From: Intestinimonas timonensis
GTDB taxonomy: Bacteria; Bacillota; Clostridia; Oscillospirales; Oscillospiraceae
Assembly: GCF_900626145.1 (NCBI RefSeq)
Contig: NZ_LR130817.1
Coordinates: 397,643 to 461,642 of the forward strand
Direction of reading: 5' to 3'
Length of the DNA stretch: 64,000 nucleotides
The position numbers and the translations under genes were made by a program. Positions 1-64,000 of the stretch are shown here, one piece after another. The stretch's first letter is position 1; the number at the start of each line of letters is the position of its first letter. The notes beneath the pieces were generated by a model. That model searched no databases, was not told the origin of the DNA, and was given only the letters and a program-made list of their open reading frames with translations.

Positions 1-362
1 CTGGCTGCCTGCTGCGTGGTATCGCCAAGACCGACATCGAGCGCGGCCAGGTGCTGTGCAAGCCCGGCTCCATTCACCCCCACACCAAGTTCGTGGGCCA
101 GGTGTACGTCCTGAGCAAGGACGAGGGCGGCCGTCACACCCCCTTCTTCAACAACTATCGTCCTCAGTTCTACTTCCGTACCACCGACGTTACCGGCGTC
201 ATCACCCTGCCCGAGGGCACCGAGATGTGCATGCCTGGCGATAACGTCGACATGAAGGTCGAGCTGATCACCCCCATCGCCATCGAGAAGGGCCTGCGTT
301 TCGCTATCCGTGAGGGTGGCCGTACCGTGGGTTCCGGCGTGGTTATCGACATCGAGGAGTAA
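1..362 (+). CDS. tuf: Elongation factor Tu, C-terminal part (5' end outside window)
   Basis: About 119 residues of the C-terminal half of EF-Tu, the GTPase that delivers aminoacyl-tRNA to the ribosome. The frame is open from base 3 and reads [20 protein letters not shown], then the domain III signatures [21 protein letters not shown] and a C-terminus [10 protein letters not shown]. There is no start inside the window; the GTG at 51 is internal. The codon use is strongly biased, as expected of a highly expressed gene. A strong terminator follows at once, so tuf ends its operon. Confidence 0.97.
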
Positions 363-375
363 TTTTACTCCTAAG

Positions 376-409
376 ACACCCCACCGCAGATGCGGTGGGG
401 TGTTTTTTT
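376..409 (+). terminator. Intrinsic terminator of tuf
   Basis: ACACCCCACCGCA (376-388) pairs with TGCGGTGGGGTGT (391-403) and is followed by a run of T. Located 14 bases after the tuf stop codon. Confidence 0.93.
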
Positions 410-559
410 GCCCTATCAATGCTGAAACAGCGGTGAAATCAGTAGATTTTGTATCGGAAGGGCCGACCTTTTTTAAATGGGCGGGTTCTCTTTTTACGGA
501 TACCATGGTATACTGATACCACCATACAGATGGTGAAAAGGGGAGAGGAGGAGAATAGA

Positions 560-1402
560 ATGTCGACAGAGCTGCCCACTTCCAGCGCTACACCGGAGGA
601 AACGGTGGAAGTATTCGAGCAGGTCGCACGGGGGATGACCCTGACAAAGGCGCTATACGGTGTGCTTCTGTTTCTGGCCTGTATGGCGGTGATGAAGGTG
701 GTTTTGTCCTTCATTGATCGCACCATGACCCGGTTGAAGGTGGAGCCTACCGTCCATAATTTCACCCACTCCTGCCTCAAGGTACTGATGTGGGTGGTCA
801 CCGGTCTGATCGTAGCCGCCTATCTGAACTTCCCGGTCAACTCCCTGGTGACAGTACTGGGCGTCATCGGTGTAGCACTGTCCCTCTCCCTCCAGGGAAG
901 CTTGTCCAATCTGGCAGGGGGCATCACGGTCATGGCTACCCGCCCCTTTGCTGTAGGGGACTATGTGGAAGCCGGCGGCGTGTCCGGCACGGTTAATGAG
1001 ATCGGTTTGGTTTACACCAAGCTGAAGACCATTGATAATAAGATCATCTTTATCCCCAACGGTGAGATTTCGGGGGAGAAGATCGTCAACTATAATAAGC
1101 AGGAGCAGCGCCGGGTGGACCTCACCTTCACCGTCTCCTACGATGATGACCCGGAGCGGGTCAAGGAGATCATGCGCCAGGTCATCGGCGCCCATCCCAA
1201 GGCACTCTTCACCCCGGAACCCTTTGTCCGAACGACCTCACTGGGAGAGAGCAGCGTGGGCTATACCCTGCGGGTATGGTGTGCCACGGAGGATTATTGG
1301 GACCTCTATTATGACCTGCTGGAGCAGGTCCGTGCCGCCTTCGACAGGGAGGGCGTGGAGCTCACCTACAACCACCTCAACGTACACATCATGAAGGAGT
1401 GA
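560..1402 (+). CDS. mscS: MscS-type small-conductance mechanosensitive channel
   Basis: Protein of 280 residues, membrane located, opening under membrane tension to release osmolytes. Visible: three hydrophobic segments in the first 120 residues, a pore-lining helix rich in G/A/S (GVIGVALSLSLQGSLSNLAGG), then the beta domain start RPFAVGDYVEAGG.SGTV.EIG and IPNGEI typical of MscS. The start at 560 is preferred over an upstream in-frame start because GGAGAGGAGGAG lies just before it and the upstream extension is not family-like. The next gene starts 15 bases after the stop, suggesting a two-gene transcript. Confidence 0.93.
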   Translation: MSTELPTSSATPEETVEVFEQVARGMTLTKALYGVLLFLACMAVMKVVLSFIDRTMTRLKVEPTVHNFTHSCLKVLMWVVTGLIVAAYLNFPVNSLVTVLGVIGVALSLSLQGSLSNLAGGITVMATRPFAVGDYVEAGGVSGTVNEIGLVYTKLKTIDNKIIFIPNGEISGEKIVNYNKQEQRRVDLTFTVSYDDDPERVKEIMRQVIGAHPKALFTPEPFVRTTSLGESSVGYTLRVWCATEDYWDLYYDLLEQVRAAFDREGVELTYNHLNVHIMKE

Positions 1403-1416
1403 GGTGGGAACTGCGT

Positions 1417-1994
1417 ATGTACGACGACAATCTGCTGGCTGGCCGGGGCCTGAGACTCCTTTTCATCTCTCAGCTGCTGGCCTTGATCGCGGACCTGATC
1501 GGAGATGGGTTGTGCTGTGCGTCATCCTGTATATCGTGTCCTTTGCGATGGCCATTGGCGCACTGAACGTGGCGGCTCCCAGCCACCCTTATTTTGGCCG
1601 GGCCTTCTGGCTCAATATTGCCCGGGTGGTACTTACCGGCCTCACAATTTTTAGCGGCGCATACGAGCTGACGGGACTGGTGATTGTGTTCTCCATAGCC
1701 GGTTTGGCCCTGGAAGCATATATCGTCTACCTCGTCTGTACCGCGGCGGGACAGATCCTCATCATCAACGGTTATGCTACCCTGGCTGACAAGGGGGCCA
1801 CTGTGTGGAAGGTCAATCTGTTCTGCACCTTTGCCCTTGCCTGCTTCATGGTGATGGCCCTGGCACCCCTTTTGCTGATATTGGTCGGTGTGTTGGTGAT
1901 CGGCACGGCAATCGCCACACTGGTGGGCAGTCTTTTGTACCTGAAGTTCCTCAGCAATGCCTATCATATCCTGCTGGGGGCGGAGAATTTCTGA
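1417..1994 (+). pseudogene. Multi-pass membrane protein with apparent frameshift near its N-terminus
   Basis: I do not recognise the family. The likely start ATG at 1417 follows GAGGTGGGAA and encodes MYDDNLLAGRGLRLLFISQL and an amphipathic stretch, but that frame stops near 1564. The hydrophobic body, four or five membrane segments beginning WVVLCVILYIVSFAMAIGAL, is in another frame from about 1500 to 1994. The frame of the body also extends upstream to a GTG at 1404, but there it gives a hydrophilic, unlikely sequence. The simplest reading is a one-base indel between about 1480 and 1510 (real mutation or sequence error). Alternatively the intact protein starts at 1404. Translation is probably coupled to mscS. 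Confidence 0.5.
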
Positions 1995-2063
1995 AAAGCG
2001 GATACAGGCTGCCGGGAAAGCCGCGGGGACTTTTTCGGCAGCCTGTGCTGTTGAATATGCGTT

Positions 2064-2576
2064 TTATTCCGGCATGGCCAGGCCCTGGATAAAGCCGCCC
2101 AGCTTGGTGGAAAGGACCTCGCCGGCCACCACGGTATTTTTGTAGATGAGGAGCCCAGCCTCCACACCGCTCTCTCCGGAGGGATAGTTGGTGACCTCGT
2201 ACGTATACCGCTTCACCCGCTTTCCCTTGTATTGGGTGAGGTCAAAGCCCTGCTGGGCCTGAAGGGCCAGGTATTGGTCATAGGTCTCGTCGAACTCCTC
2301 AGGAATGAGGAGCTCCTCAACAGATACCGCCTCAGGTGAGACGGTCCAGCCGTAGCTCTCCAGATAAGCCACCCGGTCCTCATTGGTCTTGATGCCCTTG
2401 GGGCTGGCAGGGGCGGGGGAGACGGCGTCCACCTCTCCGGGGGAGAGGCCGCCGGCCAGGACAACTGCTCCGCACAGCGCCAGCAGCAGCGCCGCCGCAC
2501 CGGCGGCCAGCCTCCCCCGGCGCAGTTTGGCAGTCCAGATAAACACAGCGCAACGCTCCTTCCATGCTGGTCTCAA
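2064..2576 (-). CDS. DUF4830 domain protein, membrane anchored
   Basis: 170 residues. A hydrophobic helix at about 24-43 (GRLAAGAAALLLALCGAVVLAGG) anchors the protein or acts as a signal peptide. The rest matches the DUF4830 pattern: NEDRVAYLESYGWTVSPEAV, then IPEEFDETYDQYLALQ, KGKRVKRYTYEVTNYP, and a small C-terminal beta region ending GGFIQGL. Function unknown; the domain is common in Clostridia beside wall or sporulation genes. It is divergent from the pseudouridine synthase gene; the 57 bases between them must hold both promoters. Assignment is from sequence pattern memory. Confidence 0.75.
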   Translation of the reverse strand: MRPAWKERCAVFIWTAKLRRGRLAAGAAALLLALCGAVVLAGGLSPGEVDAVSPAPASPKGIKTNEDRVAYLESYGWTVSPEAVSVEELLIPEEFDETYDQYLALQAQQGFDLTQYKGKRVKRYTYEVTNYPSGESGVEAGLLIYKNTVVAGEVLSTKLGGFIQGLAMPE

Positions 2577-2633
2577 GGCATTGATATGCGGGAAGGAGCG
2601 CTGCTATGACCACGGAAAAGGAGCGAAAGCGAT

Positions 2634-3350
2634 ATGGCATTGGAGCGGCTGGATAAGATCCTCTCCGGTACCGGGCGCTGGTCCCGGCGGGAAGTGAAGG
2701 ACCTGGTGAAGGCCGGGCGGGTGACGGCAGACGGCGCGGTGGTCCGGCGGCCGGAAGAGAAATTCGACCGGGCGGCCACGGTGCTGGCGGTGGATGGGGA
2801 GCCGGTGGACGGTGAGAAATATGTCTACCTCATGCTCCACAAGCCCGGCGGTGTGCTGTCGGCCACCGAGGACCCCAAGCAGCCCACGGTGCTGGATCTG
2901 CTGCCGCCCCATCTGCGGCGGGTGGGGCTGTTTCCGGTTGGTCGGCTGGATAAGGACACCGAGGGGCTATTGCTCCTCACCAACGACGGGCCTCTGGGGC
3001 ACCGGCTCCTGGCGCCCAAAAAGCATGTGGACAAGGTCTACTTCGTCCGGGTGGACGGTAAGCTGGACCAAGAGGACAGTGCCGCCTTCCGGGCCGGGAT
3101 GACGCTGGACGACGGGCTCCAATGTCTTCCGGCGGAACTGGAGGTGCTGGAATCACCGGATACCGGTCTGGTCACGCTGCGGGAGGGAAAGTACCACCAG
3201 GTCAAGCGAATGCTGGCCGCCCGGGGCAAGCCGGTGCTCTACCTCAAGCGGCTGTCCATGGGGCCCATTGCCCTGGATCAGGACCTGGCGCCCGGCGCCT
3301 GGAGACCGCTGACGGAAGCGGAGCGAGAGGCTTTGGAGGGCCTGCGGTGA
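2634..3350 (+). CDS. Pseudouridine synthase of the RsuA/RluB family
   Basis: 238 residues. Converts a uridine of rRNA to pseudouridine; RsuA-type enzymes act on 16S U516. Order: S4 RNA-binding domain (about 1-60, ERLDKILSGTGRWSRREVKDLVKAGRV), then the catalytic domain with VGRLDKDTEGLLLLTNDG around catalytic Asp106 and the late motif EGKYHQVKRML. Length is right for RsuA. The start at 2634 follows AAGGAGCGAAAGCGAT. Whether the target is 16S or 23S cannot be told from the sequence alone. Confidence 0.9.
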   Translation: MALERLDKILSGTGRWSRREVKDLVKAGRVTADGAVVRRPEEKFDRAATVLAVDGEPVDGEKYVYLMLHKPGGVLSATEDPKQPTVLDLLPPHLRRVGLFPVGRLDKDTEGLLLLTNDGPLGHRLLAPKKHVDKVYFVRVDGKLDQEDSAAFRAGMTLDDGLQCLPAELEVLESPDTGLVTLREGKYHQVKRMLAARGKPVLYLKRLSMGPIALDQDLAPGAWRPLTEAEREALEGLR

Positions 3351-3422
3351 TCCTCTGGCCTCCACTGGAAGACGGCACTTGAGGTTCTTCGGCATTTTTC
3401 ACAAAAAAATGCGATTTCCCTA

Positions 3423-3451
3423 TTGAAAAGGGAGAAAAAAACCAGTATAAT
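3423..3451 (+). promoter_or_regulatory. Sigma-70-type promoter of the CdaR-like regulator
   Basis: TTGAAA (3423-3428), exactly 17 bases, TATAAT (3446-3451), with an A-rich spacer. 84 bases upstream of the regulator start. Confidence 0.8.
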
Positions 3452-3535
3452 AGAAAAGCCGGGTTTGACGTTGTTCAGTGAACCGGCTGTTTGAGATTTT
3501 TGCGCAATGATGCGCTGAGAAGGGGGCAACGCACG

Positions 3536-4627
3536 ATGTCCAGCCGGATTTTCCAAAGCGTGGTTTTGCAGATGAAGGACAGCACCGACCGCGCCATCGG
3601 CGTCATCGATTCCGAAGGAACGGTGGTAGCCTGCAACGAGCTTACCTGCATTGGAGAAAAGTGGAGCGGTGCGGTGGAAGCGGTGAACGCCGCTGAGACT
3701 GAGCTGGTATCCTTTGGAGGGAACACTTTTAAGCCACTGGCGGGGTGGAGCTCCCAGTTTGACTATGCCGCCTTTGCCCGGGGCGAGGATGAGACCGCCC
3801 GCACAGTGTGCGCCATGGCTGTGGTGGCGCTGAATGGGGCCAAGGCCTATTATGAGGAGAAGCACGACAAGGCTACCTTTGTCAAGAGCATCATCTCCGA
3901 CAATATCCTTCTGGGAGACATCTATGTGCGAGCCAAGGAGCTCCACTTTGTCTCCGAGGTGCCCCGTGCCGTCTTCCTGATCCGCCAGGTGGGCACCACC
4001 GACATGGCCGCCATCGACGTGGTCCAGTCCCTCTTCCCGGACAAGCAGTCGGACTTCGTCCTCTCCATTAACGAGACCGATCTCACCCTCATCAAGCAGC
4101 TGGGGGACGGTGTGGAGGCCAAGGACCTCTACCGCATCGCCGAGCAGGTGGAGAACGCCCTGAAGAATGAGCTGGGGCTGAAGGTGGTCATCGGTGTGGG
4201 CACTGTGGTGGGCCACATCCGTGAGCTGGCCCGGGCCTACAAGGAGGCACAGGTGGCCATTGATGTGGGCAAGGTCTTCGATACCGAGAAGTCCATCATC
4301 AACTATGAGAATCTGGGCATTGGTCGTCTGATCTACCAGCTGCCCACCACCCTCTGCGAAATGTTCCTCCAGGAGGTTTTCAAGAAAAACCCCATTGACT
4401 CCCTGGATCAGGAGACCCTCTTTACCATCAACAAGTTCTTCGAGAACAACCTGAACGTCTCTGAGACGGCCCGGAAGCTCTTCGTCCACCGGAATACCCT
4501 GGTTTACCGCCTGGAGAAGATCAAGAAGCTCACCGGCCTGGACCTGCGGGAGTTCGACGATGCCATCACCTTCAAGGTGGCCCTGATGGTCAAGAAGTAT
4601 TTGGTGTCCAGAGGTATCGAATCTTAA
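3536..4627 (+). CDS. CdaR/PucR-family transcriptional regulator
   Basis: 363 residues. The C-terminus carries the PucR-type helix-turn-helix (ETARKLFVHRNTLVYRLEKIKKLTGLD, about 313-340), preceded by the GGDEF-like CdaR middle domain. The N-terminal part (about 1-110) resembles the sugar-diacid recognition domain (FQSVVLQMKDSTDRAIGVIDSEG). Such proteins activate genes for uptake or catabolism of small organic acids; no such target genes lie nearby. Start 3536 is chosen because GAGAAGGGGGC precedes it; an in-frame upstream ATG at 3491 lacks a ribosome-binding site. Confidence 0.82.
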   Translation: MSSRIFQSVVLQMKDSTDRAIGVIDSEGTVVACNELTCIGEKWSGAVEAVNAAETELVSFGGNTFKPLAGWSSQFDYAAFARGEDETARTVCAMAVVALNGAKAYYEEKHDKATFVKSIISDNILLGDIYVRAKELHFVSEVPRAVFLIRQVGTTDMAAIDVVQSLFPDKQSDFVLSINETDLTLIKQLGDGVEAKDLYRIAEQVENALKNELGLKVVIGVGTVVGHIRELARAYKEAQVAIDVGKVFDTEKSIINYENLGIGRLIYQLPTTLCEMFLQEVFKKNPIDSLDQETLFTINKFFENNLNVSETARKLFVHRNTLVYRLEKIKKLTGLDLREFDDAITFKVALMVKKYLVSRGIES

Positions 4628-4640
4628 TTACACATGATCT

Positions 4641-4719
4641 GCGGCGGGGGCGGTGCCCCCGTCCTACCGAGTCTCAGTCTTGCGTTTTTTGGTAGGGCGG
4701 GGGGACCTGTCCCCGCCGC
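4641..4719. repeat. GC-rich intergenic inverted repeat (REP-like)
   Basis: Two arms of about 28 bases, 4641-4668 and 4691-4719, are near-perfect inverted copies (GCGGCGGGG ... CCTACC against GGTAGGG ... CCGCCGC), each also containing a small internal hairpin. It resembles dispersed palindromic elements seen between genes of related Clostridia and may end the upstream transcript. Confidence 0.65.
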
Positions 4720-4744
4720 TGTGCCTTATTTGTGAGGATTGCGT

Positions 4745-5434
4745 ATGATACGTCTTATCGATGTACAAAAGACCTATGACAATGGTACCCGGGCGCTCAA
4801 GGGCGTCTCCATGAAGATCGAGGACGGGGAATTTGTCTTTCTGGTGGGTCCATCCGGATCGGGAAAGTCCACCATCCTGAAGCTCATCACCGGTGAGGTG
4901 ACCTGCTCCGGGGGGCGCCTCATGGTCAATGGGTACAACCTGAACAACATCCGCCCCCGGCAGATCCCGTATATGCGCCGGACCCTGGGGGTCATCTTCC
5001 AGGATTTCCGTCTCATTGAGAAAAAGACGGTGGAGGAGAATCTGACCTTCGTCATGCGGGTGGTAGGCGCCTCTCCCCGGGAGATCCGGAAACGGGTGCC
5101 CTATGTTCTGCAGCTGGTGGGCTTGGACCACAAGGGGGACCGACTCCCCACCGAGCTCTCCGGCGGTGAGCAGCAGCGTGTGGCCATCGCCCGGGCCCTG
5201 GTGAACAATCCCCAGGTCATTGTGGCCGATGAGCCCACCGGCAATCTGGACCCCCAGCGCTCTCTGGAGATCATGATGCTGCTGGAGAAGATCAATGAGT
5301 TGGGCACCACCGTCATGGTGGTAACCCACGAGAAGGAACTGGTCAACCGCTTCTCCAAACGGGTGGTGGCCATTGAGAGCGGCCGGATCATCAGCGACGG
5401 AATGGGTGGGTATTACAACAATGAGTCAGTATAA
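4745..5434 (+). CDS. ftsE: Cell division ATP-binding protein FtsE
   Basis: 229 residues. Cytoplasmic ABC ATPase that works with FtsX to control peptidoglycan hydrolases at the division site. Walker A GPSGSGKST (about 36-44), Q-loop IFQDFRL, signature LSGGEQQRVAIARALVNNP, Walker B VIVADEPTGNLDP and H-loop VTHEKEL are all present. Start 4745 (MIRLIDVQK) is chosen over a TTG six bases upstream. The end overlaps ftsX by 14 bases, so the two are translationally coupled. Confidence 0.97.
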   Translation: MIRLIDVQKTYDNGTRALKGVSMKIEDGEFVFLVGPSGSGKSTILKLITGEVTCSGGRLMVNGYNLNNIRPRQIPYMRRTLGVIFQDFRLIEKKTVEENLTFVMRVVGASPREIRKRVPYVLQLVGLDHKGDRLPTELSGGEQQRVAIARALVNNPQVIVADEPTGNLDPQRSLEIMMLLEKINELGTTVMVVTHEKELVNRFSKRVVAIESGRIISDGMGGYYNNESV

Positions 5435-6314
5435 TATGGGTTATCACATGAAAGAGGGCTTCCACAGCATCTTCACCCACGGCCTGATGTCCTTTGCCGC
5501 CGTGTGTATGATTGTGGCCTGCCTTATCATCATGGGCTCCTTTTCCCTGGTGGCCGTCAACCTGGACAACACCCTGGGGGACCTGGAGGCCGAAAACGAG
5601 TTCACGGCCTATGTGGACGAGAACCTCACCGAGGCCGAGGCCCGGGCCCTCCAGTCCAAGCTGGAGGCAGTTCCCAATGTGGATTCGGTGACCTTTGTGA
5701 CAGCGCAGCAGGCGCTGGAGAACTACAAGCAGCGCTATGTGGACAGCGAGTATGCCGAGCTCTTTGATCTCCCCTCCGAGGTTCTGCGCCACCGCTATCA
5801 GATCCACGTGGTGGACATTGAGCAGCTGGCTCAGACGGTCAAGGATGTGGAGCAGGTGGACGGCATCGCCAAAACCCAGGCCGCTCTGGACGTGGCTCAG
5901 GGCTTTGTCACGGTCCGGAACGTGGCCGGCGCTGTGGCCTGGATCCTGATCCTGATGCTGCTCATCATTTCCCTCTTTATTATCGCCAACACCATCAAGC
6001 TGGCCACCTTCCATCGCCGGGAGGAGATCGCCATCATGAAGATGTGCGGTGCCACCAACTGGTTTGTCCGATGGCCGTTCATTTTTGAAGGCATGATCCT
6101 GGGCCTCATCGGCGCGCTGCTGGCATTCCTGCTCCAGTGGGGAATTTACAGCCTGATCGTCACCGCCATCACTGAGTATGGCGGTTTGCAGCTCATTGCC
6201 ATCGTGCCCTTCAAGACTCTGGCCCTCCGGGTGCTGGGGGCCTTCGCGGCGGCCGGTCTGGCCATCGGTGCCGGCGGAAGTCTGCTGGCCATCCGCAAGT
6301 TCCTGCAGGTGTGA
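5421..6314 (+). CDS. ftsX: Cell division membrane protein FtsX
   Basis: 297 residues. Four membrane helices (about 25-47, 175-197, 228-250, 270-290) with an extracytoplasmic domain between the first two, the usual FtsX layout. The conserved cytoplasmic segment FHRREEIAIMKMCGATNWFVRWPFIFEG is present. The start inside the ftsE 3' end matches the normal coupled arrangement. The downstream hydrolase factor is the expected partner that FtsEX activates through its extracellular loop. Confidence 0.95.
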   Translation: MSQYNMGYHMKEGFHSIFTHGLMSFAAVCMIVACLIIMGSFSLVAVNLDNTLGDLEAENEFTAYVDENLTEAEARALQSKLEAVPNVDSVTFVTAQQALENYKQRYVDSEYAELFDLPSEVLRHRYQIHVVDIEQLAQTVKDVEQVDGIAKTQAALDVAQGFVTVRNVAGAVAWILILMLLIISLFIIANTIKLATFHRREEIAIMKMCGATNWFVRWPFIFEGMILGLIGALLAFLLQWGIYSLIVTAITEYGGLQLIAIVPFKTLALRVLGAFAAAGLAIGAGGSLLAIRKFLQV

Positions 6315-6344
6315 CCTGCACCGTCCCGGGAAAGGAGAAACAAC

Positions 6345-7625
6345 GTGTCCGAAGCAAAGCGTGTCCCAAAGAAAGCCGCAGCCAAGCGCCCCAAGCGGGA
6401 CTGGCATAAAACAGTGGTGGCTCTGCTGGCCCTGCTGATGGCGCTTTTGATGATCCTGCCTATGGTGACCATGGTGTTCCAGACGGCGGGTGCCGCCACC
6501 CAGGAGGAGCTTCAGGCCCAGATCGACGCGGGAAAGTCCCAGGTGGCCGATTTGAACGACCAGATCGACGCTCTGGGTGAGCAGCTGGACAGCATCCAGG
6601 ACGACAAGAACCAGGCGCTTCAGCAGAAGAGTCTGCTGGAGCAGCAGATCAATGCCCTCACCGAGAGCATCAACGGTGTCAGCGCCACCATCGCCCAGTA
6701 CGACCAGCTGATCGCAGAGAAGGAGACCCAGGTGGCTGAGACCCAGGCCAAGGAAGAGGAGCAGTATGCCCTCTTCTGCAAGCGGGTACGGGTGATGGAG
6801 GAGATGGGCACTGTCTCCTACTGGGACATCCTGTTCGGCGCTTCCAGCTTCTCCGACCTGCTGGACCGGGCTACCATGGTCAGCGAGATCATGGACTATG
6901 ACAACCAGATCATGGACGAGTTGGCGGCCACCCGTCAGGAGCTCCAGACACAGCAGGAGAGCCTGGAGGCTTCCCGGGCCGACCAGCAGGCCCAGAAGGA
7001 CGAGCTGGAGAGCCAGAAGAGTGACCTGAACACCAAGAAGGCGGAAGTGGACCAGCTCATCGAGAGCATCAAGGCGGACGAATCCAAGCTGGAGCAGGCG
7101 GAGGCCGAGCTGAAGGCGGAGGCCGACCGCATCGATGCCCAGATCGTCCAGAAGCAGAAGGAGCTTCAGTCCCTCATCGCCGCCGGACAGATCAGCTTTG
7201 ACCCCGGTTCCGGCTGGCAGTGGCCGGTACCCGGCTACTACACCATTACATCGGTCTTCGGACCCCGAATCCACCCCATCACCGGGCGGCCGGGCAACCA
7301 CACCGGTACTGATATCGCTGCGCCCGGCGGCACCAAGATCCTGTCGGCCCGGGGCGGTGTTGTGACCATCTCTACTTATAACAGCTCCTATGGCAATTAT
7401 GTGGTGGTCCAGCACGACAACGGCATCTCCACCCTCTACGCCCACATGAACTCCCGGGCGGTGTCTGAGGGCGATGTGGTGACCCAGGGCCAGGTACTGG
7501 GCTACGTAGGTACCACCGGCTCCTCCACTGGCAACCACCTGCACCTGGAGTTCCGGGTCAACGGTACCCGGACCGATGCTCTGGACTATTATCCGTCCCT
7601 GGCCGGTCAGTTCACATACCGTTGA
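6345..7625 (+). CDS. EnvC-like coiled-coil M23 peptidase-domain protein
   Basis: 426 residues. Signal/anchor helix at about 23-48, a long coiled coil (about 52-275, Q/E/L-rich heptads with an interruption near YWDILFGASSFSDLLDRA), then an M23 LytM domain (about 285-426). Zinc-site residues are retained (HTGTDIAAP, then HLHLEF), so this copy may be catalytic, unlike E. coli EnvC. It follows ftsEX directly and is probably the hydrolase or activator controlled by FtsEX. Start is GTG 6345 after AAAGGAGAAAC. Confidence 0.92.
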   Translation: MSEAKRVPKKAAAKRPKRDWHKTVVALLALLMALLMILPMVTMVFQTAGAATQEELQAQIDAGKSQVADLNDQIDALGEQLDSIQDDKNQALQQKSLLEQQINALTESINGVSATIAQYDQLIAEKETQVAETQAKEEEQYALFCKRVRVMEEMGTVSYWDILFGASSFSDLLDRATMVSEIMDYDNQIMDELAATRQELQTQQESLEASRADQQAQKDELESQKSDLNTKKAEVDQLIESIKADESKLEQAEAELKAEADRIDAQIVQKQKELQSLIAAGQISFDPGSGWQWPVPGYYTITSVFGPRIHPITGRPGNHTGTDIAAPGGTKILSARGGVVTISTYNSSYGNYVVVQHDNGISTLYAHMNSRAVSEGDVVTQGQVLGYVGTTGSSTGNHLHLEFRVNGTRTDALDYYPSLAGQFTYR

Positions 7626-7664
7626 CGCAGGTAAAATACGGATTTTATATGGCATGAAAGGCGG

Positions 7665-7695
7665 AGACGGGGCGGCAGCCCCGTCTTTGTCCTTT
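7665..7695 (+). terminator. Possible attenuator/terminator between the hydrolase and protease genes
   Basis: Perfect 9-base stem AGACGGGGC (7665-7673) / GCCCCGTCT (7678-7686) with a GGCA loop, followed by an imperfect T-rich run (TTGTCCTTTT). The weak tail suggests partial read-through into the protease gene. Confidence 0.55.
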
Positions 7696-7713
7696 TATAA
7701 GGAGGTCTCTGCA

Positions 7714-8883
7714 TTGAAAAAGAAGTGTTTTTCACCGCTGGCGCTGGTGGTCACCGCTCTGCTGACAGTGGTGGTGACGGTGGCTGTTCTGGCTGGCATG
7801 GCCTGGCTGCTGCTGGGGCGGGCCGGACTGGGGATGGCACAGGCCATGGTCCTCATCAACACCCAGTTTGTAGGAGAGCACGATATCGACAAGGCGGTAG
7901 ACCAGGCCATGGACGCCCTGATTGAAGGTCTTGGGGACCGCTGGTCCTACTACATGGACGCCGACGGCTATACCGCCCAGCAGGAGAGCCGCAGCAATTC
8001 CTATGTGGGCATCGGCGTCACTGTCACCTATCCGGAGGACGGCGGCATGCTCATCCAGTCGGTGACCGAGGGTGGACCAGCGGAGAAGGCCGGTCTGACT
8101 GCCGGAGAGCGGATCGTGGCGGTGGACGGCACCGAGCTGACGGCGGAGAACCAGCAGGAGGGTGCCACTCTCATCAAGGGGGAGGAGGACACCCAGGTGG
8201 TACTCACTATCATGTCCGCTGATGGAGTACGCCGTGAGGTGACGGTGACCCGGAGAACAGTGGAGGAGCATCCGGCCAAAGGAGAGCTCCTGAGTGACGG
8301 CACAGGGCTGGTCACCATCAAGAATTTCAACAGCCGCTGTGCCGAGGAGACCATTGCCGTTGTGGAGGAACTGGTGGACCAGGGGGCGAAGCGACTGGTC
8401 TTCGATGTGCGCAACAACGGCGGCGGCTATGTGAACGAGCTTACAATTCTGCTGGATTACCTGCTGCCCGAGGGGAACATCTTCCGCAGCGAGACCAAGG
8501 CGGGAGCAAAACAGGTGGTCACCTCGGATGCCGACTGTGTGGATCTTCCCATGGCGGTGCTGGTCAACGGAAACACCTATTCGGCGGCGGAGCTCTTTGC
8601 CGCTGAGCTCCAGGAGATGGACTGGGGTGTGGTGGTGGGAGAACCTACCTTCGGAAAGGGATTCTCCCAGCAGACCTTCCCCCTGGTGAACGGAGGCGCC
8701 ATCAATATCTCCACCGCCCGGTATTACACCGGCAAGGGTGTCTGCCTCATCGGTACCGGCCTCACCCTGGACCAGGAGGTCACCCTGACCGAAGAGCAGA
8801 GCGCGGCCCTGGCCGCAGGCAACCTGACACCGGAGGACGATCCCCAGCTCCAGGCCGCCCTGGCGTTGCTGGAGGAGAACTGA
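7714..8883 (+). CDS. S41 family C-terminal processing protease (CtpA-like)
   Basis: 389 residues. One N-terminal membrane helix (about 8-32), then a linker, a PDZ domain (about 85-170, VGIGVTV.YPEDGGMLIQSV..GGPAEKAGL..GERIVAVDG), and the S41 core with catalytic Ser in NGNTYSAAELFA and Lys in EPTFGKGFSQ. It cleaves proteins outside the membrane, often wall enzymes or their regulators, which fits the FtsEX/hydrolase neighbours. The start is TTG 7714, set by the strong AAGGAGG eight bases upstream; longer reading frames run through the preceding hairpin. Confidence 0.9.
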   Translation: MKKKCFSPLALVVTALLTVVVTVAVLAGMAWLLLGRAGLGMAQAMVLINTQFVGEHDIDKAVDQAMDALIEGLGDRWSYYMDADGYTAQQESRSNSYVGIGVTVTYPEDGGMLIQSVTEGGPAEKAGLTAGERIVAVDGTELTAENQQEGATLIKGEEDTQVVLTIMSADGVRREVTVTRRTVEEHPAKGELLSDGTGLVTIKNFNSRCAEETIAVVEELVDQGAKRLVFDVRNNGGGYVNELTILLDYLLPEGNIFRSETKAGAKQVVTSDADCVDLPMAVLVNGNTYSAAELFAAELQEMDWGVVVGEPTFGKGFSQQTFPLVNGGAINISTARYYTGKGVCLIGTGLTLDQEVTLTEEQSAALAAGNLTPEDDPQLQAALALLEEN

Positions 8884-8890
8884 ACACACA

Positions 8891-8925
8891 GCCCCGGAAG
8901 CCAATGCAGCTTCCGGGGCCTTTTT
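8891..8925 (+). terminator. Intrinsic terminator after the S41 protease
   Basis: GCCCCGGAAGC (8891-8901) pairs with GCTTCCGGGGC (8909-8919), loop of seven, then CTTTTT. Confidence 0.92.
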
Positions 8926-8978
8926 GTGCTTTGGATAAAGGAGGGAAGAGGTGCATATCTTGTTCCGAGGTGAGTGAA

Positions 8979-9686
8979 ATGACAGGCCATATCGTGCCCG
9001 GGGCGGGGAACCGCTTCCTGGTCCGCCTCTCCAGGGAGCGGCTGTTGGGGCTGCCTCTGCTGCGGGCAGAGGTACCGGGGAAGAGCCTGACACCCCGGCG
9101 GGTTCGGCGGACGGCTAAGGCACTTCGGAAAGCGGGCGTGGTACGGGTGCTGGCGCCGGAGGAGTTCCCACTCTGGAATGAGGTGCTGGGCCAGGGGCTC
9201 CGGCCGGTGGAGACGGGGGAACTGTGCCGGTCTCTGGCCGTCCCCGTCACTCTGGCGGCACTGGCGGGGGATGGGGTGCCGCTCCGGCAGGCCAGCGTGA
9301 CCCTGCAAGGGGACCGGGTCACCCGTGCCCTGCGTGCGGCAGCCATGGAGCTGTGCCCCCAGGTGCGTCAGCTTCTGGTGGAGGTCCCCTCCGGAGGCGA
9401 GGAGCTCCAGCGGGAACTGAGCCGGGAGTTCGGTCTGCCGGTGGTAGAGGGCGGGCCGGAGAGACAGACCCATCTGACCCTGTGCTTTTCGCCGTCCGGC
9501 GGAGCGGGAAGAGGACGGATCGCCGATCTCTCAGGGGAGACACCTGCTCTGGCAGAATACCGCTTCAGCCTGCGGGAGGGCGCTCTTCCGGTGGATGCCG
9601 CCGCCCTGCCGCTGCTCTCCGCCCTGTGGGGCTCCGGCCGGCTGGAGCGGAGCGATATTGCGGTTTCCCCCCATTTTCACACTTGA
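8979..9686 (+). CDS. Hypothetical protein
   Basis: 235 residues, not recognised. Arg- and Leu-rich, no membrane helix, no cofactor or zinc motif visible. Codon use matches the chromosomal neighbours. The start at 8979 is uncertain: upstream codons overlap the terminator at 8891-8925, so the frame before about 8930 cannot be coding. The position between a terminator and a strong promoter suggests its own small transcript. Confidence 0.6.
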   Translation: MTGHIVPGAGNRFLVRLSRERLLGLPLLRAEVPGKSLTPRRVRRTAKALRKAGVVRVLAPEEFPLWNEVLGQGLRPVETGELCRSLAVPVTLAALAGDGVPLRQASVTLQGDRVTRALRAAAMELCPQVRQLLVEVPSGGEELQRELSREFGLPVVEGGPERQTHLTLCFSPSGGAGRGRIADLSGETPALAEYRFSLREGALPVDAAALPLLSALWGSGRLERSDIAVSPHFHT

Positions 9687-9711
9687 CAGACTGGAGGAAA
9701 GTACATATAAT
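9683..9711 (+). promoter_or_regulatory. Consensus sigma-70 promoter for greA-lysS
   Basis: TTGACA (9683-9688), 17 bases, TATAAT (9706-9711): both boxes are perfect. The -35 box overlaps the stop codon of the preceding gene. Confidence 0.93.
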
Positions 9712-9828
9712 ACAGAATAATGTAAAGGTATCACTATTTGCATAGCAGATTATGACCGATAACGGTCTTTCCAGGGGAATTTGCCCCCATTTCCGCCGGA
9801 AAAGGCGCAGAAAGGAAGCAGAAACAGC

Positions 9829-10308
9829 ATGGCGAAAGAGTATAAACTGAGCCCTGAGCGTTTCAAGGCGCTCCAGGATGAGCTGGTCTATCTGAAGACC
9901 GTCCGTGAGAAGGAAGTGGCCGACCAGATCAAGGAGGCCCGGTCCTTCGGCGATCTGAGTGAGAACAGCGAATACGACGAGGCCAAGAACGAGCAGGGCA
10001 AGCTCTACTCCCGGATCGCGGAGGTGGAGGGAATCCTCCAGAACTGCGTGGTCATTGAGGAGGCCCACGACGAGAACCATAACGCGGTGCGTCTGGGCAG
10101 CAAGATCACGGTCCTGGACAAGGAGTTCAACGAGGAGGAGGTCTACCAGGTGGTAGGCTCCCAGGAGGCTGATCCCATGAACGGCCTCATTTCTGAGGAA
10201 TCTCCCTTCGGCAAGGCCCTGCTGGGCAAGGTCGTTGGAGATGACGTGGTGGTGGAGGCGCCCGCCGGCGTCCTGCGCTACCAGGTCTTAGATATTCAAA
10301 AGGCCTGA
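9829..10308 (+). CDS. greA: Transcription elongation factor GreA
   Basis: 159 residues. Rescues backtracked RNA polymerase by stimulating transcript cleavage. N-terminal coiled coil contains the acidic tip signature GDLSENSEYDEAKNEQG; the C-terminal FKBP-like domain includes SPFGKALLGKVVGD. Start ATG 9829 follows AAAGGAAGC. lysS starts 26 bases after its stop, an operon arrangement common in this group. Confidence 0.96.
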   Translation: MAKEYKLSPERFKALQDELVYLKTVREKEVADQIKEARSFGDLSENSEYDEAKNEQGKLYSRIAEVEGILQNCVVIEEAHDENHNAVRLGSKITVLDKEFNEEEVYQVVGSQEADPMNGLISEESPFGKALLGKVVGDDVVVEAPAGVLRYQVLDIQKA

Positions 10309-10334
10309 GAAAGGCAAGACAGGAGGAACCCGAA

Positions 10335-11837
10335 ATGACAGAAGAGAAGAACACAGGCGCTCCCGAGGAGCTGGACCTGTCCGAGCAGAGACGCATCCGC
10401 CGCACCAAGCTCAAAGAGCTCCAGGACGCGGGTCAGGACCCCTTCCAGATCACCAAATACATCGTCACTGCTCACAGCGCCGATGTGAAAGAGAAATTTG
10501 ATGAGATGGAGGGCAAACAGGTCTCCGTGGCGGGCCGCATCATGTCCAAACGTGGCATGGGCAAGGCCGTGTTCTGCGATCTTCAGGACGGGGAGGGCCG
10601 TATCCAGCTCTATGTCCGCATCGACGAGCTGGGCGAGGAGCCCTTTGCCAAGTTCAAGAAGACCGACATCGGCGACATCGTGGGCGTCGAGGGCGAGGTC
10701 TTCAAGACCAAGCGGGGCGAGATCTCCATCAAGGCCCATAAGGTCACCCTCCTGTCCAAGTCCCTCATCCCCCTGCCTGAGAAGTTCCACGGTCTGAAGG
10801 ACACCGAGACCCGGTTCCGTCAGCGCTACGTGGACCTCATCATGAACGAGGATGTGCGCCGGACCTTCGAGATCCGCACCAAGTTCATCAAGCACGTCCG
10901 TGCCTATCTGGACGCCCGGGACTATATGGAGGTGGAGACCCCCGTCCTCAACACCATCTCCGGCGGCGCCACTGCCCGGCCCTTCATTACCCACCACAAC
11001 ACCTTGGACATCGATATGTATATGCGTATCGCCACCGAGCTCCATCTGAAGCGCCTCATTGTGGGCGGCTTCGAGCGGGTGTATGAGATCGGCCGCATCT
11101 TCCGCAACGAGGGCATGGACCCCAAGCACAACCCCGAGTTCACCTCCATCGAGCTCTATGAGTCCTATGCCGACTTCCACGACATGATGGACATCACCGA
11201 GGGCATCCTGTCCTCCGCCGCCAAGGAGATCCTGGGCGACTACCATGTCCAGTGGCTGGGCACCGACATCGACCTGACCCCCGGCTGGCAGCGGCTGACC
11301 ATGATCGACGCCGTGAAGCAGTACGTGGGCGTGGACTTCACCGCCATCAGCGACGACGAGACCGCCTGCAGAGCCGCTGAGGCTGTGGGCATCGACCTGG
11401 AGGGCTGTGAGCGCACCTGGGGCACCGCCCTCTACGAGTGCTTTGACCAGCGGGTGGAGGAGAAGCTGATCCAGCCCACCTTCATCACCATGTACCCCGT
11501 GGAGGTCTCCCCCCTCACCAAGCGCTCCCCCAAGGATCCCCGCCTCACCGAGCGTTTCGAGCTTTTCATCAACCACGCCGAGTTCGCCAACGCCTTCTCC
11601 GAGCTCAACGACCCCATCGACCAGCGGGGCCGCTTCGAGCATGAGATTGCCCTCCGCGAGGCCGGTGACGATGAGGCCGGCATGATGGACGAGGACTTCA
11701 TCAACGCTCTGGAGTACGGCATGCCCCCCACGGGCGGCCTGGGTATCGGTATCGACCGTTGCGTCATGCTGCTGACCAACTCCGACACCATCCGTGAGGT
11801 CATTCTCTTCCCGACTATGAAACCCCTTGGGGACTAA
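10335..11837 (+). CDS. lysS: Lysine--tRNA ligase, class II
   Basis: 500 residues. Charges tRNA-Lys. N-terminal OB-fold anticodon-binding domain (about 60-170), then the class II catalytic core: motif 1 around YMEVETPVLN, motif 2 GRIFRNEGMDPKHNPEFT, motif 3 GGLGIGIDR. Length is normal. It is the last chromosomal gene before the composition changes; the prophage begins within about 60 bases of its stop codon, so the intact gene is retained after integration. Confidence 0.97.
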   Translation: MTEEKNTGAPEELDLSEQRRIRRTKLKELQDAGQDPFQITKYIVTAHSADVKEKFDEMEGKQVSVAGRIMSKRGMGKAVFCDLQDGEGRIQLYVRIDELGEEPFAKFKKTDIGDIVGVEGEVFKTKRGEISIKAHKVTLLSKSLIPLPEKFHGLKDTETRFRQRYVDLIMNEDVRRTFEIRTKFIKHVRAYLDARDYMEVETPVLNTISGGATARPFITHHNTLDIDMYMRIATELHLKRLIVGGFERVYEIGRIFRNEGMDPKHNPEFTSIELYESYADFHDMMDITEGILSSAAKEILGDYHVQWLGTDIDLTPGWQRLTMIDAVKQYVGVDFTAISDDETACRAAEAVGIDLEGCERTWGTALYECFDQRVEEKLIQPTFITMYPVEVSPLTKRSPKDPRLTERFELFINHAEFANAFSELNDPIDQRGRFEHEIALREAGDDEAGMMDEDFINALEYGMPPTGGLGIGIDRCVMLLTNSDTIREVILFPTMKPLGD

Positions 11838-11850
11838 TTCTCTAAAAACA

Positions 11851-11895
11851 CACGATATAGAGTGATTTCAAGCGAATTTGACACTATATATTGTG
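11851..11895. other. Candidate integrase core site (attL side)
   Basis: Imperfect inverted repeat CACGATATAGAGTG (11851-11864) and CACTATATATTGTG (11882-11895), 12 of 14 positions complementary, with a 17-base spacer, placed 14 bases after lysS. Inverted core arms flanking a spacer are the usual shape of a tyrosine-recombinase core site. The other prophage end is outside the window, so a duplicated core cannot be confirmed. Confidence 0.45.
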
Positions 11896-11919
11896 GTTTC
11901 GAGAAGGCCGGATTTTATC

Positions 11920-11969
11920 TTACCACAGCGTTACCACATTTGCCGAAAATACCACAGAGAAATGTGGTA
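11920..11969. repeat. TACCACA repeats, candidate integrase arm sites
   Basis: Three direct copies of TACCACA (11921-11927, 11932-11938, 11950-11956) and one inverted copy TGTGGTA (11963-11969) lie in 50 bases next to the putative core site. The cluster resembles arm-type binding sites of a lambda-type integrase. Confidence 0.45.
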
Positions 11970-12332
11970 GACTGGAAAGCTGGAATCTGACTGATTAGGG
12001 CGGCAAGCCCACCCAGATATAATCTGGTGATGGTCGCAGCAATGCGGTCTAACAGTGGTGTATCTCAGCCATAAGTGAGAAAGTTAGTCGGTACGGAGAC
12101 ATTAAACCCCTGCCAAGTGGTGTGACTGACACCTACAAATCTGACGCTCTCTGTGAATAGCGTAAACGCAGATCGTGGGCTTGCACATTAAGAGCCGTGA
12201 GGCAGCAAGAAAGCGATGCGACAGAAATCCGACGATTGGCGGATGAAGGAGTCGATGGTTGGCAGACAACGGAAAAATCAGTCATTTGAGAGGCGATACA
12301 TCATTGCGGTGGTGTGTCGCCTCTTCCTCTTT
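11970..12332 (+). ncRNA. Candidate structured non-coding RNA of about 350 bases
   Basis: No plausible reading frame, but dense hairpins: GGGC/GCCC at 11998-12010, CCAGAT/ATCTGG at 12013-12027, CGCA-GCAA-TGCG with a GNRA loop at 12035-12046, CTCA/TGAG at 12064-12079, GGTGT/ACACC at 12119-12133, GCG/CGC at 12160-12169, and a terminator-like stem at the end. It lacks the hallmark sequences of RNase P RNA, tmRNA, 6S or group II introns that I know. Large ornate RNAs (GOLLD, ROOL) occur in phages, but I cannot assign this to either. Strand is chosen from the 3' terminator. The 5' end is a guess. Confidence 0.45.
12290..12332 (+). terminator. Terminator-like hairpin closing the structured RNA
   Basis: GAGGCGA (12290-12296) pairs with TCGCCTC (12317-12323), followed by TTCCTCTTT. 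Confidence 0.6.
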
Positions 12333-12358
12333 ACATTGAATGTCGAAAGCGGTAGGTA

Positions 12359-12387
12359 TTGACATCGCATAGAGTTTCTGCTATACT
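12359..12387 (+). promoter_or_regulatory. Strong promoter of a small RNA unit
   Basis: TTGACA (12359-12364), 17 bases, TATACT (12382-12387). The terminator 66 bases further on leaves no room for a protein. Confidence 0.75.
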
Positions 12388-12393
12388 TTAAAT

Positions 12394-12487
12394 AGAAAAA
12401 CCTATCTTGTCAGCTCGAAAGAGTGAGACATTCAACTTTATGCTTTAACTGCGGACGGAGGGTAATCTGCCCTCCGTCCATCTTTTC
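12394..12487 (+). ncRNA. Small RNA of about 90 bases
   Basis: Defined by the promoter at 12359-12387 and the strong hairpin terminator at 12453-12487. The transcript would have a short unstructured 5' part and end in the GGACGGAGGG stem. The reading frame that runs across it (12,423-12,638) passes through two terminators and has no ribosome-binding site, so I regard the unit as non-coding. Confidence 0.5.
12453..12487 (+). terminator. Intrinsic terminator of the small RNA
   Basis: GGACGGAGGG (12453-12462) pairs with CCCTCCGTCC (12470-12479), then ATCTTTTCT. Confidence 0.85.
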
Positions 12488-12532
12488 TATATTGACAATT
12501 AAGAGCTGGTCGAATATCGGCTCTTTTACAAA

Positions 12533-12567
12533 GGGAGCCGGCTTGATGCCGGCTCCCTATTTTTTTC
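12533..12567. terminator. Second hairpin terminator, possibly bidirectional
   Basis: GGGAGCCGGC (12533-12542) pairs with GCCGGCTCCC (12548-12557), followed by TATTTTTTT on the plus strand. On the minus strand it would sit downstream of the integrase operon end. A small AAGAGC/GCTCTT hairpin lies just upstream (12501-12523). Confidence 0.85.
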
Positions 12568-12718
12568 ATAAAACAAGGGTACAGAAATCCGTTGAGGAAA
12601 TCTGTACCCTATTTTTTCTCGTGCGCAGCCCAGGATAGCCCAGGAGCGACGATTAAGCTTTAGGAGTGTAGTTTCACCAGTAAAGGCATTGAGCGCTCTG
12701 AGAGCCGTCTACGGGCTT

Positions 12719-13300
12719 TTATTGAGGCTTGTTAAATCTGGTGCATTTGCAGTGTCCGTATGGATCGCTGTGTCGCAGCCAATAGCTACCGACTTCCACT
12801 GTACGACCACAGTTTTGGCAGAGACATTTCCATCTGGTTTCATTGCCGGCGATCCGTTCATTCTGCACTGGCTCGATTACTTTGAGATAGCCAAATGTCT
12901 GGCCTGTAAGGTCGTGCTGGAGTTGGAACTGGGAGCAGCCACAGGATTTGGTTTTACCTTTCCTGAGACTGTCTGATAGGACGGATACTGTGCTCCCGCA
13001 CTCACACTTACAAATCCACCTTGCTTTCCCGTTTTCAGTGGTAGTATCTTTCTGGATTACAGTAAGTTTTCCATATACTTTGCCTGTCAAATCAATGAGG
13101 GTAGGAGATTGCTTATGCCTCAAACACCCACATGATTTTGTACCATTTTCTTTGAGCAAATTAGTAGATGACACAATAACGGTCTTCCCACACTCACATT
13201 GACAGAGCCACATGGGGCGACCAGGCTTGCGGTCTTCTACTCTTTTCAAAACGGTAAGCAAACCGAATGTTTGACCAGATAAGTCAACGAGTTTACCCAC
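12719..13300 (-). CDS. Cys-rich triple-repeat protein (SCGC-type zinc-ribbon repeats)
   Basis: 193 residues made of three copies of one unit of about 60 residues: DLTGQ.FG.L.V, then W.C.CECG, then a K/N-rich turn and SCGC. The four Cys per unit suggest a zinc knuckle. The same unit precedes AP2/HNH domains in phage homing-type proteins, but no nuclease domain is present here. Start is GTG 13300, supported by GGGAGG upstream. It follows the integrase with about 14 bases between, so the two are probably one transcript. Function unknown; nucleic-acid binding is an inference. Confidence 0.7.
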   Translation of the reverse strand: MGKLVDLSGQTFGLLTVLKRVEDRKPGRPMWLCQCECGKTVIVSSTNLLKENGTKSCGCLRHKQSPTLIDLTGKVYGKLTVIQKDTTTENGKARWICKCECGSTVSVLSDSLRKGKTKSCGCSQFQLQHDLTGQTFGYLKVIEPVQNERIAGNETRWKCLCQNCGRTVEVGSYWLRHSDPYGHCKCTRFNKPQ

Positions 13301-13314
13301 AAAAATCCCTCCCG

Positions 13315-14589
13315 TCAAGATATCTTGATTTTACCTTCGAGATTTGCAAAGGACTGTTTTTTCACTTCCTTGGTAGCCTCGGCGTAGATATTCATGGTGG
13401 TTTCGATATCGGCGTGTCCCATGATTTCCTGGATTGCTTTGATGTTCTTCTCGACTTCGCAATATCTGGTGCAGAATGTGTGACGGAGATTGTGGGCGGA
13501 GAAGTGACGGATCAAAACAGGATCACGGCCATCTCTGTCGGCCTGGATGGTTTCGTCTTCGATATAGGCAGCACAAATGCGGTCAATGGCACGGTTGACG
13601 CTGTGAGGGGATAGTGGATCGCCATACCGATTTTGAAAGATAAATCCCGTATAGCCGTCTATAATAGACTCATTAAAGCCTATGATTTCTTGCTTTGCCC
13701 ATTCTGTGCGCAGCGCCTCTTTGACTTCTTCCAGCATGGGGACGATACGGGTGCCGGCCTCTGTCTTTGGCGTTTCAATATGGAAACGGGCTTTGGATTC
13801 ACCCTCATATTTCCGATATACCATGTTGTGGTTGATGCTGATAATCCCGTCCTCAAAGTCGCAGTCCTCCCAGCGCAGGCCAATGACTTCACCAATGCGG
13901 CAACCAGTTCCAAGAAGAACAGTAAAGAGCGGAAGCCAGTGGTTATAAATTTTACTGCTTTTAATATAGTCGATGAAAGCTGCCTGCTCTGCTTTAGTCA
14001 GAGCGTGACGCTTTGGCTTTTCCCAATTGTTGCTTTTCTTGATTTCTGCCATAGCGCCGGTGGCGGGATTGATACGGATATAACCATCACGCACGGCCAT
14101 CGTAAAGACAGGGTGGATGATGGTGTGAATGATTTCCATGGAATTGGGCTTAAATCCACGCTCTCTGATGAGGCGGTTATAGTAAGCCTTGACATCTGAA
14201 TACTTAATGCTTGAGATTTTCTTCTTGCCAATATCGTCTTGGACATACTTCTTGTACATATAGAGATAGTTGGCGCGGGTGGATTGTTTCAGCTCTGGCT
14301 TATTAGAGATATAGAGATTGAAGAGGTCATTCAAAGTAGCCCTGTTTTCTACGGTGGCTTTGATACCATCTTCAAGGTCACGGATGATTTTCCGTTCCTT
14401 TTCTCTAAGGCTCAGATCATCCTTACAACCAGGAGGGAGGCGGTCAGTTGGCACAAGCCGCCTGCTGTATACATCGTGCCGGTTGCCATCTGCGTCGGTG
14501 TAGGTGAAACGATAGGTGCCATCTTTGCGCTGAGTTTCACGGTCTTTAAGAATACGGCCTTTATTGTCGGTTCGTTTTTGACCGGCCAT
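13315..14589 (-). CDS. int: Tyrosine recombinase (prophage integrase)
   Basis: 424 residues. Arm-binding N-terminal region, SAM-like core-binding domain (about 80-180), then the catalytic domain with Arg231 (LGTGCRIGEVIGLRW), His-x-x-Arg at 366-369 (HNLRH), His392 (IMGHADIETT) and nucleophile Tyr402 (NIYAEA): the full catalytic set. Inserts and excises the prophage. Located close to the chromosomal junction, as expected. Read from its own minus-strand promoter at 14,642-14,670. Confidence 0.96.
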   Translation of the reverse strand: MAGQKRTDNKGRILKDRETQRKDGTYRFTYTDADGNRHDVYSRRLVPTDRLPPGCKDDLSLREKERKIIRDLEDGIKATVENRATLNDLFNLYISNKPELKQSTRANYLYMYKKYVQDDIGKKKISSIKYSDVKAYYNRLIRERGFKPNSMEIIHTIIHPVFTMAVRDGYIRINPATGAMAEIKKSNNWEKPKRHALTKAEQAAFIDYIKSSKIYNHWLPLFTVLLGTGCRIGEVIGLRWEDCDFEDGIISINHNMVYRKYEGESKARFHIETPKTEAGTRIVPMLEEVKEALRTEWAKQEIIGFNESIIDGYTGFIFQNRYGDPLSPHSVNRAIDRICAAYIEDETIQADRDGRDPVLIRHFSAHNLRHTFCTRYCEVEKNIKAIQEIMGHADIETTMNIYAEATKEVKKQSFANLEGKIKIS

Positions 14590-14641
14590 GACATTCTCTC
14601 CTTTCGTAAGATTTAAGAAAATAAATTCACTCTACAATTAC

Positions 14642-14670
14642 ATGATAAATCAAAGAGCGAAATTCGTCAA
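14642..14670 (-). promoter_or_regulatory. Integrase promoter
   Basis: On the minus strand: TTGACG (14670-14665), 17 bases, TATCAT (14647-14642), reading toward the integrase start at 14589. Confidence 0.75.
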
Positions 14671-14709
14671 GGGATAAAATCGCTGAAAAGTTACTTTTGA
14701 AATTTAGCG

Positions 14710-14738
14710 TTGATTTTATTCGTGCGTTAGTTTACAAT
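14710..14738 (+). promoter_or_regulatory. Promoter of the small HTH gene
   Basis: TTGATT (14710-14715), 17 bases, TACAAT (14733-14738), divergent from the integrase promoter. The two promoters share a 174-base region and could be co-regulated. Confidence 0.75.
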
Positions 14739-14763
14739 TAAGATAATAGGGGAGGGGAAGCCC

Positions 14764-14973
14764 ATGATGACAGAGAAGATCCGTATTGCCTTAATCAAGC
14801 AGAATAGGAGCGTAAAAGACCTTGCTGCCGCCATAGGCTGTACCTCTCAAAATCTGAGCGGAAAGTTCAAGCGGGACAACTTCAGCGAAAAGGAATTGGT
14901 GGAGATCGCTGAGGCACTTGGATACCGATATGAAGGTAAATTCATCAACAAAGAAACCGGGGAAGAGATATAA
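14764..14973 (+). CDS. Small XRE-type helix-turn-helix protein
   Basis: 69 residues, essentially one HTH: KIRIALIKQNRSVKDLAAAIGCTSQNLSGKFKRDNFSEKELVEIAEALGY. Likely a Cro-like or excision/integration regulator, given its divergence from the integrase gene. AGGGGAGGGGAAG precedes the start; a second in-frame ATG follows directly. Ends at a terminator 29 bases downstream, so it is monocistronic. Confidence 0.85.
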   Translation: MMTEKIRIALIKQNRSVKDLAAAIGCTSQNLSGKFKRDNFSEKELVEIAEALGYRYEGKFINKETGEEI

Positions 14974-15001
14974 AACATATGTTCGAGTTCTAAAGCTTTA
15001 T

Positions 15002-15030
15002 AAACGGGGTGCGCTGCACCCCGTTTTTTT
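15002..15030. terminator. Bidirectional terminator between convergent units
   Basis: ACGGGGTGC (15004-15012) pairs with GCACCCCGT (15016-15024), T run on the plus side and AAA/TTT flanks on the minus side. It closes the HTH gene and the 44-kb leftward array. Confidence 0.85.
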
Positions 15031-15472
15031 ACGCAATAATGACTGCCTGAATTGATCCCGCCTCGTCTACAAAAGATGATTTGGCCGCAATGACAGGGCG
15101 ATTAACTGCCTCTGCCCACGGGTTCACATAGACACCAACATCTCCGTACTTTTCCTGGATCTCCTGCAAGTCCCTAATGATTTCGGAAATCTTTGCTGCT
15201 CTGTGTTCACCTTTTGTTTGACTCGGCGGTATAGTCGTAATTTCGCCTGCTCCATTACACATACTGCATTTTCTAATGCCACGAACCCCAGGAGCGATAG
15301 CAACATATCCCGTTCCGTTACACTCTTCGCATTTCAAAATCAACACCCCATTTATAGACTTATTTTTCTGTAAAATGTCTATCATCGCGTCCAGTTCGGT
15401 ATCTGAAATGGCTGGCACCCTATCCCATACGGGTGTTGCTCTAACCATCTTCAGGTATTCAATAATTCCCAT
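15029..15472 (-). CDS. Hypothetical phage protein with DnaJ-type zinc finger
   Basis: 147 residues, last gene of the leftward array. Two CxxCxGxG motifs (CEECNGTGYV and CSMCNGAGEI, about residues 49 and 68) form a DnaJ-like zinc site; no J domain. Start at 15472 (MGIIEYLK) is preferred because AAAGG lies upstream; an ATG five codons earlier lacks one. Function unknown. Confidence 0.65.
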   Translation of the reverse strand: MGIIEYLKMVRATPVWDRVPAISDTELDAMIDILQKNKSINGVLILKCEECNGTGYVAIAPGVRGIRKCSMCNGAGEITTIPPSQTKGEHRAAKISEIIRDLQEIQEKYGDVGVYVNPWAEAVNRPVIAAKSSFVDEAGSIQAVIIA

Positions 15473-15495
15473 AAAATAACCTTTCATTTATCTTT

Positions 15496-15870
15496 TCAGA
15501 ACAGCATAACAATAGCAGTGACGGCTATTTGCGACATATGAATGAGCTGGTCATGCCATAGATTTATCTTTTTGCGGTTTGCTTTCAAATCGTCTACTAA
15601 AGCATGGACGAAAACATTGATCAAGAAGTATACCAGGAAAAACCAGGAGATGTTGAACGACATAGTAACAGCGATAGGGAGCATAATCATAAATGCCCAA
15701 CTGAAACTGTGCATTAGGAGCGCCCAGATGTAGTCGTATTTGTATAGAGGCTGCGGCGCATTTTCTTTCCACCATTGCTTTTGCTTTGCAGAGGCCAACC
15801 ACCCTTGTAGGTAGTAATCATCGACGATATGGAAGAAAATCATCCATAGAATGATAAAGGCTTTACTCAT
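15496..15870 (-). CDS. DUF3307-like membrane protein
   Basis: 124 residues, mostly hydrophobic, about four helices. N-terminal FHIVDDYYLQGWLA matches the DUF3307 pattern (H..DF.LQ); the C-terminus has HALVDDLKANRKKINLWHDQLIH. The family occurs in phages and has no established role. Its start codon overlaps the upstream stop (ATGA), so it is translationally coupled. Confidence 0.7.
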   Translation of the reverse strand: MSKAFIILWMIFFHIVDDYYLQGWLASAKQKQWWKENAPQPLYKYDYIWALLMHSFSWAFMIMLPIAVTMSFNISWFFLVYFLINVFVHALVDDLKANRKKINLWHDQLIHMSQIAVTAIVMLF

Positions 15871-16601
15871 ATCCCAAACCTCCTACAAGCACCATCGATA
15901 TCAATGTGATCTCCAGGCTTTAGAGAAGGGAAGAGGGCGTTGTTGATGTCGGCAATCCAACCATTTTCACTATTGCCAATGCCTACAATATCGCTGTTCT
16001 TGATGTGTTCTACATATTCCGCAGTTGGGAATAGGTTCTTGATTGCTTTAATAGCTTCAATTTCCTTACCAGAAAGCGGAGTCGTTTTTACAATACGCTC
16101 TGGGTAGTTAATAATCTGGCTTAAAGCTTCTGCTGGGAGCCTACCTTCGTCGCTTACAATATCTCCATTTTCATCTATGCGGCAGGTTCGTGTTATTCTT
16201 GTGGCATGAGATGTATATGTGATGCAAAATTTCTCTCCCTGCTCAACTCCAAGAACATCACAAATTCTTGGCGACTTAATATTGCACTTGTCATCGTATA
16301 GATGAAATTCTCCGGTCACAGTGCATTTTACCTTTGGCGGATTGCTGGTATAGCACATACCGTCTGTTTTATTACATTGACCACAAAGCTTTGCCATTGC
16401 CTGTTGTTCACTCCAATCTTTGAACTCTTTACAGGTATCGTTGCAAACTTCAACTCCATTTTCGTTTGCAGTTCCCCAACCATGATCGCACCCATCGCAT
16501 GGGTGTTTGCTTCTTAAAAGGTATTCAGGTTTGCTGGCCGGACACTCTCTGCATGAGCGCATTTCGTATGCTCCGCAGCCACCGGATTTATAACAAGGCA
16601 T
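15867..16601 (-). CDS. Cys-rich phage protein with a C-terminal domain shared with the 18.2-kb gene
   Basis: About 244 residues. N-terminal Cys clusters (CYKSGGCGAYEMRSCRECP, CDGCDHGWG, CGQCNKTDGMCY) suggest two or more zinc sites. The C-terminal part has PRICDVLGVEQGEKF and LFPSLKPGDHIDI, nearly the same as in the gene at 18,169-19,263. Longer frames start inside the upstream DUF1848 gene, so I take ATG 16601 (or 16607), preceded by TGAGGT. Function unknown. Confidence 0.6.
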   Translation of the reverse strand: MPCYKSGGCGAYEMRSCRECPASKPEYLLRSKHPCDGCDHGWGTANENGVEVCNDTCKEFKDWSEQQAMAKLCGQCNKTDGMCYTSNPPKVKCTVTGEFHLYDDKCNIKSPRICDVLGVEQGEKFCITYTSHATRITRTCRIDENGDIVSDEGRLPAEALSQIINYPERIVKTTPLSGKEIEAIKAIKNLFPTAEYVEHIKNSDIVGIGNSENGWIADINNALFPSLKPGDHIDIDGACRRFGI

Positions 16602-16611
16602 TTGCATTACC

Positions 16612-17421
16612 TCACATATCTGCGATATCTCTGCTATGGCTCTCTTGCCATCCTGGATATCTCCAATAGCAATATAGGCACTGGTGAGTGCATGGATGTT
16701 TTTGATTGAGCAGTTCCATTTTTCCAGAGTAACACATACAGTTTTTTCTTTGGAATCCGTATTGATCTGCATTATCATCATGTAAGCCAAGTAGCTCTAA
16801 GTCATAAGAAGAAATGCAGCCACATTGAATAGTTTCTGTTAATCCGGGTTCTGCACATGATTCAATCCGAATACTATCTAACGGTCTTGAATTGGAGAAG
16901 TAGGATTTTATATCTCGAAGCATCTGGTCAACTTGGGCAATTTGCTGTTTGTCTGGAGCAAAACCATTTTCTCCGTAGGGCAGAGGTAGACCAGCATTCT
17001 TAAATCTTCTTCTGACATGAGGGTACATATCAATCAAACTGATTCGGAATCTGTTAAATCCGTGGTCAATAAATGTCAGGAAGACATTTTTCGCTGTTTC
17101 AATGCCTTTCTTTGTGGGAATGATTGGATCGATCCTTACAACAATTTTGCTCTTTGGGAAGCCGCCACCGACCAGTGTAGTTATCGCATCAAATTCATCA
17201 TATGGCGCTGGGACAAACGGTTCTAAAACAGAATGACCAAAGCCAGTAAATGTTGTGTGGATGATCACCTTGTCTTTATATTTGAGTGCAGCGTCGTAAA
17301 AATCTGGCGATACACATTTTGTTATTAGGATTGCGCCGTCGATTTGGTTCATTTTACTTGTCCAGGAAAGGTCAAGCCCTGCATCACCGGCCTCGGTTAT
17401 CCCAATTTTGTATTTTGCCAC
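16612..17421 (-). CDS. DUF1848 family protein
   Basis: 269 residues. DUF1848 signatures: LDLSWTSKM near the N-terminus, VVRIDPIIPTKKG, MYPHVRRRFK, and a C-terminal Cys cluster NCMCY...HPCTHQCLYCYWRYP. The C-terminal CxxxCxxC arrangement resembles an iron-sulfur site of radical-SAM type, but in DUF1848 it is C-terminal and its chemistry is unknown to me. Start GTG 17421. Unusual cargo for a phage; the chromosomal versions are common in Clostridia. Confidence 0.8.
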   Translation of the reverse strand: MAKYKIGITEAGDAGLDLSWTSKMNQIDGAILITKCVSPDFYDAALKYKDKVIIHTTFTGFGHSVLEPFVPAPYDEFDAITTLVGGGFPKSKIVVRIDPIIPTKKGIETAKNVFLTFIDHGFNRFRISLIDMYPHVRRRFKNAGLPLPYGENGFAPDKQQIAQVDQMLRDIKSYFSNSRPLDSIRIESCAEPGLTETIQCGCISSYDLELLGLHDDNADQYGFQRKNCMCYSGKMELLNQKHPCTHQCLYCYWRYPGWQESHSRDIADM

Positions 17422-17428
17422 TTTGCTA

Positions 17429-17803
17429 TCACCGTCCTAACTGCTCAAAATAGAATTTAACCGGGTGTGGAGTAGGAGTGACCAGGCCAAAGCGAACAGC
17501 GTTCTTATATGTAACGCTGTCACGCATAAGAACAGTCGGCATATTTTCTACCATTTTGCGGAACCCTTCTAAGGTGGATCTGCTTTTGTAGTGGTTGCAG
17601 CTCCTACAAGCGGGGAGCATATTGTCCAGCGTATCTTCTCCCTGCTCCGACCAGCCATTGATAGGGATAACATGGTCAACCTGCATATCCTTATATTCCA
17701 GTTCACACCCACAATAAGCGCAGTGTCCGTTTGTCTTCTCATAGACTGCCATGCGCTCATCTTTGGTTAGTTTTCGACGCCGGCCACCTACTTTATCGAG
17801 CAT
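17429..17803 (-). CDS. HNH endonuclease
   Basis: 124 residues. Core CAYCGCELEYKDMQVDHVIPI, then DNMLPACRSCNHYKS gives a complete HNH with the zinc-binding CxxC pairs. Could be a free-standing homing endonuclease or a DNA-processing nuclease; it does not sit at a terminase locus. GAGGGG precedes the start. Confidence 0.88.
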   Translation of the reverse strand: MLDKVGGRRRKLTKDERMAVYEKTNGHCAYCGCELEYKDMQVDHVIPINGWSEQGEDTLDNMLPACRSCNHYKSRSTLEGFRKMVENMPTVLMRDSVTYKNAVRFGLVTPTPHPVKFYFEQLGR

Positions 17804-17815
17804 AATAAACCCCTC

Positions 17816-18172
17816 TTAATCAAATGTTTTCAGATCTTGTATGGGAAACAAATTATGAGCGATCATATCATATGGCTCATCTTCCCATGAAATTTGGATT
17901 GGGCAATCTGAGACGGGAGTGCATACTTGCCGACCATTTAGCCTGTGGTACGTTATGTTTGCCCAGTGGTCTCTATATCTCTTCCACTCTTTGTCCGATG
18001 AATCGAAATGTACTTTTGGAGCTAAGAAACAATCGGCAATTCGCCAATACCCAACAGTATGGGCTGGTTGAACTCGGACTGGTGGTTTTTCATGCGCCCA
18101 TACCTGTCCTGATTCATCACATACCAGATAACGCAATCCCCAAGAACGTAGCTTGTTTATGTTAAATTTCAT
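17816..18172 (-). CDS. Hypothetical phage protein
   Basis: 118 residues, Trp- and His-rich, not recognised. Start ATG overlaps the stop of the upstream gene (ATGA), showing coupling. No motif seen. Confidence 0.6.
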   Translation of the reverse strand: MKFNINKLRSWGLRYLVCDESGQVWAHEKPPVRVQPAHTVGYWRIADCFLAPKVHFDSSDKEWKRYRDHWANITYHRLNGRQVCTPVSDCPIQISWEDEPYDMIAHNLFPIQDLKTFD

Positions 18173-19263
18173 AGCGATAAATCAGCGAGTTCCGAAAGCT
18201 TGATAGACTGCTCTGGCTTTAGAGAGGGGAATGCGCCTTTCCTCAGATAGATAATTTTTCCGTCTACTCTAAGAGTAGTCATGTCGCCAACACGCTTTAG
18301 CTCACCGTCACCGAGAACATCGAGTAGGTTTTTTGCGTGTACGATTTCATATTCTGCAAAGTGAGGCTTTCGGATGATACAGTCTGGATCGTTGATAGCC
18401 TTAACCAGATAATTCACATTTAGGTCAGTTTCCTTGTGCTCTCCGTGCGATAACGAAATGTGGATTTTCCCATCGTCATTCACCAGCAAAACGATCCCGG
18501 TGCTTTTAAGTTCAAATCGTTCCCCAACCTCAACCCCCAGCACTTCACAAATGCGAGGGCGCATCATTTCGGCGGTGCCATCAATATGATTATCCATGCC
18601 GGACTCCTTTTCTACTGTTTTTGTGGGTTCTACGAAAGCCCACTCATAAACTTCTTGCGGATTATTTAGTGTCATATAACACAATTTACCACTATAATAT
18701 TCTCCAGGCTTATGGTAACAGTTCCCGCTTGTGTCCCCACAAATGGAACAAATTTTTGTATTAACAGAACACGCAACACTGATTTTCTGCTTTTCTCCAC
18801 GCTCAATCTGTTCAATTAGCTTCTCTGTTTCGTTGATTCTTGGAATAGTAGCAGTTGCTTTTATCCACCGATGACGCTCATAGAATGTTGCCCACTTATT
18901 TTCATCTGTAACAATCTCAGTTGAAACAATTTTTGCGATTCTGGTTTCCCCGATACAACCATACTTCCCAACGAACATTTCTGCCATTTGTTTGAGGCAC
19001 TGAGAAGAGAACCGCTCGTTATCGTCATCAATTTCATTGTCACAAAGCTTGACGGTAAATGTGTAGTCATCATCTGCAACCTTACACCCGATTAACGAGG
19101 CAGCTTCGATTGGATTCCCAAGATAAAACTCTCTGCACCCAGGAATCGGTTTTTTACAATATAGAGGACACCATTCGCCGCACTCTTCTTGCTGCTGGCA
19201 TACATATCCAACGGCTTCATTGATGGTATCAAATACCTTTCCTTCTTTGTTAATGAACTTCAT
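18169..19263 (-). CDS. Phage protein with zinc site and protease-like C-domain pattern
   Basis: 364 residues. Central ACSVNTKICSICG...CYHKPGEYYSGKLCY.TL..P.EVYEWAFV resembles a segment of phage head-maturation-type proteins, including the YEW-FV turn. The final third contains PRICEVLGVEVGERF and AFPSLKPEQSIKL, shared with the protein at 15,867. Start 19263 is chosen from AGGAGGACGGCC upstream; longer frames invade the previous gene. Role unknown; no capsid genes are nearby, so a structural role is doubtful. Confidence 0.6.
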   Translation of the reverse strand: MKFINKEGKVFDTINEAVGYVCQQQEECGEWCPLYCKKPIPGCREFYLGNPIEAASLIGCKVADDDYTFTVKLCDNEIDDDNERFSSQCLKQMAEMFVGKYGCIGETRIAKIVSTEIVTDENKWATFYERHRWIKATATIPRINETEKLIEQIERGEKQKISVACSVNTKICSICGDTSGNCYHKPGEYYSGKLCYMTLNNPQEVYEWAFVEPTKTVEKESGMDNHIDGTAEMMRPRICEVLGVEVGERFELKSTGIVLLVNDDGKIHISLSHGEHKETDLNVNYLVKAINDPDCIIRKPHFAEYEIVHAKNLLDVLGDGELKRVGDMTTLRVDGKIIYLRKGAFPSLKPEQSIKLSELADLSL

Positions 19264-19624
19264 GGCCGTCCTCCTGAGCCAATTTAGCACCACAATATCT
19301 ACAGTATCGTGCAAGCGGATCTATGCTATCGAGCCGGTGGCAGTTAGGGCATACTCCCTTGCCATTGTTACACAAAATACGCTGCTCACCATCGTCAAAA
19401 TATTTTTCCCACTGCTCTGTTGTGGAGTTTGTATAGTTGATGTCGATATCGTCATCCCAGTCTACATGAACACCGACTTTTTCATTGGCAAAGTGGGTAA
19501 CGCAACTGGTAGAAATGCCATCAAGAGCATCATCTTTGATAAGTCTCTTGATTTCCTCCAAGGAAAGGTTTTCTTCCAGATCACATACATACAATGTCAT
19601 TTTATAAAGTTGTGCCAAAGCCAT
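19250..19624 (-). CDS. Zinc-ribbon phage protein
   Basis: 124 residues. Acidic N-terminal part and C-terminal zinc ribbon CPNCHRLDSIDPLARYCRYCG. Start overlaps the upstream stop (TGATG). Role unknown. Confidence 0.65.
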   Translation of the reverse strand: MALAQLYKMTLYVCDLEENLSLEEIKRLIKDDALDGISTSCVTHFANEKVGVHVDWDDDIDINYTNSTTEQWEKYFDDGEQRILCNNGKGVCPNCHRLDSIDPLARYCRYCGAKLAQEDGHEVH

Positions 19625-19887
19625 CACTCCTTGTCCATCTTTGCACCGCAGTTAGGGCAGTAGTTCCAGAAGTTGCTTTCGATACGCTTCTTGCAAACCG
19701 GGCAATTCCGTTCTTTGAAGAAATTCATACCGACATTAACGCCCCACTTTGCGTGCCGCACCGGGGAGACTTCAACCAGATGATCACACGGAACACCGTC
19801 CTCTGAATCTGAAATAGCTTGTTCGATAGAATCGTAAAATTCGTGCGGGCAGCATCGTCCTTGTTTTTCGCAGATGAATTGTGCCAT
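19624..19887 (-). CDS. Zinc-ribbon phage protein
   Basis: 87 residues. N-terminal CEKQGRCCPHEF and a C-terminal CPVCKKRIESNFWNYCPNCGAKM ribbon, a common small phage family of unknown role. Coupled to its neighbours by a 4-base overlap downstream and 3-base gap upstream. Confidence 0.7.
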   Translation of the reverse strand: MAQFICEKQGRCCPHEFYDSIEQAISDSEDGVPCDHLVEVSPVRHAKWGVNVGMNFFKERNCPVCKKRIESNFWNYCPNCGAKMDKE

Positions 19888-19890
19888 CAG

Positions 19891-20196
19891 TCAGCCCTCC
19901 AAATCCATCTTTGCCCCGCAGTGACAGTACGGATATTTCTCGATGTTTACTTTTACAGCAGACATGATTTCTCTGCCACAAACCGAGCAACGGTATTTTG
20001 CCTTTGTCGCCCATTCCTTGATTTGCTCCCACCGCCCATGAACCACAGGCGCAACATCAGCAGCGGGTAGGTTTTCGGCGTATTCAAGCACAGCCTCTAT
20101 GCCAAAGATAAAATGCTCATCTCCGTTCTCCTTGTCATAGTGGTCTTTCCGAATTGGGAATTGTCTCAGCGCCTCTTTTTCGATGTACTCAGACAT
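19891..20196 (-). CDS. Zinc-ribbon phage protein (YIEKEAL...HGRW type)
   Basis: 101 residues. Layout familiar from clostridial phages: YIEKEALRQF, LPAADVAPVVHGRWE, then CSVCG and YCHCGAKM. Function unknown. Third zinc-ribbon gene in a row, probably from duplication. Confidence 0.7.
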   Translation of the reverse strand: MSEYIEKEALRQFPIRKDHYDKENGDEHFIFGIEAVLEYAENLPAADVAPVVHGRWEQIKEWATKAKYRCSVCGREIMSAVKVNIEKYPYCHCGAKMDLEG

Positions 20197-20199
20197 TGC

Positions 20200-20643
20200 T
20201 TATCGCTTCCCAGTAGATCCGATACCGCCTCGATCAGCGTTGCCCAGCGTATCGACCGACTCGAAAAACAGCTGGGGCTGGTGCTTCTCAATACGGAACT
20301 GGCAGATACGATCGCCGGCCTTAATGGTGGTATCCCGCATAGCGATGGCAGGGAAGAACCACTGATCGTTGTCACCGCAATAGCTTTCGTCCACCATACC
20401 CATATGGTTGGCTTGAATAACACCGAAGTTCTTGAAGGTAGAGCTACGGGGAATGATATGGGCTTCATAGCCCTTGGGAAGCTGCATAGCAATTCCCAAG
20501 GGGATCAGCTTGAAGTCGCCAGCCTTCAGCGCAACATCCTCAGCAGCCCGAAGATCAATCCAGTCGGACTTACCGTCGATATATTCCAGGGGTTGGATTT
20601 TATCGCTAAGGTAGCGAACCTTAATTGTCAAAGTTTCCTGCAT
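20200..20643 (-). CDS. dut: Deoxyuridine 5'-triphosphate nucleotidohydrolase
   Basis: 147 residues. Hydrolyses dUTP to dUMP, keeping uracil out of DNA and feeding ThyX. Motifs in order: [54 protein letters not shown]. Motif V is complete. Start at 20643 lies inside the upstream gene's end (23-base overlap), with GGGAGG upstream. Confidence 0.93.
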
Positions 20644-20944
20644 TTTCGTTTGCCTCCCAACCAATTTGATAGTTTTTAGTACGGATGATACTGTTCTTTA
20701 CACATGGGTGCAGTACACAGACTTCCAGTTCGTGAGGGATGTACTGATCCAAAATGACACAAGACCAACATTGCCCTCTGCAATTCTCTGAATAATGAGA
20801 CCGAATCTCAAAAAAGAACAGCCCACTTTGGATTTGATACGTATTAAGCATTTTGCGACAGGTACAACTGTGCAATTCGGAAGTGATTTTTTGAACCCAA
20901 GTATCACGATCTTCGGTTAATATGAGAATCTTGATCACAACCAT
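20621..20944 (-). CDS. Hypothetical phage protein
   Basis: 107 residues, six or more Cys ([15 protein letters not shown]), not recognised. GGTGGTG precedes the start. Overlaps dut by 23 bases. Confidence 0.55.
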
Positions 20945-20950
20945 CACCAC

Positions 20951-21457
20951 CTATCCCAGATACTTTTTGAAAAGCTCTGCAAGGGTCAGGTTGTTTTGCC
21001 GTGCCAGATCAATCGTGCAAGCGCAAACATTGCGCTCGGTAGAAGCTCCGATTTCATTGCAAAGATAGTTGATGATGTCGGGGTAACGATGGCTATGGAA
21101 GCATTCGTTCTTATACTCTTCTGTACCGGGGCAATCGCTGCAATCCTTGCACCACTCCTTACGCTGAATACCGTCCCATGCCATCAGCTCTTCACCATTG
21201 ATAATATAGAGGCAGTCAACAGCGCCCAGATTAGAACCATCAGCGTGACGCCACCAGCCCCAATTATCCTTCCAGTCATCGTCGTCGATAGCACAGATAT
21301 TATCAAAATCCTCTTTGGACAACAGCCAAACCTGATATGCTTCACGATGGTACATAGACTGAGGTTGATAGCGATAAGTACAAACAGCAGATGTCAGGCC
21401 AAGACTTTTTACGGCATTGGCAAATTCGCCGCCTGCTAAAATTTCAACAGTTTCCAT
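20951..21457 (-). CDS. Hypothetical phage protein
   Basis: 168 residues, acidic, Trp-rich (DDDDWKDNWGWW), with a Cys-rich segment WCKDCSDCPGTEEYKNEC. Not recognised. ATG 21457 follows GGAGGAAAT. Confidence 0.6.
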   Translation of the reverse strand: METVEILAGGEFANAVKSLGLTSAVCTYRYQPQSMYHREAYQVWLLSKEDFDNICAIDDDDWKDNWGWWRHADGSNLGAVDCLYIINGEELMAWDGIQRKEWCKDCSDCPGTEEYKNECFHSHRYPDIINYLCNEIGASTERNVCACTIDLARQNNLTLAELFKKYLG

Positions 21458-21465
21458 ATTTCCTC

Positions 21466-21789
21466 CTATTCGTAACGAATGAAGTGTACGGTGTTAAACT
21501 CTTTGCCGGGGAACTCTTTGAGCCGGATAGAGGAGCACCAGCCGCCGACGTGAATCTTTTCAACTTCGTAAACATGACCTTCAGTCAAAAGCTCATGAGC
21601 CTGTTTGGAGTCACTGCTTAACCCGGCGTCCAGATCCACGGCTTTAACCTTACATCCACGTTCGCAGTGCAAAACATCGGATTGATTCTCGGCACATTTG
21701 CTACATAACCACTCCAACCGGTAATCCAGCGTAATACCATCCAGGAGCTTCCCGCATTTGGGACAGTGAAATTCGAGTTTTTCATTCAT
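21466..21789 (-). CDS. Zinc-ribbon phage protein
   Basis: 107 residues. HCPKCGKLL...WLCSKC forms a zinc ribbon at the N-terminus, then an SH3-like HVYEVEKIHVGG segment. Start 21789 overlaps the end of nrdG by 8 bases; longer frames are nrdG shadow. Role unknown. Confidence 0.6.
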   Translation of the reverse strand: MNEKLEFHCPKCGKLLDGITLDYRLEWLCSKCAENQSDVLHCERGCKVKAVDLDAGLSSDSKQAHELLTEGHVYEVEKIHVGGWCSSIRLKEFPGKEFNTVHFIRYE

Positions 21790-22330
21790 AGTGCTCACCT
21801 TCGTATAGGACAATTTTCTTTTGTCGCAAGGTTTTCTGTACGTCGATGACCCGCTGATTTGCAGAACCACGCCATTTCAACATCCGGTCAGACAACTCCA
21901 TTTTGAAGGGGCCGTCAATCACAACATCACATGATGTCAGCAAGGCCATTTGTGCAAATTGGTGATCATCCTCGTCTTTATCCGGGAAAAGAGGGTTATA
22001 ACAGTCCTCCCAGATAAATCCAGTCCATAGCCACACGGTTTTACCGATTGAATGTGTGTAGAAACAAAGATCAATGAGATCATGAATCCCGCCATAGTCC
22101 TGACAAAGTGGATCTCCGCCAAGTAGAGAAAGCCCTGAGATAACAGGGTTGGCAAGCATTTTGTGGATCTCTGCGATAGTCTCCTTTGTGAATGGTCTAC
22201 CACAGTTAAAATTCTGCTCCTCTGGATTAAAGCAGCCGGGGCAGTGATTCGTACATCCGCTTACGAAGAGGGAGGTGCGGACTCCCTCTCCGTTTGCGAT
22301 GTCATAGTTGCGGATCTTTGCGTAGTTCAT
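21782..22330 (-). CDS. nrdG: Anaerobic ribonucleotide reductase activating protein
   Basis: 182 residues. Radical-SAM enzyme that installs the glycyl radical on NrdD. CTNHCPGC (CxxxCxxC, about residues 26-33) binds the 4Fe-4S cluster; SLLGGDPLC follows as usual. Start overlaps the nrdD stop by 4 bases. With nrdD it supplies dNTPs without oxygen, in line with a strict anaerobe host. Confidence 0.95.
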   Translation of the reverse strand: MNYAKIRNYDIANGEGVRTSLFVSGCTNHCPGCFNPEEQNFNCGRPFTKETIAEIHKMLANPVISGLSLLGGDPLCQDYGGIHDLIDLCFYTHSIGKTVWLWTGFIWEDCYNPLFPDKDEDDHQFAQMALLTSCDVVIDGPFKMELSDRMLKWRGSANQRVIDVQKTLRQKKIVLYEGEHYE

Positions 22331-24621
22331 TCGTCGCCGCCCAGGTGAACATAGCGTTCTTTGATCTCTTGCGTTCTGCCCTGATTCCAGTCATTCAGGC
22401 CGATGTAGCCGCAGGTACGCCGCGCAATGTTCATCTTACTCTTGTCGGTATTTCCGCAGTTGGGGCACTTCCAGATCAGCTTTCCGCGATCATCGTCCAC
22501 AATCTCGATTTCCTTATCCCAGCCGCACACCTGGCAATAGTCAGATTTCGTGTTCAGCTCCGCATACATGATGTTGTCGTAGATATACTTCAACACCGTC
22601 AGTACGGCGGGAATATTGTCAGAGAGGTTTGCTACTTCGATGTAGCTGATCGCTCCGCCCGGAGAGAGCTTCTGAAACTGAGATTCAAATCTCAGCTTAT
22701 CAAAAGCGTTGATATGCTCTGTGACGTGGACATGATAGGAGTTGGTAATGTAGCCCTTATCGGTGATGCCCTCGATCACACCAAAGCGCTTTTGCAGACA
22801 CTTAGCAAATTTATAGGTGGTGCTCTCAATAGGAGTACCGTAGAGAGAATAGTCGATATCCTCAGCGGCTTTCCATGCAGCGCACTTGTCGTTCATGTAC
22901 TGCATGACCTTGAGGGCAAAAGGTTCGCCGTCAGGATCGGTGTGGCTCTTACCAGTCATCGCCATGACACATTCGTACAGGCCGGCATAGCCCAAAGAGA
23001 TGGTGGAGTAGCCGCCGTGAAGTAGCTTGTCGATGGTTTCACCCTTTTTCAGGCGAGCCAAAGCGCCGTACTGCCAGTGGATAGGAGAAGCATCGGACAG
23101 GGTACCGCTCAAACGCTCATGGCGGATTTGCAGCGCCTTATGACACAGCTCCAGCCGCTCGTCGAAAATTTCCCAGAAAGTATCGTACAGATCCTGGACA
23201 TCGTTATGGTCGCCGGTTGCCTCCCAAACTTTCAGAGCGCTCAGAGCAACATCGGGGAGGTTGATGGTGACGACTCCCTGGTTGAAACGCCCGTAATACT
23301 TGGGCTTGTCGGGCTGATAATTGCCGGCATTGGCAACATTGTCCCAACCGTTACCGGAGCGGTCGGGCGTCAAGAAGCTACGGCATCCCATACAGGTATA
23401 GCAATCGCCGCTACCTTCGCTTTCACCCTTGGAGAGCTTGTACTCGCGCATCTTCTTTTCGGAGATGTAGTCGGGTACCAGCCGTTTGGCAGAGCATTTG
23501 GCACACAGCTGGGTCAAATACCAGTAGGGAGAATCCTCGGTGATGTTATCCTCTTCCAGCACATAGATCAGCTTGGGGAATGCCGGGGTCGTCCAAACGC
23601 CCTTCTCATTTTTGACGCCTTGATACCGCTGCCGCACGACTTCTTCGATGATCATAGCGAGGTCTTTCTTGGTCTGAGGATCGCTGACCTCGTTCAGATA
23701 CATAAAGACGGTAATGAACGGAGCCTGACCGTTGGTGGTCATGAGGGTAATCACTTGATACTGGATAGTCTGAACGCCCTTCTTTACTTCTTCACGGACA
23801 CGCTCTTCGACCAGATCAGAGATCACTTTCTCAGGGTCTGCAAAGTTGTCCGGGGAAGAAATTTTCAGGAACTCAGCCTCTACCTGCTTGCGAATCTTTT
23901 GCCGGCTCACCTCAACAAAGGGGGCAAGGTGGGACAGGGAGATAGACTGACCGCCATACTGATTGCTGGCTACCTGAGCAATGATCTGGGTAGCGACGTT
24001 GCAGGCAGTTGAGAAGGAGTGAGGCTTTTCAATCAAGGTACCAGAAATAACTGTGCCGTTCTGGAGCATATCTTCCAGATTGATCAGGCAGCAGTTCATC
24101 ATGTGCTGCACAAAGTAGTCGCTGTCATGGAAGTGGATAATGCCCTCTTCGTGCGCCTGCTTAATGTCATCCGGCATAAGCAGACGGTCAGTAATATCGC
24201 GGCTTACCTCACCGGCGATGTAGTCTCTCTGGGTAGAGAGGATCGTGGGATTTTTGTTACTATTCTCCTGGATGACCGTTTCATTGACGTTATCCGCAAT
24301 AGAGAGGATTTTGCCGTCCAGAGAAGAAGCGTTCCGCAGAAGCTCATGTTCATAGCGGTACTTGATATACGCTTTGGCGACTACGAACTCGCCCTCTTTC
24401 ATCAGCTCAGCTTCCACGTCGTCCTGGATTTCCTCAACAGAAATCGCACGGTTGCGCCGCTGATAGCGGTTATACAAACGGGTGGAGATTTTCTTGGACA
24501 CTTCGTTCTTATCTCCTACCGCACTGAGCTTTTCAACCTCCGTGAATGCCTTGAGAATGGCGTTGGCAATTTTGCCTTTGTCAAAGTCGGCTTCACGGCC
24601 ATCGCGTTTAATGACAACCAT
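22327..24621 (-). CDS. nrdD: Anaerobic ribonucleoside-triphosphate reductase
   Basis: 764 residues. Reduces NTPs to dNTPs by glycyl-radical chemistry. ATP-cone at the N-terminus (VVIKRDGREADFDKGKIANAILKAF), catalytic ten-strand barrel, a zinc ribbon CQVCG...CPNCG near the C-terminus, and the radical site in RRTCGYIGLNDWNQGR. Intact; no intein or intron found. AAGGAGG upstream of ATG 24621. Confidence 0.97.
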   Translation of the reverse strand: MVVIKRDGREADFDKGKIANAILKAFTEVEKLSAVGDKNEVSKKISTRLYNRYQRRNRAISVEEIQDDVEAELMKEGEFVVAKAYIKYRYEHELLRNASSLDGKILSIADNVNETVIQENSNKNPTILSTQRDYIAGEVSRDITDRLLMPDDIKQAHEEGIIHFHDSDYFVQHMMNCCLINLEDMLQNGTVISGTLIEKPHSFSTACNVATQIIAQVASNQYGGQSISLSHLAPFVEVSRQKIRKQVEAEFLKISSPDNFADPEKVISDLVEERVREEVKKGVQTIQYQVITLMTTNGQAPFITVFMYLNEVSDPQTKKDLAMIIEEVVRQRYQGVKNEKGVWTTPAFPKLIYVLEEDNITEDSPYWYLTQLCAKCSAKRLVPDYISEKKMREYKLSKGESEGSGDCYTCMGCRSFLTPDRSGNGWDNVANAGNYQPDKPKYYGRFNQGVVTINLPDVALSALKVWEATGDHNDVQDLYDTFWEIFDERLELCHKALQIRHERLSGTLSDASPIHWQYGALARLKKGETIDKLLHGGYSTISLGYAGLYECVMAMTGKSHTDPDGEPFALKVMQYMNDKCAAWKAAEDIDYSLYGTPIESTTYKFAKCLQKRFGVIEGITDKGYITNSYHVHVTEHINAFDKLRFESQFQKLSPGGAISYIEVANLSDNIPAVLTVLKYIYDNIMYAELNTKSDYCQVCGWDKEIEIVDDDRGKLIWKCPNCGNTDKSKMNIARRTCGYIGLNDWNQGRTQEIKERYVHLGGDE

Positions 24622-24633
24622 ATAAATTCCTCC

Positions 24634-25185
24634 TTACAAAAGATAGCTGTGGATAACTTGGTCAATTTCTTCCCACGTGTTTACCCGGAGCGCACCATTG
24701 GCTACATGATCAAAGCTACGATTATGGGGACGGTCAAAAAGAATTTTGGTGTATTCGCCGCCAACCAAGTTGTGTGGGGCGTCGTCAATCAAAACATCAC
24801 CACGCACCATTTGCTTGTTGCAGGCAAAAATGATGTGCTCCCAGTCCAGGAAGGGGAACAACTCTAAAAGCCGTTCCACCTTCGTTTTGCAGGTGTGATA
24901 GCTGGATGCAGTTACCATGTAGAGCTGGTGCCCCTCGTCATAGAGCTTTTGAAGAATCTCAACAGAACCGGGGATCGGAGTGATACGCCGCCAAAGCTCG
25001 TCATCATGGAGCACGCCGAAGACCTGCTTTTTCGTCAGCGTGGGAAAAGCAAGGGAGATGTCCCAACCGTGAACATCTTCCGGCGTTACGGAGGTGCCAT
25101 AACGCTCGTTCAGCATTGCGATCCAGCAGTCGCTTAGGTTTTCTACGGTATCGTCGGCATCAAACAGAATTGTCAGTTTCTTCAT
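24634..25185 (-). CDS. 5'(3')-deoxyribonucleotidase-like HAD phosphatase
   Basis: 183 residues. HAD fold: nucleophile motif FDADDTVENL at residues 8-17, motif II MVTASSYH, and DVLIDDAPHNL as motif IV. Matches the NT5C-like family of nucleotide 5'-phosphatases seen in phages. Probably balances deoxynucleotide pools; overlaps the dNMP kinase gene by 26 bases. Confidence 0.82.
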   Translation of the reverse strand: MKKLTILFDADDTVENLSDCWIAMLNERYGTSVTPEDVHGWDISLAFPTLTKKQVFGVLHDDELWRRITPIPGSVEILQKLYDEGHQLYMVTASSYHTCKTKVERLLELFPFLDWEHIIFACNKQMVRGDVLIDDAPHNLVGGEYTKILFDRPHNRSFDHVANGALRVNTWEEIDQVIHSYLL

Positions 25186-25723
25186 GGGGTTCTCCTTTGA
25201 GAGCGTTGTTCACAAAGTTATTTACGGCCTCTTTGAGATCTTCCAAACTGCCGCTGTTGACGATCGTAGCGTCGTATTGGTAATCGTCCAATGCAGTCTC
25301 CGAAGCGTGCTTCTGCTGCTCTTCGGTCAACGGAGACACAAAGTTGGGGCGAACTACCCGCAACAAGATGGCGTCCATGCCGTAGGTCTCATAGATCTCA
25401 TACTCGTTGGGGAAGCGGGTGTCAGGGATAAGCACGTAATCCCACTCGTCGCAGAAGATGTCGAGGATGCTGACAATAAAATCTACCCAGTAATCAGGAG
25501 AGACAGCGCGGATTTTGTCAGTACCGACACGCTGGAGAAGCGTACGCCCCTTTTCATCCTTCTTGCCGTCCCAGCCAAAGAAGGTCTTACATACGTACTT
25601 GACCAGATCACCGTAGTGAGCAATCAAAACACGGTTGCCTTGGGCTTTCAAAGCCTCTTCCAAAAGTTTGGCGGTGGTGTCTTTGCCGTGCTGGGCTTTG
25701 CCCGAAATGCAAACGATTTTCAT
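25160..25723 (-). CDS. Deoxynucleoside monophosphate kinase
   Basis: 187 residues. P-loop near the start (SGKAQHGKDTTAKLL) and a long lid/substrate region with TDKIRAVSPDYWVDFI and LIPDTRFPNEY, like the T4 gene 1-type dNMP kinases. Converts dNMPs to dNDPs in the phage dNTP pathway. Start 25723 chosen because longer frames overlap thyX; the start overlaps the thyX stop by 4 bases. Confidence 0.82.
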   Translation of the reverse strand: MKIVCISGKAQHGKDTTAKLLEEALKAQGNRVLIAHYGDLVKYVCKTFFGWDGKKDEKGRTLLQRVGTDKIRAVSPDYWVDFIVSILDIFCDEWDYVLIPDTRFPNEYEIYETYGMDAILLRVVRPNFVSPLTEEQQKHASETALDDYQYDATIVNSGSLEDLKEAVNNFVNNALKGEPHEETDNSV

Positions 25724-26400
25724 TCCGCAGCTCTCCTTCCTTTTCTGCCGCAAGACTTCTTCTCCCGGCAGAACCCGAAGTATTCGCACTTCGGCATAAA
25801 GTAGTGATCGACCAGATATGCCCACTCGTCGGAATACTCTCTCAGAGCATTACCAACATCAGCAAACAGGCCGCGATACTCGTGATAAGCTCTGTTGCAT
25901 TCCCGCTGATGTGACATATCAATCAGGTTGCGGAGATTGTGCTTACACACGATCTTGGTACCCATGCCCAGAGGAAGCCCAAGCGCAGAATCCTCTCTGG
26001 GGATACCAAGCCCTTCCAACATCTTCAAGCCAGTCTGGATACAGCTCATAATCCAGTCGTAGACTTTGGCGGCGGCGGAGTTGCCCGCAATGCTGGGAGG
26101 CGTTACATAATCGAAGCCGCTTTCATAGTCGATGTATCTGGTACTGGCCTGCAATCTGGTGGGAGCACCGCCGATGTGGGTGTACCACTCGCGGATCACT
26201 CTGGCAGAATAGCCGTCCAGGATCATATAGACATCCGGGAACTCAAACGTTCTACCGTGCTCGCTCTCCAAGCAATCCAAGCCGCGCTTGTAGTTTTTTT
26301 CGGGGTCGCTGATATCTGCACCCCAGCAGACACCAGCTTCCTCACCGATCATGGAAATGGGGTTCTTATAGGTGAACCGCTGAATTGTAACTGTTCCCAT
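25720..26400 (-). CDS. thyX: Flavin-dependent thymidylate synthase
   Basis: 226 residues. Makes dTMP from dUMP. The ThyX signature region reads GGAPTRLQASTRYIDY (diverged RHR motif but the SxRY end is kept), and the C-terminal FAD/folate region LRNLIDMSHQRECNRAYHEYR is conserved. AAGGAGG precedes ATG. One of the 15-base intergenic repeats lies just upstream. Works with dut and the dNMP kinase around it. Confidence 0.88.
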   Translation of the reverse strand: MGTVTIQRFTYKNPISMIGEEAGVCWGADISDPEKNYKRGLDCLESEHGRTFEFPDVYMILDGYSARVIREWYTHIGGAPTRLQASTRYIDYESGFDYVTPPSIAGNSAAAKVYDWIMSCIQTGLKMLEGLGIPREDSALGLPLGMGTKIVCKHNLRNLIDMSHQRECNRAYHEYRGLFADVGNALREYSDEWAYLVDHYFMPKCEYFGFCREKKSCGRKGRRAAE

Positions 26401-26419
26401 GTTGATCCTCCTTGTTTAA

Positions 26420-26434
26420 TTTACTTTGTTGCTA
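26420..26434 (-). repeat. 15-base intergenic repeat, copy 1
   Basis: TTTACTTTGTTGCTA on the plus strand, between the hydrolase stop and the thyX ribosome-binding site. Confidence 0.8.
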
Positions 26435-27022
26435 TTAAGTATAAGTGCGAAAGACATGATCGCCGATCGTCTTATAATAGCTACCATAGGTCAAACATCC
26501 GGTAGAAAAGTACACCACATCGGTGTTCAAATCCAAAGCCGGATAGCCGGCAAGAGCAGCTTCTACTGCTTCCATCTGCTCAGGCTCATAGTGACTTCCC
26601 ACTGCAAACTGGTAGGGTGCAAGGAGAATATCACTGATACTGCCGGAATACGCTTCGTGCATATAGCGGTTAAGCGCTACCTGTACCACGGCAACCTGAC
26701 CATCAAAGCTCTGGTTTCCTGCCTCGCTGTAGGCCATACACGCCAGCAGCTCTTTTTCGGTGTCCGTGGGTGACAGTTCTGCATATGGGTTAGGGTCTGC
26801 CTCGGGTTCTGCCGGTTCTTCCTCAATAGGAATAGGCGTAGGTGTGGGCGACACTTGAAGCGGTGCAGAGTAAACACAAAGTTCCGTTTCGATGGGGACT
26901 TGTGGTGTTTCCTCCTCTTTGTTCGGGACGAACGACATTGCACTCAGAGATCCGCAGACTACCAAGAAACACAGCGTCGCCCTGAGAACTTTCTTGAACC
27001 ATTTCGATTTCGTCTCGTACAT
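26435..27022 (-). CDS. SleB-like cell wall hydrolase with membrane anchor
   Basis: 195 residues. N-terminal helix (about 10-32), Pro/Glu-rich spacer (about 38-80), then a Hydrolase_2 domain: LLACMAYSEAGNQSFDGQVAVVQVALNRY with the catalytic Glu in YSEAG. Cleaves peptidoglycan glycan strands. Being in the early array with no holin beside it, it may serve in wall remodelling rather than lysis. Confidence 0.82.
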   Translation of the reverse strand: MYETKSKWFKKVLRATLCFLVVCGSLSAMSFVPNKEEETPQVPIETELCVYSAPLQVSPTPTPIPIEEEPAEPEADPNPYAELSPTDTEKELLACMAYSEAGNQSFDGQVAVVQVALNRYMHEAYSGSISDILLAPYQFAVGSHYEPEQMEAVEAALAGYPALDLNTDVVYFSTGCLTYGSYYKTIGDHVFRTYT

Positions 27023-27034
27023 TGAAAATGCCTC

Positions 27035-30000
27035 CTAAATTACATAGTCGTAGTTGTACAAATACAGATACCCACGCCGCTCGCCCCATCCATTCATAGG
27101 AACATAAATGGTGTCGTAGCGTTGAAGCGGTTTGCGATCGTAGAGTTCTGAGTAGATTGTCCACCGATTTGTTTTTCCCGTGCCAATCGACCGCACCTGC
27201 AAGGCGTAAGCCCAAATCTCTTTGGTTTTCTTGCTCCGCAAGGGGTAGACATCCAGAATAACCAGTTTTCGCTGATCTTCTTTTTTATTGGTGGTCAGGT
27301 CGATATAGCCCAGGTTTTCCAACTGGATCTGCATTTTGCTTTTCAGGTCGAAATCCTGAATGTGCATATCCCTGACCATCACTTCCAAATGCCGAAGTAA
27401 TCCGGGCAAATCGGTGAAAGTATAGCTTTTAGCTGGCTGGCCGCTTTTAGACTTATCAGTTGCATACTGGGCGATTATAGGTTCCAATACAGCCGTTACC
27501 TTGTCCTTGGAGATCTTCTTCATCGTTCCGTTCTTGAAGAAAGAGAAGAAGTCCACCATACGCAACAACTCTTTGGAATTGCCATACTCGGCAAAGTAGT
27601 CGATCTTCACCAAAATATCCCGCTGCCGTGTATCCAAGTGTGTTTTCTCGTCCAACTGCATAAGCAAGTCCATGAAAGACTCAGGCTTGCCGGCCTTTGC
27701 CAGCTCATAGAGTTCGTTGGCAATATCGGCATTCATGTACTTTACAGAAGAAATACCCTTGGCGATAACCTTCTCTTCGGTATTCAGCAAATATTTATCC
27801 TTGGAAAGGCCAAAACGCGGCGGGACAATTCTGATACCGTAAAGCGTTGCCAGCTCGTTTCCGTTCTTCACATCTTCCTCGCCGTTGGCATTGTTAAGGT
27901 AGGCTGTGATGAACTCATACGGATGGTAGTACCGCAGATAAGCGCACAGATAGCCAATCATGCAGTACCCGACTGAATGGTTGTAACCAAACATATAGCT
28001 GGAAGCGTCCTGGATGATCTGTAAGAACTCCTTTGCTTCCTGCTCTGCAACTTCACGGGGTTGCGGTGACTTTTCACAATATCCCTCAAGAATTTGCGGG
28101 AGAGCTTTTTTCAACCGCTCTTCGTCTTTTCGTCCGATAGCGCGGCGGGTGTTATCTGCATCTGACCCGGAAAAGCCGCAAATTTGCTGTAGGAACTTGA
28201 TAACGTCCTCTTGGTAAATAAGATAGCCGTTGTTATCTGCCAAAAGTTCGTCAATAATGGGGGAGGGATTCTTGTGAGGCTTGTGCTGCATAAGGTCGTC
28301 ACGGTACGACGCGCCCGAAGGACGAAGCGCCGCTGTAACAAGGCTCATGTCGAAAATGCTGTGCGGCTCGTATTGTCTGAGCATCTGGAACGCAAACTCT
28401 CCTTCAAACTGGAAGATACCAATGGGAGATCTCAGCATATCCTTCCAGACAGCCTCATCATTCCAGTTGATTTCGTGAGACTTCGGGTAGGGCTTACCCA
28501 GCAGCTCATAAGCGTCTTTGATAATCTCGATGTTTTTCAACCCGAGAATGTCATACTTGACCAAGCTGACCTCATGCACGCACTCCATGTCAATCTGCAG
28601 GATTTCCTTACCGTCAGAGATAAACGTACCGTAGTTATCTCGGAGGGTAATAGGACTTGCCACAATACCGGCAGGGTGCATAGACTGAGAGATCGCCACG
28701 TCAAGAAGCCCGTCGTAGTAGTAGAATACTTCGGGATACTTTTCCCGAGCTGCCGCCTCGTCTGCCTCAAACTCCTTTTTGATATTGGCGCTTGCCTTAC
28801 CAGCCCAGGGGTTCTTAGCAAAAATCCTTTCGTTTTCCTCTTTGAGTTTTGTGTACTCTTTGGAAAACTGCTTGATCAGCTCGGCGCGGGGGATATCCTT
28901 CATGCGGCTGGGCAAAAGAAGATTGCCAGCCTCATCAAAGAAATACGGGCTAAATCCGTCTCGCGCATCTCCAAAAACGATCTTTACGTTCTTATCTTTG
29001 AGCTGTGCCATCACTCTACGGAACTCTTTCTCGTCCCGTTGATGTTCACGATTCCAACGCAGTGCCAAAGCACGGCAGATCTCGTCAATACAGCCTTTGG
29101 ATTTGATAGTGCCGATCGCCAGAATAAACGCGGTCTTTTCTTGACCAAAACGGTTGATGATGTAGTCGTAAACCAGATCGCGCTGGGAAGGGGACACGTC
29201 GATATCAATATCGCCAATCTCCTTACGATCTTCGTTACAGAAGCGACTGAACACTGTATGCCATGTCTCAGGATTGAGGTCTGTTGTGTTGGTGACATAA
29301 GCTACACGAGATCCACCACAGGAGCCACGATTGAAGCCGATAGGGATACCATGAGATTTACACCACGTCACCAATTCGCTCATGAAAAGCATGAAGCCGG
29401 ACATCTCAATTTTGTCAAAGACCCGACATTCCTCAGCAATGGCTGCTTTGAACGGTTCGACCTGCTCTGGAGTGATAGCGCCCTCTTTGATCTTTGCTTG
29501 TAGGTTATCGTCAAGAACTTGATGAAGCACCTCTCGATCGCGTTCGCCATAGAGAATGGGGTACTTGAAAGAGATATCCAACTCAAACGGCTCTACAGAG
29601 TCGGCCATACGGTTGGTATTCTCAATGGCCTCCAAATACATTGCTTCCGGCAAGGCGTCCTGCGTTGCGAACATTGCCACCAGCTCATCATAGGACTTAT
29701 AGGTAAGGTCAAACGTATCTTCGTCGGCAAACTCGATGTGTTTACTCAACTGCAAGATCGTTCGGCACTCAGCCTTGTATTTGTTGAGGCTATGAGTATC
29801 GGTACCTGCAATGAGCGGGATGCCGTATTTCTGAGACATTTCCGCCAGGTGGCGATTGTAGGCCACCTGCTCCGGGTGGTCGTGCGCTTGGATTTCCAGA
29901 TAGTCGTAGTGTTTCAGCAGCCGCTCATACATAGGATGGGTAATGCTCATGCGATTCAGCGGGGAAGCAAGACAGGCGCTGATCTTAATAACGTTACTGG

Positions 30001-30403
30001 AAATACCAAGAAACTCATCAAACGTGATACGGGGTTTGTAGTAAAAGTGGTCGTCCTGGCTTGATCGGCTGATCAGCTCGTTCATCTCCTGAAGACCAGC
30101 ATAGTTCTTGGCAATCAAGATGGTGTGGTAGTTATCGCGTACCTTGTTCTGCTCTCCGGTGCGTGGATCGGTAAGCAATAGCTTTTCAGTCAAATAGACT
30201 TCGCAGCCATGCAGGTACTTCAAGCCGGCCTTATCACAGGCCATCTTTTTGGCGACCCACTGATAGATGTTGCCATGCTCCGTAAAAGCAATAGCAGTCT
30301 GCCCCAGCTCGACAGCCTTAGCGATATAGTCTTCAAACTTCGTCGCACTGTCTAACAGCGACAATTCAGTATGGACATGGTATGCTGTATAGTTACCGCT
30401 CAA
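27035..30403 (-). CDS. DNA polymerase III alpha subunit, DnaE type
   Basis: 1122 residues. PHP domain at the N-terminus (AYHVHTELSLLDSATKF, FTEHGNIYQ), C-family polymerase core with GSCGGSRVAYV and catalytic GDIDIDVSP (about 395-403), thumb/fingers, and a helix-hairpin-helix region near DLLMQLDEKTHLD. Shorter than chromosomal DnaE at the C-terminus, as is usual in phages. Start is TTG 30403: GTG 30412 lies within the AGGAGG and cannot be used. It gives the phage its own replicative polymerase. Confidence 0.95.
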   Translation of the reverse strand: MSGNYTAYHVHTELSLLDSATKFEDYIAKAVELGQTAIAFTEHGNIYQWVAKKMACDKAGLKYLHGCEVYLTEKLLLTDPRTGEQNKVRDNYHTILIAKNYAGLQEMNELISRSSQDDHFYYKPRITFDEFLGISSNVIKISACLASPLNRMSITHPMYERLLKHYDYLEIQAHDHPEQVAYNRHLAEMSQKYGIPLIAGTDTHSLNKYKAECRTILQLSKHIEFADEDTFDLTYKSYDELVAMFATQDALPEAMYLEAIENTNRMADSVEPFELDISFKYPILYGERDREVLHQVLDDNLQAKIKEGAITPEQVEPFKAAIAEECRVFDKIEMSGFMLFMSELVTWCKSHGIPIGFNRGSCGGSRVAYVTNTTDLNPETWHTVFSRFCNEDRKEIGDIDIDVSPSQRDLVYDYIINRFGQEKTAFILAIGTIKSKGCIDEICRALALRWNREHQRDEKEFRRVMAQLKDKNVKIVFGDARDGFSPYFFDEAGNLLLPSRMKDIPRAELIKQFSKEYTKLKEENERIFAKNPWAGKASANIKKEFEADEAAAREKYPEVFYYYDGLLDVAISQSMHPAGIVASPITLRDNYGTFISDGKEILQIDMECVHEVSLVKYDILGLKNIEIIKDAYELLGKPYPKSHEINWNDEAVWKDMLRSPIGIFQFEGEFAFQMLRQYEPHSIFDMSLVTAALRPSGASYRDDLMQHKPHKNPSPIIDELLADNNGYLIYQEDVIKFLQQICGFSGSDADNTRRAIGRKDEERLKKALPQILEGYCEKSPQPREVAEQEAKEFLQIIQDASSYMFGYNHSVGYCMIGYLCAYLRYYHPYEFITAYLNNANGEEDVKNGNELATLYGIRIVPPRFGLSKDKYLLNTEEKVIAKGISSVKYMNADIANELYELAKAGKPESFMDLLMQLDEKTHLDTRQRDILVKIDYFAEYGNSKELLRMVDFFSFFKNGTMKKISKDKVTAVLEPIIAQYATDKSKSGQPAKSYTFTDLPGLLRHLEVMVRDMHIQDFDLKSKMQIQLENLGYIDLTTNKKEDQRKLVILDVYPLRSKKTKEIWAYALQVRSIGTGKTNRWTIYSELYDRKPLQRYDTIYVPMNGWGERRGYLYLYNYDYVI

Positions 30404-30408
30404 TAAGA

Positions 30409-30609
30409 TCACCTCCTATTGTGCCACGGCCCGTCAAAGGTATCGTCAACGCAAAAGTTTTTCAGACAGTCTTCACATACAAGGTGAGAACACGCCCTAC
30501 GAACTCGGCCTGTCTTATACATAGTGCCGTTGGCAACCTTCGTCTCTTCTTCTGTAAACCAAACAGGGATAAGGCTACCGCCACAGTCACATACTCCGAA
30601 ATCCACCAT
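30409..30609 (-). CDS. Small zinc-binding phage protein
   Basis: 66 residues. CDCGG near the N-terminus and CSHLVCEDCLKNFC suggest one zinc site. Sits between helicase and polymerase genes with 2-base gaps; role unknown. Confidence 0.6.
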   Translation of the reverse strand: MVDFGVCDCGGSLIPVWFTEEETKVANGTMYKTGRVRRACSHLVCEDCLKNFCVDDTFDGPWHNRR

Positions 30610-30611
30610 AG

Positions 30612-32567
30612 TTAGCCCTCTCTGTCGTTCACCGCTCCAAACGCTTCGTCTTCAGAGGCACGCTCTTCAGCAAGCAGCTGAGGAGGAAGAGGCAAAGGCT
30701 CTTTGTACTCCTTCTTATCCCAAGAGAAACGACGGTCATACTCGTCCATATCGCCGAAGAAACGGCGGGAAGCGGGATCGTAATAGAGGCCAACGTCGAT
30801 ATTCTGCCGGCCAAACATACGGTCTTTGACGATAGTTACGATCACATCGTACTTGAGCAACTGGCGACGCTTCTCAGAATATTTCGCAGCATTCTCACGC
30901 TCTGCGTCCGTCACTCGCCGCAGGCCAATAGTCCGATGTGCCAGGTTCACGATATTACTGGTGCCGGCGATATCATAGATACCTACATTGGTTCCGGCGT
31001 CCATCTTTCGAGGGTGGCAAACAAGGATCACAGCTACTTGATACTTCTTAGCAAACTCAATGAGCTTTTTAATCGTATCTGTCTGAGAGCGCAGCTCCTC
31101 TTCGCTGGTTTCAGTGTCAATACACATGAAGTTGTCGAGGATCAGGCAACGGGCACCGTACTTCCGAACGGTATCCGTCATAGAGGCGATGAGCTTATCC
31201 AGTGTGTTGTCGTAGTCATCACGATAGATATGCCAACGCCCTTTATAGGTCTTGTTGATCTCGGCAAGCGTCGTCGTGGAAATCTTCTTGTAAGGATTGC
31301 CCCGACGAGAGATAGCATCTGTGATATTGCGGGGGCCGGCGAAAATGTAGTTAAACCAGGACTTTTCTACACCGTTGGGAAGTTCGCCGCTGAAAAGCCA
31401 CGTGCCGATGTCATTATCGAGAGAGTTACACGCGAGCTGAGTAAGGAGACTGCTCTTACCAGATCCGGGCTGACCACTCACAATAGTAAGCGTTCCGAAA
31501 AAGAGCCGCATCAGCTCATCATCAATGGCTTTCAGTCCGGTAGTCACACCGTCAACATCCTCATACTCGGTCGGCTCGACATCAGAAAGGTCAGCTACGG
31601 AAGGAACAGGGGAGTCCTTAGCGTCCAAGATCAGCTCCAACACTTTGTCTTTGCCGCAAACGTAAAGGATCTCATTCAGATCTTTTGTTACCCGTCCAGT
31701 ATTTCCAATGGGGATTGCCGGGATGTCTACGACCTTTGTTCGCCAGCTACCCAACCGGGGAACGCATTCTTTCTGCATTTTCACGCCGGCGTCATCGTTG
31801 TCGGCGCAAATGATAATGCTCTCAAACTGATCGAGCCATTCCAGGTTTTCGTCGATCCAGTGGAGGTTTGAACTGCCCAGAGGGACGGAAACAGCATTTT
31901 TGAATCCTGCCTCAATCGCGCTAAGGCAATCCGGCTCGCCCTCACAGATCAGAAGGGGAGAATTAACGTTGATACGGTTCATGTTGAACAGCAACGGAGC
32001 CGTATCAGAGTTTTGCTGGCACCAGCACTTTGCTTGACCATGCTGGACTTTATGCGACGGTTTGTATTTCACCATCGTCAACACATCGTTCGTGTCGTAG
32101 TAATTGAATACCGCGTTTCCCTCGGAGTCCTGCCGCACATCGAGAGCATCCAGCGTCTCACGACTGATCTTGCGCTGCTCAAAATATGCGTACACTTTGG
32201 ATTTATCAGTGCAGGGAACCTCATGGGGATATCTATAATGCCGTTTGGTTTTTACGCCCAGCTCTCCGAAAGAGTAGGGCATTTCGGCAAGCTCGAAAAG
32301 TTTCTTACAGGCTTCGGCATAAGTCGCGCCTTTATACATGAAAACGTCCAGAATGTCATAGCTACGGCCACAACTACCGAAACAACGAAAGTTGAATGCT
32401 TTCTTGTTGTAAATGAAGGAAGCGTGATCCTCCTGATGGAAGGGGCAGCAACACTTCATGTTTTTCTCATCGAAATCGGTAATCCCCAGTTCTTCGACGA
32501 TAATCTGAGCGTTACGATCTCCGAGCTTTTCTTTGGCCTGCAAAATTGCTTCTCTATCAATCTGCAC
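30612..32567 (-). CDS. Primase-helicase (T7 gp4-like)
   Basis: 651 residues. Zinc-ribbon primase head (CCCPFHQEDHASF, FRCFGSCG), TOPRIM (LLICEGEPDCLSA, ICADNDDAG), then a RecA-like DnaB-type helicase with Walker A SGQPGSGKSS and Walker B CLILDNF. Opens the fork and primes it. Start GTG 32567 (MQIDREAIL) is preferred because GTG 32579 overlaps the GAGG ribosome-binding site. Confidence 0.95.
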   Translation of the reverse strand: MQIDREAILQAKEKLGDRNAQIIVEELGITDFDEKNMKCCCPFHQEDHASFIYNKKAFNFRCFGSCGRSYDILDVFMYKGATYAEACKKLFELAEMPYSFGELGVKTKRHYRYPHEVPCTDKSKVYAYFEQRKISRETLDALDVRQDSEGNAVFNYYDTNDVLTMVKYKPSHKVQHGQAKCWCQQNSDTAPLLFNMNRINVNSPLLICEGEPDCLSAIEAGFKNAVSVPLGSSNLHWIDENLEWLDQFESIIICADNDDAGVKMQKECVPRLGSWRTKVVDIPAIPIGNTGRVTKDLNEILYVCGKDKVLELILDAKDSPVPSVADLSDVEPTEYEDVDGVTTGLKAIDDELMRLFFGTLTIVSGQPGSGKSSLLTQLACNSLDNDIGTWLFSGELPNGVEKSWFNYIFAGPRNITDAISRRGNPYKKISTTTLAEINKTYKGRWHIYRDDYDNTLDKLIASMTDTVRKYGARCLILDNFMCIDTETSEEELRSQTDTIKKLIEFAKKYQVAVILVCHPRKMDAGTNVGIYDIAGTSNIVNLAHRTIGLRRVTDAERENAAKYSEKRRQLLKYDVIVTIVKDRMFGRQNIDVGLYYDPASRRFFGDMDEYDRRFSWDKKEYKEPLPLPPQLLAEERASEDEAFGAVNDREG

Positions 32568-32594
32568 GGGTAAAATCACCTCAGTTCTTCGGTA

Positions 32595-32617
32595 AGCCCG
32601 CCCACTTCATGTGGACG
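32595..32617 (-). other. Intergenic hairpin upstream of the primase-helicase gene
   Basis: On the minus strand CCCGTCCAC and GTGGGCGGG form a 9-base stem with one G-T pair and a 5-base loop. No T run follows, so it is more likely an mRNA stabiliser or processing site than a terminator. Confidence 0.5.
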
Positions 32618-32643
32618 GGTCTTATCCGAATGAAATCCGTCTT

Positions 32644-33102
32644 TCATTTGCCGTTCAAGATGCGGATAGCACTCTCGGCCTCCTCAACACCGAGTCCCCG
32701 ACGCATTACCGTCTGAACCCAGTGATCTTTGTTCGGCTCGATATCTGTCCGGTCGTCCAGAATTACGAAGTCTCCGACCTCGCTATGTTCTTTTAACCAG
32801 CAGTCAATTTCCATACCTCTGTGACAGGATGGCAGCTCCGGCGTAAAGCCATAAAGACGAACCCCGTATTTCAACAGCTCTGCTTCCAGCTCCAGATAGT
32901 CTCCGTTGTATCTCGGGTCATCTCGGTCGTATCTCCAATCACTGGAAAGAACGACCTTAGCTCCTGTCATGTTAATGATGTGCTTCAGGTTCTTCATTTG
33001 CCTGTTGTCAACAAACGTATAGCCGCTTTGGGTTTTGCGGGCTGTACGATCACTGTTGAGCACACCGTCAACGTCGAGGAAAATTACCTTGATCTTTCCC
33101 AT
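32644..33102 (-). CDS. HAD-family phosphatase resembling the HAD domain of Swiss-army-knife RNA repair proteins
   Basis: 152 residues. IFLDVDGVLNSDR gives the HAD nucleophile, VVLSSDWR motif II, and FVILDDRTDI motif IV. The pattern LDVDGVLN.....SSDWR is typical of HAD_SAK-type polynucleotide phosphatases. Could remove 3' phosphates before RNA ligation, complementing the kinase and ligase at 49-52 kb; this link is inference. Start overlaps the upstream stop. Confidence 0.7.
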   Translation of the reverse strand: MGKIKVIFLDVDGVLNSDRTARKTQSGYTFVDNRQMKNLKHIINMTGAKVVLSSDWRYDRDDPRYNGDYLELEAELLKYGVRLYGFTPELPSCHRGMEIDCWLKEHSEVGDFVILDDRTDIEPNKDHWVQTVMRRGLGVEEAESAIRILNGK

Positions 33103-33869
33103 CACTCATATTCCTCCGTAACATATTGGCTGGAATGCTCGCAATGCTCGCGCACAGAACACAGGTAGTCACAAAAGAAACGGTCAGGTTTGGCAGGAAA
33201 GCTCCTTGCCTTATAGATGTCGTCAATGGAACGCAGGAACCAGTCTATGTCCTCCTGAGCAGTTACGATGTTGAATGGATCTCTGTCCAAGATACCTTCA
33301 CGGAACTTATTGAACCAAAGTTCATGCGGCCACTCACCGTAGACCTCTTTGACCCGTACTGCATACAAGTTCAGTTGGCGGAGATATTTGCGGCGTTCCT
33401 CTCTGGATTTCCATTTGCCCCGGCTTTTGTGATCGCAAACAATCAGCCCAGACCTATTACGAAGCACCAGATCTATAATACCTACCACTGGTCTGCCGCC
33501 CAGTGTAGAGGTATACCGATCTTCGACCGCAAGCACTTTTTCTTCGTCTCCCAGTTGTCCACCGAAATTATCGAAGTATTCCATACCGCGCTCATAGTAG
33601 CTACCTTCCAGTCGGGGAAATGGAAACCGTTCTGTAACTGCTCTTGCGTATTCCTTCTCATAGAGGCCGGATAAATCCCACAGCTCGACCTGCTGACGAA
33701 AATATCGCTCTAAAAGCGAGTGCGCCAGTGAACCCCATTGAGCAAAAGCGTTGTCCACGCGATCCATGCACTGGAGGTAAGTAAGGTCAAACATACGCGG
33801 GCACTGATCAAAACTGCTAACGCGGGAGTATGACCAGTCCATAGCGTCCAGGAGAAAAGAATTATCCAT
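33102..33869 (-). CDS. PD-(D/E)XK nuclease (RecB/Cas4-like)
   Basis: 255 residues. YSRVSSFDQCPRMF at the start, active-site series GIIDLVLRNRSGLIVCDHKSRGK, QLNLYAV helix, and C-terminal Cys (CDYLCSVREHCEH) that together with the first Cys could hold an iron-sulfur cluster. Probable recombination exonuclease paired with the annealing protein two genes downstream in the genome order. Confidence 0.85.
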   Translation of the reverse strand: MDNSFLLDAMDWSYSRVSSFDQCPRMFDLTYLQCMDRVDNAFAQWGSLAHSLLERYFRQQVELWDLSGLYEKEYARAVTERFPFPRLEGSYYERGMEYFDNFGGQLGDEEKVLAVEDRYTSTLGGRPVVGIIDLVLRNRSGLIVCDHKSRGKWKSREERRKYLRQLNLYAVRVKEVYGEWPHELWFNKFREGILDRDPFNIVTAQEDIDWFLRSIDDIYKARSFPAKPDRFFCDYLCSVREHCEHSSQYVTEEYE

Positions 33870-34306
33870 CAGAAGGGCAGCTCTCCATCTTCCTCACCGA
33901 CATTTGCGAAGTCGCTGTTCTGAGAAGGAGCGGTAGCATATCCGGTGGTGGGAGCAGAGGCGTTGTCAGAAGTCTCGCTGTCCTTCTTGGAATCGCCGAA
34001 ATAGACGTTCTCGGCAATGATGTCTACGGCAGAACGCTTGTTGCCGTCCTTATCGGTGTAGTTGCGCTTCTGCAGCCGACCGACAACAACGATCATGCGC
34101 CCCTTGCCAAAATACTTGCCAACGAAATCCGCCGTAGAGCGCCACGCAGTCACATCGAAGAAGTCCGTCTCGCGCTCATTGTTCTGCTTGTTCACGATGT
34201 CGCGGTCGCAGGCGATAGAAAAGCTGCACACGGAGATGTCACTGTTTACCTTCTTGATCTCAGGATCGCGGGTAAGACGACCCATGATGATTACCTTATT
34301 AAGCAT
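33869..34306 (-). CDS. ssb: Single-stranded DNA-binding protein
   Basis: 145 residues. OB fold MLNKVIIMGRLTRDPEIK, FSIACDRD, TDFFDVTAWRSTADF, G.GRLQKRNYTDKDG; disordered middle; acidic tail GEEDGELPF, the partner-binding tip. Overlaps the annealing-protein gene by 8 bases. Confidence 0.96.
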   Translation of the reverse strand: MLNKVIIMGRLTRDPEIKKVNSDISVCSFSIACDRDIVNKQNNERETDFFDVTAWRSTADFVGKYFGKGRMIVVVGRLQKRNYTDKDGNKRSAVDIIAENVYFGDSKKDSETSDNASAPTTGYATAPSQNSDFANVGEEDGELPF

Positions 34307-34904
34307 TGTGCTTTACCTCCAGTTTCTTGATCTGCTCAACGACTTTCTGAGCCGTTGCGATATCCTTGATAGCGTTGGGGTTCTTCACACCGGCAACACT
34401 TTCGATAGCCTTGTAGATGGTGTCTTTGGACACACCGGCTTCCAGCTTTCCGGCAACAACGCTCAGGATCTCCTGTTTCACATCGTCCAGATCGTCTTCC
34501 TTCTTCTTGCGGGCGGCGCTGGACAGCTCCTCACCCGTCCAAAGAGACAGACCCAGGCCGTGCAGAGCAGCACACTTGACCAAGCAGCGCTTGATAGACT
34601 TCTCTGCATCGGCAGAGGTGATCGTGTCGATGGGAATAGACTTGTTACGGAAATCCATAACAGCCAGAGACTCCGTTTCAGTCTGGTCGTTGATGGTGAT
34701 AGATACCTCTACCCAGGCGGTCTTTCCGTCCGTATGGTAAATGCAGCCGTCAGCGGCCTTGTTGATGGTAAACTTGGCACTGGGGAAGAGGGATTTCACG
34801 ATCATCCATGCCTTAGACCAAGGTAGGTAGATGATCCTATCCTTCTTCTTGAGGTGCTCCGTGATGTCGTACTCGTTCAGAATTTGAAAAACGCTTTTTT
34901 CCAT
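34299..34904 (-). CDS. Sak3/DUF1071-type single-strand annealing protein
   Basis: 201 residues. N-terminal half follows the DUF1071 (SSAP_Sak) pattern: YLPWSKAWMIVKSLFPSA, VEVSITI, and AEKSIKRCLVKCAALHGLGLSLW. Rad52-like proteins anneal complementary strands in phage recombination. The C-terminal third is Lys/Asp-rich and may bind SSB or DNA. A 15-base intergenic repeat precedes it. Confidence 0.82.
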   Translation of the reverse strand: MEKSVFQILNEYDITEHLKKKDRIIYLPWSKAWMIVKSLFPSAKFTINKAADGCIYHTDGKTAWVEVSITINDQTETESLAVMDFRNKSIPIDTITSADAEKSIKRCLVKCAALHGLGLSLWTGEELSSAARKKKEDDLDDVKQEILSVVAGKLEAGVSKDTIYKAIESVAGVKNPNAIKDIATAQKVVEQIKKLEVKHNA

Positions 34905-34919
34905 GTTAGCCTCCGTTGA

Positions 34920-34934
34920 TTTACTTTGTTGCTA
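34920..34934 (-). repeat. 15-base intergenic repeat, copy 2
   Basis: TTTACTTTGTTGCTA; supplies the last codons and stop of the HD gene, just before the annealing-protein start. Confidence 0.8.
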
Positions 34935-35532
34935 AACCCTCGACAAGATAGGTAGCCTCCATATCAGCCAAATGTGTCATGACTGCCAGCGGGTAAGTTT
35001 CAAAAGCATTGCCCATACCGTAATCCCCGCCTTTGACTGCACAATCAAAGCTGCCCATATGCCAGCGGATTGCAACAATTTCGTCACGTGTGAGCTTGAT
35101 GAAGCTCTGCAGGATGATGACAGATTTCTCGCCATGACCAAGTGGGAGACGATCTTCCGTTTTGTAGAACGGCTCCTTATGCCATGCGCCCGTAACATCA
35201 TCCTTGACGTTCCGAGAGCTGACGGTGTAGTAGTTTACCTTCGTCAGATCGTGGAACAACGCAGTGACCGCCACCGTCTCCGGTGAGATCTCCAGTTCAG
35301 GATAGCGAGCCACAAACCCAGAGAGCTTGTCATACACATTGAGGCTATGCTCCAGCAGCCCGCCAGTATAGTTGCCGTGGAAGCGCGTGCTTGCCGGCGC
35401 AGTATAGAAGTCAGAACGTTCCAACCACGCCATCAGGTCTTCCATACCCGGACGATTGATAGTAGCGCAAATTTCAACGAACCGTTTTTTCAGATCGTCC
35501 AAATTTGCGATTTCTACATTCACTACATCCAT
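34921..35532 (-). CDS. HD-domain phosphohydrolase
   Basis: 203 residues. GGLLEHSLNVYDKL, ALFHDLTKVNYY and IRWHMGSF supply the HD metal ligands, as in YhaM-like HD proteins. Could act on nucleotides or RNA ends. Start ATG 35532 follows AAAGGAG; its last codons (LATK and stop) are formed by one copy of the 15-base repeat. Confidence 0.82.
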   Translation of the reverse strand: MDVVNVEIANLDDLKKRFVEICATINRPGMEDLMAWLERSDFYTAPASTRFHGNYTGGLLEHSLNVYDKLSGFVARYPELEISPETVAVTALFHDLTKVNYYTVSSRNVKDDVTGAWHKEPFYKTEDRLPLGHGEKSVIILQSFIKLTRDEIVAIRWHMGSFDCAVKGGDYGMGNAFETYPLAVMTHLADMEATYLVEGLATK

Positions 35533-35562
35533 ATTGACCACTCCTTTATTATGTTGGTGCCC

Positions 35563-35588
35563 CGAGGAGGGGACAACGCCCCTCCTCG
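35563..35588 (-). other. Intergenic hairpin between the ABC-associated operon and the HD gene
   Basis: CGAGGAGGGG (35563-35572) and CCCCTCCTCG (35579-35588) form a perfect 10-base stem. No T run on the minus strand; may be an attenuator or processing site. Confidence 0.55.
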
Positions 35589-35600
35589 TAAGGCGCAGGA

Positions 35601-37175
35601 TTACTCTTCGATGATTTTGAAGAACACGTCGGTTCTACGGTTCAGGTAGGCATCGGCAGAACCGGGATCTGCAACCATCTTCGTGTTGCCATTGCCGACC
35701 GTAATCAGACGGTTCGGATCAATACCACAAGCGATGAAATACTTGGCAACAGCCTTTGCACGTTCAGCAGACAGCGCCTGTCCAGAGTCGGAGTAGTTGC
35801 GGGCATTGATATTGCCCTCCACCTGGATAATCGCGCCATCCAGAGTATTGGCGATAGAAACGAACTCATCCATGATGGCGTATGCCTCTTCGGGGTTCTT
35901 GAACTGAGCGGTATCAGCCACAAACTCAACGGTCATGGATTTGGTCAGCAGCGCCTCATAATTGACGATTTCCTGCTTCTGCTCCTCGGTCAGCTCAACG
36001 GGCTTGCTGGTAGAGGTAGAGGTAGAAGAATACTTGCTTGCCAGAGGGAGCAGATACTGGTTATCAAAGAGTGTCATAGCCACCTTGCGATTGACCGTCT
36101 CACCCAAAGACTCCCAGATATCACACATATCGAAGTAGACAGAAGGAGCAGTGGAGTCCAGCACTTCCTTATTCTCGGCGTAGCCCATCATTTCGGCATC
36201 GCCGCACTGAGCCTTAATCTCCTCGTCGGGAACGCCGGCGAACATAGGCATGACAGAACGGATGTAGTCAAACTCAGTGGTATACATTGCGTTGGCTTGG
36301 AAGATACCATCAATAAAGGCGGTCACAACGTCGGGGTGTGCCTGGGCAAAGTCGGAACGGAATACGATACCGTCCATAATCAGGCTCTTAGAGGCTGCGG
36401 TAGAGAACATGATGTGCGCATCGCCGTTTTCGGTCGCATAGGACAGGTAAGGCTGCCAAGTCGCTGCCACGTCCAGCTGGCCGGCGAAGAACGCCTCGCC
36501 CGTCTCAGACGCATCGTCAAAGAGGATCATATTATCAATGATAGACTGCTTGTCAGCATCGGACAGGTCACTCTTATTAACAAACCATGCCACAAGTGTC
36601 TGGGCTTCGCTGAATCTGGGAACGCCGATCTTCTTGCCCAGCAGATCATTTACGGTGTTAATACCGGACTTAGCAATAATGCCGTCGCCACCAGCGGAGT
36701 AGTTGGTGAATACCGGCATTACCACATCCAATCCGGCCTCCTGGAACTTACCAGATAGGAACGCGGCACGGTTGGTGGTATAACCTGCAGCATTCAGCTC
36801 TCCGGTAATCAAAGCGTTGCTGCTGGCAGTTGCGTCATTGATGATATTGATGTTAACCTTAATGCCCAACTGGTCGAAAATTGAACCGGGTTGCGTGGTC
36901 AAGCCCTGGTTAGCGTCGATAATAGGTTTCCAGCCCACCCACTCATCCAGAGATAGGTTAATCACGGGATCAGAGGTGTCCGTCTTGCCGGCGGAGGGCT
37001 TTGTCGTGGACTTCTGGGACGTGCTGCCAGACTGGGTGCCCGAACTGATGGGTTTGTCGTCTGCGATGTTGTTCTTGTAGTAGTTGTAGCCGAAGCCGCC
37101 GATACCAGCGAGGAGCGCCAGCACGATGACGAAGATCACCACACGGCCAGCGGTAGTGAGTTTCATTCTCTTCAT
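35601..37175 (-). CDS. NitT/TauT-type substrate-binding protein fused to an OmpA domain
   Basis: 524 residues. Membrane helix at about 10-30, Ser/Thr-rich linker, a periplasmic-binding domain of the nitrate/sulfonate/taurine class (about 70-390: WVGWKPIIDANQGL, TGELNAAGYTTNRAAFLSGK, LLGKKIGVPRFS), then a C-terminal OmpA peptidoglycan-binding domain (about 425-524: VEGNINARNYSDSGQALSAERAKAVAKYF, NRRTDVFFKI). Anchored in membrane and wall at once. Forms an operon with PspA-like, coiled-coil, ATPase and permease genes upstream. Substrate unknown; the set is unusual in a phage. Confidence 0.85.
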   Translation of the reverse strand: MKRMKLTTAGRVVIFVIVLALLAGIGGFGYNYYKNNIADDKPISSGTQSGSTSQKSTTKPSAGKTDTSDPVINLSLDEWVGWKPIIDANQGLTTQPGSIFDQLGIKVNINIINDATASSNALITGELNAAGYTTNRAAFLSGKFQEAGLDVVMPVFTNYSAGGDGIIAKSGINTVNDLLGKKIGVPRFSEAQTLVAWFVNKSDLSDADKQSIIDNMILFDDASETGEAFFAGQLDVAATWQPYLSYATENGDAHIMFSTAASKSLIMDGIVFRSDFAQAHPDVVTAFIDGIFQANAMYTTEFDYIRSVMPMFAGVPDEEIKAQCGDAEMMGYAENKEVLDSTAPSVYFDMCDIWESLGETVNRKVAMTLFDNQYLLPLASKYSSTSTSTSKPVELTEEQKQEIVNYEALLTKSMTVEFVADTAQFKNPEEAYAIMDEFVSIANTLDGAIIQVEGNINARNYSDSGQALSAERAKAVAKYFIACGIDPNRLITVGNGNTKMVADPGSADAYLNRRTDVFFKIIEE

Positions 37176-37181
37176 GGTAAG

Positions 37182-37997
37182 TTACTTCCTTTCCTCTTTC
37201 ACTTTGGATTTAGGAGCGTCGAAGGTGACGCCAGACCGTGAAGCCTGAATAGCCGGCTTCCCGTTATACTTTGTGGCGAGAGACTGCAGGTAAGCATCCG
37301 ACTGAGCTTTCGCCGCATTTTTCTCAGCCATTGACATTTTGGTGGTGGTACGGCTTGCGTGAACGACAATCGCACCATCAACCTCTTTGCGAAGATCCTC
37401 CGCTCCGTCCCGGACACTGCCCAAGAGCTTATCAGTGGCAGAGTCCCGGCGCAGTTCGTCCAGATCGTCCAAGAGATCCTTCATGTTGCCACGGAGTTTC
37501 ATTTCCTCGACAGTCATACGGCTCTGCTTTTTCAGCTCGCGGAGCTTCTTGTCGTACGCTTCATAAACGGTCTGAGCCTCTTTTACCATAGGTTCAATCT
37601 CTCGCAGGTATCCCTCTTTCTGGGAGATTTCAAACAGGATTTCCTCACGCCTGGTTGAAAAAATGGCAGCATCGGCCATATTGCCAGATCTGACCAGAGA
37701 CTCACACTTTGATTCAACGTCCTTCAGTTCTCCATATAGCTTGTTGAGGTTCTTCTGGACGGAGGATTGCTCGCCCACAAACCGATTCAGGGTGTCACCA
37801 GCCTTGTTGTAACGCTCCTGCACTTCCTCAATGGCTTGCTGGAAAACAGCCTTTGCACCCTCGGGTGTCTTGGCGATATCCTCCACGAAGATGTTGAGGA
37901 ACCCTCCAACGAGGACTTTCAGCTTACCCCGGACACCGGGGAAGATGATCAGGGCGAGCACAAATACAACCGCTACCGCTCCAATCACAATGCCCAT
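37182..37997 (-). CDS. PspA/IM30-like coiled-coil protein with N-terminal membrane helix
   Basis: 271 residues. Hydrophobic helix 1-22, then ESCRT-III/PspA-like coiled coil (about 45-215: FVEDIAKTPEGAKAVFQQAIEEVQERYNKAG, VEMKLRGNMKDLL). True PspA lacks a membrane helix, so this is a variant fixed to the membrane. Start and upstream stop overlap (TAATG). Likely supports or senses the membrane around the transporter; inference only. Confidence 0.7.
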   Translation of the reverse strand: MGIVIGAVAVVFVLALIIFPGVRGKLKVLVGGFLNIFVEDIAKTPEGAKAVFQQAIEEVQERYNKAGDTLNRFVGEQSSVQKNLNKLYGELKDVESKCESLVRSGNMADAAIFSTRREEILFEISQKEGYLREIEPMVKEAQTVYEAYDKKLRELKKQSRMTVEEMKLRGNMKDLLDDLDELRRDSATDKLLGSVRDGAEDLRKEVDGAIVVHASRTTTKMSMAEKNAAKAQSDAYLQSLATKYNGKPAIQASRSGVTFDAPKSKVKEERK

Positions 37998-38557
37998 TAC
38001 TGTGCTCCTTCCTTACCGGCAACGCCGTTCGCAAACTCCAAGAGTTGACTGATAGCTTCTTTTTCCTTCTGGATGGCGGCGCTGGAATCAGAGGTTTTTT
38101 GCTTGGAGTCCTCAATTCTGGCTTCCGCCTGCTCGATCAGAGACTTCAGATGTTCGATATCCGCCTCGGTCTCAGCGATCAGCGCATCGTTTTCCGCCCT
38201 GATACTATCCTCGGCAGCGTCCAAGGCGCGACCACGCTTCAGACCGTCCTCAATGAGATCATCCACATTGATCCCGTTGACGCTGAGAATGCCGGCGATG
38301 GACGCCTGTTTCTTGGCCTTAGTCATATCCTGGGGCAGAATGTCGATATACGCTTTGATCTTGAAGATCGAGTTCTCATCGTCGATATCGCCCTGCTGAT
38401 AGACGGATGCGATCACATCATCATAGGACACCTGAGTAGCGTCAATTACCGGCGTCTCAGGCGCGTACATAGGCTCGGATACGGGTTGCATAGGGATTTC
38501 AGGCATACCTTCGTATTCGGTACGAACCAGTCCCATGCGTTCAAATAAACCTGCCAT
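37997..38557 (-). CDS. Coiled-coil protein of the ABC/PspA operon
   Basis: 186 residues. Acidic N-terminal third, then DIDDENSIFKIKAYIDILPQDMTKAKKQASIAGIL, then a coiled coil (about 110-175) rich in E/A/K. Not recognised, but overlap with both neighbours (17 bases downstream of the ATPase, 1 base with the PspA-like gene) shows it is part of the system. Confidence 0.6.
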   Translation of the reverse strand: MAGLFERMGLVRTEYEGMPEIPMQPVSEPMYAPETPVIDATQVSYDDVIASVYQQGDIDDENSIFKIKAYIDILPQDMTKAKKQASIAGILSVNGINVDDLIEDGLKRGRALDAAEDSIRAENDALIAETEADIEHLKSLIEQAEARIEDSKQKTSDSSAAIQKEKEAISQLLEFANGVAGKEGAQ

Positions 38558-39182
38558 GGTTTGTTACAGCTCCTCTCGTTTCAAATTTGATTATTTTATC
38601 GCACATTTTGAACGCCTCGTCCTGGCTGTGCGTTACCATAATGATTGTGTTGCCTGTCTCAGCATGGACATCCAAAATCAAACGCTGCATTTTGCTACGG
38701 GTTTTGTCGTCCAAAGCGGATAATGGTTCATCCATAAGTAGGTATTTCGGCTTGACATACAGTGTTCTCGCCAACGCAAGGCGCTGTTGCATACCACCTG
38801 ATAGCTGAGACGGCCATTTATCTGCATACTGCTCTAACCCAACCGCTGCAAGTACCTTGATAGCGTCATCGCGGCTACGGAGTTTTTTGTCCCGTTGGGC
38901 AATCAGCACATTCTCCGTGCAGGAAAGCCATCCGAAGTTGGAATAGCGCTGGTGCATCATGTACACAGGGTTCTTGTCGGCGTTCCGATAGGTAGTGCCA
39001 TCAATGACAACCTCACCATGAACAGGGTGAAGAAGGCCAGAGATGGTTTTGAGGAGGGTCGTCTTACCGGCACCAGACTTCGCCAAAATACCGTAAATCA
39101 AACCGTCGTCAAACTCCTGGTCGATGTGCTCCAGAATTGCTTCGCCGTTGTACCCAATAGCCAGATCATTCAACTTGATCAT
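38541..39182 (-). CDS. ABC transporter ATPase, nitrate/sulfonate/taurine class
   Basis: 213 residues. Walker A GILAKSGAGKTT (Ala-Lys in place of the usual Pro-Ser/Asn before SGAGKTT), Q-loop YMMHQRYSNFGWL, signature LSGGMQQRLALARTL, Walker B YLLMDEPLSALD, H-loop VTHSQDEA. Shorter than chromosomal SsuB/TauB. GGAGGT precedes the start; overlaps the permease gene by 17 bases. Confidence 0.92.
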   Translation of the reverse strand: MIKLNDLAIGYNGEAILEHIDQEFDDGLIYGILAKSGAGKTTLLKTISGLLHPVHGEVVIDGTTYRNADKNPVYMMHQRYSNFGWLSCTENVLIAQRDKKLRSRDDAIKVLAAVGLEQYADKWPSQLSGGMQQRLALARTLYVKPKYLLMDEPLSALDDKTRSKMQRLILDVHAETGNTIIMVTHSQDEAFKMCDKIIKFETRGAVTNHGRFI

Positions 39183-39945
39183 CGCAGTACCTCCACTGGA
39201 ATATCTTTCGGATCAGCAAGTTCCCCAGCTTGTCAAAAACGAAGCTGAACAACATGATTACGATGATTGCCCCGAACACCACGGCGGTACGACCTCTGGC
39301 GGAGCTTACATTGATGATGAAGCCCAAGCCGTACTTAGCGTTGGTTGCCTCTACCACGGCGCAGTATGTCCAGCCAATGCCATACATCATAAGGAACGTA
39401 CTGAATATTGAAGGGAGCGATGCGGGGAGCAGGATTTCTTTGATTGTCTCCCAACTGGTCATTCCGATTGTCTTGCCCGTATCCATCAGATCTTGCGGTA
39501 CGTCGTTAAAGCAAAGCAGGATCGACGGCAGCAAGTAGACAAACGTTGCAATAAATAGGAACGAAATTTTCATCTGCTCCCCAATCCCAAACCATAGGAT
39601 CAGGAGCGGAGAAAATGCGGTTACGGGAACATACCGCAGGAAGGAAACAACCGGCATGATAGTTTCCTTGATAGGTTTCACGCCATAAATCAGAAGGGAG
39701 AGGGGAATTGCTACCAGCATAGAAAGAGCAGACGCACCAGTAATCCGCAGGAAAGAGTAGGCAAGTCCTTTTTGCAACTGGCCTGTCTCTGCCAACCCGA
39801 CGATTGCTTCCCAGACAGTAGCAGGGGCGGGGATAAACAGCGGTTGGGTGAAGCACGAGGCCACATACCAGACGGCAATGAAACAGGCCAATAAAACCGC
39901 TCCCCGTATGCAGTTTTTCGCACGCCGTTTGACTGAAGTTTTCAT
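39166..39945 (-). CDS. ABC transporter permease, nitrate/sulfonate/taurine class
   Basis: 259 residues, about six membrane helices. First helix at about 17-36; EAA-type loop ETIKEILLPASLPSIFSTFLMMYGIGWTYCAVVEA typical of SsuC/TauC. Start 39945 (MKTSVKRR) after AGAGGTCGTG. First structural gene of the five-gene transporter operon. Confidence 0.9.
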   Translation of the reverse strand: MKTSVKRRAKNCIRGAVLLACFIAVWYVASCFTQPLFIPAPATVWEAIVGLAETGQLQKGLAYSFLRITGASALSMLVAIPLSLLIYGVKPIKETIMPVVSFLRYVPVTAFSPLLILWFGIGEQMKISFLFIATFVYLLPSILLCFNDVPQDLMDTGKTIGMTSWETIKEILLPASLPSIFSTFLMMYGIGWTYCAVVEATNAKYGLGFIINVSSARGRTAVVFGAIIVIMLFSFVFDKLGNLLIRKIFQWRYCDDQVE

Positions 39946-39959
39946 TTCACGACCTCTTC

Positions 39960-40220
39960 TCATGGATCATCTTCGCCCAGCGACTTCATCATGAAGCATT
40001 CATCACAATAGCAGTCGCCAGTTGTTTGGATTTTGACATAATCGCCGACTATCGGTTCTCCGCAGGCATCGCAAAGGATAGTACGGGCATAAGCTCCGCC
40101 ACAGTAAGGGCAACCGCTGAAATCCTCATAGGGCGGAGAATCTAACCCATGGCGTTCTTCCCATCGCTTCGGATCGTCAAAGGTTTTGCCACAGTCCAGA
40201 CAGGTGTATTCACCATACAT
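39960..40220 (-). CDS. Zinc-ribbon phage protein
   Basis: 86 residues. Three CxxC pairs: CLDCGKTF, CPYCGGAYARTILCDACG, CYCDEC. The start overlaps the upstream stop (TGATG). Role unknown; possibly a DNA- or RNA-binding adaptor. Confidence 0.65.
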   Translation of the reverse strand: MYGEYTCLDCGKTFDDPKRWEERHGLDSPPYEDFSGCPYCGGAYARTILCDACGEPIVGDYVKIQTTGDCYCDECFMMKSLGEDDP

Positions 40221-40507
40221 CAGCGCTTCACCTTCCAGACTGCCGTATTGCATCCAGACTTGCCAAGACGTCTGCCGACGATCACAACCTTGCCCTCGGC
40301 TTTCATCTCTGTCAGACGAGGCCGTGTGAAGTTCGGACTGTTGGTGGGGATTTTGCCCTCAGAGACCAGCTTCTCGCCAATCTCGTCAGCAGTCATACCG
40401 CCAGGATCACCGCTGGTCAGAACATCCAGAATCATAGCCTTACGATTAGGACGCCTCGGCTCGATCTGGTCATATGCTTCACGGCGGTTTCTCAACGCAA
40501 TGCTCAT
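40220..40507 (-). CDS. Winged-helix phage protein
   Basis: 95 residues. MILDVLTSGDPGGMTADEIGEKLVSEG then NFTRPRLTEMKAEGKVVIVGRR fits a winged-helix HTH with a beta wing. Start 40507 follows AGAGGTGATTCAT; if the poly-G tract upstream changes frame, the preceding module would read through this start to 40479. Confidence 0.65.
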   Translation of the reverse strand: MSIALRNRREAYDQIEPRRPNRKAMILDVLTSGDPGGMTADEIGEKLVSEGKIPTNSPNFTRPRLTEMKAEGKVVIVGRRLGKSGCNTAVWKVKR

Positions 40508-40695
40508 ATGAATCACCTCTTTCTATCCGACAAATGCCGGTTTCTGTTGCAGTGATAGTTGGACAAATCCAACCACCTTCCTGGACTCGACCTCTTCGAG
40601 TTTTACTGGACGGGTAAGATAAATCCGCTACCCCCCCCCACAGCACACTCGATATAACCTTTTTGGGTGGCCTGCTTAATTCTGACTTTCTCCAT
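40479..40695 (-). pseudogene. Methyltransferase recognition module C, broken at a poly-G tract
   Basis: From ATG 40695 the frame reads MEKVRIKQATQKGYIECAVG and then, through G9 at 40631-40639, GGSGFILPVQ and a stop at 40603. With one G fewer it would read VADLSYPSSKTRRGRVQEGG, a familiar segment of phage cytosine methyltransferases, and continue to 40479. So the present allele is off. Start overlaps the end of module B. I infer a target-recognition segment that is phase variable. Confidence 0.6.
40631..40639 (-). repeat. Homopolymer tract, coding-strand G9
   Basis: In methyltransferase module C at the point where the frame breaks; G8 would restore it. Confidence 0.9.
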
Positions 40696-40865
40696 GGTCA
40701 ACCTCCGGGCTTCTCAGAGCATACCATCCAGTCTTGGCTCCGCCCCCTCCCGCTTCGGCTTTCAAAGCACGTGCAACGGTTTCGCCATCATATACACGAT
40801 TGGCGTCTCCATTGTAATCATTGATATATCCGAGCTGCTTCAGTTCATCATTCTTATCAGAATAA

Positions 40866-40880
40866 TTTACTTTGTCGCTA
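40866..40880 (-). repeat. 15-base repeat inside methyltransferase module B, copy 3
   Basis: TTTACTTTGTCGCTA; the only copy inside a reading frame, lying right after methyltransferase motif I. Confidence 0.75.
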
Positions 40881-41217
40881 ACATCGGTAATATCAAAAGT
40901 AGACAGTGCTTTTTCAAATGCGCCGATGCCGGAGAAGAAAGATCCAACTGCCATATCATCAAAGAGGTAGGGCATGGCTTCGTATAACTCTTTCATGATG
41001 GCACAAAGCACATCGACCACAATGGAATTTCCCGCTTGTTTATAAAGCTGAGAACCGCTATGGTCTTTGCCACCGTATAAATTCTGATTCATGGCTGCTT
41101 GAGCTTTGTAGAAATCTTCGTCAGAGAAGCCCATCAGTCGCCATGCCTCCAACTGGGTCAGTTTCCGAACTCGGATACAACTTTCGTGTTTCTCATTGGT
41201 TTCCATCACTCTCTTGT

Positions 41218-41227
41218 CCCCCCCCCC
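41218..41227 (-). repeat. Homopolymer tract, coding-strand G10
   Basis: In module B, encodes Gly-Gly-Gly, in frame with the downstream motifs. Confidence 0.9.
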
Positions 41228-41420
41228 GTCAATGGTGCGAATAGTGCCGCAGACATTATCTTTGAAAAAACGCACACCTTCATCGCATCGACGCTCACAT
41301 ACGATTTTCACATTGGCTTCCTCGCTTTCATTTATCTCTATCAATACATTGTCTTTTTGAACACCCGTCAAAGTGTTGGTACACATATTAGGGCGAACTT
41401 CCAAACGCTGTATTATCTTA

Positions 41421-41428
41421 CCCCCCCC
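41421..41428 (-). repeat. Homopolymer tract, coding-strand G8
   Basis: At the frame break of module B; G9 would join its start to the long frame. Confidence 0.9.
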
Positions 41429-41467
41429 GCATATCTTCCACGAATTGCAGCGGGGATAATATATCGC

Positions 41468-42346
41468 TTACTCATTATGCTCCATAACTCCTGTCATTTG
41501 CTGATTTCCAAAGCCCTTATAGTCACGGGCCAGCAAAGTCAAGGCCGTCTCACAGTATCCTTCAAACTGGGTGCCTTTCTTACTCAGCTTCACACCGGCA
41601 AGTGAGCAAGTCCCAGCAGTGGTGGTCTGTGGAACCTCTTCCGCTGGTGCGGACGGTGTTACTGATTTGTCTGAACGGGGGGGGGTTATCATGGCAGCTA
41701 CCTTGTCATCAGGCAGGTAGTATCGCTCGTCAACCTTATCCTCCAGCATATCTACCAGCGCTTTTTTCAAAGGGATAGGAGACGGGAACTTAAACTTCCC
41801 ATTATCTAAATCCTTACGAATGATGACACAGTAAACACGCTCACGATTCTGGGGGATTCCGTAGTGTTTTGCATTCAGAACCTGCCAGTAGACGTTGTAA
41901 CCGTAGTCTTCCAGCTCTTTGACAAAGAGGTTAAAAGTGGCATAGAAGCGAGAACCGGTAATATTTTTAACGTTCTCGTAGATAGCGAAGCGAGGCTTCT
42001 TTTCTCTTAGGAAACGCAGCCATTCGACCAGTAAGGAAGAGCGGGTCTTCTCGATTTCAGTTGATCCGCACTTAGGGCAATGGTCGCGTTGATCATAGTG
42101 AGCTTCCAGGGGATTATATACGTGGCCGCAATGCTTACAAGTCCATGCAGCCCCCCCCTGTTTGCCTGCTATGCTGAAATCCTGACACGGACTTCCACCG
42201 AACATGACATTGAAATCCGGCACAACCTTCTCATCGGCTTTGGTAATATCTCCGATGTTAAGGGTGGGATCAACACCATGAACGGCGCAATAGCTTTCTG
42301 CGGCGTAACGATCGAACTCGCAGAAAAGGGCAGTTTGGTAATCCAA
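41468..42346 (-). CDS. DNA cytosine-5 methyltransferase, module A (motifs II-VIII)
   Basis: 292 residues. Catalytic Pro-Cys loop in FGGSPCQDFSIAGKQGG, ENVKN (motif VI), QNRERVYCVIIRKD (motif VIII), plus an inserted zinc ribbon CKHCGHVYN...CPKCGS. Motif I, normally first, is missing: the frame starts TTG 42346 directly with LDYQTALFCEFDRYAA, and motif I is found at the end of module B, so the enzyme appears circularly permuted and split. G8 (42151-42158) and C9 (41677-41685) tracts are in frame here. Own promoter at 42,432-42,456. Confidence 0.85.
   Translation of the reverse strand: MDYQTALFCEFDRYAAESYCAVHGVDPTLNIGDITKADEKVVPDFNVMFGGSPCQDFSIAGKQGGAAWTCKHCGHVYNPLEAHYDQRDHCPKCGSTEIEKTRSSLLVEWLRFLREKKPRFAIYENVKNITGSRFYATFNLFVKELEDYGYNVYWQVLNAKHYGIPQNRERVYCVIIRKDLDNGKFKFPSPIPLKKALVDMLEDKVDERYYLPDDKVAAMITPPRSDKSVTPSAPAEEVPQTTTAGTCSLAGVKLSKKGTQFEGYCETALTLLARDYKGFGNQQMTGVMEHNE
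41677..41685 (-). repeat. Homopolymer tract, coding-strand C9
   Basis: In module A, encodes Thr-Pro-Pro-Arg, in frame. Confidence 0.9.
42151..42158 (-). repeat. Homopolymer tract, coding-strand G8
   Basis: In module A just after the catalytic loop (GKQGGA), in frame. Confidence 0.9.
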
Positions 42347-42366
42347 ATTAGTTCCTCCTTTGTTGG

Positions 42367-42381
42367 TTTTCTTTGTTGCTA
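42367..42381 (-). repeat. 15-base intergenic repeat, copy 4
   Basis: TTTTCTTTGTTGCTA in the leader of module A. Confidence 0.8.
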
Positions 42382-42427
42382 AACGGAAGGTTGAGGGATT
42401 TACAATCTCCCTCGAACTGCTTTTATT

Positions 42428-42456
42428 CTATCATACTGTCTCCATAAAGTCAATAA
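42428..42456 (-). promoter_or_regulatory. Promoter of the cytosine methyltransferase modules
   Basis: On the minus strand TTGACT, 17 bases, TAGAAT, lying between two copies of the 15-base repeat and reading toward TTG 42346. Confidence 0.7.
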
Positions 42457-42471
42457 TTTTCTTTGTTGCTA
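42457..42471 (-). repeat. 15-base intergenic repeat, copy 5
   Basis: TTTTCTTTGTTGCTA directly after the stop of the adenine methyltransferase-like gene and upstream of the -35 box of the next promoter. Confidence 0.8.
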
Positions 42472-42998
42472 TTATGGGGTTTTTTGAATTTCTTCAAAGA
42501 TAATCTGCTTTGGTAACATTCCTTTGCATACATAGACACTACTGAAAGGCGGGTTTAGAGACGGCTTTTGGTCGGCGTAGTTCTTAAAGTAAGATACACG
42601 CCGATTGAGATACATGATTTCAAAATCATGCTCACGGAACATCTTAAAGCGTTTCTGACTCTCGAAAAGTCCGACGACCCCTACCAACATAGCAAAGGGT
42701 ATATTCAACTGGAATAGCCGCTCAAACACTTCGCCTTTGAGGGAATACGGAGGATTACTGATGATGTAGTCACACTTCGGTGGGTCAATAGCGAAAAAAT
42801 CCTGACCGTTTGCAATATGTGTTGCGATAACGGTATAGCCGCGTTGCCGAAAGAGCTTTACAAACAGACTATCCTCAGTGTCAAACGGACACCAAATTGT
42901 CACGGGGGGGGTGGAAGATACTTGTACAACGGGGCAATCGCATACTCCGGTGTATAGAACTCGTCGTTGCCACTGCCGGCAACCTTATCCATCTTCAT
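42472..42998 (-). pseudogene. N6-adenine methyltransferase-like gene, frame broken at a poly-C tract
   Basis: ATG 42998 encodes KMDKVAGSGNDEFYTPEYAI and APLYKYLPPPP, then stops at 42900 because the coding-strand C8 (42904-42911) is one base short. With C9 the frame continues TIWCPFDTEDSLFVKLF and contains ISNPPYSLKGE, the amino-methyltransferase NPPY motif. The intact family member reads straight across this point. A GTG at 42903 could give a truncated product that still holds NPPY. I read it as phase variable, currently off. Confidence 0.7.
42904..42911 (-). repeat. Homopolymer tract, coding-strand C8
   Basis: At the frame break of the adenine methyltransferase-like gene; C9 would restore it. 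Confidence 0.9.
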
Positions 42999-43013
42999 AG
43001 CTGCACCTCTTGA

Positions 43014-43028
43014 TTTACTTTGTTGCAA
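43014..43028 (-). repeat. 15-base intergenic repeat, copy 6
   Basis: TTTACTTTGTTGCAA between two adenine methyltransferase genes. Confidence 0.75.
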
Positions 43029-43029
43029 A

Positions 43030-43635
43030 TTAAATCCAACGAATGCAAGGTTCGCCGGTATAGCCATGTTCCCATACGAACCAAGCGAAGCACATGGTAC
43101 TTGACCAGGGCTTACCATTTTCGTCAACTTCCAATCCGTTTCTCAAAGGATTGACACGTTTTGAAAATACATAGACGGCTTTCGGAGGGTGGGTGGCAAA
43201 GAAATCCTTACGTTGCCGTCCTTCGAGAAACTGGATCTTGGCGAACAGGATCACCTTGCCAGTGGATACCTCCAGAGCTTTCTCAGCGAACTCTTTCGCC
43301 AAAGAGAACGGAGGGTTCGTGATGACGTTGTTGAATTTTTCGGGATAGTTCTCAGTGAGGAAATCCACCCCGCCAACAATACCACATCCGAACCTATCAT
43401 CTCTCTGAACCAGATCAGTAGAGATAATTTGACTGTTGGGATAATGTTCCCGAAGCACCTTACTGATATGCCCTTCACCAGCCGCAGGCTCCAAAATGGA
43501 GCCGTGCAGCTCTTCTCGGCTAAGGATGGCTTCTGTCGCCTCGAACGGAGTAGCATAGTAGTCGTTCTCCACACGAGAGCGGGTAGGGGACATACCGGCC
43601 AAACTGGTGCCGCTCAAATAAGTACGCTCTTCCAT
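43030..43635 (-). CDS. DNA N6-adenine methyltransferase, phage type
   Basis: 201 residues. SAM motif EPAAGEGHISKVL (about 49-61) and catalytic NPPFSLAKEFAEKAL. Small single-domain enzymes of this sort are common in clostridial phages. GGTGAG precedes ATG 43635. No homopolymer tract here, unlike the next two methyltransferases. Confidence 0.82.
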   Translation of the reverse strand: MEERTYLSGTSLAGMSPTRSRVENDYYATPFEATEAILSREELHGSILEPAAGEGHISKVLREHYPNSQIISTDLVQRDDRFGCGIVGGVDFLTENYPEKFNNVITNPPFSLAKEFAEKALEVSTGKVILFAKIQFLEGRQRKDFFATHPPKAVYVFSKRVNPLRNGLEVDENGKPWSSTMCFAWFVWEHGYTGEPCIRWI

Positions 43636-43649
43636 TTTCTCACCGCCTA

Positions 43650-44393
43650 TTAAAAAATTGTCGTTCCGTAGGCAGGCATAGGATTGAGCTTGTGAAGGTT
43701 GTGATCGTGCATAGAGGCAATCTTCTTGTCGATTTCCTCAATTCCACTGGTGCCATACATGATGTAAGCATCCAGGTGAGCATAGGTAAATCCAAGATTA
43801 TCCTCATCAGTTTTTCCACACAGCCCATCGGAAGGGATCTTGCTTATCAGGTTGATAGGCAGAAGAAGCTCGTACCCAATCTGGATGACTTCATGCACCA
43901 TCAGATTAGCGAGCGGGCTAAAATCGCCGGCGCTATCGCCAAACTTGGTAGAATATCCCACATAGTCTTCAGAGCGGTTGCAGGTATTAGCAACACGTCC
44001 GCCGTGAGGCAACGACTGAGAAATAGCATAGAGGGTCGCCATACGGATACGGGGAGGGAGGTTTATCCTCGTCTGATCGCTGACGTTCATATTGAGCGCT
44101 ACTTGATCACTTACCGCAGACACTGCTTTGGAGATATCGGTATAGGCGTATCTGATACCCAGAAATTCGATCAGCTGCTTGCTATCGTCCAGATCGGGCT
44201 GTTCTCCATTCGGCATCATAACACCCACTACACGCTCTTTGCCCAGTGCCTCTACGCAAAGAGCGGCGACAACGCTGGAATCTTTACCACCAGAAATACC
44301 GATCACCGCATCGCAGCCAGGGCCGTTACTTTCAAAGTAGGAACGAATCCACTGGACAATCTCATCCTTAGTACGCTTTGGGTTAGCTAACAT
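43650..44393 (-). CDS. nadE: NAD+ synthase
   Basis: 247 residues. Amidates nicotinic-acid adenine dinucleotide to NAD+. PP-loop SGGKDSSVVAAL at 34-45, substrate region NTCNRSEDYVGYSTKFGDSAGDFSP and GLCGKTDEDNLGFTY. No N-terminal glutaminase, so ammonia dependent. Start 44393 after AAAAGAGGTG. First (in map order last) of four NAD-related genes. Confidence 0.93.
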   Translation of the reverse strand: MLANPKRTKDEIVQWIRSYFESNGPGCDAVIGISGGKDSSVVAALCVEALGKERVVGVMMPNGEQPDLDDSKQLIEFLGIRYAYTDISKAVSAVSDQVALNMNVSDQTRINLPPRIRMATLYAISQSLPHGGRVANTCNRSEDYVGYSTKFGDSAGDFSPLANLMVHEVIQIGYELLLPINLISKIPSDGLCGKTDEDNLGFTYAHLDAYIMYGTSGIEEIDKKIASMHDHNLHKLNPMPAYGTTIF

Positions 44394-44409
44394 TGTGGCA
44401 CCTCTTTTC

Positions 44410-45903
44410 TCAAAAGTTTCCCTCATGAAGATTCTTGCGAACCTCATCCAGGGTATAAATTCTCAGGAGCTTGCCATCCTTGAAAACTGGCTGAAGCCAG
44501 TTCCCAACCTGCGACTCCTCCCAAGTCAAACCGTCCTGGCAGAAGAAGTTGTGGTACGTATAGTCATATACAACCTTACAGCAGCCGCGCTGAGACTTCT
44601 TGAAATGTCCGCTATCTGTCTTGGGGTTCTTAAAAATCATGATGGGCTTTCCGTCAGCATCTTCTGCATAGGTCGCTTTGACTGCGATACCAAATGTATC
44701 ACGGGTGTACGGCGCATAAGTCTTTTCGCCGCCGTCCATCGTCTCCAGACACTGCATAGAGAAAGAACCGACGCCCAGAGAAACATTGTTGATAGCGAAG
44801 CCATGCTCCATCAGGATCTTATACACTGCCTCGCACCGCTGCGGGGTAATGCTGTCGCCATACAATGCCTTGACGTGTGGATCAAGAACTTTGTAACCCT
44901 TGCTGTTCACGGTACCACCAAAAATTTCCCACAGTTTGAACACCGTCTCGGTTACAATCTCCACAGGGTTGCCGCTGTCGCCGCGAATAGCAAGACATCC
45001 ACGGTGCTCCATCACATCCTCTTTAATTACAGGGAGAATATTATTGACCAGGTTCCAATAGTCATAGCTGTCACTGACCATAGAGAAGTTTTGGTACGGA
45101 TAGATTTCTTTCAGTAGACGCCGCACGTGCGTAATCTCGTCGCCGTCAACCGCATAGTTGGAGCACATAACACTGTGCTCAGTAGAAAGAGCACCATAAG
45201 CTACTGCGTCATTCTCCACCCGGCAGGCGTAGTTGTGTTCCAGCCAAAGAATAGCCGGCACTGTAGCGGTATTAAGGAAGCTCAGGCAGAACGCAGCAGA
45301 ACTCTTGGTGGCGCTCTCCACGCTTTCCTGACCACGCATGGAAAAGTCGCCCAGTAGCTTGGCCCGTACCACATCATCGTCACAGGTAAGGGCAGCGTAC
45401 TTATTGACGATCTGCCGGTAACGATATCCAACTTCCGCTGAAATCTGAGTATGCCACATGGTACATGACAGCATTGTTTCGATAGAGTTGACCAACCACA
45501 CAAAGTTGGGATTGGTATTCGAGATCTCAATTTGCGGAACATGAATATTGGTACGGGTTCCTTCCGGCACGGCCCGGATTTCCAGAGGCAGATACCCCAA
45601 CTTATGAAGCGCCGTCAAACGCTCCACACCAACGCCGTCCGTGCCGATGGTGTTATTCAGCACCCGCTTGTATTCGGCAAGCACCTCATCCAATGAGCGA
45701 TCAAAGAAGTGAGTATTGAATGCCTCGATCAAATACTCCTGGATAAATGCCTGAAGACCGAACATTGTGACCTTCTCGGTATCAGCCAGCCGTGTCATGC
45801 GCGGGGTGTAATAAGACACCATCTTGGTCAGTGCTGCGGGGTACTGCTCTGCATGGGCAGTCTTGTAGAAGTCCAAACAGAGCAAAGGACTGTATGAAAT
45901 CAT
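44410..45903 (-). CDS. Nicotinamide phosphoribosyltransferase-like enzyme (NAMPT or Namat)
   Basis: 497 residues. NAMPT-fold signatures at the expected sites: DFYKTAHAEQYP (11-22), LGDFSMRGQES with Asp186, TEHS with His243, AIRGDSGNP with Arg307/Asp309 (Gly replaces the usual Pro308), and LYGDSI with Asp350. In salvage, NAMPT joins nicotinamide to PRPP. In the phage NARP1 pathway a NAMPT-like enzyme instead joins nicotinamide to ADP-ribose pyrophosphate. The adjacent PRPP-synthetase-like gene makes the second reading attractive; sequence alone cannot decide. Confidence 0.9.
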   Translation of the reverse strand: MISYSPLLCLDFYKTAHAEQYPAALTKMVSYYTPRMTRLADTEKVTMFGLQAFIQEYLIEAFNTHFFDRSLDEVLAEYKRVLNNTIGTDGVGVERLTALHKLGYLPLEIRAVPEGTRTNIHVPQIEISNTNPNFVWLVNSIETMLSCTMWHTQISAEVGYRYRQIVNKYAALTCDDDVVRAKLLGDFSMRGQESVESATKSSAAFCLSFLNTATVPAILWLEHNYACRVENDAVAYGALSTEHSVMCSNYAVDGDEITHVRRLLKEIYPYQNFSMVSDSYDYWNLVNNILPVIKEDVMEHRGCLAIRGDSGNPVEIVTETVFKLWEIFGGTVNSKGYKVLDPHVKALYGDSITPQRCEAVYKILMEHGFAINNVSLGVGSFSMQCLETMDGGEKTYAPYTRDTFGIAVKATYAEDADGKPIMIFKNPKTDSGHFKKSQRGCCKVVYDYTYHNFFCQDGLTWEESQVGNWLQPVFKDGKLLRIYTLDEVRKNLHEGNF

Positions 45904-45924
45904 TGTTTTACCCTCTTTTCATAA

Positions 45925-46737
45925 TCATCTGCAAATGGAGATCTTCTCGTGATCAATACGGAGGATGCTATCAGTGGCGAATACACGAGAGATAAGACCA
46001 TCTGTCAACACAGTGCCTTTCAGGATCGTATTCTCACAGTGGGTAACATAGAGCATAACTTTCTGCGCGCCGGCCTCTTTCAGAGCTTTGGCAGTATGGG
46101 TGAATGTCCCACCGCGAGAGCAGATATCGTCCACGATCAGAATATTTCTGCCGTTGACTTTCTCAGGCTCTGTCAGCTCCAGCCGCTCAATCTTTCCGGT
46201 GCGCCAGTCACGATGTTTAATGCAAAAAACATACTCCATAGGAAGAAGCTCAGAGTATCGTTTGGCGGCACCTTCATCCGGGTAACACAGCAGAGGATTC
46301 AGACCCTGACTGACCATCCACTGGATTGCATAGTCGATGTAGTGCTTCACATCCATAGTCTCAGCCCGGTTAATCAGCGCCATAGCCACATTAGAGTGGG
46401 GGTCGAGAACTTTGACAGACTCGAACCCGAGCGAATTGATAAACTCGGCGAACCACTTGAGCGTGAATACCTCGTCGCGGTTCTTCACCCTGTCCATACG
46501 GGCGTTGGGGATATACGGCATCTCCAGATAGAGGAGCGGGTTGCCGGCGCTCTTGAGGTGCTTCACCAAATACCAGAGCTGCATACACTCGGCATCATTG
46601 TCGTACATCCACCGGATGAAGTAAGCGGATTTACCCATGGCGAAAAACGTGAAGTCCAGCTTGGGAGCAATACGGATCGAAGATGTACCGTCGGGGAAAC
46701 TGGTGAAGTCGATCCTTCTATCGTCAACAAAAATCAT
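45925..46737 (-). CDS. Ribose-phosphate pyrophosphokinase-like enzyme (Prs or Adps)
   Basis: 270 residues. Tandem phosphoribosyltransferase folds with YIPNARMDRVKNRDEVF (75-91) and the PRPP loop LIVDDICSRGGTF (200-212). About 45 residues shorter than cellular Prs and without its catalytic flexible-loop and allosteric features, as for phage Prs-like proteins. Makes PRPP, or ADP-ribose 1-pyrophosphate if it is an Adps. The gene is 21 bases from the NAMPT-like gene, so both are made together. Confidence 0.88.
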   Translation of the reverse strand: MIFVDDRRIDFTSFPDGTSSIRIAPKLDFTFFAMGKSAYFIRWMYDNDAECMQLWYLVKHLKSAGNPLLYLEMPYIPNARMDRVKNRDEVFTLKWFAEFINSLGFESVKVLDPHSNVAMALINRAETMDVKHYIDYAIQWMVSQGLNPLLCYPDEGAAKRYSELLPMEYVFCIKHRDWRTGKIERLELTEPEKVNGRNILIVDDICSRGGTFTHTAKALKEAGAQKVMLYVTHCENTILKGTVLTDGLISRVFATDSILRIDHEKISICR

Positions 46738-46738
46738 T

Positions 46739-47305
46739 TCAGACCTCCCAGTTCTCCACATTGATCTGACACGCTTTCATAGCAGCCAGAGCATTGTTGT
46801 GGCTCGCCGGGGTAACGCCGGCGCAGCAGGCAGCGTCAACGGTGATTTTCGTCTCAGGCAGAAACGCTTTGACGAGCAGTGCGTTAGAGATAACGCAGAT
46901 GTCGGTGCAGAGTCCAACGAAAACGATCTCTTCAATGCGCTGCTTCCTTCTGGCAGAAAGCTCTACCAGGTAATCGCCCAACTCCACAGAGCCAAACGTA
47001 CCTTTCTGGAATACGGATACGCTTTTCCCCGCGTCGATAGCCGCATGGCTAACAGCCGTGGCAATGATATCGTCGAGCCGCCAGCCGTGAGTCCCCTCAA
47101 TGCAGTGCTCGACAGGAAGCAGCTGACCTTCTTGGGTTTTCAGGTAGTCGGCAGAACGATGGGTGTCCTTGGTAATGCAAATCAGGTCTCCGTCAAAGCC
47201 GGAAATCTTTTTAGCGACATCTCCAACAGCGGCCTGCGCCTCCGGGGTTCCGAGCGCACCATTGATGAAATCGTTTTGCATATCCACTACTACAAGAACC
47301 TTCAT
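46739..47305 (-). CDS. Isochorismatase-like hydrolase, probable nicotinamidase
   Basis: 188 residues. Catalytic set visible: Asp8 (VVDMQNDF), Lys101 (FQKGTFGS), Cys137 in GLCTDICV; DTH at 47-49 could bind the metal used by nicotinamidases. Would turn nicotinamide into nicotinate. Ends one base before the Prs-like start. Together with NadE it would complete the deamidating branch of NAD salvage, though PncB and NadD are not here. Confidence 0.82.
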   Translation of the reverse strand: MKVLVVVDMQNDFINGALGTPEAQAAVGDVAKKISGFDGDLICITKDTHRSADYLKTQEGQLLPVEHCIEGTHGWRLDDIIATAVSHAAIDAGKSVSVFQKGTFGSVELGDYLVELSARRKQRIEEIVFVGLCTDICVISNALLVKAFLPETKITVDAACCAGVTPASHNNALAAMKACQINVENWEV

Positions 47306-47318
47306 CTTAAACAACTCC

Positions 47319-48131
47319 TTAAAATGAGCACTCACACGGTAGATCATCGTCGTCCTTGATGAGCTTTCGTGCAGCGGCCCAAAATGTTTGAGGTTTGGCT
47401 TTTTCAGTGGGCGGCAACGCCTTTTCTTTGAGCTTGGCAAATTCCGCCTCAAAATCTGAAAGATAGCCTTGTTTGAGAATACTGTACCCGATTGTGTCTT
47501 CGGCCAGCTTCGCCTTTTCCCATATTTCAGGATAGAGACAATAAACAACAAACCAATGTTGTTTGCCAGCTTTCAAACACCCGGTACAATTCGCATGATT
47601 GAAAATGCTGTAGGTCTTCGGACGCTCGATCCCAACCTCCTCGATGTCATGGATAGTACGCACCTCCCATGTCAAAGGGTACTCTGTTTGGTACCCCATC
47701 GCAGCCATAATGCCAACTCTGCGCCGAATACGGTGCTGTTCATTGGCGTCAAAGCCATAGACTAATGAGATATCGTCCCTTACTTCGGGAGGATTTGCGG
47801 GATAGTGCTCGGACAGCCATTTATGGAAAGGTTCGGTCTTCAGTCTGTTAGTGCAAAAGGCGGTGGACTGAGCGCCAGCCTTAAACGCCCTGATTTCCAT
47901 ACACACGTCGAACTGATCCTTAACATCCCATCCGGGCATATTGGCGTAAGTAATGGGAACGCCCAGATAATCCGAAACCTCTTTTTTGAAACGCTTGATA
48001 TCAGCGTCTTCGGTTCGAGGACACAAATCATGATTGAGCAAGATCGTGTCCTCTGCTCCGAACTTTCTAACTACTTCTACGGCGGCAATCGCAGAGGAAT
48101 GACCGCCAGAAAAACAAACGATGTGCTTCAT
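47319..48131 (-). CDS. PP-loop ATPase of the PAPS-reductase/DndC class
   Basis: 270 residues. PP-loop FSGGHSSAIAAVE (about 6-18), then LLNHDLCPRTEDADIKRFKKEVSDYLG, FCTNRLKTEPFHKWL and CTGCLKAGKQHWFVVY with Cys pairs that may hold a cluster or persulfide. This group adenylates a substrate for sulfur or amine transfer. A cysteine desulfurase is encoded at 52.5 kb, so a sulfur-modification role is possible. Start uncertain: 48131 or 48146. Confidence 0.8.
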   Translation of the reverse strand: MKHIVCFSGGHSSAIAAVEVVRKFGAEDTILLNHDLCPRTEDADIKRFKKEVSDYLGVPITYANMPGWDVKDQFDVCMEIRAFKAGAQSTAFCTNRLKTEPFHKWLSEHYPANPPEVRDDISLVYGFDANEQHRIRRRVGIMAAMGYQTEYPLTWEVRTIHDIEEVGIERPKTYSIFNHANCTGCLKAGKQHWFVVYCLYPEIWEKAKLAEDTIGYSILKQGYLSDFEAEFAKLKEKALPPTEKAKPQTFWAAARKLIKDDDDLPCECSF

Positions 48132-48267
48132 ACCGACCACAACCATCTCGGCTGAGGTCAACCGTCTAATCCTCCCTTGCTACCGGCCAGATGGCTTTCA
48201 CGCTGTAACAGACGGCTTTACTCTACACTTATCAATCTTGTAGAAACCCGGCTTACCGGGATTGGTA

Positions 48268-48543
48268 TTAGCTCCTTTCAGATTTGTTGTTGTTAGTTTG
48301 AGAACTCTTGAAATATTTGCCGATCGTAGCGAGGGTAGCGCAGGCCAGCGGAATGAAATCCGGGGTAAAGCGCGTTGTGTTGAACATCAGGTTCATGCCG
48401 TCCGCAATGGCGCTACCGACGCATACTTTCAAAATCCAGCCACCCATCCAGGCAAAGCCGAATGTGATAACGGGGCTGAATACGAGCAGGCCGATGATAC
48501 CAACCAGCGCAGTCAGCCAACCAAGACCTTCCATTTTGCTCAT
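48268..48543 (-). CDS. Small membrane protein
   Basis: 91 residues, two membrane helices (about 8-30 and 31-50) and a basic/Asn-rich tail. Holin-like in size but no lysis gene is adjacent. Function unknown. Followed by a CCCGG/CCGGG hairpin. Confidence 0.55.
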   Translation of the reverse strand: MSKMEGLGWLTALVGIIGLLVFSPVITFGFAWMGGWILKVCVGSAIADGMNLMFNTTRFTPDFIPLACATLATIGKYFKSSQTNNNKSERS

Positions 48544-48631
48544 GACAAGTTCCTCCTTTCCTCTGTAATTACAGACACAAAATCGTATCTGCTAACCAAG
48601 TGCTGTTTTACGTTAGGAGGCAGGTGCTGCG

Positions 48632-48739
48632 CTATGCAAAGCACCCACCTCCCCGGTTCCAATGATTGTCGTCATCGCCACCCGATCCTACCGTATAAAT
48701 CAGCACCAGAGCCAAAATCAGTAGGGTGATACCGTCCAT
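48632..48739 (-). CDS. Very small membrane peptide
   Basis: 35 residues: one membrane helix (ITLLILALVLIYTVG) then an Asp/Gly-rich tail. Starts 5 bases after the stop of the upstream gene, with GGAGG within that gene's end. Real coding is plausible but unproven. Confidence 0.4.
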   Translation of the reverse strand: MDGITLLILALVLIYTVGSGGDDDNHWNRGGGCFA

Positions 48740-48742
48740 TGG

Positions 48743-49207
48743 TTACTCTGTGGCCTCCGGCAGGGCAGGGACGCTGGCATAGCTGGCTCGTGCCAGCCAC
48801 TCGTTGATGACCTTGTTGAAAGTATTGTCGTTGCCCATGTACTTCTTCAGCATGGCAGCAGTCAGGCCGGCTTCGGCACTGAATGTATCACCTGGCTGAC
48901 ACTTCACAACCGTCTTATCACCGTCATCCCAGAACACAATGGTAGCCGGGTTATGGAAAATCACATTGACGGGCATTGGCAGACGGCGAGACGCAGGCTG
49001 ACTGGCTTGGAGCTTCATTGCCGCATTCCAACCGTTGGAGAAAGGATCTCCGTTGGGAACAAGATGGGCAACAAATCCGCCGTCCGGCATACGCAGGCCG
49101 CTTAGAAGCTCATCAACGAACCGTTCAGCATCGAGAGTTACCGGGGGGGGTGCCATAACAGAGATACGGGGAGCGATGTAGGGAGTGCGGATCAAATCGG
49201 GACTCAT
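48743..49207 (-). CDS. Hypothetical phage protein with poly-C tract near its start
   Basis: 154 residues, not recognised. The sequence MAPPPVTLDAERFVDELLSG near residue 18 contains a coding-strand C8 tract (49143-49150), currently in frame; slippage would abolish the protein. Ala/Pro-rich ends, no membrane segment. Confidence 0.6.
   Translation of the reverse strand: MSPDLIRTPYIAPRISVMAPPPVTLDAERFVDELLSGLRMPDGGFVAHLVPNGDPFSNGWNAAMKLQASQPASRRLPMPVNVIFHNPATIVFWDDGDKTVVKCQPGDTFSAEAGLTAAMLKKYMGNDNTFNKVINEWLARASYASVPALPEATE
49143..49150 (-). repeat. Homopolymer tract, coding-strand C8
   Basis: Near the start of the 154-residue hypothetical gene, in frame. Confidence 0.9.
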
Positions 49208-49224
49208 AATTATTTTCCTCCTAT

Positions 49225-50139
49225 TCAGTGTGCATTGCGGTCACAGGTATTCAACACCATGACCTGGTTCCAGATATCATTACCAAGCAGACGCTTAATT
49301 TTGCTAACCGTCTTACTCGGATTATCTGACTTTTCAACCGCATACGGCCACATATGCCAGCGGATCAGCAGCGCCACAGTAAGGCGCTGGTTAGGACTGA
49401 GATCGCCGGTATAGCAGAAGCTGTCATAAGCTCCTACACGCTCATGATGATAGAAGTGGGCGATCTCAGTGGGGTTGCCTTTGATGTCATGAAATACTTT
49501 GGTCTTCTCTTTGCCAATATCGTGTAACAGTGTGGCGCGGAGCAGAGTAGCATCGGCACCTTTATAGTGGCTAATCAGATACTGCCATGCCGTCATAGAG
49601 TGCTGACCAACCGTGTACTCGTGGTGCGGGTTATCATGTTCCAGCTTGGAGAGACGAAGCATAAGGGTATCAATCTGGTCGTGGCGATCTTCGTCACCCA
49701 CGATCCTGATTTCATCCCAACCCTCCGCCATCATGGGAACATCGAATTTGAAGTACATCTTTTGGATTACAGACTCCGGGACAGAACGTTCCCGATTATT
49801 GTTGCGCTCCAAACACACTTCATAGGGCGTCGCCATGAAAAGACATACTGTACGCAAATCATGTTTGTGGAGCGCTCGGACACGATCAAGGAACCCGATA
49901 CGGCGCTTGTAGTTGATATTGGTTGCGTCGTACACCACATCCTTGCCATCCGCCAGATCCTGCAAAACCCTTTTGTGAAGGGTTTGGAAAACCAAGTCCT
50001 GTTGGGTTTGGTCGTTCTCGTCACCAAGAACTTCGACACGGATCGCATCGCTGGAGTGGACGACGGCGTTAGGGATGCTTTCGGCAGTGAATGACTTCCC
50101 GCTACCAGGGAGGCCAACCATCATGTAAAACATCGGCAT
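49225..50139 (-). CDS. Polynucleotide-kinase-like protein with HD domain
   Basis: 304 residues. Kinase domain with P-loop VGLPGSGKS (8-16) and YDATNINYKRR (70-80), as in Pnkp 5'-kinases that phosphorylate RNA ends; then an HD phosphohydrolase domain with HDIGKEK (206-212) that may take off 3' phosphates or cyclic phosphates. Start ATG 50139 after AAGGAGG. First of the contiguous RNA-repair genes with RlaP and ligase. Confidence 0.85.
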   Translation of the reverse strand: MPMFYMMVGLPGSGKSFTAESIPNAVVHSSDAIRVEVLGDENDQTQQDLVFQTLHKRVLQDLADGKDVVYDATNINYKRRIGFLDRVRALHKHDLRTVCLFMATPYEVCLERNNNRERSVPESVIQKMYFKFDVPMMAEGWDEIRIVGDEDRHDQIDTLMLRLSKLEHDNPHHEYTVGQHSMTAWQYLISHYKGADATLLRATLLHDIGKEKTKVFHDIKGNPTEIAHFYHHERVGAYDSFCYTGDLSPNQRLTVALLIRWHMWPYAVEKSDNPSKTVSKIKRLLGNDIWNQVMVLNTCDRNAH

Positions 50140-50140
50140 C

Positions 50141-50974
50141 TCATTCACCTCCTTGGATTTCCTTTAAGAAGGATCGTTTGAGAATTTCAACGGTAGCCTT
50201 TTGCAGTACCTCATTGGCGTGCTGGTTGATCGAAACAGGCACCGTATCCATATAGCGCTTTTTGTCTTCGGTCATAGATTGAATTGCAGTGCTCATCAGT
50301 GCCCGTGCTTCTTCCAAAGAGTAGCAACCGCGCTTCACCTCTTTGAGATAATCACACTGGTTACTGATAAGACAGTCAGCGTAAGGCTCGCCGGCTTCGT
50401 AACGGGTCATAAACTCCCGCAGCCGCAGAGCATGGTGAAGCTGCTTCGGGTCATACCCAAATGCCTCAATCTTGTCCATTGTGGCAGGGTAGGGGTGCTC
50501 CATTGCCTTTTGCTTTTCCAGAGCCATACCCATAATGCAGTTCATCCCGGCGTAGTTGTTGTACCGAGCGATCTCTTCACGAGCATCCAGAACAGGCTGG
50601 AAAAGATCGGCATACTCCGGGTTGATGATGGAGTAAGGGGTGAACAGGATCTCAACGAAGTTGACATTCTGCTTCTTGATACAGTCGAACATAAGGCGGA
50701 TGTCTTTGAAATCCACGTGCTCGTCGTTCTCCATAATGTGGGTAGTGCTGAGAGGTTTGGCGTTCAACACGAAATCGGAAAAGCTGGGCAACATGATTGC
50801 CTTGGTGTCAATATCGCTACCCTCATAGTCAAGGTTATAATTCTGAGAACCTTGCAGGAAGAGGCCAACCCAGCCTCCCCTGCAATGCTCCAAGACGGGC
50901 ACCAGATGTTCCCGCATCCGCGCCATAATCTTCTGGCGCTTCTGCTCATTCTGGATCAAAGTCGTCATCGTCAT
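50141..50974 (-). CDS. RNA-ligase-associated nucleotidyltransferase (RlaP-like)
   Basis: 277 residues. Polymerase-beta fold with GSQNYNLDYEGSDIDTKAI (42-60) carrying the GS and DxD metal motif, followed by an all-helical domain. Matches the RlaP family that co-occurs with RNA ligases. May repair or extend RNA 3' ends before ligation. SD AAAAAGGAG. Lies between kinase and ligase. Confidence 0.85.
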   Translation of the reverse strand: MTMTTLIQNEQKRQKIMARMREHLVPVLEHCRGGWVGLFLQGSQNYNLDYEGSDIDTKAIMLPSFSDFVLNAKPLSTTHIMENDEHVDFKDIRLMFDCIKKQNVNFVEILFTPYSIINPEYADLFQPVLDAREEIARYNNYAGMNCIMGMALEKQKAMEHPYPATMDKIEAFGYDPKQLHHALRLREFMTRYEAGEPYADCLISNQCDYLKEVKRGCYSLEEARALMSTAIQSMTEDKKRYMDTVPVSINQHANEVLQKATVEILKRSFLKEIQGGE

Positions 50975-51083
50975 ATCGCTCCTTTTTGATACAATCCCGG
51001 ATCATTCTCCGGTATAGGCTTGAGTCGAACTGCTCCATATCTGCCCAGCTTTGAAGTTGTTGATAAAGTCAAGAACGACTTTT

Positions 51084-52478
51084 TCATCCATTCTGTTCTC
51101 CAACATCCTGAGCTTCTTCCATATCAGGCGCGGCGGCGGTGTCTTTGATCAGCCCCTCCAGCGCCTTGAACGCAAAGTTTTTATGCTTATAGGCGGCGAA
51201 CTTGGGACGGTTGACAATGCGGCACACAACACCTTCCCGAACATGGGTATGGCCGACAGGATCGGGGCCGTCATAATACTGCTCGGCTTTGGTTTTAATC
51301 CATTCGCCAGCATTAGTCAGTTCGCAAGAAGTTCCTGTGAAGATTTCCTCTTCGGGAATAAGCCCCCTATACATCAGAGGAACATATTTGACGCCCATCT
51401 GTTCGCAACGATAGCGCATAAAGTCGGGCGGATACTCCACCACATCGCCGTCTTCGTTGGTCATCGTCATGCGGTAAACGAAAAGATCGGACTTGGGATG
51501 TTCCTTGCCATCGGGAGCGCAGCCATAGCTGAATGTGGTGGTTTTACCGTACTGTTTGGTAAATTCCTTGTCGTTCAGCTTAGAGTTATTTCCGGGATTC
51601 ATGATGGGCGTACCGTCATCAGTGAATCCAACGACCTCATAGTAGACTGTCTCTCCCTTGTGGAGCTTTCCTTCAAAGACCTTGGCGTGTTTCTCGCGGA
51701 AAGCGTTATTACCGTAGTAGCCTCCCTCATCGAAGGTGTCCAGAACCACGCGGCGGGTTCCGGTGACGTAGCCCCAGTCATAGATGGGCGTCCGCTTGAT
51801 CTTGGAACGAATCGCATTCGGGGTCTTACGACTCTCATAGAGCCGCTTTTCCATACCGTTCCGATATTTATAGCCCTGCAACACAGGCAGATAGCCGGTA
51901 CGCTGAGAAGTTCCGTGCATTTTCAGGGTAACTTCTACCAGATCCCCGGCATGGAATGCGGAGAGGTTGTAGGCCAACTGCTCCGTGTCAGCGTGTTCTT
52001 GGAAGAGCGGGGAGATAGGATCAGAACGCTTACGAACATGATTGCCACCCCCCCCACTACCGGAAGAGCGTTTGACGGCGGGTACGTACTTCTCGCAGAT
52101 AGTGATGCCGTTCAACACAGAGATCGTGTCGCCCTCTTGGAGTTTCTTGATATCGGTAAAAGAAGCCAAACAGGAGAGAGGGAGGAACAGACCGTCGCTC
52201 TTCTCGCCCCGGAGCTTGAGAGCCTTAATATTCCGCTTCTCCGGGTCAAGGTATCCGCCAGCCGGAGCGCCGTTCTCATCCTTACGCCGCAGCAAGTCAT
52301 TCTTCTGTGCGAACTCCAAACCGAGTTTGCCATCGGTAGGGAAGTACACGCCCAGCTGATCAGGGGCGGTGCCGAGATCCACAATCACCGTATTACCGAA
52401 GCATTCGCCACAGAGCAGCCGGTCGGCATTGGTATGCTTCCTCAGATTGTGAATCCTGGTAACATAGGCACAGTACAT
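51084..52478 (-). CDS. RNA ligase, DRB0094 (Rnl5-like) family
   Basis: 464 residues. N-terminal OB-like domain (MYCAYVTRIHNLRKHTNADRL), then the nucleotidyltransferase core: motif I KMHGTS with Lys186, motif III region YYEVVGF, motif IV REGVV, motif V AYKHKNFAF. Seals 3'-OH/5'-phosphate RNA ends. A Gly-rich hinge (139-146) is encoded by a G8 tract, in frame at present. Start ATG 52478 because GTG 52487 overlaps the AAGGAG. After the stop, about 110 bases hold only overlapping short frames. Confidence 0.92.
   Translation of the reverse strand: MYCAYVTRIHNLRKHTNADRLLCGECFGNTVIVDLGTAPDQLGVYFPTDGKLGLEFAQKNDLLRRKDENGAPAGGYLDPEKRNIKALKLRGEKSDGLFLPLSCLASFTDIKKLQEGDTISVLNGITICEKYVPAVKRSSGSGGGGNHVRKRSDPISPLFQEHADTEQLAYNLSAFHAGDLVEVTLKMHGTSQRTGYLPVLQGYKYRNGMEKRLYESRKTPNAIRSKIKRTPIYDWGYVTGTRRVVLDTFDEGGYYGNNAFREKHAKVFEGKLHKGETVYYEVVGFTDDGTPIMNPGNNSKLNDKEFTKQYGKTTTFSYGCAPDGKEHPKSDLFVYRMTMTNEDGDVVEYPPDFMRYRCEQMGVKYVPLMYRGLIPEEEIFTGTSCELTNAGEWIKTKAEQYYDGPDPVGHTHVREGVVCRIVNRPKFAAYKHKNFAFKALEGLIKDTAAAPDMEEAQDVGEQNG
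52048..52055 (-). repeat. Homopolymer tract, coding-strand G8
   Basis: In the hinge of the RNA ligase, in frame. Confidence 0.9.
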
Positions 52479-52497
52479 TATATTCACTCCTTGTTAA

Positions 52498-52512
52498 TTT
52501 ACTTTGTCGCTA
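52498..52512 (-). repeat. 15-base intergenic repeat, copy 7
   Basis: TTTACTTTGTCGCTA between the cysteine desulfurase stop and the RNA ligase start. Confidence 0.8.
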
Positions 52513-52513
52513 A

Positions 52514-53668
52514 TCAAGAATACATGGATTTCAGCTTATGAGAGGCAGTCACGATAGCCTCTGCCGCCTCGTGCATCTCATTAACAGTGGTATTGAACCC
52601 CATTGAAATACGCACAGTACAGGCCGCATCTTCATCAGACATTCCAATACCACGCAAAACGTGGGAGGATTTAGCACTGGCAGCGCTGCACGCAGAACCA
52701 GCAGAAAGGTAGATGTCCAGCTGATCCAACAGAAGAAGCAAAGATTCGCTGTTGACGCCAGGGATGGTCAGGCTGATGATGTTAGAAGAATAGTTCTCGC
52801 TATCACCGTTGATATAGAACTCCCCAGGCATTCTCAACCCCAAATCAGTCAAGAATGCGTCTCTGAGCAATCCCCACCGTAACTTCCAGTTCTGGAGACG
52901 CTCAGTAACGATTTCTGCTGCTTTGCCAATCCCTACAATTCCCGGAACGTTCTCAGTACCACCACGCATTCCGTTTTCCTGACCTCCACCAATAATCCAC
53001 GGGGATTTGCGGATAGAATTGCTGATGTAGAGCACACCAACACCCAGAGGAGCACCGAACTTATGACCGGACATGGAGCAGAAGTCAATTCCGCAGTCCT
53101 TCACGTTCATATTTACATGGCCTGCCGCCTGTACAGCATCGGCATGGAATACGGCGTGATACTTTTTGCAAAGGGTTCCGATTTCTTTCATGGGATTGAC
53201 AGTGCCCAGCTCATTATTTACCCACATGATAGAAACGGCGCGGATTGTATTATGGGTGCCATCCAGCAACTGTTCCAGATCATGTAGATCCACACTTCCA
53301 TCCTTATAGGTCTTAACGTAGCGGGTAGTAAAAGGATAGATATGTGAAGGACAGAAAATCCTATGGGCTAACGGTTCCAAAACTGAATCATGCTCAATTT
53401 TGGTTGTCAAAACTAAGTCACCACCAAAATTTTGCAACCACGCATTGTTCGACTCTGTGCCACCAGAGGTAAAGAACACCTCTGAGGGATCGGCACCAAT
53501 CATTTTGGCTACCTGGCGGCGGGCATTTTCAACAGCTTCACGAGCTTTGACCCCTTGGGTATGAATACTTCCGGGGTTGCCGACATGATCGGGCCGGAGC
53601 CAAGGGAGCATAGCTTCCAGAACCTCCGGGAAAACCGGAGCATTGGCAGCATTGTCGAGATATACCAC
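52514..53668 (-). CDS. Cysteine desulfurase (NifS/IscS-like)
   Basis: 384 residues. PLP enzyme that moves sulfur from cysteine to an enzyme persulfide. Lys203 in SMSGHKFGAPLG binds PLP; Cys327 in LSAGSACSAAS is the active thiol; HADAVQ is conserved. Start GTG 53668 follows AAAGGAG at the right distance. In a phage it could serve tRNA thiolation, DNA phosphorothioation with the PP-loop protein at 47.3 kb, or cluster assembly for NrdG and the nuclease. Confidence 0.92.
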   Translation of the reverse strand: MVYLDNAANAPVFPEVLEAMLPWLRPDHVGNPGSIHTQGVKAREAVENARRQVAKMIGADPSEVFFTSGGTESNNAWLQNFGGDLVLTTKIEHDSVLEPLAHRIFCPSHIYPFTTRYVKTYKDGSVDLHDLEQLLDGTHNTIRAVSIMWVNNELGTVNPMKEIGTLCKKYHAVFHADAVQAAGHVNMNVKDCGIDFCSMSGHKFGAPLGVGVLYISNSIRKSPWIIGGGQENGMRGGTENVPGIVGIGKAAEIVTERLQNWKLRWGLLRDAFLTDLGLRMPGEFYINGDSENYSSNIISLTIPGVNSESLLLLLDQLDIYLSAGSACSAASAKSSHVLRGIGMSDEDAACTVRISMGFNTTVNEMHEAAEAIVTASHKLKSMYS

Positions 53669-53687
53669 GTATTTCACTCCTTTGATA

Positions 53688-53742
53688 AAGGAGGCTCAGA
53701 GCGTAGACAGCTACTTGCTACTCTATCGTTCTGAGCCTCCTT
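53688..53742 (-). terminator. Hairpin between the DUF2828 and cysteine desulfurase genes
   Basis: AAGGAGGCTCAGA and TCTGAGCCTCCTT (53730-53742 and 53688-53700) form a perfect 13-base stem with a structured loop. The T run is weak and the stem carries an AGGAGG, so it may regulate rather than terminate. Confidence 0.55.
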
Positions 53743-53747
53743 AATGG

Positions 53748-53762
53748 TTTACTTTGTTGCTT
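53748..53762 (-). repeat. 15-base intergenic repeat, copy 8
   Basis: TTTACTTTGTTGCTT overlapping the DUF2828 stop codon and preceding a long hairpin. Confidence 0.75.
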
Positions 53763-55320
53763 ATGCGGAGATAATAGGACGAAGGGCATCGTCCACCTGC
53801 TGATACCGCTCCGCGTTGATGGCCTCCAACAGGCAGTCGTAAGGATCAGTCTGTCCGCTCATCACCATCTTGGCGATATTGACAGAGAATCCGCTGACCA
53901 GTGCCACACCCATATCGTTTTCCTTAACAGGGATAGTGCCGGTGCGACTGGCAACATTCCAGAAGACCAGCCGAGGCATCTTATATCCAGCAGCTTCATA
54001 CCGCTGAGAGATTTCCTCAAACAGACGGGGAGAAGGACGCCCATTGCATACATATCCCCATCCATTACTACGAACAGGGCCGCTTACGGCACAGCCGTTG
54101 AACTCCATATCAGAGATGATGAGGATATTGGCAGGTAAATCGTCCTGCTTCATATGATTGTTGATCGCCGTGGTAAGAACCAGATCAAATACAGCCTCGA
54201 TGTTAGTGCTACCACCAACATGGCAGCTATTACAGATGCCCAGCTTCTCTCGCAAATTCTTTCCTCGGCTCAGATCGACAAGCTGAGGATTCTCGGAAAA
54301 TGTCATGAACTGATCCTTAAACTGCCCGGAAGAGCGCTCGGCAAAGTAGATTGCCATAGCATTCGCTACCTCCAAGGGGCGAGCCTTGCTCCCGGGGATA
54401 GTTACCCATGTCATGCTGGCGCTGTCATCCTGGACGACCATAGTATTGCCACAACCCTCTACGGTATCAGGCAGATGCTTCCACAGCTCCTCAATAGTGT
54501 CGTCAACACCAGAAATGCAACGATACTTATTGACGATATCATGAGGGAACAACGTCCCAGCGTTGATCTTAGCATCGCCCTTCTTTACCTGGTCAAGAAA
54601 AGTGCGCCGGCGATCCTCGTCGTGGCGGAGGAAAGCACTGTTATACTGCAGGTTAGCACGAGAGGGGACACGCTGATAGTCGATCCCCTCCCACTGCTTG
54701 GCGGTCATCTGCTGCTCCACAACGAGCAGGTAACGGGAAAGATTGGCGAGGGTGTGCTGATACTGGCGCTCAGTCATGCCGACAGCCTTCCGCAAAATCT
54801 GGGCATAATGCCGAGTTTGTTTGGAAGAAGTCTTGCAGCGGGGCATCCACTTTGCCAGGAGAGAAATGGGCTTGTCCTCTGCCGCATTTTGGGCGTCGTC
54901 ATAAAGCTGCCCTTTGACCAGCCCAGTCACGCAGTCACGCACGGGCGTATCCAGCAGGCACCACAGATCGTCCCAGCGACCGTACTCAGGTACCAGTGCC
55001 ACCACAGGGGCGACGTACTCGGGAAACTCCTTCGCCAGAGGCACCATACAGGCACGGAACAGCCGGCGTTCGCCCAGGCCACCACGGACATCACGAGCAT
55101 AAAAGAGCCATTTCATTGCCATCAACTTGTCCTCGAAGAACGCCTTAGTGAAGCGCTGAGAGATGTCGTGCTCGCTGGCGCTACGGAGAGATGCCACAGC
55201 GAAATTGAGATCCAGGAGAGCCTTGCCGGTAGTGCGGAAGCCGACTGCACCGTTCTCGGTGACAGAGACATTGCACTCGTTATTCAGCGTGCTCTTGATC
55301 CCATCCATAAAGTTACTCAT
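53761..55320 (-). CDS. DUF2828 protein (TROVE plus vWA, Ro60-like)
   Basis: 519 residues. DUF2828 signature: TENGAVGFRTTGKALLDL, then WLFYARDVRGGLGERRLFRA (72-90) and PEYGRWDDLWCLL in a HEAT-like ring, followed by a vWA domain with the MIDAS VVQDDSASM (about 305). Ro-type proteins bind misfolded or non-coding RNAs, including tRNA-like Y RNAs. Its gene lies immediately downstream, in transcription order, of the interrupted tRNA cluster. SD AGGAGGTAAG. Binding to these tRNAs is inference. Confidence 0.85.
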   Translation of the reverse strand: MSNFMDGIKSTLNNECNVSVTENGAVGFRTTGKALLDLNFAVASLRSASEHDISQRFTKAFFEDKLMAMKWLFYARDVRGGLGERRLFRACMVPLAKEFPEYVAPVVALVPEYGRWDDLWCLLDTPVRDCVTGLVKGQLYDDAQNAAEDKPISLLAKWMPRCKTSSKQTRHYAQILRKAVGMTERQYQHTLANLSRYLLVVEQQMTAKQWEGIDYQRVPSRANLQYNSAFLRHDEDRRRTFLDQVKKGDAKINAGTLFPHDIVNKYRCISGVDDTIEELWKHLPDTVEGCGNTMVVQDDSASMTWVTIPGSKARPLEVANAMAIYFAERSSGQFKDQFMTFSENPQLVDLSRGKNLREKLGICNSCHVGGSTNIEAVFDLVLTTAINNHMKQDDLPANILIISDMEFNGCAVSGPVRSNGWGYVCNGRPSPRLFEEISQRYEAAGYKMPRLVFWNVASRTGTIPVKENDMGVALVSGFSVNIAKMVMSGQTDPYDCLLEAINAERYQQVDDALRPIISA

Positions 55321-55393
55321 TATCTCTTACCTCCTATATTGAGATACCCAGGACACACTTTTTATTTACTGTTGCTGTTTATGCCCAGAGAAA

Positions 55394-55517
55394 TGGAGCG
55401 GCAGGTAGGACTCGAACCTACGAATGGCAGCTTGGCTTCCTTGAACATTGCTGTTAGCGGAACTCCTCGTTTCGCATTGTAATAGGGCTGCTGTGTTGAC
55501 CACTTCACCACTGCCGC
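55394..55517 (-). tRNA. tRNA-Gly(GCC)-like gene interrupted in the anticodon loop
   Basis: Acceptor GCGGCAG/CTGCCGC with encoded CCA, D arm with GTGGT, anticodon stem GCAGC/GCTGC, T arm GTAGG-TTCGAGT-CCTAC. The anticodon loop is 55 bases instead of 7; taking GCCAA as its 3' end leaves a 48-base insertion (about 55,437-55,484) containing AATGCG ... CGCTAACAGCAA. After removal position 33 would be C rather than U, so the exact junction or identity is uncertain. Confidence 0.8.
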
Positions 55518-55656
55518 ATGAAGCTCGTCTTTCCGAGCCGTCACAACCCAGTTCAAGATATTTGGGTTGAATATCTGGCGTTTATCGTCAGCATAGACAT
55601 AAACGATCCCAAAGCCCTATGCCTATCCGCCCATTAGCAGGGGCGGCTTCTGCTTG

Positions 55657-55773
55657 TGCCAGGGGTGGGACTCGAACCCACGACCACGGGATTAACAGTC
55701 CATAGAAAGTTGCTGTAAGCGTCTCAACAAGACACGCATTAGTACGCGCTCTGTCCGACTGAGCTACCCTGGC
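55657..55773 (-). tRNA. tRNA-Asn(GTT) interrupted by a 43-base insertion
   Basis: Exon 1 is 55,745-55,773 and exon 2 is 55,657-55,701. Joining them gives a flawless 74-base tRNA: acceptor GCCAGGG/CCCTGGC, D arm GCTC/GAGC, anticodon arm CGGGA-CTGTTAA-TCCCG, variable TGGTC, T arm GTGGG-TTCGAGT-CCCAC. The insertion 55,702-55,744 splits the 5' strand of the anticodon stem between its second and third base pair; no other junction restores the fold. It holds AATGCG, a hairpin, then CGCTTACAGCAA. No encoded CCA. Confidence 0.9.
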
Positions 55774-55800
55774 GTACGCCCCGCCGTAGCGGGGCTATTT
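55774..55800. other. Hairpin upstream of the tRNA-Asn
   Basis: GCCCCGC/GCGGGGC with a four-base loop followed by TATTTT on the plus strand. On the minus strand it precedes the tRNA 5' end and might guide processing. Confidence 0.5.
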
Positions 55801-55826
55801 TGCATGACCCCTCTTATGTGCATTTT

Positions 55827-55994
55827 CTACTCAAACCCAGCCGTATAATACGGCAAACAGTTATACCGATCGGTTCGGCTTCCCGCACTATTATGGCTGG
55901 CGGCGAACCAGGTTTTCACCGTACTGTAAATTATCGGGGTCGAGATAATGACATACGGCAAGGAACAACAGACAAGCAAACCCATATTCAACAT
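55827..55994 (-). CDS. Small hydrophobic protein between tRNA genes
   Basis: 55 residues (MLNMGLLVCCSLPYVIISTP, then a polar tail). A good AGGAGGTG lies 10 bases before ATG 55994. One membrane helix at about 4-25. Not recognised. Confidence 0.4.
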   Translation of the reverse strand: MLNMGLLVCCSLPYVIISTPIIYSTVKTWFAASHNSAGSRTDRYNCLPYYTAGFE

Positions 55995-56041
55995 TAGTCT
56001 GTTGCACCTCCTTTTTTTGTGGCTACACTAAGTAGCTTGTT

Positions 56042-56165
56042 GCAAGGAGTGGGACTCGAACCCACGACAATCAGTTCCCTTTTTACATAGCTGTTAGCGC
56101 AACTGGGGGAGGGGAACGTTACGCATTTTTTATACTGGTGCTCTACCAACTGAGCTATCCTTGCA
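56042..56165 (-). tRNA. tRNA-Pro-like gene interrupted in the anticodon loop
   Basis: Acceptor GCAAGGA/TCCTTGC, D arm GCTC-AGTTGGTA-GAGC, anticodon stem CCAGT/ACTGA (one mismatch), T arm GTGGG-TTCGAGT-CCCAC. Loop is 58 bases; removing about 51 (56,081-56,131) can leave ATAGGGA, anticodon AGG, with U33 in place. The A-rich edges make the junction ambiguous, so the identity is tentative. The insertion has AATGCG and CGCTAACAGC. Confidence 0.7.
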
Positions 56166-56532
56166 TGGCGGGAGGCTTTTTCATTGCTGTCTGCGTTGCT
56201 CTGTACGCATACGAATACGGAAACCTCCCAGAAACCGCTATATCCGTAAAATGGCTCTTTGCCACGTGTGCGGGACACATTCTCATTTCCAAAGCAGGTA
56301 ATGTTGATGGTTGCTGTTAGTGCCCCATTTCGTTACTGTTCATTCATCGTCGCATTCATCACTATACTGTCATCCGAAGATGACTTAGGGCTTGTCTCGT
56401 ATTCTATTCATGGCTTCCTCCACATACCCGGCGCTGGACGCCGCTGCCGCTGATCACTTTGAATCACAGAACGATAGCCAGGAACTTCTTCATGACACAC
56501 ACAACCCTTCTTATAGATTGATGACGGTTTTT
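56166..56532 (-). other. Non-coding stretch with a free-standing copy of the tRNA-insertion core
   Basis: No convincing gene. It holds AATGCG (56,351-56,356) and CACTAACAGCAA (56,311-56,322), like the tRNA insertions but without a recognisable tRNA around it; a GTCATC-TTCG-GATGAC hairpin (56,369-56,384); and very short frames, including one of nine codons MKKFLAIVL. Could be a decayed tRNA or a separate RNA. Confidence 0.4.
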
Positions 56533-56644
56533 TTAGGAGCTACGGAGTCGAACCGTAAGCAAAAGTTTTGCAGACTTTCAAGGTAAAATTGCTGTGCGTG
56601 TCCACCGTCGATTACACGTTATGAGCTGCCACCGGACGCTCCCA
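56533..56644 (-). tRNA. tRNA-Cys(GCA)-like gene, interrupted and atypical
   Basis: 3' part is clear: anticodon arm AAAGT-CTGCAAA-ACTTT (GCA, Cys), T arm TACGG-TTCGACT-CCGTA, acceptor GCTCCTA pairing with TGGGAGC (one G-T) at the 5' end. Total 112 bases, about 40 too long. The extra bases lie before the anticodon stem and contain CGTGT ... ACACG CACAGCAA. A normal D arm cannot be drawn, so it may be a tRNA-like (Y-RNA-type) molecule instead. Confidence 0.5.
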
Positions 56645-56727
56645 TGTCGCCCGTCTTTCCGGGCCGTCAGCGGTCTTTCCCGCCGTCAGAGAGAGGAGGT
56701 GATAAAGAGTTCGCCGCTATTGCGGCT

Positions 56728-56818
56728 TGGCGGAGGGGATGGGACTCGAACCCACACACCCTTTCGGATTACTAACAGTTTAGCAAACTGCTTCCTTACC
56801 AGTTAGGATTACCCCTCC
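56728..56818 (-). tRNA. tRNA-Ser(GCT), uninterrupted
   Basis: 91 bases with encoded CCA. Acceptor GGAGGGG/CCCCTCC, anticodon loop TTGCTAA with stem CAGT/ACTG, long variable arm with ATCC-GAAA-GG, T arm GTGGG-TTCGAGT-CCCA. It shows that not every tRNA in the cluster carries an insertion. Confidence 0.92.
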
Positions 56819-56830
56819 ACGCTTTTCAAC

Positions 56831-56887
56831 GAGACGCATTGAGTCAAAGTAAAAGTTTGATAGTTGTAAAATTGCTGTTAGCGCCTC
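56831..56887 (-). ncRNA. Circularly permuted copy of the tRNA-insertion core
   Basis: On the minus strand GAGGCGC-TAACAGCAA opens and AATGCG-TCTC closes the element, pairing GAGGCGC with GCGTCTC; order is reversed relative to the tRNA insertions. The enclosed part has a TCAAA-CTTTTAC-TTTGA hairpin with a 7-base, anticodon-like loop. No flanking tRNA halves are seen. Confidence 0.4.
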
Positions 56888-56913
56888 ATGCTCCGGTTGG
56901 TCAACCGAATGAA

Positions 56914-57219
56914 TTACTCACTCACGCTCTCTGCGGGACTGGTATCCAGGAGCTTTGCGAAGTTGGCGATGATAGCGGTATTGTTCTTCCGCTGCTGGGA
57001 CATGGCGGCGCGTGTCGCGGCCAGTTCCTTGGAATAGGTGTCGATCTCAGCCAGGTCGTTGTCGATCTGCTGGTTGATACCCTCCAGCTCATTCATTGTT
57101 CTGGTAACGATGTCTACCGCCTCGCTTGCCTGACGAGCCAGACGAGCAACCTCAGTCTGCTTTTCCTGCAGGAGATCGCGGGTGACAGGTACGGGGACGG
57201 CGTTTTTACGGAATTTCAT
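56914..57219 (-). CDS. Coiled-coil phage protein
   Basis: 101 residues, mostly one long helix (VTRDLLQEKQTEVARLARQASEAVDIV and on). Not recognised. Start 57219 after GAGGAGTGAAAGC; preceded by a 15-base repeat. Last protein gene before the tRNA cluster. Confidence 0.6.
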   Translation of the reverse strand: MKFRKNAVPVPVTRDLLQEKQTEVARLARQASEAVDIVTRTMNELEGINQQIDNDLAEIDTYSKELAATRAAMSQQRKNNTAIIANFAKLLDTSPAESVSE

Positions 57220-57244
57220 TGCTTTCACTCCTCTTACAGAATAA

Positions 57245-57259
57245 TTTTCTTTGTTGCTA
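57245..57259 (-). repeat. 15-base intergenic repeat, copy 9
   Basis: TTTTCTTTGTTGCTA in the leader of the coiled-coil gene. Confidence 0.8.
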
Positions 57260-57267
57260 TCCAAGAA

Positions 57268-57289
57268 CTAAATGGCCGAAGCCATTTAG
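57268..57289 (-). terminator. Hairpin overlapping the stop of the integrase-like regulator gene
   Basis: CTAAATGGC and GCCATTTAG form a 9-base stem with a UUCG loop on the minus strand, then TTCTTGG. Partial terminator or stabiliser. Confidence 0.6.
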
Positions 57290-58203
57290 TAGAATAGTTG
57301 CTTATAGAGCTTGTAGTCTCTGATCCGGGCTGTGTGCTTGACCTTGCTGGACAGATCCTCACAGAACACCTTAGACGCAAACTCCGGGTCTTCCAGATTG
57401 AACTGGGTACTCTCGCATTCCAGCAGATGAGCACGGTAGAATATACCGGACTGGTGTATTACGTTGTACCGTAGCGAGTAGGCACCGTCCATCAGGGTAT
57501 TCAGACGATTTACCAGACCCTGCATCTTAGAGACGTTGATCTTGCTGTTCCGCTCCGTCCGAATTAGGTTATCTGAATAGACATAGGCACGGAAGATTAC
57601 GCCTCTGGCCTGCTGGTAGTATCCCTCTGCATCCCTCAGACGCTTGAATATCTGCAAGATTTCAAACGGCATCTCGGTCTTCTCACCGTTTATCATCACG
57701 CCGTCATCAAGCACATCTTCCTTGGGGAAATTGATGATCTGCTCTTCGGTCAATCCAAACCAAGCCAGGTAAAGAATTACAGCGGGCAGGTCAAACAAGG
57801 TTTCATCGTAGCACTCGGACACTTTGATGGAATCCTGGATTGCCTGGTGGAGCATACCCAAGTTCTTGTAGTATTGCACTCCGCTGGTCTCGTTGATTTT
57901 CAGGTCGTCCACAGTGACGGAGGCCAAAATGCTTTCCTGTTCTGCCGGCAGCACGCCATTGGCAATCAGGTATCGCACATAGCTCATCACATGGCTTTTA
58001 TAGTTGAAGAAAATGCTGGTGTGACGAACCCTCATGGAGTTGAACATGGACACATACTGTTCCTTAGTAAAGCCATTGTCCAGCGATTGGCCTGTCTGCT
58101 CTTCATAGGCCAGAACCTTTTTCCAGGCGATATCAAAGTTTTTCTTGACGCCTACCTTAGCATAGCCGCCGTCCGGGTCTTCAAAGAATTTGTTACGGAT
58201 CAT
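57286..58203 (-). CDS. Integrase-fold protein, possibly MrpR-like regulator
   Basis: 305 residues. Resembles the catalytic part of tyrosine recombinases (LPAVILYLAWFGLTEEQIINF) but I find no complete R-HxxR-Y set; the C-terminus ends RIRDYKLYKQLFY. The SPbeta repressor MrpR is such a degenerate recombinase. First gene after its own promoter at 58,245-58,273. Assignment as a regulator is inference. Confidence 0.5.
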   Translation of the reverse strand: MIRNKFFEDPDGGYAKVGVKKNFDIAWKKVLAYEEQTGQSLDNGFTKEQYVSMFNSMRVRHTSIFFNYKSHVMSYVRYLIANGVLPAEQESILASVTVDDLKINETSGVQYYKNLGMLHQAIQDSIKVSECYDETLFDLPAVILYLAWFGLTEEQIINFPKEDVLDDGVMINGEKTEMPFEILQIFKRLRDAEGYYQQARGVIFRAYVYSDNLIRTERNSKINVSKMQGLVNRLNTLMDGAYSLRYNVIHQSGIFYRAHLLECESTQFNLEDPEFASKVFCEDLSSKVKHTARIRDYKLYKQLFY

Positions 58204-58230
58204 ATTCCCCTCTCCAATCCGTTCAAATCA

Positions 58231-58245
58231 TTTTCTATGTTGCTA
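58231..58245 (-). repeat. 15-base intergenic repeat, copy 10
   Basis: TTTTCTATGTTGCTA beginning at the -10 box of the integrase-like regulator promoter. Confidence 0.75.
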
Positions 58246-58273
58246 TCTTACCATACGTAGCTGAGATTGTCAA
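58245..58273 (-). promoter_or_regulatory. Promoter of the integrase-like regulator gene
   Basis: On the minus strand TTGACA (58273-58268), 17 bases, TAAGAT (58250-58245). A 15-base repeat (58,231-58,245) starts at the -10 box, so the repeat would be at the 5' end of the mRNA. Confidence 0.8.
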
Positions 58274-58324
58274 TAGCAAACAAGAAAATTATTTGCGAAA
58301 TTTTTCGGGGACATCCGCTTCGCC

Positions 58325-58786
58325 TCACTCTGTCGCCGGCACGTCCATCATATGCTTACACAGGAACTCACGATCCGTTACGGACAGGGAAGAGAGGATT
58401 GTCAACAGCCGATCCGGGCCGGTCACGATCTTTCTCCATTCCGTATAATGAGCTTGCCACACACCGAGCCAATATTGAGCAAGGCCGGTAGCGTCTTGGT
58501 TTTGCTTGAAAAACCCATCCAGCAAAGCGATAATCTCTTCACTGGACGCTTCGAGAGGACGCTTGATATCCTTGCCCTTCCCATGCGCAACCAGAACCAA
58601 GCGTGCGCCTTGAGCCAGCTGGACGTTGAGGTAGACATAGGCACCAGAGGACGCTGACATCTGTACGGGGAGGACACCAGTGTACGGGAGCTTAATGTCC
58701 GTCTCGCTGATACTCCGCATCCCCACGGCGCTTACATCTAAATCATATTTGCCGAAGTTTGCTGCCATACTGTTTACGATGTGCAT
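58325..58786 (-). CDS. Hypothetical early phage protein
   Basis: 153 residues, first gene after the major leftward promoter. Not recognised; beta-rich N-terminal half with VQLAQGARLVLVAHGKGKDIKRPLEASSEEII. Start 58786 follows GGAGGCGCG. Position suggests an early regulatory role. Confidence 0.6.
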   Translation of the reverse strand: MHIVNSMAANFGKYDLDVSAVGMRSISETDIKLPYTGVLPVQMSASSGAYVYLNVQLAQGARLVLVAHGKGKDIKRPLEASSEEIIALLDGFFKQNQDATGLAQYWLGVWQAHYTEWRKIVTGPDRLLTILSSLSVTDREFLCKHMMDVPATE

Positions 58787-58814
58787 TTTTACGCGCCTCC
58801 AAATAAGTATTAGG

Positions 58815-58843
58815 TTGACTAAACTGAAAACGTGTGATATGAT
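58815..58843 (+). promoter_or_regulatory. Rightward promoter toward the repressor gene
   Basis: TTGACT (58815-58820), 17 bases, TATGAT (58838-58843). The first palindromic operator begins 11 bases downstream. Confidence 0.7.
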
Positions 58844-58854
58844 ATAATCAACTT

Positions 58855-58870
58855 CACGAATATGTTCGTG
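58855..58870. promoter_or_regulatory. Operator O1
   Basis: Palindrome CACGAA-TATG-TTCGTG, just downstream of the leftward promoter's -10 box and of the rightward promoter, so binding would block both. Confidence 0.8.
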
Positions 58871-58880
58871 TCTGGCATTT

Positions 58881-58909
58881 ACTATACCAGCTTGTTTTCG
58901 TGCTGTCAA
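58881..58909 (-). promoter_or_regulatory. Major leftward early promoter
   Basis: On the minus strand TTGACA (58909-58904), 17 bases, TATAGT (58886-58881). The spacer holds a half operator CACGAA; O1 and O2 flank the promoter. Drives the leftward array. Confidence 0.88.
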
Positions 58910-58917
58910 GTGCTTTT

Positions 58918-58933
58918 CACGAAAAAATTCGTG
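58918..58933. promoter_or_regulatory. Operator O2
   Basis: Palindrome CACGAA-AAAA-TTCGTG, same half-sites and spacing as O1, upstream of the leftward -35 box and 32 bases before the repressor start. Confidence 0.8.
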
Positions 58934-58964
58934 ACATTCAAATTCTCTGTTTGGAGGTTGTGTT

Positions 58965-59351
58965 ATGGACTCTGTCATTTTTACAAGGATTAAAGAATTG
59001 TGTGCTGAAAATAACATCACAATCAACAAACTGGAATACGAACTTGGTATGAGCCAATATTCTATTGGAAGGTGGAAAAGCTCTACCTCTCCAACCATTG
59101 ATAAAATCTCCAAGATCGCCGAGTATTTCCATGTCTCCATTGACTACCTGGTAGGCGCTTCTAATGTGCGCTCTACTGCCGATACCATGCTTGGCGACCC
59201 CGACTATATTACCCTCCAGCGAGCCAGAGAGCGCATGACTGAGCAGGATAGAAACCGCATGATGGGTATTCTGAAAATCGGATTTGACTACGCTTTTTCC
59301 GATGAGAATAATCCGCAGCAGAAGAAGTCCGTTTTATTGGACACGGAATAA
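58965..59351 (+). CDS. XRE-family repressor (CI-like)
   Basis: 128 residues. N-terminal HTH (IKELCAENNITINKLEYELGMSQYSIGRWKSSTSPTIDKISKIAEYFHVSIDYL), short C-terminal part without a peptidase domain. Probable lysogeny repressor of the two operators just upstream. TTTGGAGG precedes the start. Paired with the ImmA-like protease downstream, as in ICEBs1-type switches. Confidence 0.9.
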   Translation: MDSVIFTRIKELCAENNITINKLEYELGMSQYSIGRWKSSTSPTIDKISKIAEYFHVSIDYLVGASNVRSTADTMLGDPDYITLQRARERMTEQDRNRMMGILKIGFDYAFSDENNPQQKKSVLLDTE

Positions 59352-59402
59352 GTTATAATATGCACCCATGATGTCTCCGCGTAGCGAAAGGAGGGCAAAA
59401 TA

Positions 59403-59999
59403 GTGAGGAGTGTTTTTGTACAGCGTAAGGTCTTGGAGCTTTACCAGGACATGGATTCTGTATCCTATCCTATCCAACCTGAATTGCTCTTGCAGTGCAT
59501 CCCCAAAAGCTGTCGCATTTTGTCGTATCAGGAAATGGCCGAAGTCACTGGATGCACTGTCCAAGACGTTGCCGTTCTATGCAAAAGCAATTCTGGAGCG
59601 ACGCACTACGATCCAGATACAAACCGTTATCTTATTCTCTACAATGCTGAAATGAACGCTGGCCGTATCCGGTGGACTTTGGCGCATGAGATCGGCCATA
59701 TCTATATAGGCCATCTGGAAGTCATAGAGGGAGCCGAAATCGCCTACAATGAGCAAAGGGGCTTCTATGACCAGTTCGAGAGCGAGGCAGACTACTTCGC
59801 CTGGAATTTACTTGCTCCGCTTCCTATCCTGCGTGAAATGGGTATCCGTTCCGCTTCTGAGATCAAGGCAACATACGGGCTGTCCAATCAAGCGGCAGCA
59901 CTTCAATTCGACCGATACACAAAATGGTGCAGAGGCCATGTCAAAACGGCATGGGAAAACGGAATGCTTCGTATATTCCGCAGTAAGTACATGGCCTAA
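59403..59999 (+). CDS. ImmA/IrrE-type metallopeptidase
   Basis: 198 residues. Zinc motif LAHEIGHIYIGH with downstream Glu (FESEADYFAWNLLAP). In phages and ICEs such proteases cleave the partner XRE repressor after DNA damage. Start is GTG 59403 after AAAGGAGGG. Same transcript as the repressor. Confidence 0.9.
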   Translation: MRSVFVQRKVLELYQDMDSVSYPIQPELLLQCIPKSCRILSYQEMAEVTGCTVQDVAVLCKSNSGATHYDPDTNRYLILYNAEMNAGRIRWTLAHEIGHIYIGHLEVIEGAEIAYNEQRGFYDQFESEADYFAWNLLAPLPILREMGIRSASEIKATYGLSNQAAALQFDRYTKWCRGHVKTAWENGMLRIFRSKYMA

Positions 60000-60002
60000 A
60001 TG

Positions 60003-60026
60003 AACCGCCCTCCGAAGAGGGCGGTT
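60003..60026. terminator. Terminator between convergent units
   Basis: AACCGCCCTC and GAGGGCGGTT form a 10-base stem with a CGAA loop; TTTTATTATT follows on the plus strand. Lies between the protease gene and the end of the methylase-helicase gene. Confidence 0.85.
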
Positions 60027-60032
60027 TTATTA

Positions 60033-63000
60033 TTAGCTGATCTTCTGCTCTCCCCAAGAGATTTTGAAGTTTCCGTCCTCGTCTGCCTCACGAGACATCA
60101 GCAGGCTCATCAGGTCATAATCCACGCCAAAGCGGTCATACACCTCATCCAGATCTACGTCCTGCCCCTTCATGAAAAGGTTCAGTTTCTCTTTGGCGAG
60201 CACCATTTGCATCTGGTTGGACTCAATGCTTCCAGAGTAAGTAACAAAGTAGATGTCTTTCCAGTCCGTAGAGGTAAAGCGAACAAACCGCATATAGAAC
60301 TGGCTCATCCGCGCATTGTTGTAATGCAGCTCCGGGATGATAACTTTGTTGACGAACTCAAAGTTGACAGAGGAGGGGAGGCACTGCTGGGTACAAAGGA
60401 GAATGCCGTTTCCGCTTTCTTTCAGAGTATTTTTTAGCTTCCGACGTCCGGCCAGAGTGGTGGTAGAGCCGGTCACGACAAACAGCTTCCGATCCGGGAA
60501 TCTTCTGCGGATTTCATTAGCGTATGCTTCCACTACGTTCTTATGGCGGACACCAATAACTACAATCTCATCCTTCCATTCGCCCACCATGTCACAAACC
60601 TTCCGAATTTTGACCGGCGTATTCGGGCTGTCGTATTCCTCTACAGTGTTGGGTGCAGCAGAGATACGGAGCAACAAAGTAATCTGCTGGATCAGCGCCA
60701 TCATGTTATCCTTGCGACTATTCCCGGTAAGGGCGAAGTATCGCTGGCGCATGGAGAAAAACTCTTCCATGGCCTTTTGATAGACTTCACGCTCTGCAGG
60801 AGCAAATGAAACTGGGGTTTGATGAAGTCTACGTATCTCTTTGCCGGTGATCTCCGCGAAAGTCCGGGTGATGACCGAGTAAGAGAGGAGCTTGTTCAGG
60901 ACATCCGCATTGTAAATGTCCTGGGTTTTCTTACCCACTCCGAAAACGGTGATCCGCTCAGGCAGATGGGATTCAGCGAACAGACTGTATCCAGCTTTAT
61001 AAGCAGGGAAGGGCTGGCCGTAGTAAGGATTACTTGAACAGTTCAGATATTCCTCGCTGTCATCCTTCTCATAGCAATACAGATCTTCTGCCCAGGAGAG
61101 CATATTGTAAGAGTTGTTATAAAGCAGCTCAAGCTGAGGCGCACATTCCGAGATGTTGTTCCGGGTGACAGTGCCGGTCATTTCCAGCTTAAACCGTACT
61201 CTCCGAAAACAATCCAACACAGCCTTTGTGCGCTTGCTATCCGGGTTGGTCATCTCGTCGGACTCATCGAACACCAAGCACACATTCTGGTTCCGCATTT
61301 TGATATGGCGCTTGATCTGCTTACGGTACTTGGTAAGCATATTCAGGGTGATGATAACGAACTCCCCATCCTGTACTTTGTCGAGGTCGGCGAGGCACTT
61401 TATCATCCGGTAGTTGGTCATGCCATAGTTTTTGAACACCAGATCCCAGTTGTTCTTGATGGAGATAGCAGTGGACACCACCCACACGTTACGAGCGCCC
61501 TGACGCTCCATCCGATACCGGCCTGTGGAGATGCCGGCCAGCGTCTTGCCACCACCCTGTTCCCACTGCAACAGATGATAGCGCTTCTGAAGAACGAGGT
61601 TCAGGTCGTGCTTCTGGGTGTTATTGAGGTGAATCCACTCCTCGTTCTCATTATCATAAACGGTAAAGTCATCCAGGAACTGAGCGATCCCGGCGTCCTG
61701 TTCCATCTCGGTAAAAGGTTTCGTCTCTCGCTCATAGTCGCGCTGCTTACGACGAATAAGGCGGGCATACTGCTCAAGACCTGTATCATCCGCTTGTCCA
61801 GAGGCAAGGGCATAGAAGGGAACGAGCTGTTTCATGCCGTCGCTCATGCTGTTCTGCGCCTTTTTGCTGTACCCTTTGTAAATCAGCCCTCCATTCTGCT
61901 TGACCAGTCGTACCACATCCTGGCTGGGCTTCTTATGCTGAGACTTGATAACACGACGAAGATAGGCCAGTACCTTAGCTTCCGTGATACGGATTTTTGC
62001 CCATTCCTCATACTTCATATCCTTGGGCTGTTCCTGATGGCGGAACTTGTAGAGATATTCCTGACACTTGGCATATTTGTCTATCAGTTTGGGGTTGGAC
62101 TTGATATGGAACATCAGCTTCCGCACTTCATACTCGAACGCATTATCGCTCCCACCCATCGACGCCAGCTTAACGCGGGCACTATTGCTCCGCATCCGCT
62201 CTCTGGCCGGGGCAACGATTTCCTTACGAACAATCTCAAGCAGTCCTGCCGCGTTATTCATGTCGGTCAGATTAAACCAGTTGGCGCTGTTCAGAGCATA
62301 AGGTTCTCCCTTGTCGGCGGCGTCCAGCTTCTTCTGCCAAAAGAGTATCTTGGTAGCGTAGCTATCCACACCAAGAGATTTGAACGCATCCTTCTGAATG
62401 GAGACCTGACCCAGGAAAGAGAAATCTTTTGCCAGTTCGGAAATTTTCGCGCCGTCCAAATATTCGTCGGCCAGGAAAGACGCCGGCACCACAATCGCCA
62501 TAATGCCCAGAGGCTTCAGCAGCTTCGCCGCTTTCAGGCAGTAGTACATCTGAGAGATGATCTCGCCATCCTCCGTCTCCCATTTCAGATTGAACGGAGG
62601 GTTGCCCACTACATAGTCAAACCGCATATTCGGCTGATAGAAACGGATATCACGGTGTTCCAGATTAGCGGCAGGGTAAAGGTAGTGTGCTACTTTGTGG
62701 GACTTGATGTCCAACTCACAGCCGTAGAAGTTTGCCTCCAGCGGCATGAAGTTACAGAAGTTGGCGATGCCAGAGGTGAGGTCTGCTACCGTTTCGTCCA
62801 TAGCAGGGGACAGCGCCTCCATGATAAACTGGCAAAGAGCGGGAGGCGTAAAGAACTGACCGTTCTCGATCTCCTTCTTAGCCTCCGCATACTCATGATA
62901 GTTGGCAAAGTCAGAGCGTTTTAGGCCATGCAATCCACCGTCTCCGGTATAGGCATTATAGATATCCTCGCGGGAGATCCCAGACTGTTCGGCCAAATCC

Positions 63001-63080
63001 TGGTCTACCAAATAGAGGATCTTGTCGTTCAGCTCCTGTCGGGCTTCCTGGGGAATCGGTTCGTTAAGGTATTGATACTT
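60033..63080 (-). CDS. N6 DNA methylase-SNF2/DEAD helicase fusion
   Basis: 1015 residues. N-terminal methylase: FFTPPALCQFIME (77-89), SAM motif VADLTSGIANF (99-109), NPPFNLKWE (161-169). From about 500 a superfamily 2 helicase: EQGGGKTLAGIST (Walker A), VFDESDEMTN (DEAD-like box), and VVTGSTTTLAGRRK in the second RecA lobe. Similar combinations occur in the P1 antirestriction protein DarB and in restriction systems; no nuclease domain is seen. Start 63080 after AGGTGAAAG. Confidence 0.85.
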   Translation of the reverse strand, partial: KYQYLNEPIPQEARQELNDKILYLVDQDLAEQSGISREDIYNAYTGDGGLHGLKRSDFANYHEYAEAKKEIENGQFFTPPALCQFIMEALSPAMDETVADLTSGIANFCNFMPLEANFYGCELDIKSHKVAHYLYPAANLEHRDIRFYQPNMRFDYVVGNPPFNLKWETEDGEIISQMYYCLKAAKLLKPLGIMAIVVPASFLADEYLDGAKISELAKDFSFLGQVSIQKDAFKSLGVDSYATKILFWQKKLDAADKGEPYALNSANWFNLTDMNNAAGLLEIVRKEIVAPARERMRSNSARVKLASMGGSDNAFEYEVRKLMFHIKSNPKLIDKYAKCQEYLYKFRHQEQPKDMKYEEWAKIRITEAKVLAYLRRVIKSQHKKPSQDVVRLVKQNGGLIYKGYSKKAQNSMSDGMKQLVPFYALASGQADDTGLEQYARLIRRKQRDYERETKPFTEMEQDAGIAQFLDDFTVYDNENEEWIHLNNTQKHDLNLVLQKRYHLLQWEQGGGKTLAGISTGRYRMERQGARNVWVVSTAISIKNNWDLVFKNYGMTNYRMIKCLADLDKVQDGEFVIITLNMLTKYRKQIKRHIKMRNQNVCLVFDESDEMTNPDSKRTKAVLDCFRRVRFKLEMTGTVTRNNISECAPQLELLYNNSYNMLSWAEDLYCYEKDDSEEYLNCSSNPYYGQPFPAYKAGYSLFAESHLPERITVFGVGKKTQDIYNADVLNKLLSYSVITRTFAEITGKEIRRLHQTPVSFAPAEREVYQKAMEEFFSMRQRYFALTGNSRKDNMMALIQQITLLLRISAAPNTVEEYDSPNTPVKIRKVCDMVGEWKDEIVVIGVRHKNVVEAYANEIRRRFPDRKLFVVTGSTTTLAGRRKLKNTLKESGNGILLCTQQCLPSSVNFEFVNKVIIPELHYNNARMSQFYMRFVRFTSTDWKDIYFVTYSGSIESNQMQMVLAKEKLNLFMKGQDVDLDEVYDRFGVDYDLMSLLMSREADEDGNFKISWGEQKIS

Positions 63081-63194
63081 CATTCTTTCACCTGCTCTAT
63101 CTTTCTTTTTCTGGAGAGAGGCTTTTGTGCGGAGTCCTCTCAGAACCGCGCCCCTCACTTCTATTACAGAAAGAAAAGGGGGATTGCTAACCGG

Positions 63195-63683
63195 TCAGGC
63201 TCTTTTTCTTACCTGATACCACTTTGTAACGCAGTCTCCAAAAAGCGGGCAGGCGCGAGAACAAGGATAATTGACGATCTTCTTTTCATCCAAAAGACAG
63301 GACATACTGTCTCTGGAGGCTCCAAGATCAATCTCACTTTGCCGGAGCAATTTATCCGTAAACCCATTGACATACCTGTTATCATCTCTCACTTTGGCTA
63401 ACTGGAATAGGGTGTAGATACGCTCCGAAAGATCGGGGTCATGTGTGGCATATTGCTGAAGAAGCTGGCGCAGCTCATATCCGGGCTTGTCCGCGCCTGC
63501 AATATAATCGAACAGCGCCTCTCTCAAAATCATCTCCATCAGCTTTCCGGTGTAGTCTTCCTTCGGGCAAGCGCACTCAGCGCTCATGTATGCAGCGATA
63601 GCATCCAACGGCGGAGCATTTTCGCCCGCGAGTTTGCAATGCCCCTTGCAGCACATGATGATATTACAGGTTCTCTGTTCCAT
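63195..63683 (-). CDS. Hypothetical phage protein
   Basis: 162 residues, Cys in pairs near both ends (CNIIMCCKGHC, CACPKE, CSRACPLFGDC), which could bind a cluster or zinc. Not recognised. GGAGGCAGG before ATG; overlaps the upstream gene by 20 bases. Confidence 0.6.
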   Translation of the reverse strand: MEQRTCNIIMCCKGHCKLAGENAPPLDAIAAYMSAECACPKEDYTGKLMEMILREALFDYIAGADKPGYELRQLLQQYATHDPDLSERIYTLFQLAKVRDDNRYVNGFTDKLLRQSEIDLGASRDSMSCLLDEKKIVNYPCSRACPLFGDCVTKWYQVRKRA

Positions 63684-64000
63684 AACCTGCCTCCTCTTTG
63701 CTCAGATAGTTTCTTGTAGCCCTCGCTACATCCTCCAAAAAGCGGCCCCATTCCATATTGCATTCACTTGCCGGCCATTGGTGGAAGTCCCGAAGCATAG
63801 GCCAAACTGTGGCGGAAATTTCCACATCGTTCAGGAGTTTTACCAATGGTACAAAATTGGTAATCCTCAGCCATGCGTGGCAAATATACAGCACCCGTTC
63901 CTCCATGTTAGTGCGCGGATCAATCTTTCCGGTGAAGCGAGTTTCCGAAAAGTAGTCGTTGTGCTTGATATACAGGTCGTCACCTTTTAGGAATAGCTGG
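63664..64000 (-). CDS. Hypothetical phage protein, 5' end outside window
   Basis: At least 111 residues; the frame is open to the right edge, and its visible start reads QLFLKGDDLYIKHNDYF. An internal ATG at 63906 is not needed as a start. Not recognised; C-terminus RATRNYLSKEEAGYGTENL. Confidence 0.55.
   Translation of the reverse strand, partial: QLFLKGDDLYIKHNDYFSETRFTGKIDPRTNMEERVLYICHAWLRITNFVPLVKLLNDVEISATVWPMLRDFHQWPASECNMEWGRFLEDVARATRNYLSKEEAGYGTENL

What the first reader, a model, noticed from the sequence alone, without database searches (positions are those of the whole stretch)
55394..56644. Phage tRNA genes interrupted by 43-51-base insertions with a shared core
Seen: the tRNA at 55,657-55,773 becomes a perfect tRNA-Asn(GTT) when 43 bases are removed from the anticodon stem. 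Two others (55,394-55,517 and 56,042-56,165) have 48- and about 51-base insertions in the anticodon loop, and a fourth (56,533-56,644) is about 40 bases too long. The insertions are unrelated in loop sequence but share AATGCG, a hairpin closed by GCG/CGC, then TAACAGCAA. They are far too short for group I or II introns and the junctions are not at the usual 37/38 site. Inference: a new class of small bacterial/phage tRNA intron or cleavable insert. I know of no described family that fits.
Basis: partly seen in the sequence, partly recalled or inferred. Interest (0 to 1): 0.93.

Follow-up and report, generated by a model that had tools for sequence, protein, structure and literature searches.

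The report
Tiny introns splitting phage tRNA genes
A structured RNA element of about 45 bases interrupts tRNA genes in this prophage-like region and in many other phages, and in others it brackets tRNA genes whose two halves lie in reverse order; it is likely cut out of the RNA so that the halves are joined, which would be a new and very small kind of splicing element.

Summary
Three window tRNAs (Gly, Asn, one with a Pro-like loop) hold copies of one element: A-rich arm, AAU/AAC, a stem of about 7 bp, UNACAGCAA, U-rich arm. A fourth, Cys-like gene holds a weaker copy. A model built without window sequences ranks the three clear inserts first in the window. Three layouts were found: (1) inserts in tRNAs (99 cases, 69 loci); (2) circularly permuted tRNA genes, 3' half before 5' half, with the opened stem bracketing them (137 solvable cases, 108 loci); (3) mini permuted copies (162), 71 with an anticodon-stem-loop-like hairpin (shuffled mean 9.6). 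Leaving the element out gives canonical tRNAs, fully paired with U33 in 59 of 99 and 76 of 137. In named jumbo phages the separated halves of tRNA-Lys show compensatory pairs across the insert. The 5' junction is mostly CG|U. It is not group I, group II or BHB and matches no Rfam family. No protein was shared by nine carriers, and RNA ligase or RtcB was not found in all. Best reading: a compact splicing element, likely RNA-catalysed. Excision and catalysis are inferred; no transcript data were available.

The parts
55397..55517 (-). tRNA-Gly gene (anticodon region GCC) with an insert in the anticodon loop; best 48-nt excision 55438-55485, other splits tie
   Evidence: Rfam tRNA 49.5 bits; R1 hit 55444-55481, E=2.9e-4; splits; coordinates
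55657..55773 (-). tRNA-Asn(GTT) gene with a 43-nt insert 55702-55744 between positions 28 and 29
   Evidence: unique perfect split CG|UA; joined form called tRNA-Asn(gtt) by ARAGORN, interrupted form not; R1 E=1.8e-5
56041..56164 (-). tRNA gene with a 51-nt insert (56081-56131) in the anticodon loop; Pro-like NGG loop; identity uncertain
   Evidence: Rfam tRNA 53.1 bits; R1 E=1.4e-4; split ambiguous
56531..56650 (-). Cys(GCA)-like interrupted tRNA, diverged; element at 56585-56623; similar genes in L011, L042, L045, L049, L054, L057
   Evidence: R1 16.9 bits, E=0.18; similar genes seen; no clean join derived; outer limits approximate
56829..56889 (-). mini permuted copy: stem strand 1 - UAACAGCAA - hairpin UCAAA-CUUUUAC-UUUGA (UUU anticodon-loop-like) - AAU - stem strand 2
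   Evidence: 18 nt identical in Cronobacter phage GAP32
56271..56327 (-). second mini permuted copy (stem UGGGGCAC/GUGUCCCG), no anticodon-loop-like hairpin
56170..56229 (-). intron-type copy in a GGGAGG/CCUCCC hairpin, no tRNA recognised, CG|UA at the presumed 5' junction
   Evidence: R1 13.0 bits, E=1.7, so weak; sequence; similar copy upstream of the same tRNA in L011
55351..55386 (-). hairpin between tRNA-Gly and the DUF2828 gene holding AAACAGCAACA in its loop; L011 keeps a stem there with changed pairs
   Evidence: by inspection only
56728..56818 (-). uninterrupted tRNA-Ser(GCT)
   Evidence: ARAGORN, Rfam
53761..55320 (-). DUF2828/DUF7788 protein next to the tRNAs
   Evidence: Pfam PF25043 1.2e-41, PF11443 6.8e-36
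51084..52487 (-). RNA ligase-like protein (PF09414, just under the curated cut-off)
   Evidence: E=7.9e-5, 23.3 bits, cut-off 27
50141..50974 (-). 277-aa protein of unknown function between ligase and kinase, conserved in some related phages
   Evidence: no Pfam match; match in 15 of 42 records
49225..50148 (-). AAA_33 kinase-like domain fused to an HD domain (RNA end-healing candidate; function inferred)
   Evidence: PF13671 3.1e-19, PF01966 5.3e-5

Best explanation
The interrupted tRNA genes carry a compact structured element (AAU or AAC, a stem of about 7 bp, UNACAGCAA, with an A-rich and a U-rich arm; median insert 46 nt) that in other phages brackets tRNA genes whose 3' half precedes the 5' half, and it is likely spliced out of the transcript, probably by its own RNA, so that the two tRNA halves are joined. 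Shown by sequence: the covarying stem; three layouts (inside a tRNA; opened at the hairpin loop and wrapped round a permuted tRNA; wrapped round a short hairpin); canonical tRNAs after removal; compensatory pairs between the separated halves; a 5' junction that is mostly CG|U, on a short helix that is most often ACG/CGU. Inferred: the precursor folds as a three-way junction of that exon helix, the anticodon stem-loop and the element stem, which holds both junctions together; the conserved single strands form the active site; in the permuted layout joining would give a circular pre-tRNA that RNase P and 3' trimming open; in the mini layout it would give a small circle with an anticodon stem-loop, possibly a decoy or modification target. 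Confidence in splicing itself about 0.9; in RNA catalysis about 0.45.
For: Stem: 99.5% of 210 cells paired, covariation 1.149 against 0.278 shuffled and at most 0.193 slid. Offset control over 1328 motif sites: permuted-orientation stem at 168 with the strand ending right before NNACAGCAA, 118 and 45 one and two bases on, 8-29 at offsets -24 to -1, 9 and 4 at +3 and +4; hairpin orientation 60 at 0, 27 and 18 at +1 and +2, 9-18 at -24 to -1. Permuted tRNAs: 148 motif sites followed by 3' half then 5' half of one tRNA; stem in 85 at offset 0, 41, 58 and 23 at -1, +1 and +2, 1-7 at -12 to -2, 0-2 at +3 to +7; 39 scrambled motifs (18,320 sites) gave 51 such orders and 0 stems. ARAGORN: 99 of 99 interrupted genes called after the best split, 1 of 99 before; 137 of 137 permuted after joining, 0 before; halves mixed between genes 20 of 73. 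5' half ends in CG in 33 of 40 unique interrupted and 26 of 43 unique permuted splits, against 211 of 1130 ordinary tRNAs with CG at 27-28 or 28-29. Homologous Lys-type tRNAs of named phages: pairs 27-28/42-43 are CG/CG in three and GG/CC in four of seven. For RNA rather than protein: no protein family found in all nine carriers compared, best 7; no RNA ligase match in 13 of 42 records and RtcB above cut-off in 2 of 42.
Against: No transcript, cleavage or ligation data. Best splits were chosen to give good tRNAs, and ARAGORN tolerates shifts of up to 3 nt (56-59 of 59), so its score does not fix the junction. All cases were collected by requiring ACAGC[AT]A, so that motif's invariance is imposed by the search; named-phage homologues read GCAGCAA or TCAGCAA, and Vibrio phage D479's departs further. 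Rows of A1 were chosen for having a stem, which inflates. Loci were fetched by patterns with the motif near a T arm, and searches also with CGTA, which inflates CG|UA for interrupted genes but not for permuted ones. Anticodon-loop inserts (Gly, Pro-like) often leave no U33. 40 of 99 interrupted and 61 of 137 permuted genes do not give a fully paired arm with U33. There is no 3' junction consensus beyond A/U before and often G after. A 45-nt splicing RNA has no precedent known to me. The protein survey is blind to diverged and host proteins and uses contigs that may be partial; 29 of 42 records do have a ligase match.
Confidence: 0.6

Rival explanations
1. The element is a recognition and folding signal for protein splicing: an endonuclease cuts at the three-way junction and an RNA repair set (kinase-HD healing, RNA ligase sealing), like the one encoded beside the window tRNAs, joins the halves.
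For: RNA ligase-like, kinase-HD, DUF2828 and an unknown 277-aa gene lie next to the window tRNAs; 29 of 42 element-related records have an RNA ligase match at E up to 0.01, many below the curated cut-off; splicing of introns this short is done by proteins wherever it is known (general knowledge).
Against: 13 of 42 records show no ligase of the tested kinds, eight of them contigs of 100 kb or more; RtcB above cut-off in 2 of 42; no protein shared by nine carriers. Contigs may be partial, and a host enzyme remains possible.
Confidence: 0.32
2. The insert stays in the RNA: these are tRNA-like decoys or modified tRNAs, for instance shielded from anticodon nucleases.
For: Loop inserts in Gly and Pro-like genes often give no U33; phage tRNAs that evade anticodon nucleases are proposed in print (PMC10264068, passages seen).
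Against: Does not explain permuted genes, whose halves need joining, nor the split-stem products with compensatory pairs.
Confidence: 0.06
3. The inserts are DNA-level debris or mobile elements, and the host genes are dead.
For: Serratia phage BF's copy is annotated as a tRNA pseudogene.
Against: Anticodon arms are kept and compensate across the insert; the element recurs in many phages in three layouts.
Confidence: 0.02

Closest known systems
Intron-bearing tRNAs of Lak megaphages (Devoto et al. 2019, PMC6784885; passages seen)
   Same: Introns in phage tRNAs, called enigmatic there and tested against Rfam by the authors
   Different: In Lak-A1 model R1 (E up to 0.2, strict filters) and the T-arm pattern find nothing, and two of its tRNAs of 101 and 104 nt lack ACAGCAA. 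ACAGCAA copies, one beside a CUUUUAA hairpin, do lie near Lak tRNAs (by eye), so a link is possible but not shown
Group I introns in bacterial and organellar tRNAs
   Same: Autonomous introns in anticodon arms that work in permuted intron-exon form (general knowledge)
   Different: Much larger with a different core; no Rfam match here
Archaeal/eukaryal tRNA introns (bulge-helix-bulge, EndA, RtcB or Trl1)
   Same: Short inserts in the anticodon arm, excised precisely
   Different: BHB geometry at 0 of 83 predicted sites (shuffled mean 0.9); a conserved core; RtcB in 2 of 42 records
Circularly permuted tRNA genes of algae and an archaeon (recalled; Soma 2014 seen only as a cited reference in PMC10085705)
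   Same: 3' half before 5' half with a short spacer, so joining would give a circle
   Different: Phage genomes; bracketed by this element instead of a BHB motif
T4-type RNA repair (kinase plus RNA ligase countering the anticodon nuclease PrrC)
   Same: Repair-like genes sit beside the window tRNAs
   Different: A repair system, not an intron; not found in all carriers

Membership tests
Group I intron | Large conserved core, far above 100 nt, that the Rfam models recognise | tested here: not met
   window inserts 43-51 nt; no group I match at E up to 5 in 55300-57000
Group II intron | Domain V and size of hundreds of nt | tested here: not met
   same calls; no match
BHB tRNA intron | 4-bp helix between intron and 3' exon flanked by 3-nt bulges at the cut sites | tested here: not met
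   0 of 83 unique splits; one simple geometry tested
BHB tRNA intron | RtcB-type ligase in the carrier | tested here: not met
   above cut-off in 2 of 42 records; host enzymes not tested
Small self-cleaving ribozymes in Rfam 15 | match to a curated model | tested here: not met
   searches list tRNA and sub-threshold matches to unrelated families only
Circularly permuted tRNA genes | 3' half encoded before 5' half of one tRNA | tested here: met
   137 cases with bracketing stem and a joined product called by ARAGORN, 0 called as encoded
Circularly permuted tRNA genes | circular RNA intermediate | not testable with these tools
   no RNA data
Lak tRNA introns | same element in Lak tRNAs | tested here: inconclusive
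   no R1 or pattern match in Lak-A1, but ACAGCAA copies near its tRNAs
Self-splicing ribozyme (as a kind) | protein-free cleavage and ligation | not testable with these tools
   needs in-vitro transcription

The most novel reading that the evidence does not exclude
A self-splicing ribozyme of about 45 nt, the smallest natural splicing RNA, spread through phages of many hosts and used in three ways: as an intron in tRNAs, as the joint that circularises permuted tRNA genes, and as a maker of tiny circular anticodon stem-loops that act as decoys for anticodon nucleases.
Probability: 0.33. Interest if true: 0.98.

Novelty: categorically new. Interest (0 to 1): 0.95.

Why it matters
If it splices, it is an intron class with a core far smaller than any filed one, it explains phage tRNAs filed as pseudogenes or as unknown, and it adds permuted tRNA genes to phages. 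If RNA-catalysed, it is a minimal splicing ribozyme and a compact tool for making RNA circles. The claim is directly testable with one short transcript, and cultured phages carrying the element exist.

Tried and rejected
Exact core pattern AATGCG..CGCTAACAGCAA: 33 viral loci, of which only L011 shows a tRNA insert; the rest look like coding sequence or chance. Search for near-identical insert-free alleles: best single-gap identity 0.83, none close enough to fix junctions. The joined window tRNA-Asn matches uninterrupted phage tRNAs at up to about 85% over part of its length, 78% over nearly all of it. Pairing between the A-rich and U-rich arms: mean longest run 3.81 against 3.59 shuffled (maximum of 100 shuffles 3.80), too weak to use. 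A shared splicing protein: none in nine. RtcB and RNA ligase as required partners: not supported. My 12 comparison records, picked as having no interrupted tRNA, proved not to be element-free: six hold permuted copies and four match R1 weakly, so they are no negative control, and I pool all 42 records; this made me lower RNA catalysis from 0.5 to 0.45, the explanation to 0.6 and the novel case to 0.33, and raise the protein rival to 0.32. Of the 30 picked as insert-bearing, 23 keep a counted interrupted gene, L053 and L055 repeat L045's, L036 and L220 hold permuted copies, and L091, L230 and L243 fail the later filter. Bacterial chromosomes: R1 matched 1 of 120 genomes of one family, the seed genome itself; but R1 also missed the known copies of L298's genome (0 matches), so this absence is weak. 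Clean exon joining of the Cys-like gene: failed. Two of the 71 hairpins of the mini set are T arms (anticodon-like CGA).

Literature: searches listed no paper that I could see to describe this element or permuted tRNA genes in phages. The library lacks most subscription journals and the bioRxiv collection; of the papers opened I saw passages only.

Full report
What is in the window. On the minus strand of 55.3-56.9 kb lie five tRNA or tRNA-like genes. Only tRNA-Ser is uninterrupted. Rfam's tRNA model recognises three others with long insertions. The Asn gene becomes a perfect tRNA-Asn(GTT) when 43 nt between positions 28 and 29 are left out; ARAGORN calls the joined form and not the interrupted one. 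The Gly and third genes have inserts of about 48 and 51 nt in the anticodon loop with ambiguous borders. The fourth, Cys-like gene is more diverged and unsolved. The region looks like a prophage (integrase at 13315-14589, DNA polymerase and primase-helicase genes at 27-33 kb).

The element. A geometric tRNA finder gave 92 tRNA-like genes with the motif in an over-long middle part at first and 123 after more scans, some of which later proved to be permuted genes read across. Aligning 30 elements, none from the window, shows A-rich sequence, AAU or AAC, a 7-bp stem with a short loop that nearly always starts with G, then UNACAGCAA. The motif ACAGC[AT]A was required for collection, so its invariance is imposed; homologues in named phages read GCAGCAA or TCAGCAA, and Vibrio phage D479's departs further. 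The stem is 99.5% paired with changes on both sides at all seven pairs (covariation 1.149, shuffled 0.278, slid at most 0.193). These rows were chosen for having a stem, so this overstates the case; the offset tests do not depend on that choice. Model R1 puts the three clear window inserts first, with the Cys-like gene fourth and weak.

Second layout: permuted tRNA genes. Many ACAGCAA sites are followed by the 3' half of a tRNA, a spacer, and the 5' half of the same tRNA, and the element stem is formed by a strand before UNACAGCAA and a strand after AAU, as if the element had been opened at its hairpin loop and wrapped round the gene. 148 sites have this order. The stem is found in 85 at the expected offset, in 41, 58 and 23 at -1, +1 and +2 (neighbouring offsets can read the same stem), and in 1-7 at -12 to -2 and 0-2 at +3 to +7. 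Of 40 scrambled motifs, one (AACAGCA) overlaps the real motif (66 orders, 7 stems); the other 39 gave 51 orders in 18,320 sites and no stem. The excess of the order itself is inflated because loci were fetched with the motif near a T arm; the stem is not. With a looser stem rule there are 138 cases, 137 with a solvable join, in 108 loci. The spacer is short (median 6 nt). Encoded CCA is found right after the discriminator position in 22 of 123 spacers long enough, and 4 times at other offsets in the first 12 nt, against 751 of 1130 ordinary tRNAs of the same loci. Only three loci hold both interrupted and permuted genes.

Products. Inserts of the 99 counted interrupted genes run from 33 to 117 nt, median 46, 89 of them 38-57 nt. 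Over all 99 interrupted and 137 permuted genes the best joins are called as tRNAs by ARAGORN (99 and 137), against 1 and 0 as encoded. The joins were optimised for tRNA shape, and shifting those of the 59 perfect interrupted genes by up to 3 nt still leaves 56-59 called, so this supports two-half tRNAs but not exact borders; halves mixed between permuted genes give 20 of 73. 59 interrupted and 76 permuted genes give a fully paired stem with U33; 83 of these 135 have one best split, 65 of them at 28|29 or 29|30 (36 of 40 interrupted, 29 of 43 permuted). In that set the 5' half ends in CG in 33 of 40 interrupted and 26 of 43 permuted cases, followed by UA in 30 and 19, while 211 of 1130 ordinary tRNAs in the same loci have CG at 27-28 or 28-29. 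Some interrupted loci were fetched with CGTA in the pattern; permuted ones were not. The helix at the junction is ACG with CGU in 36 of those 65. In homologous interrupted Lys-type genes of Serratia phage BF, Erwinia phages pEa_SNUABM_50 and Kaldavass, Cronobacter phage GAP32 (two genes, one not annotated), Xanthomonas phage XbC2 and Pectobacterium phage CBB, the pairs joined across the insert are CG/CG in three and GG/CC in four: a compensatory change between halves about 60 nt apart in the gene. Three of the four GG/CC genes share the same anticodon arm, so this may be one or two events.

Third layout: mini permuted copies. 162 sites have the opened stem round a short body; 71 hold a hairpin with a 7-nt loop, U33 and a purine at 37, against 9.6 (maximum 19) in shuffled bodies; two of the 71 are T arms, and 20 read UUU. 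Control for the stem: 168 sites at the expected offset against 8-29 at offsets -24 to -1. The window has two mini copies. One shares 18 identical nt (AUCAAACUUUUACUUUGA) with a copy in Cronobacter phage GAP32. Similar copies lie near tRNAs of Prevotella phage Lak-A1 (by eye).

Mechanism. The junctions sit where exon helix, anticodon stem-loop and element stem meet. Permutability at the element's own loop is a property of autonomous splicing RNAs in general (known for group I introns). BHB geometry is absent (0 of 83). Rfam gives only tRNA and sub-threshold matches. The window encodes DUF2828, an RNA ligase-like protein and a kinase-HD protein beside the tRNAs. Over 42 viral records an RNA ligase match (E up to 0.01, many under the curated cut-off) is found in 29: 18 of the 30 picked as insert-bearing and 11 of the other 12; RtcB passes its cut-off in 2, both among the 12. 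The 12 are not element-free: six hold permuted copies. No protein was found in all nine carriers compared (blastp at 1e-4; best 7 of 9). I therefore favour catalysis by the RNA, with protein splicing as the serious rival. The missing U33 of many loop inserts is unexplained.

Where it occurs. 31 of 42 viral records match R1 at E up to 0.01: 27 of the 30 and 4 of the 12. Named phages with interrupted tRNAs include Serratia BF, several Erwinia phages, Cronobacter GAP32, Pectobacterium CBB, Xanthomonas XbC2 and Vibrio D479. Where named, existing annotation calls them tRNA-Lys, tRNA-Phe, tRNA-Ser or pseudogene. Among 120 bacterial genomes of one family only the seed genome matches, but R1 misses known copies in whole-genome searches.

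Known work. Devoto et al. 2019 report enigmatic introns in Lak phage tRNAs (PMC6784885, passages). I could not show that they are this element. Passages of PMC10264068 propose phage tRNAs as countermeasures to anticodon nucleases such as PrrC; the decoy idea for mini copies is mine and untested.

Noticed in passing
window 43650-47551 (minus): Cluster of NAD synthase, NAPRTase/NAMPT-like, phosphoribosyltransferase-like and isochorismatase-family genes; looks like a phage NAD+ rebuilding pathway that could counter NAD-depleting defences (recalled idea).
   Followed up: no
window 35601-39963 (minus): NMT1-like protein with an OmpA domain, PspA/IM30-like protein and ABC-transporter permease inside the prophage-like part; unusual cargo for a phage.
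   Followed up: no
window 60033-63158 (minus): 1041-aa protein with N6-methylase and helicase domains.
   Followed up: no
window 13315-14589 (minus): Tyrosine integrase close to a class II aminoacyl-tRNA synthetase (D/K/N type) gene, the likely prophage border.
   Followed up: no
L011 6378-6452: A short tRNA with an odd anticodon arm (ARAGORN: tRNA-???), possibly a gene that lost its insert.
   Followed up: no
L367 from about 1879 to 2010 (Prevotella phage Lak-A1, MK250015): ACAGCAA copies, one with a CUUUUAA hairpin, near Lak-A1 tRNAs, resembling mini permuted copies.
   Followed up: partly
L298 2890-2949: Sub-threshold match to the YrlA (Y RNA-like) family inside an interrupted tRNA region.
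   Followed up: no
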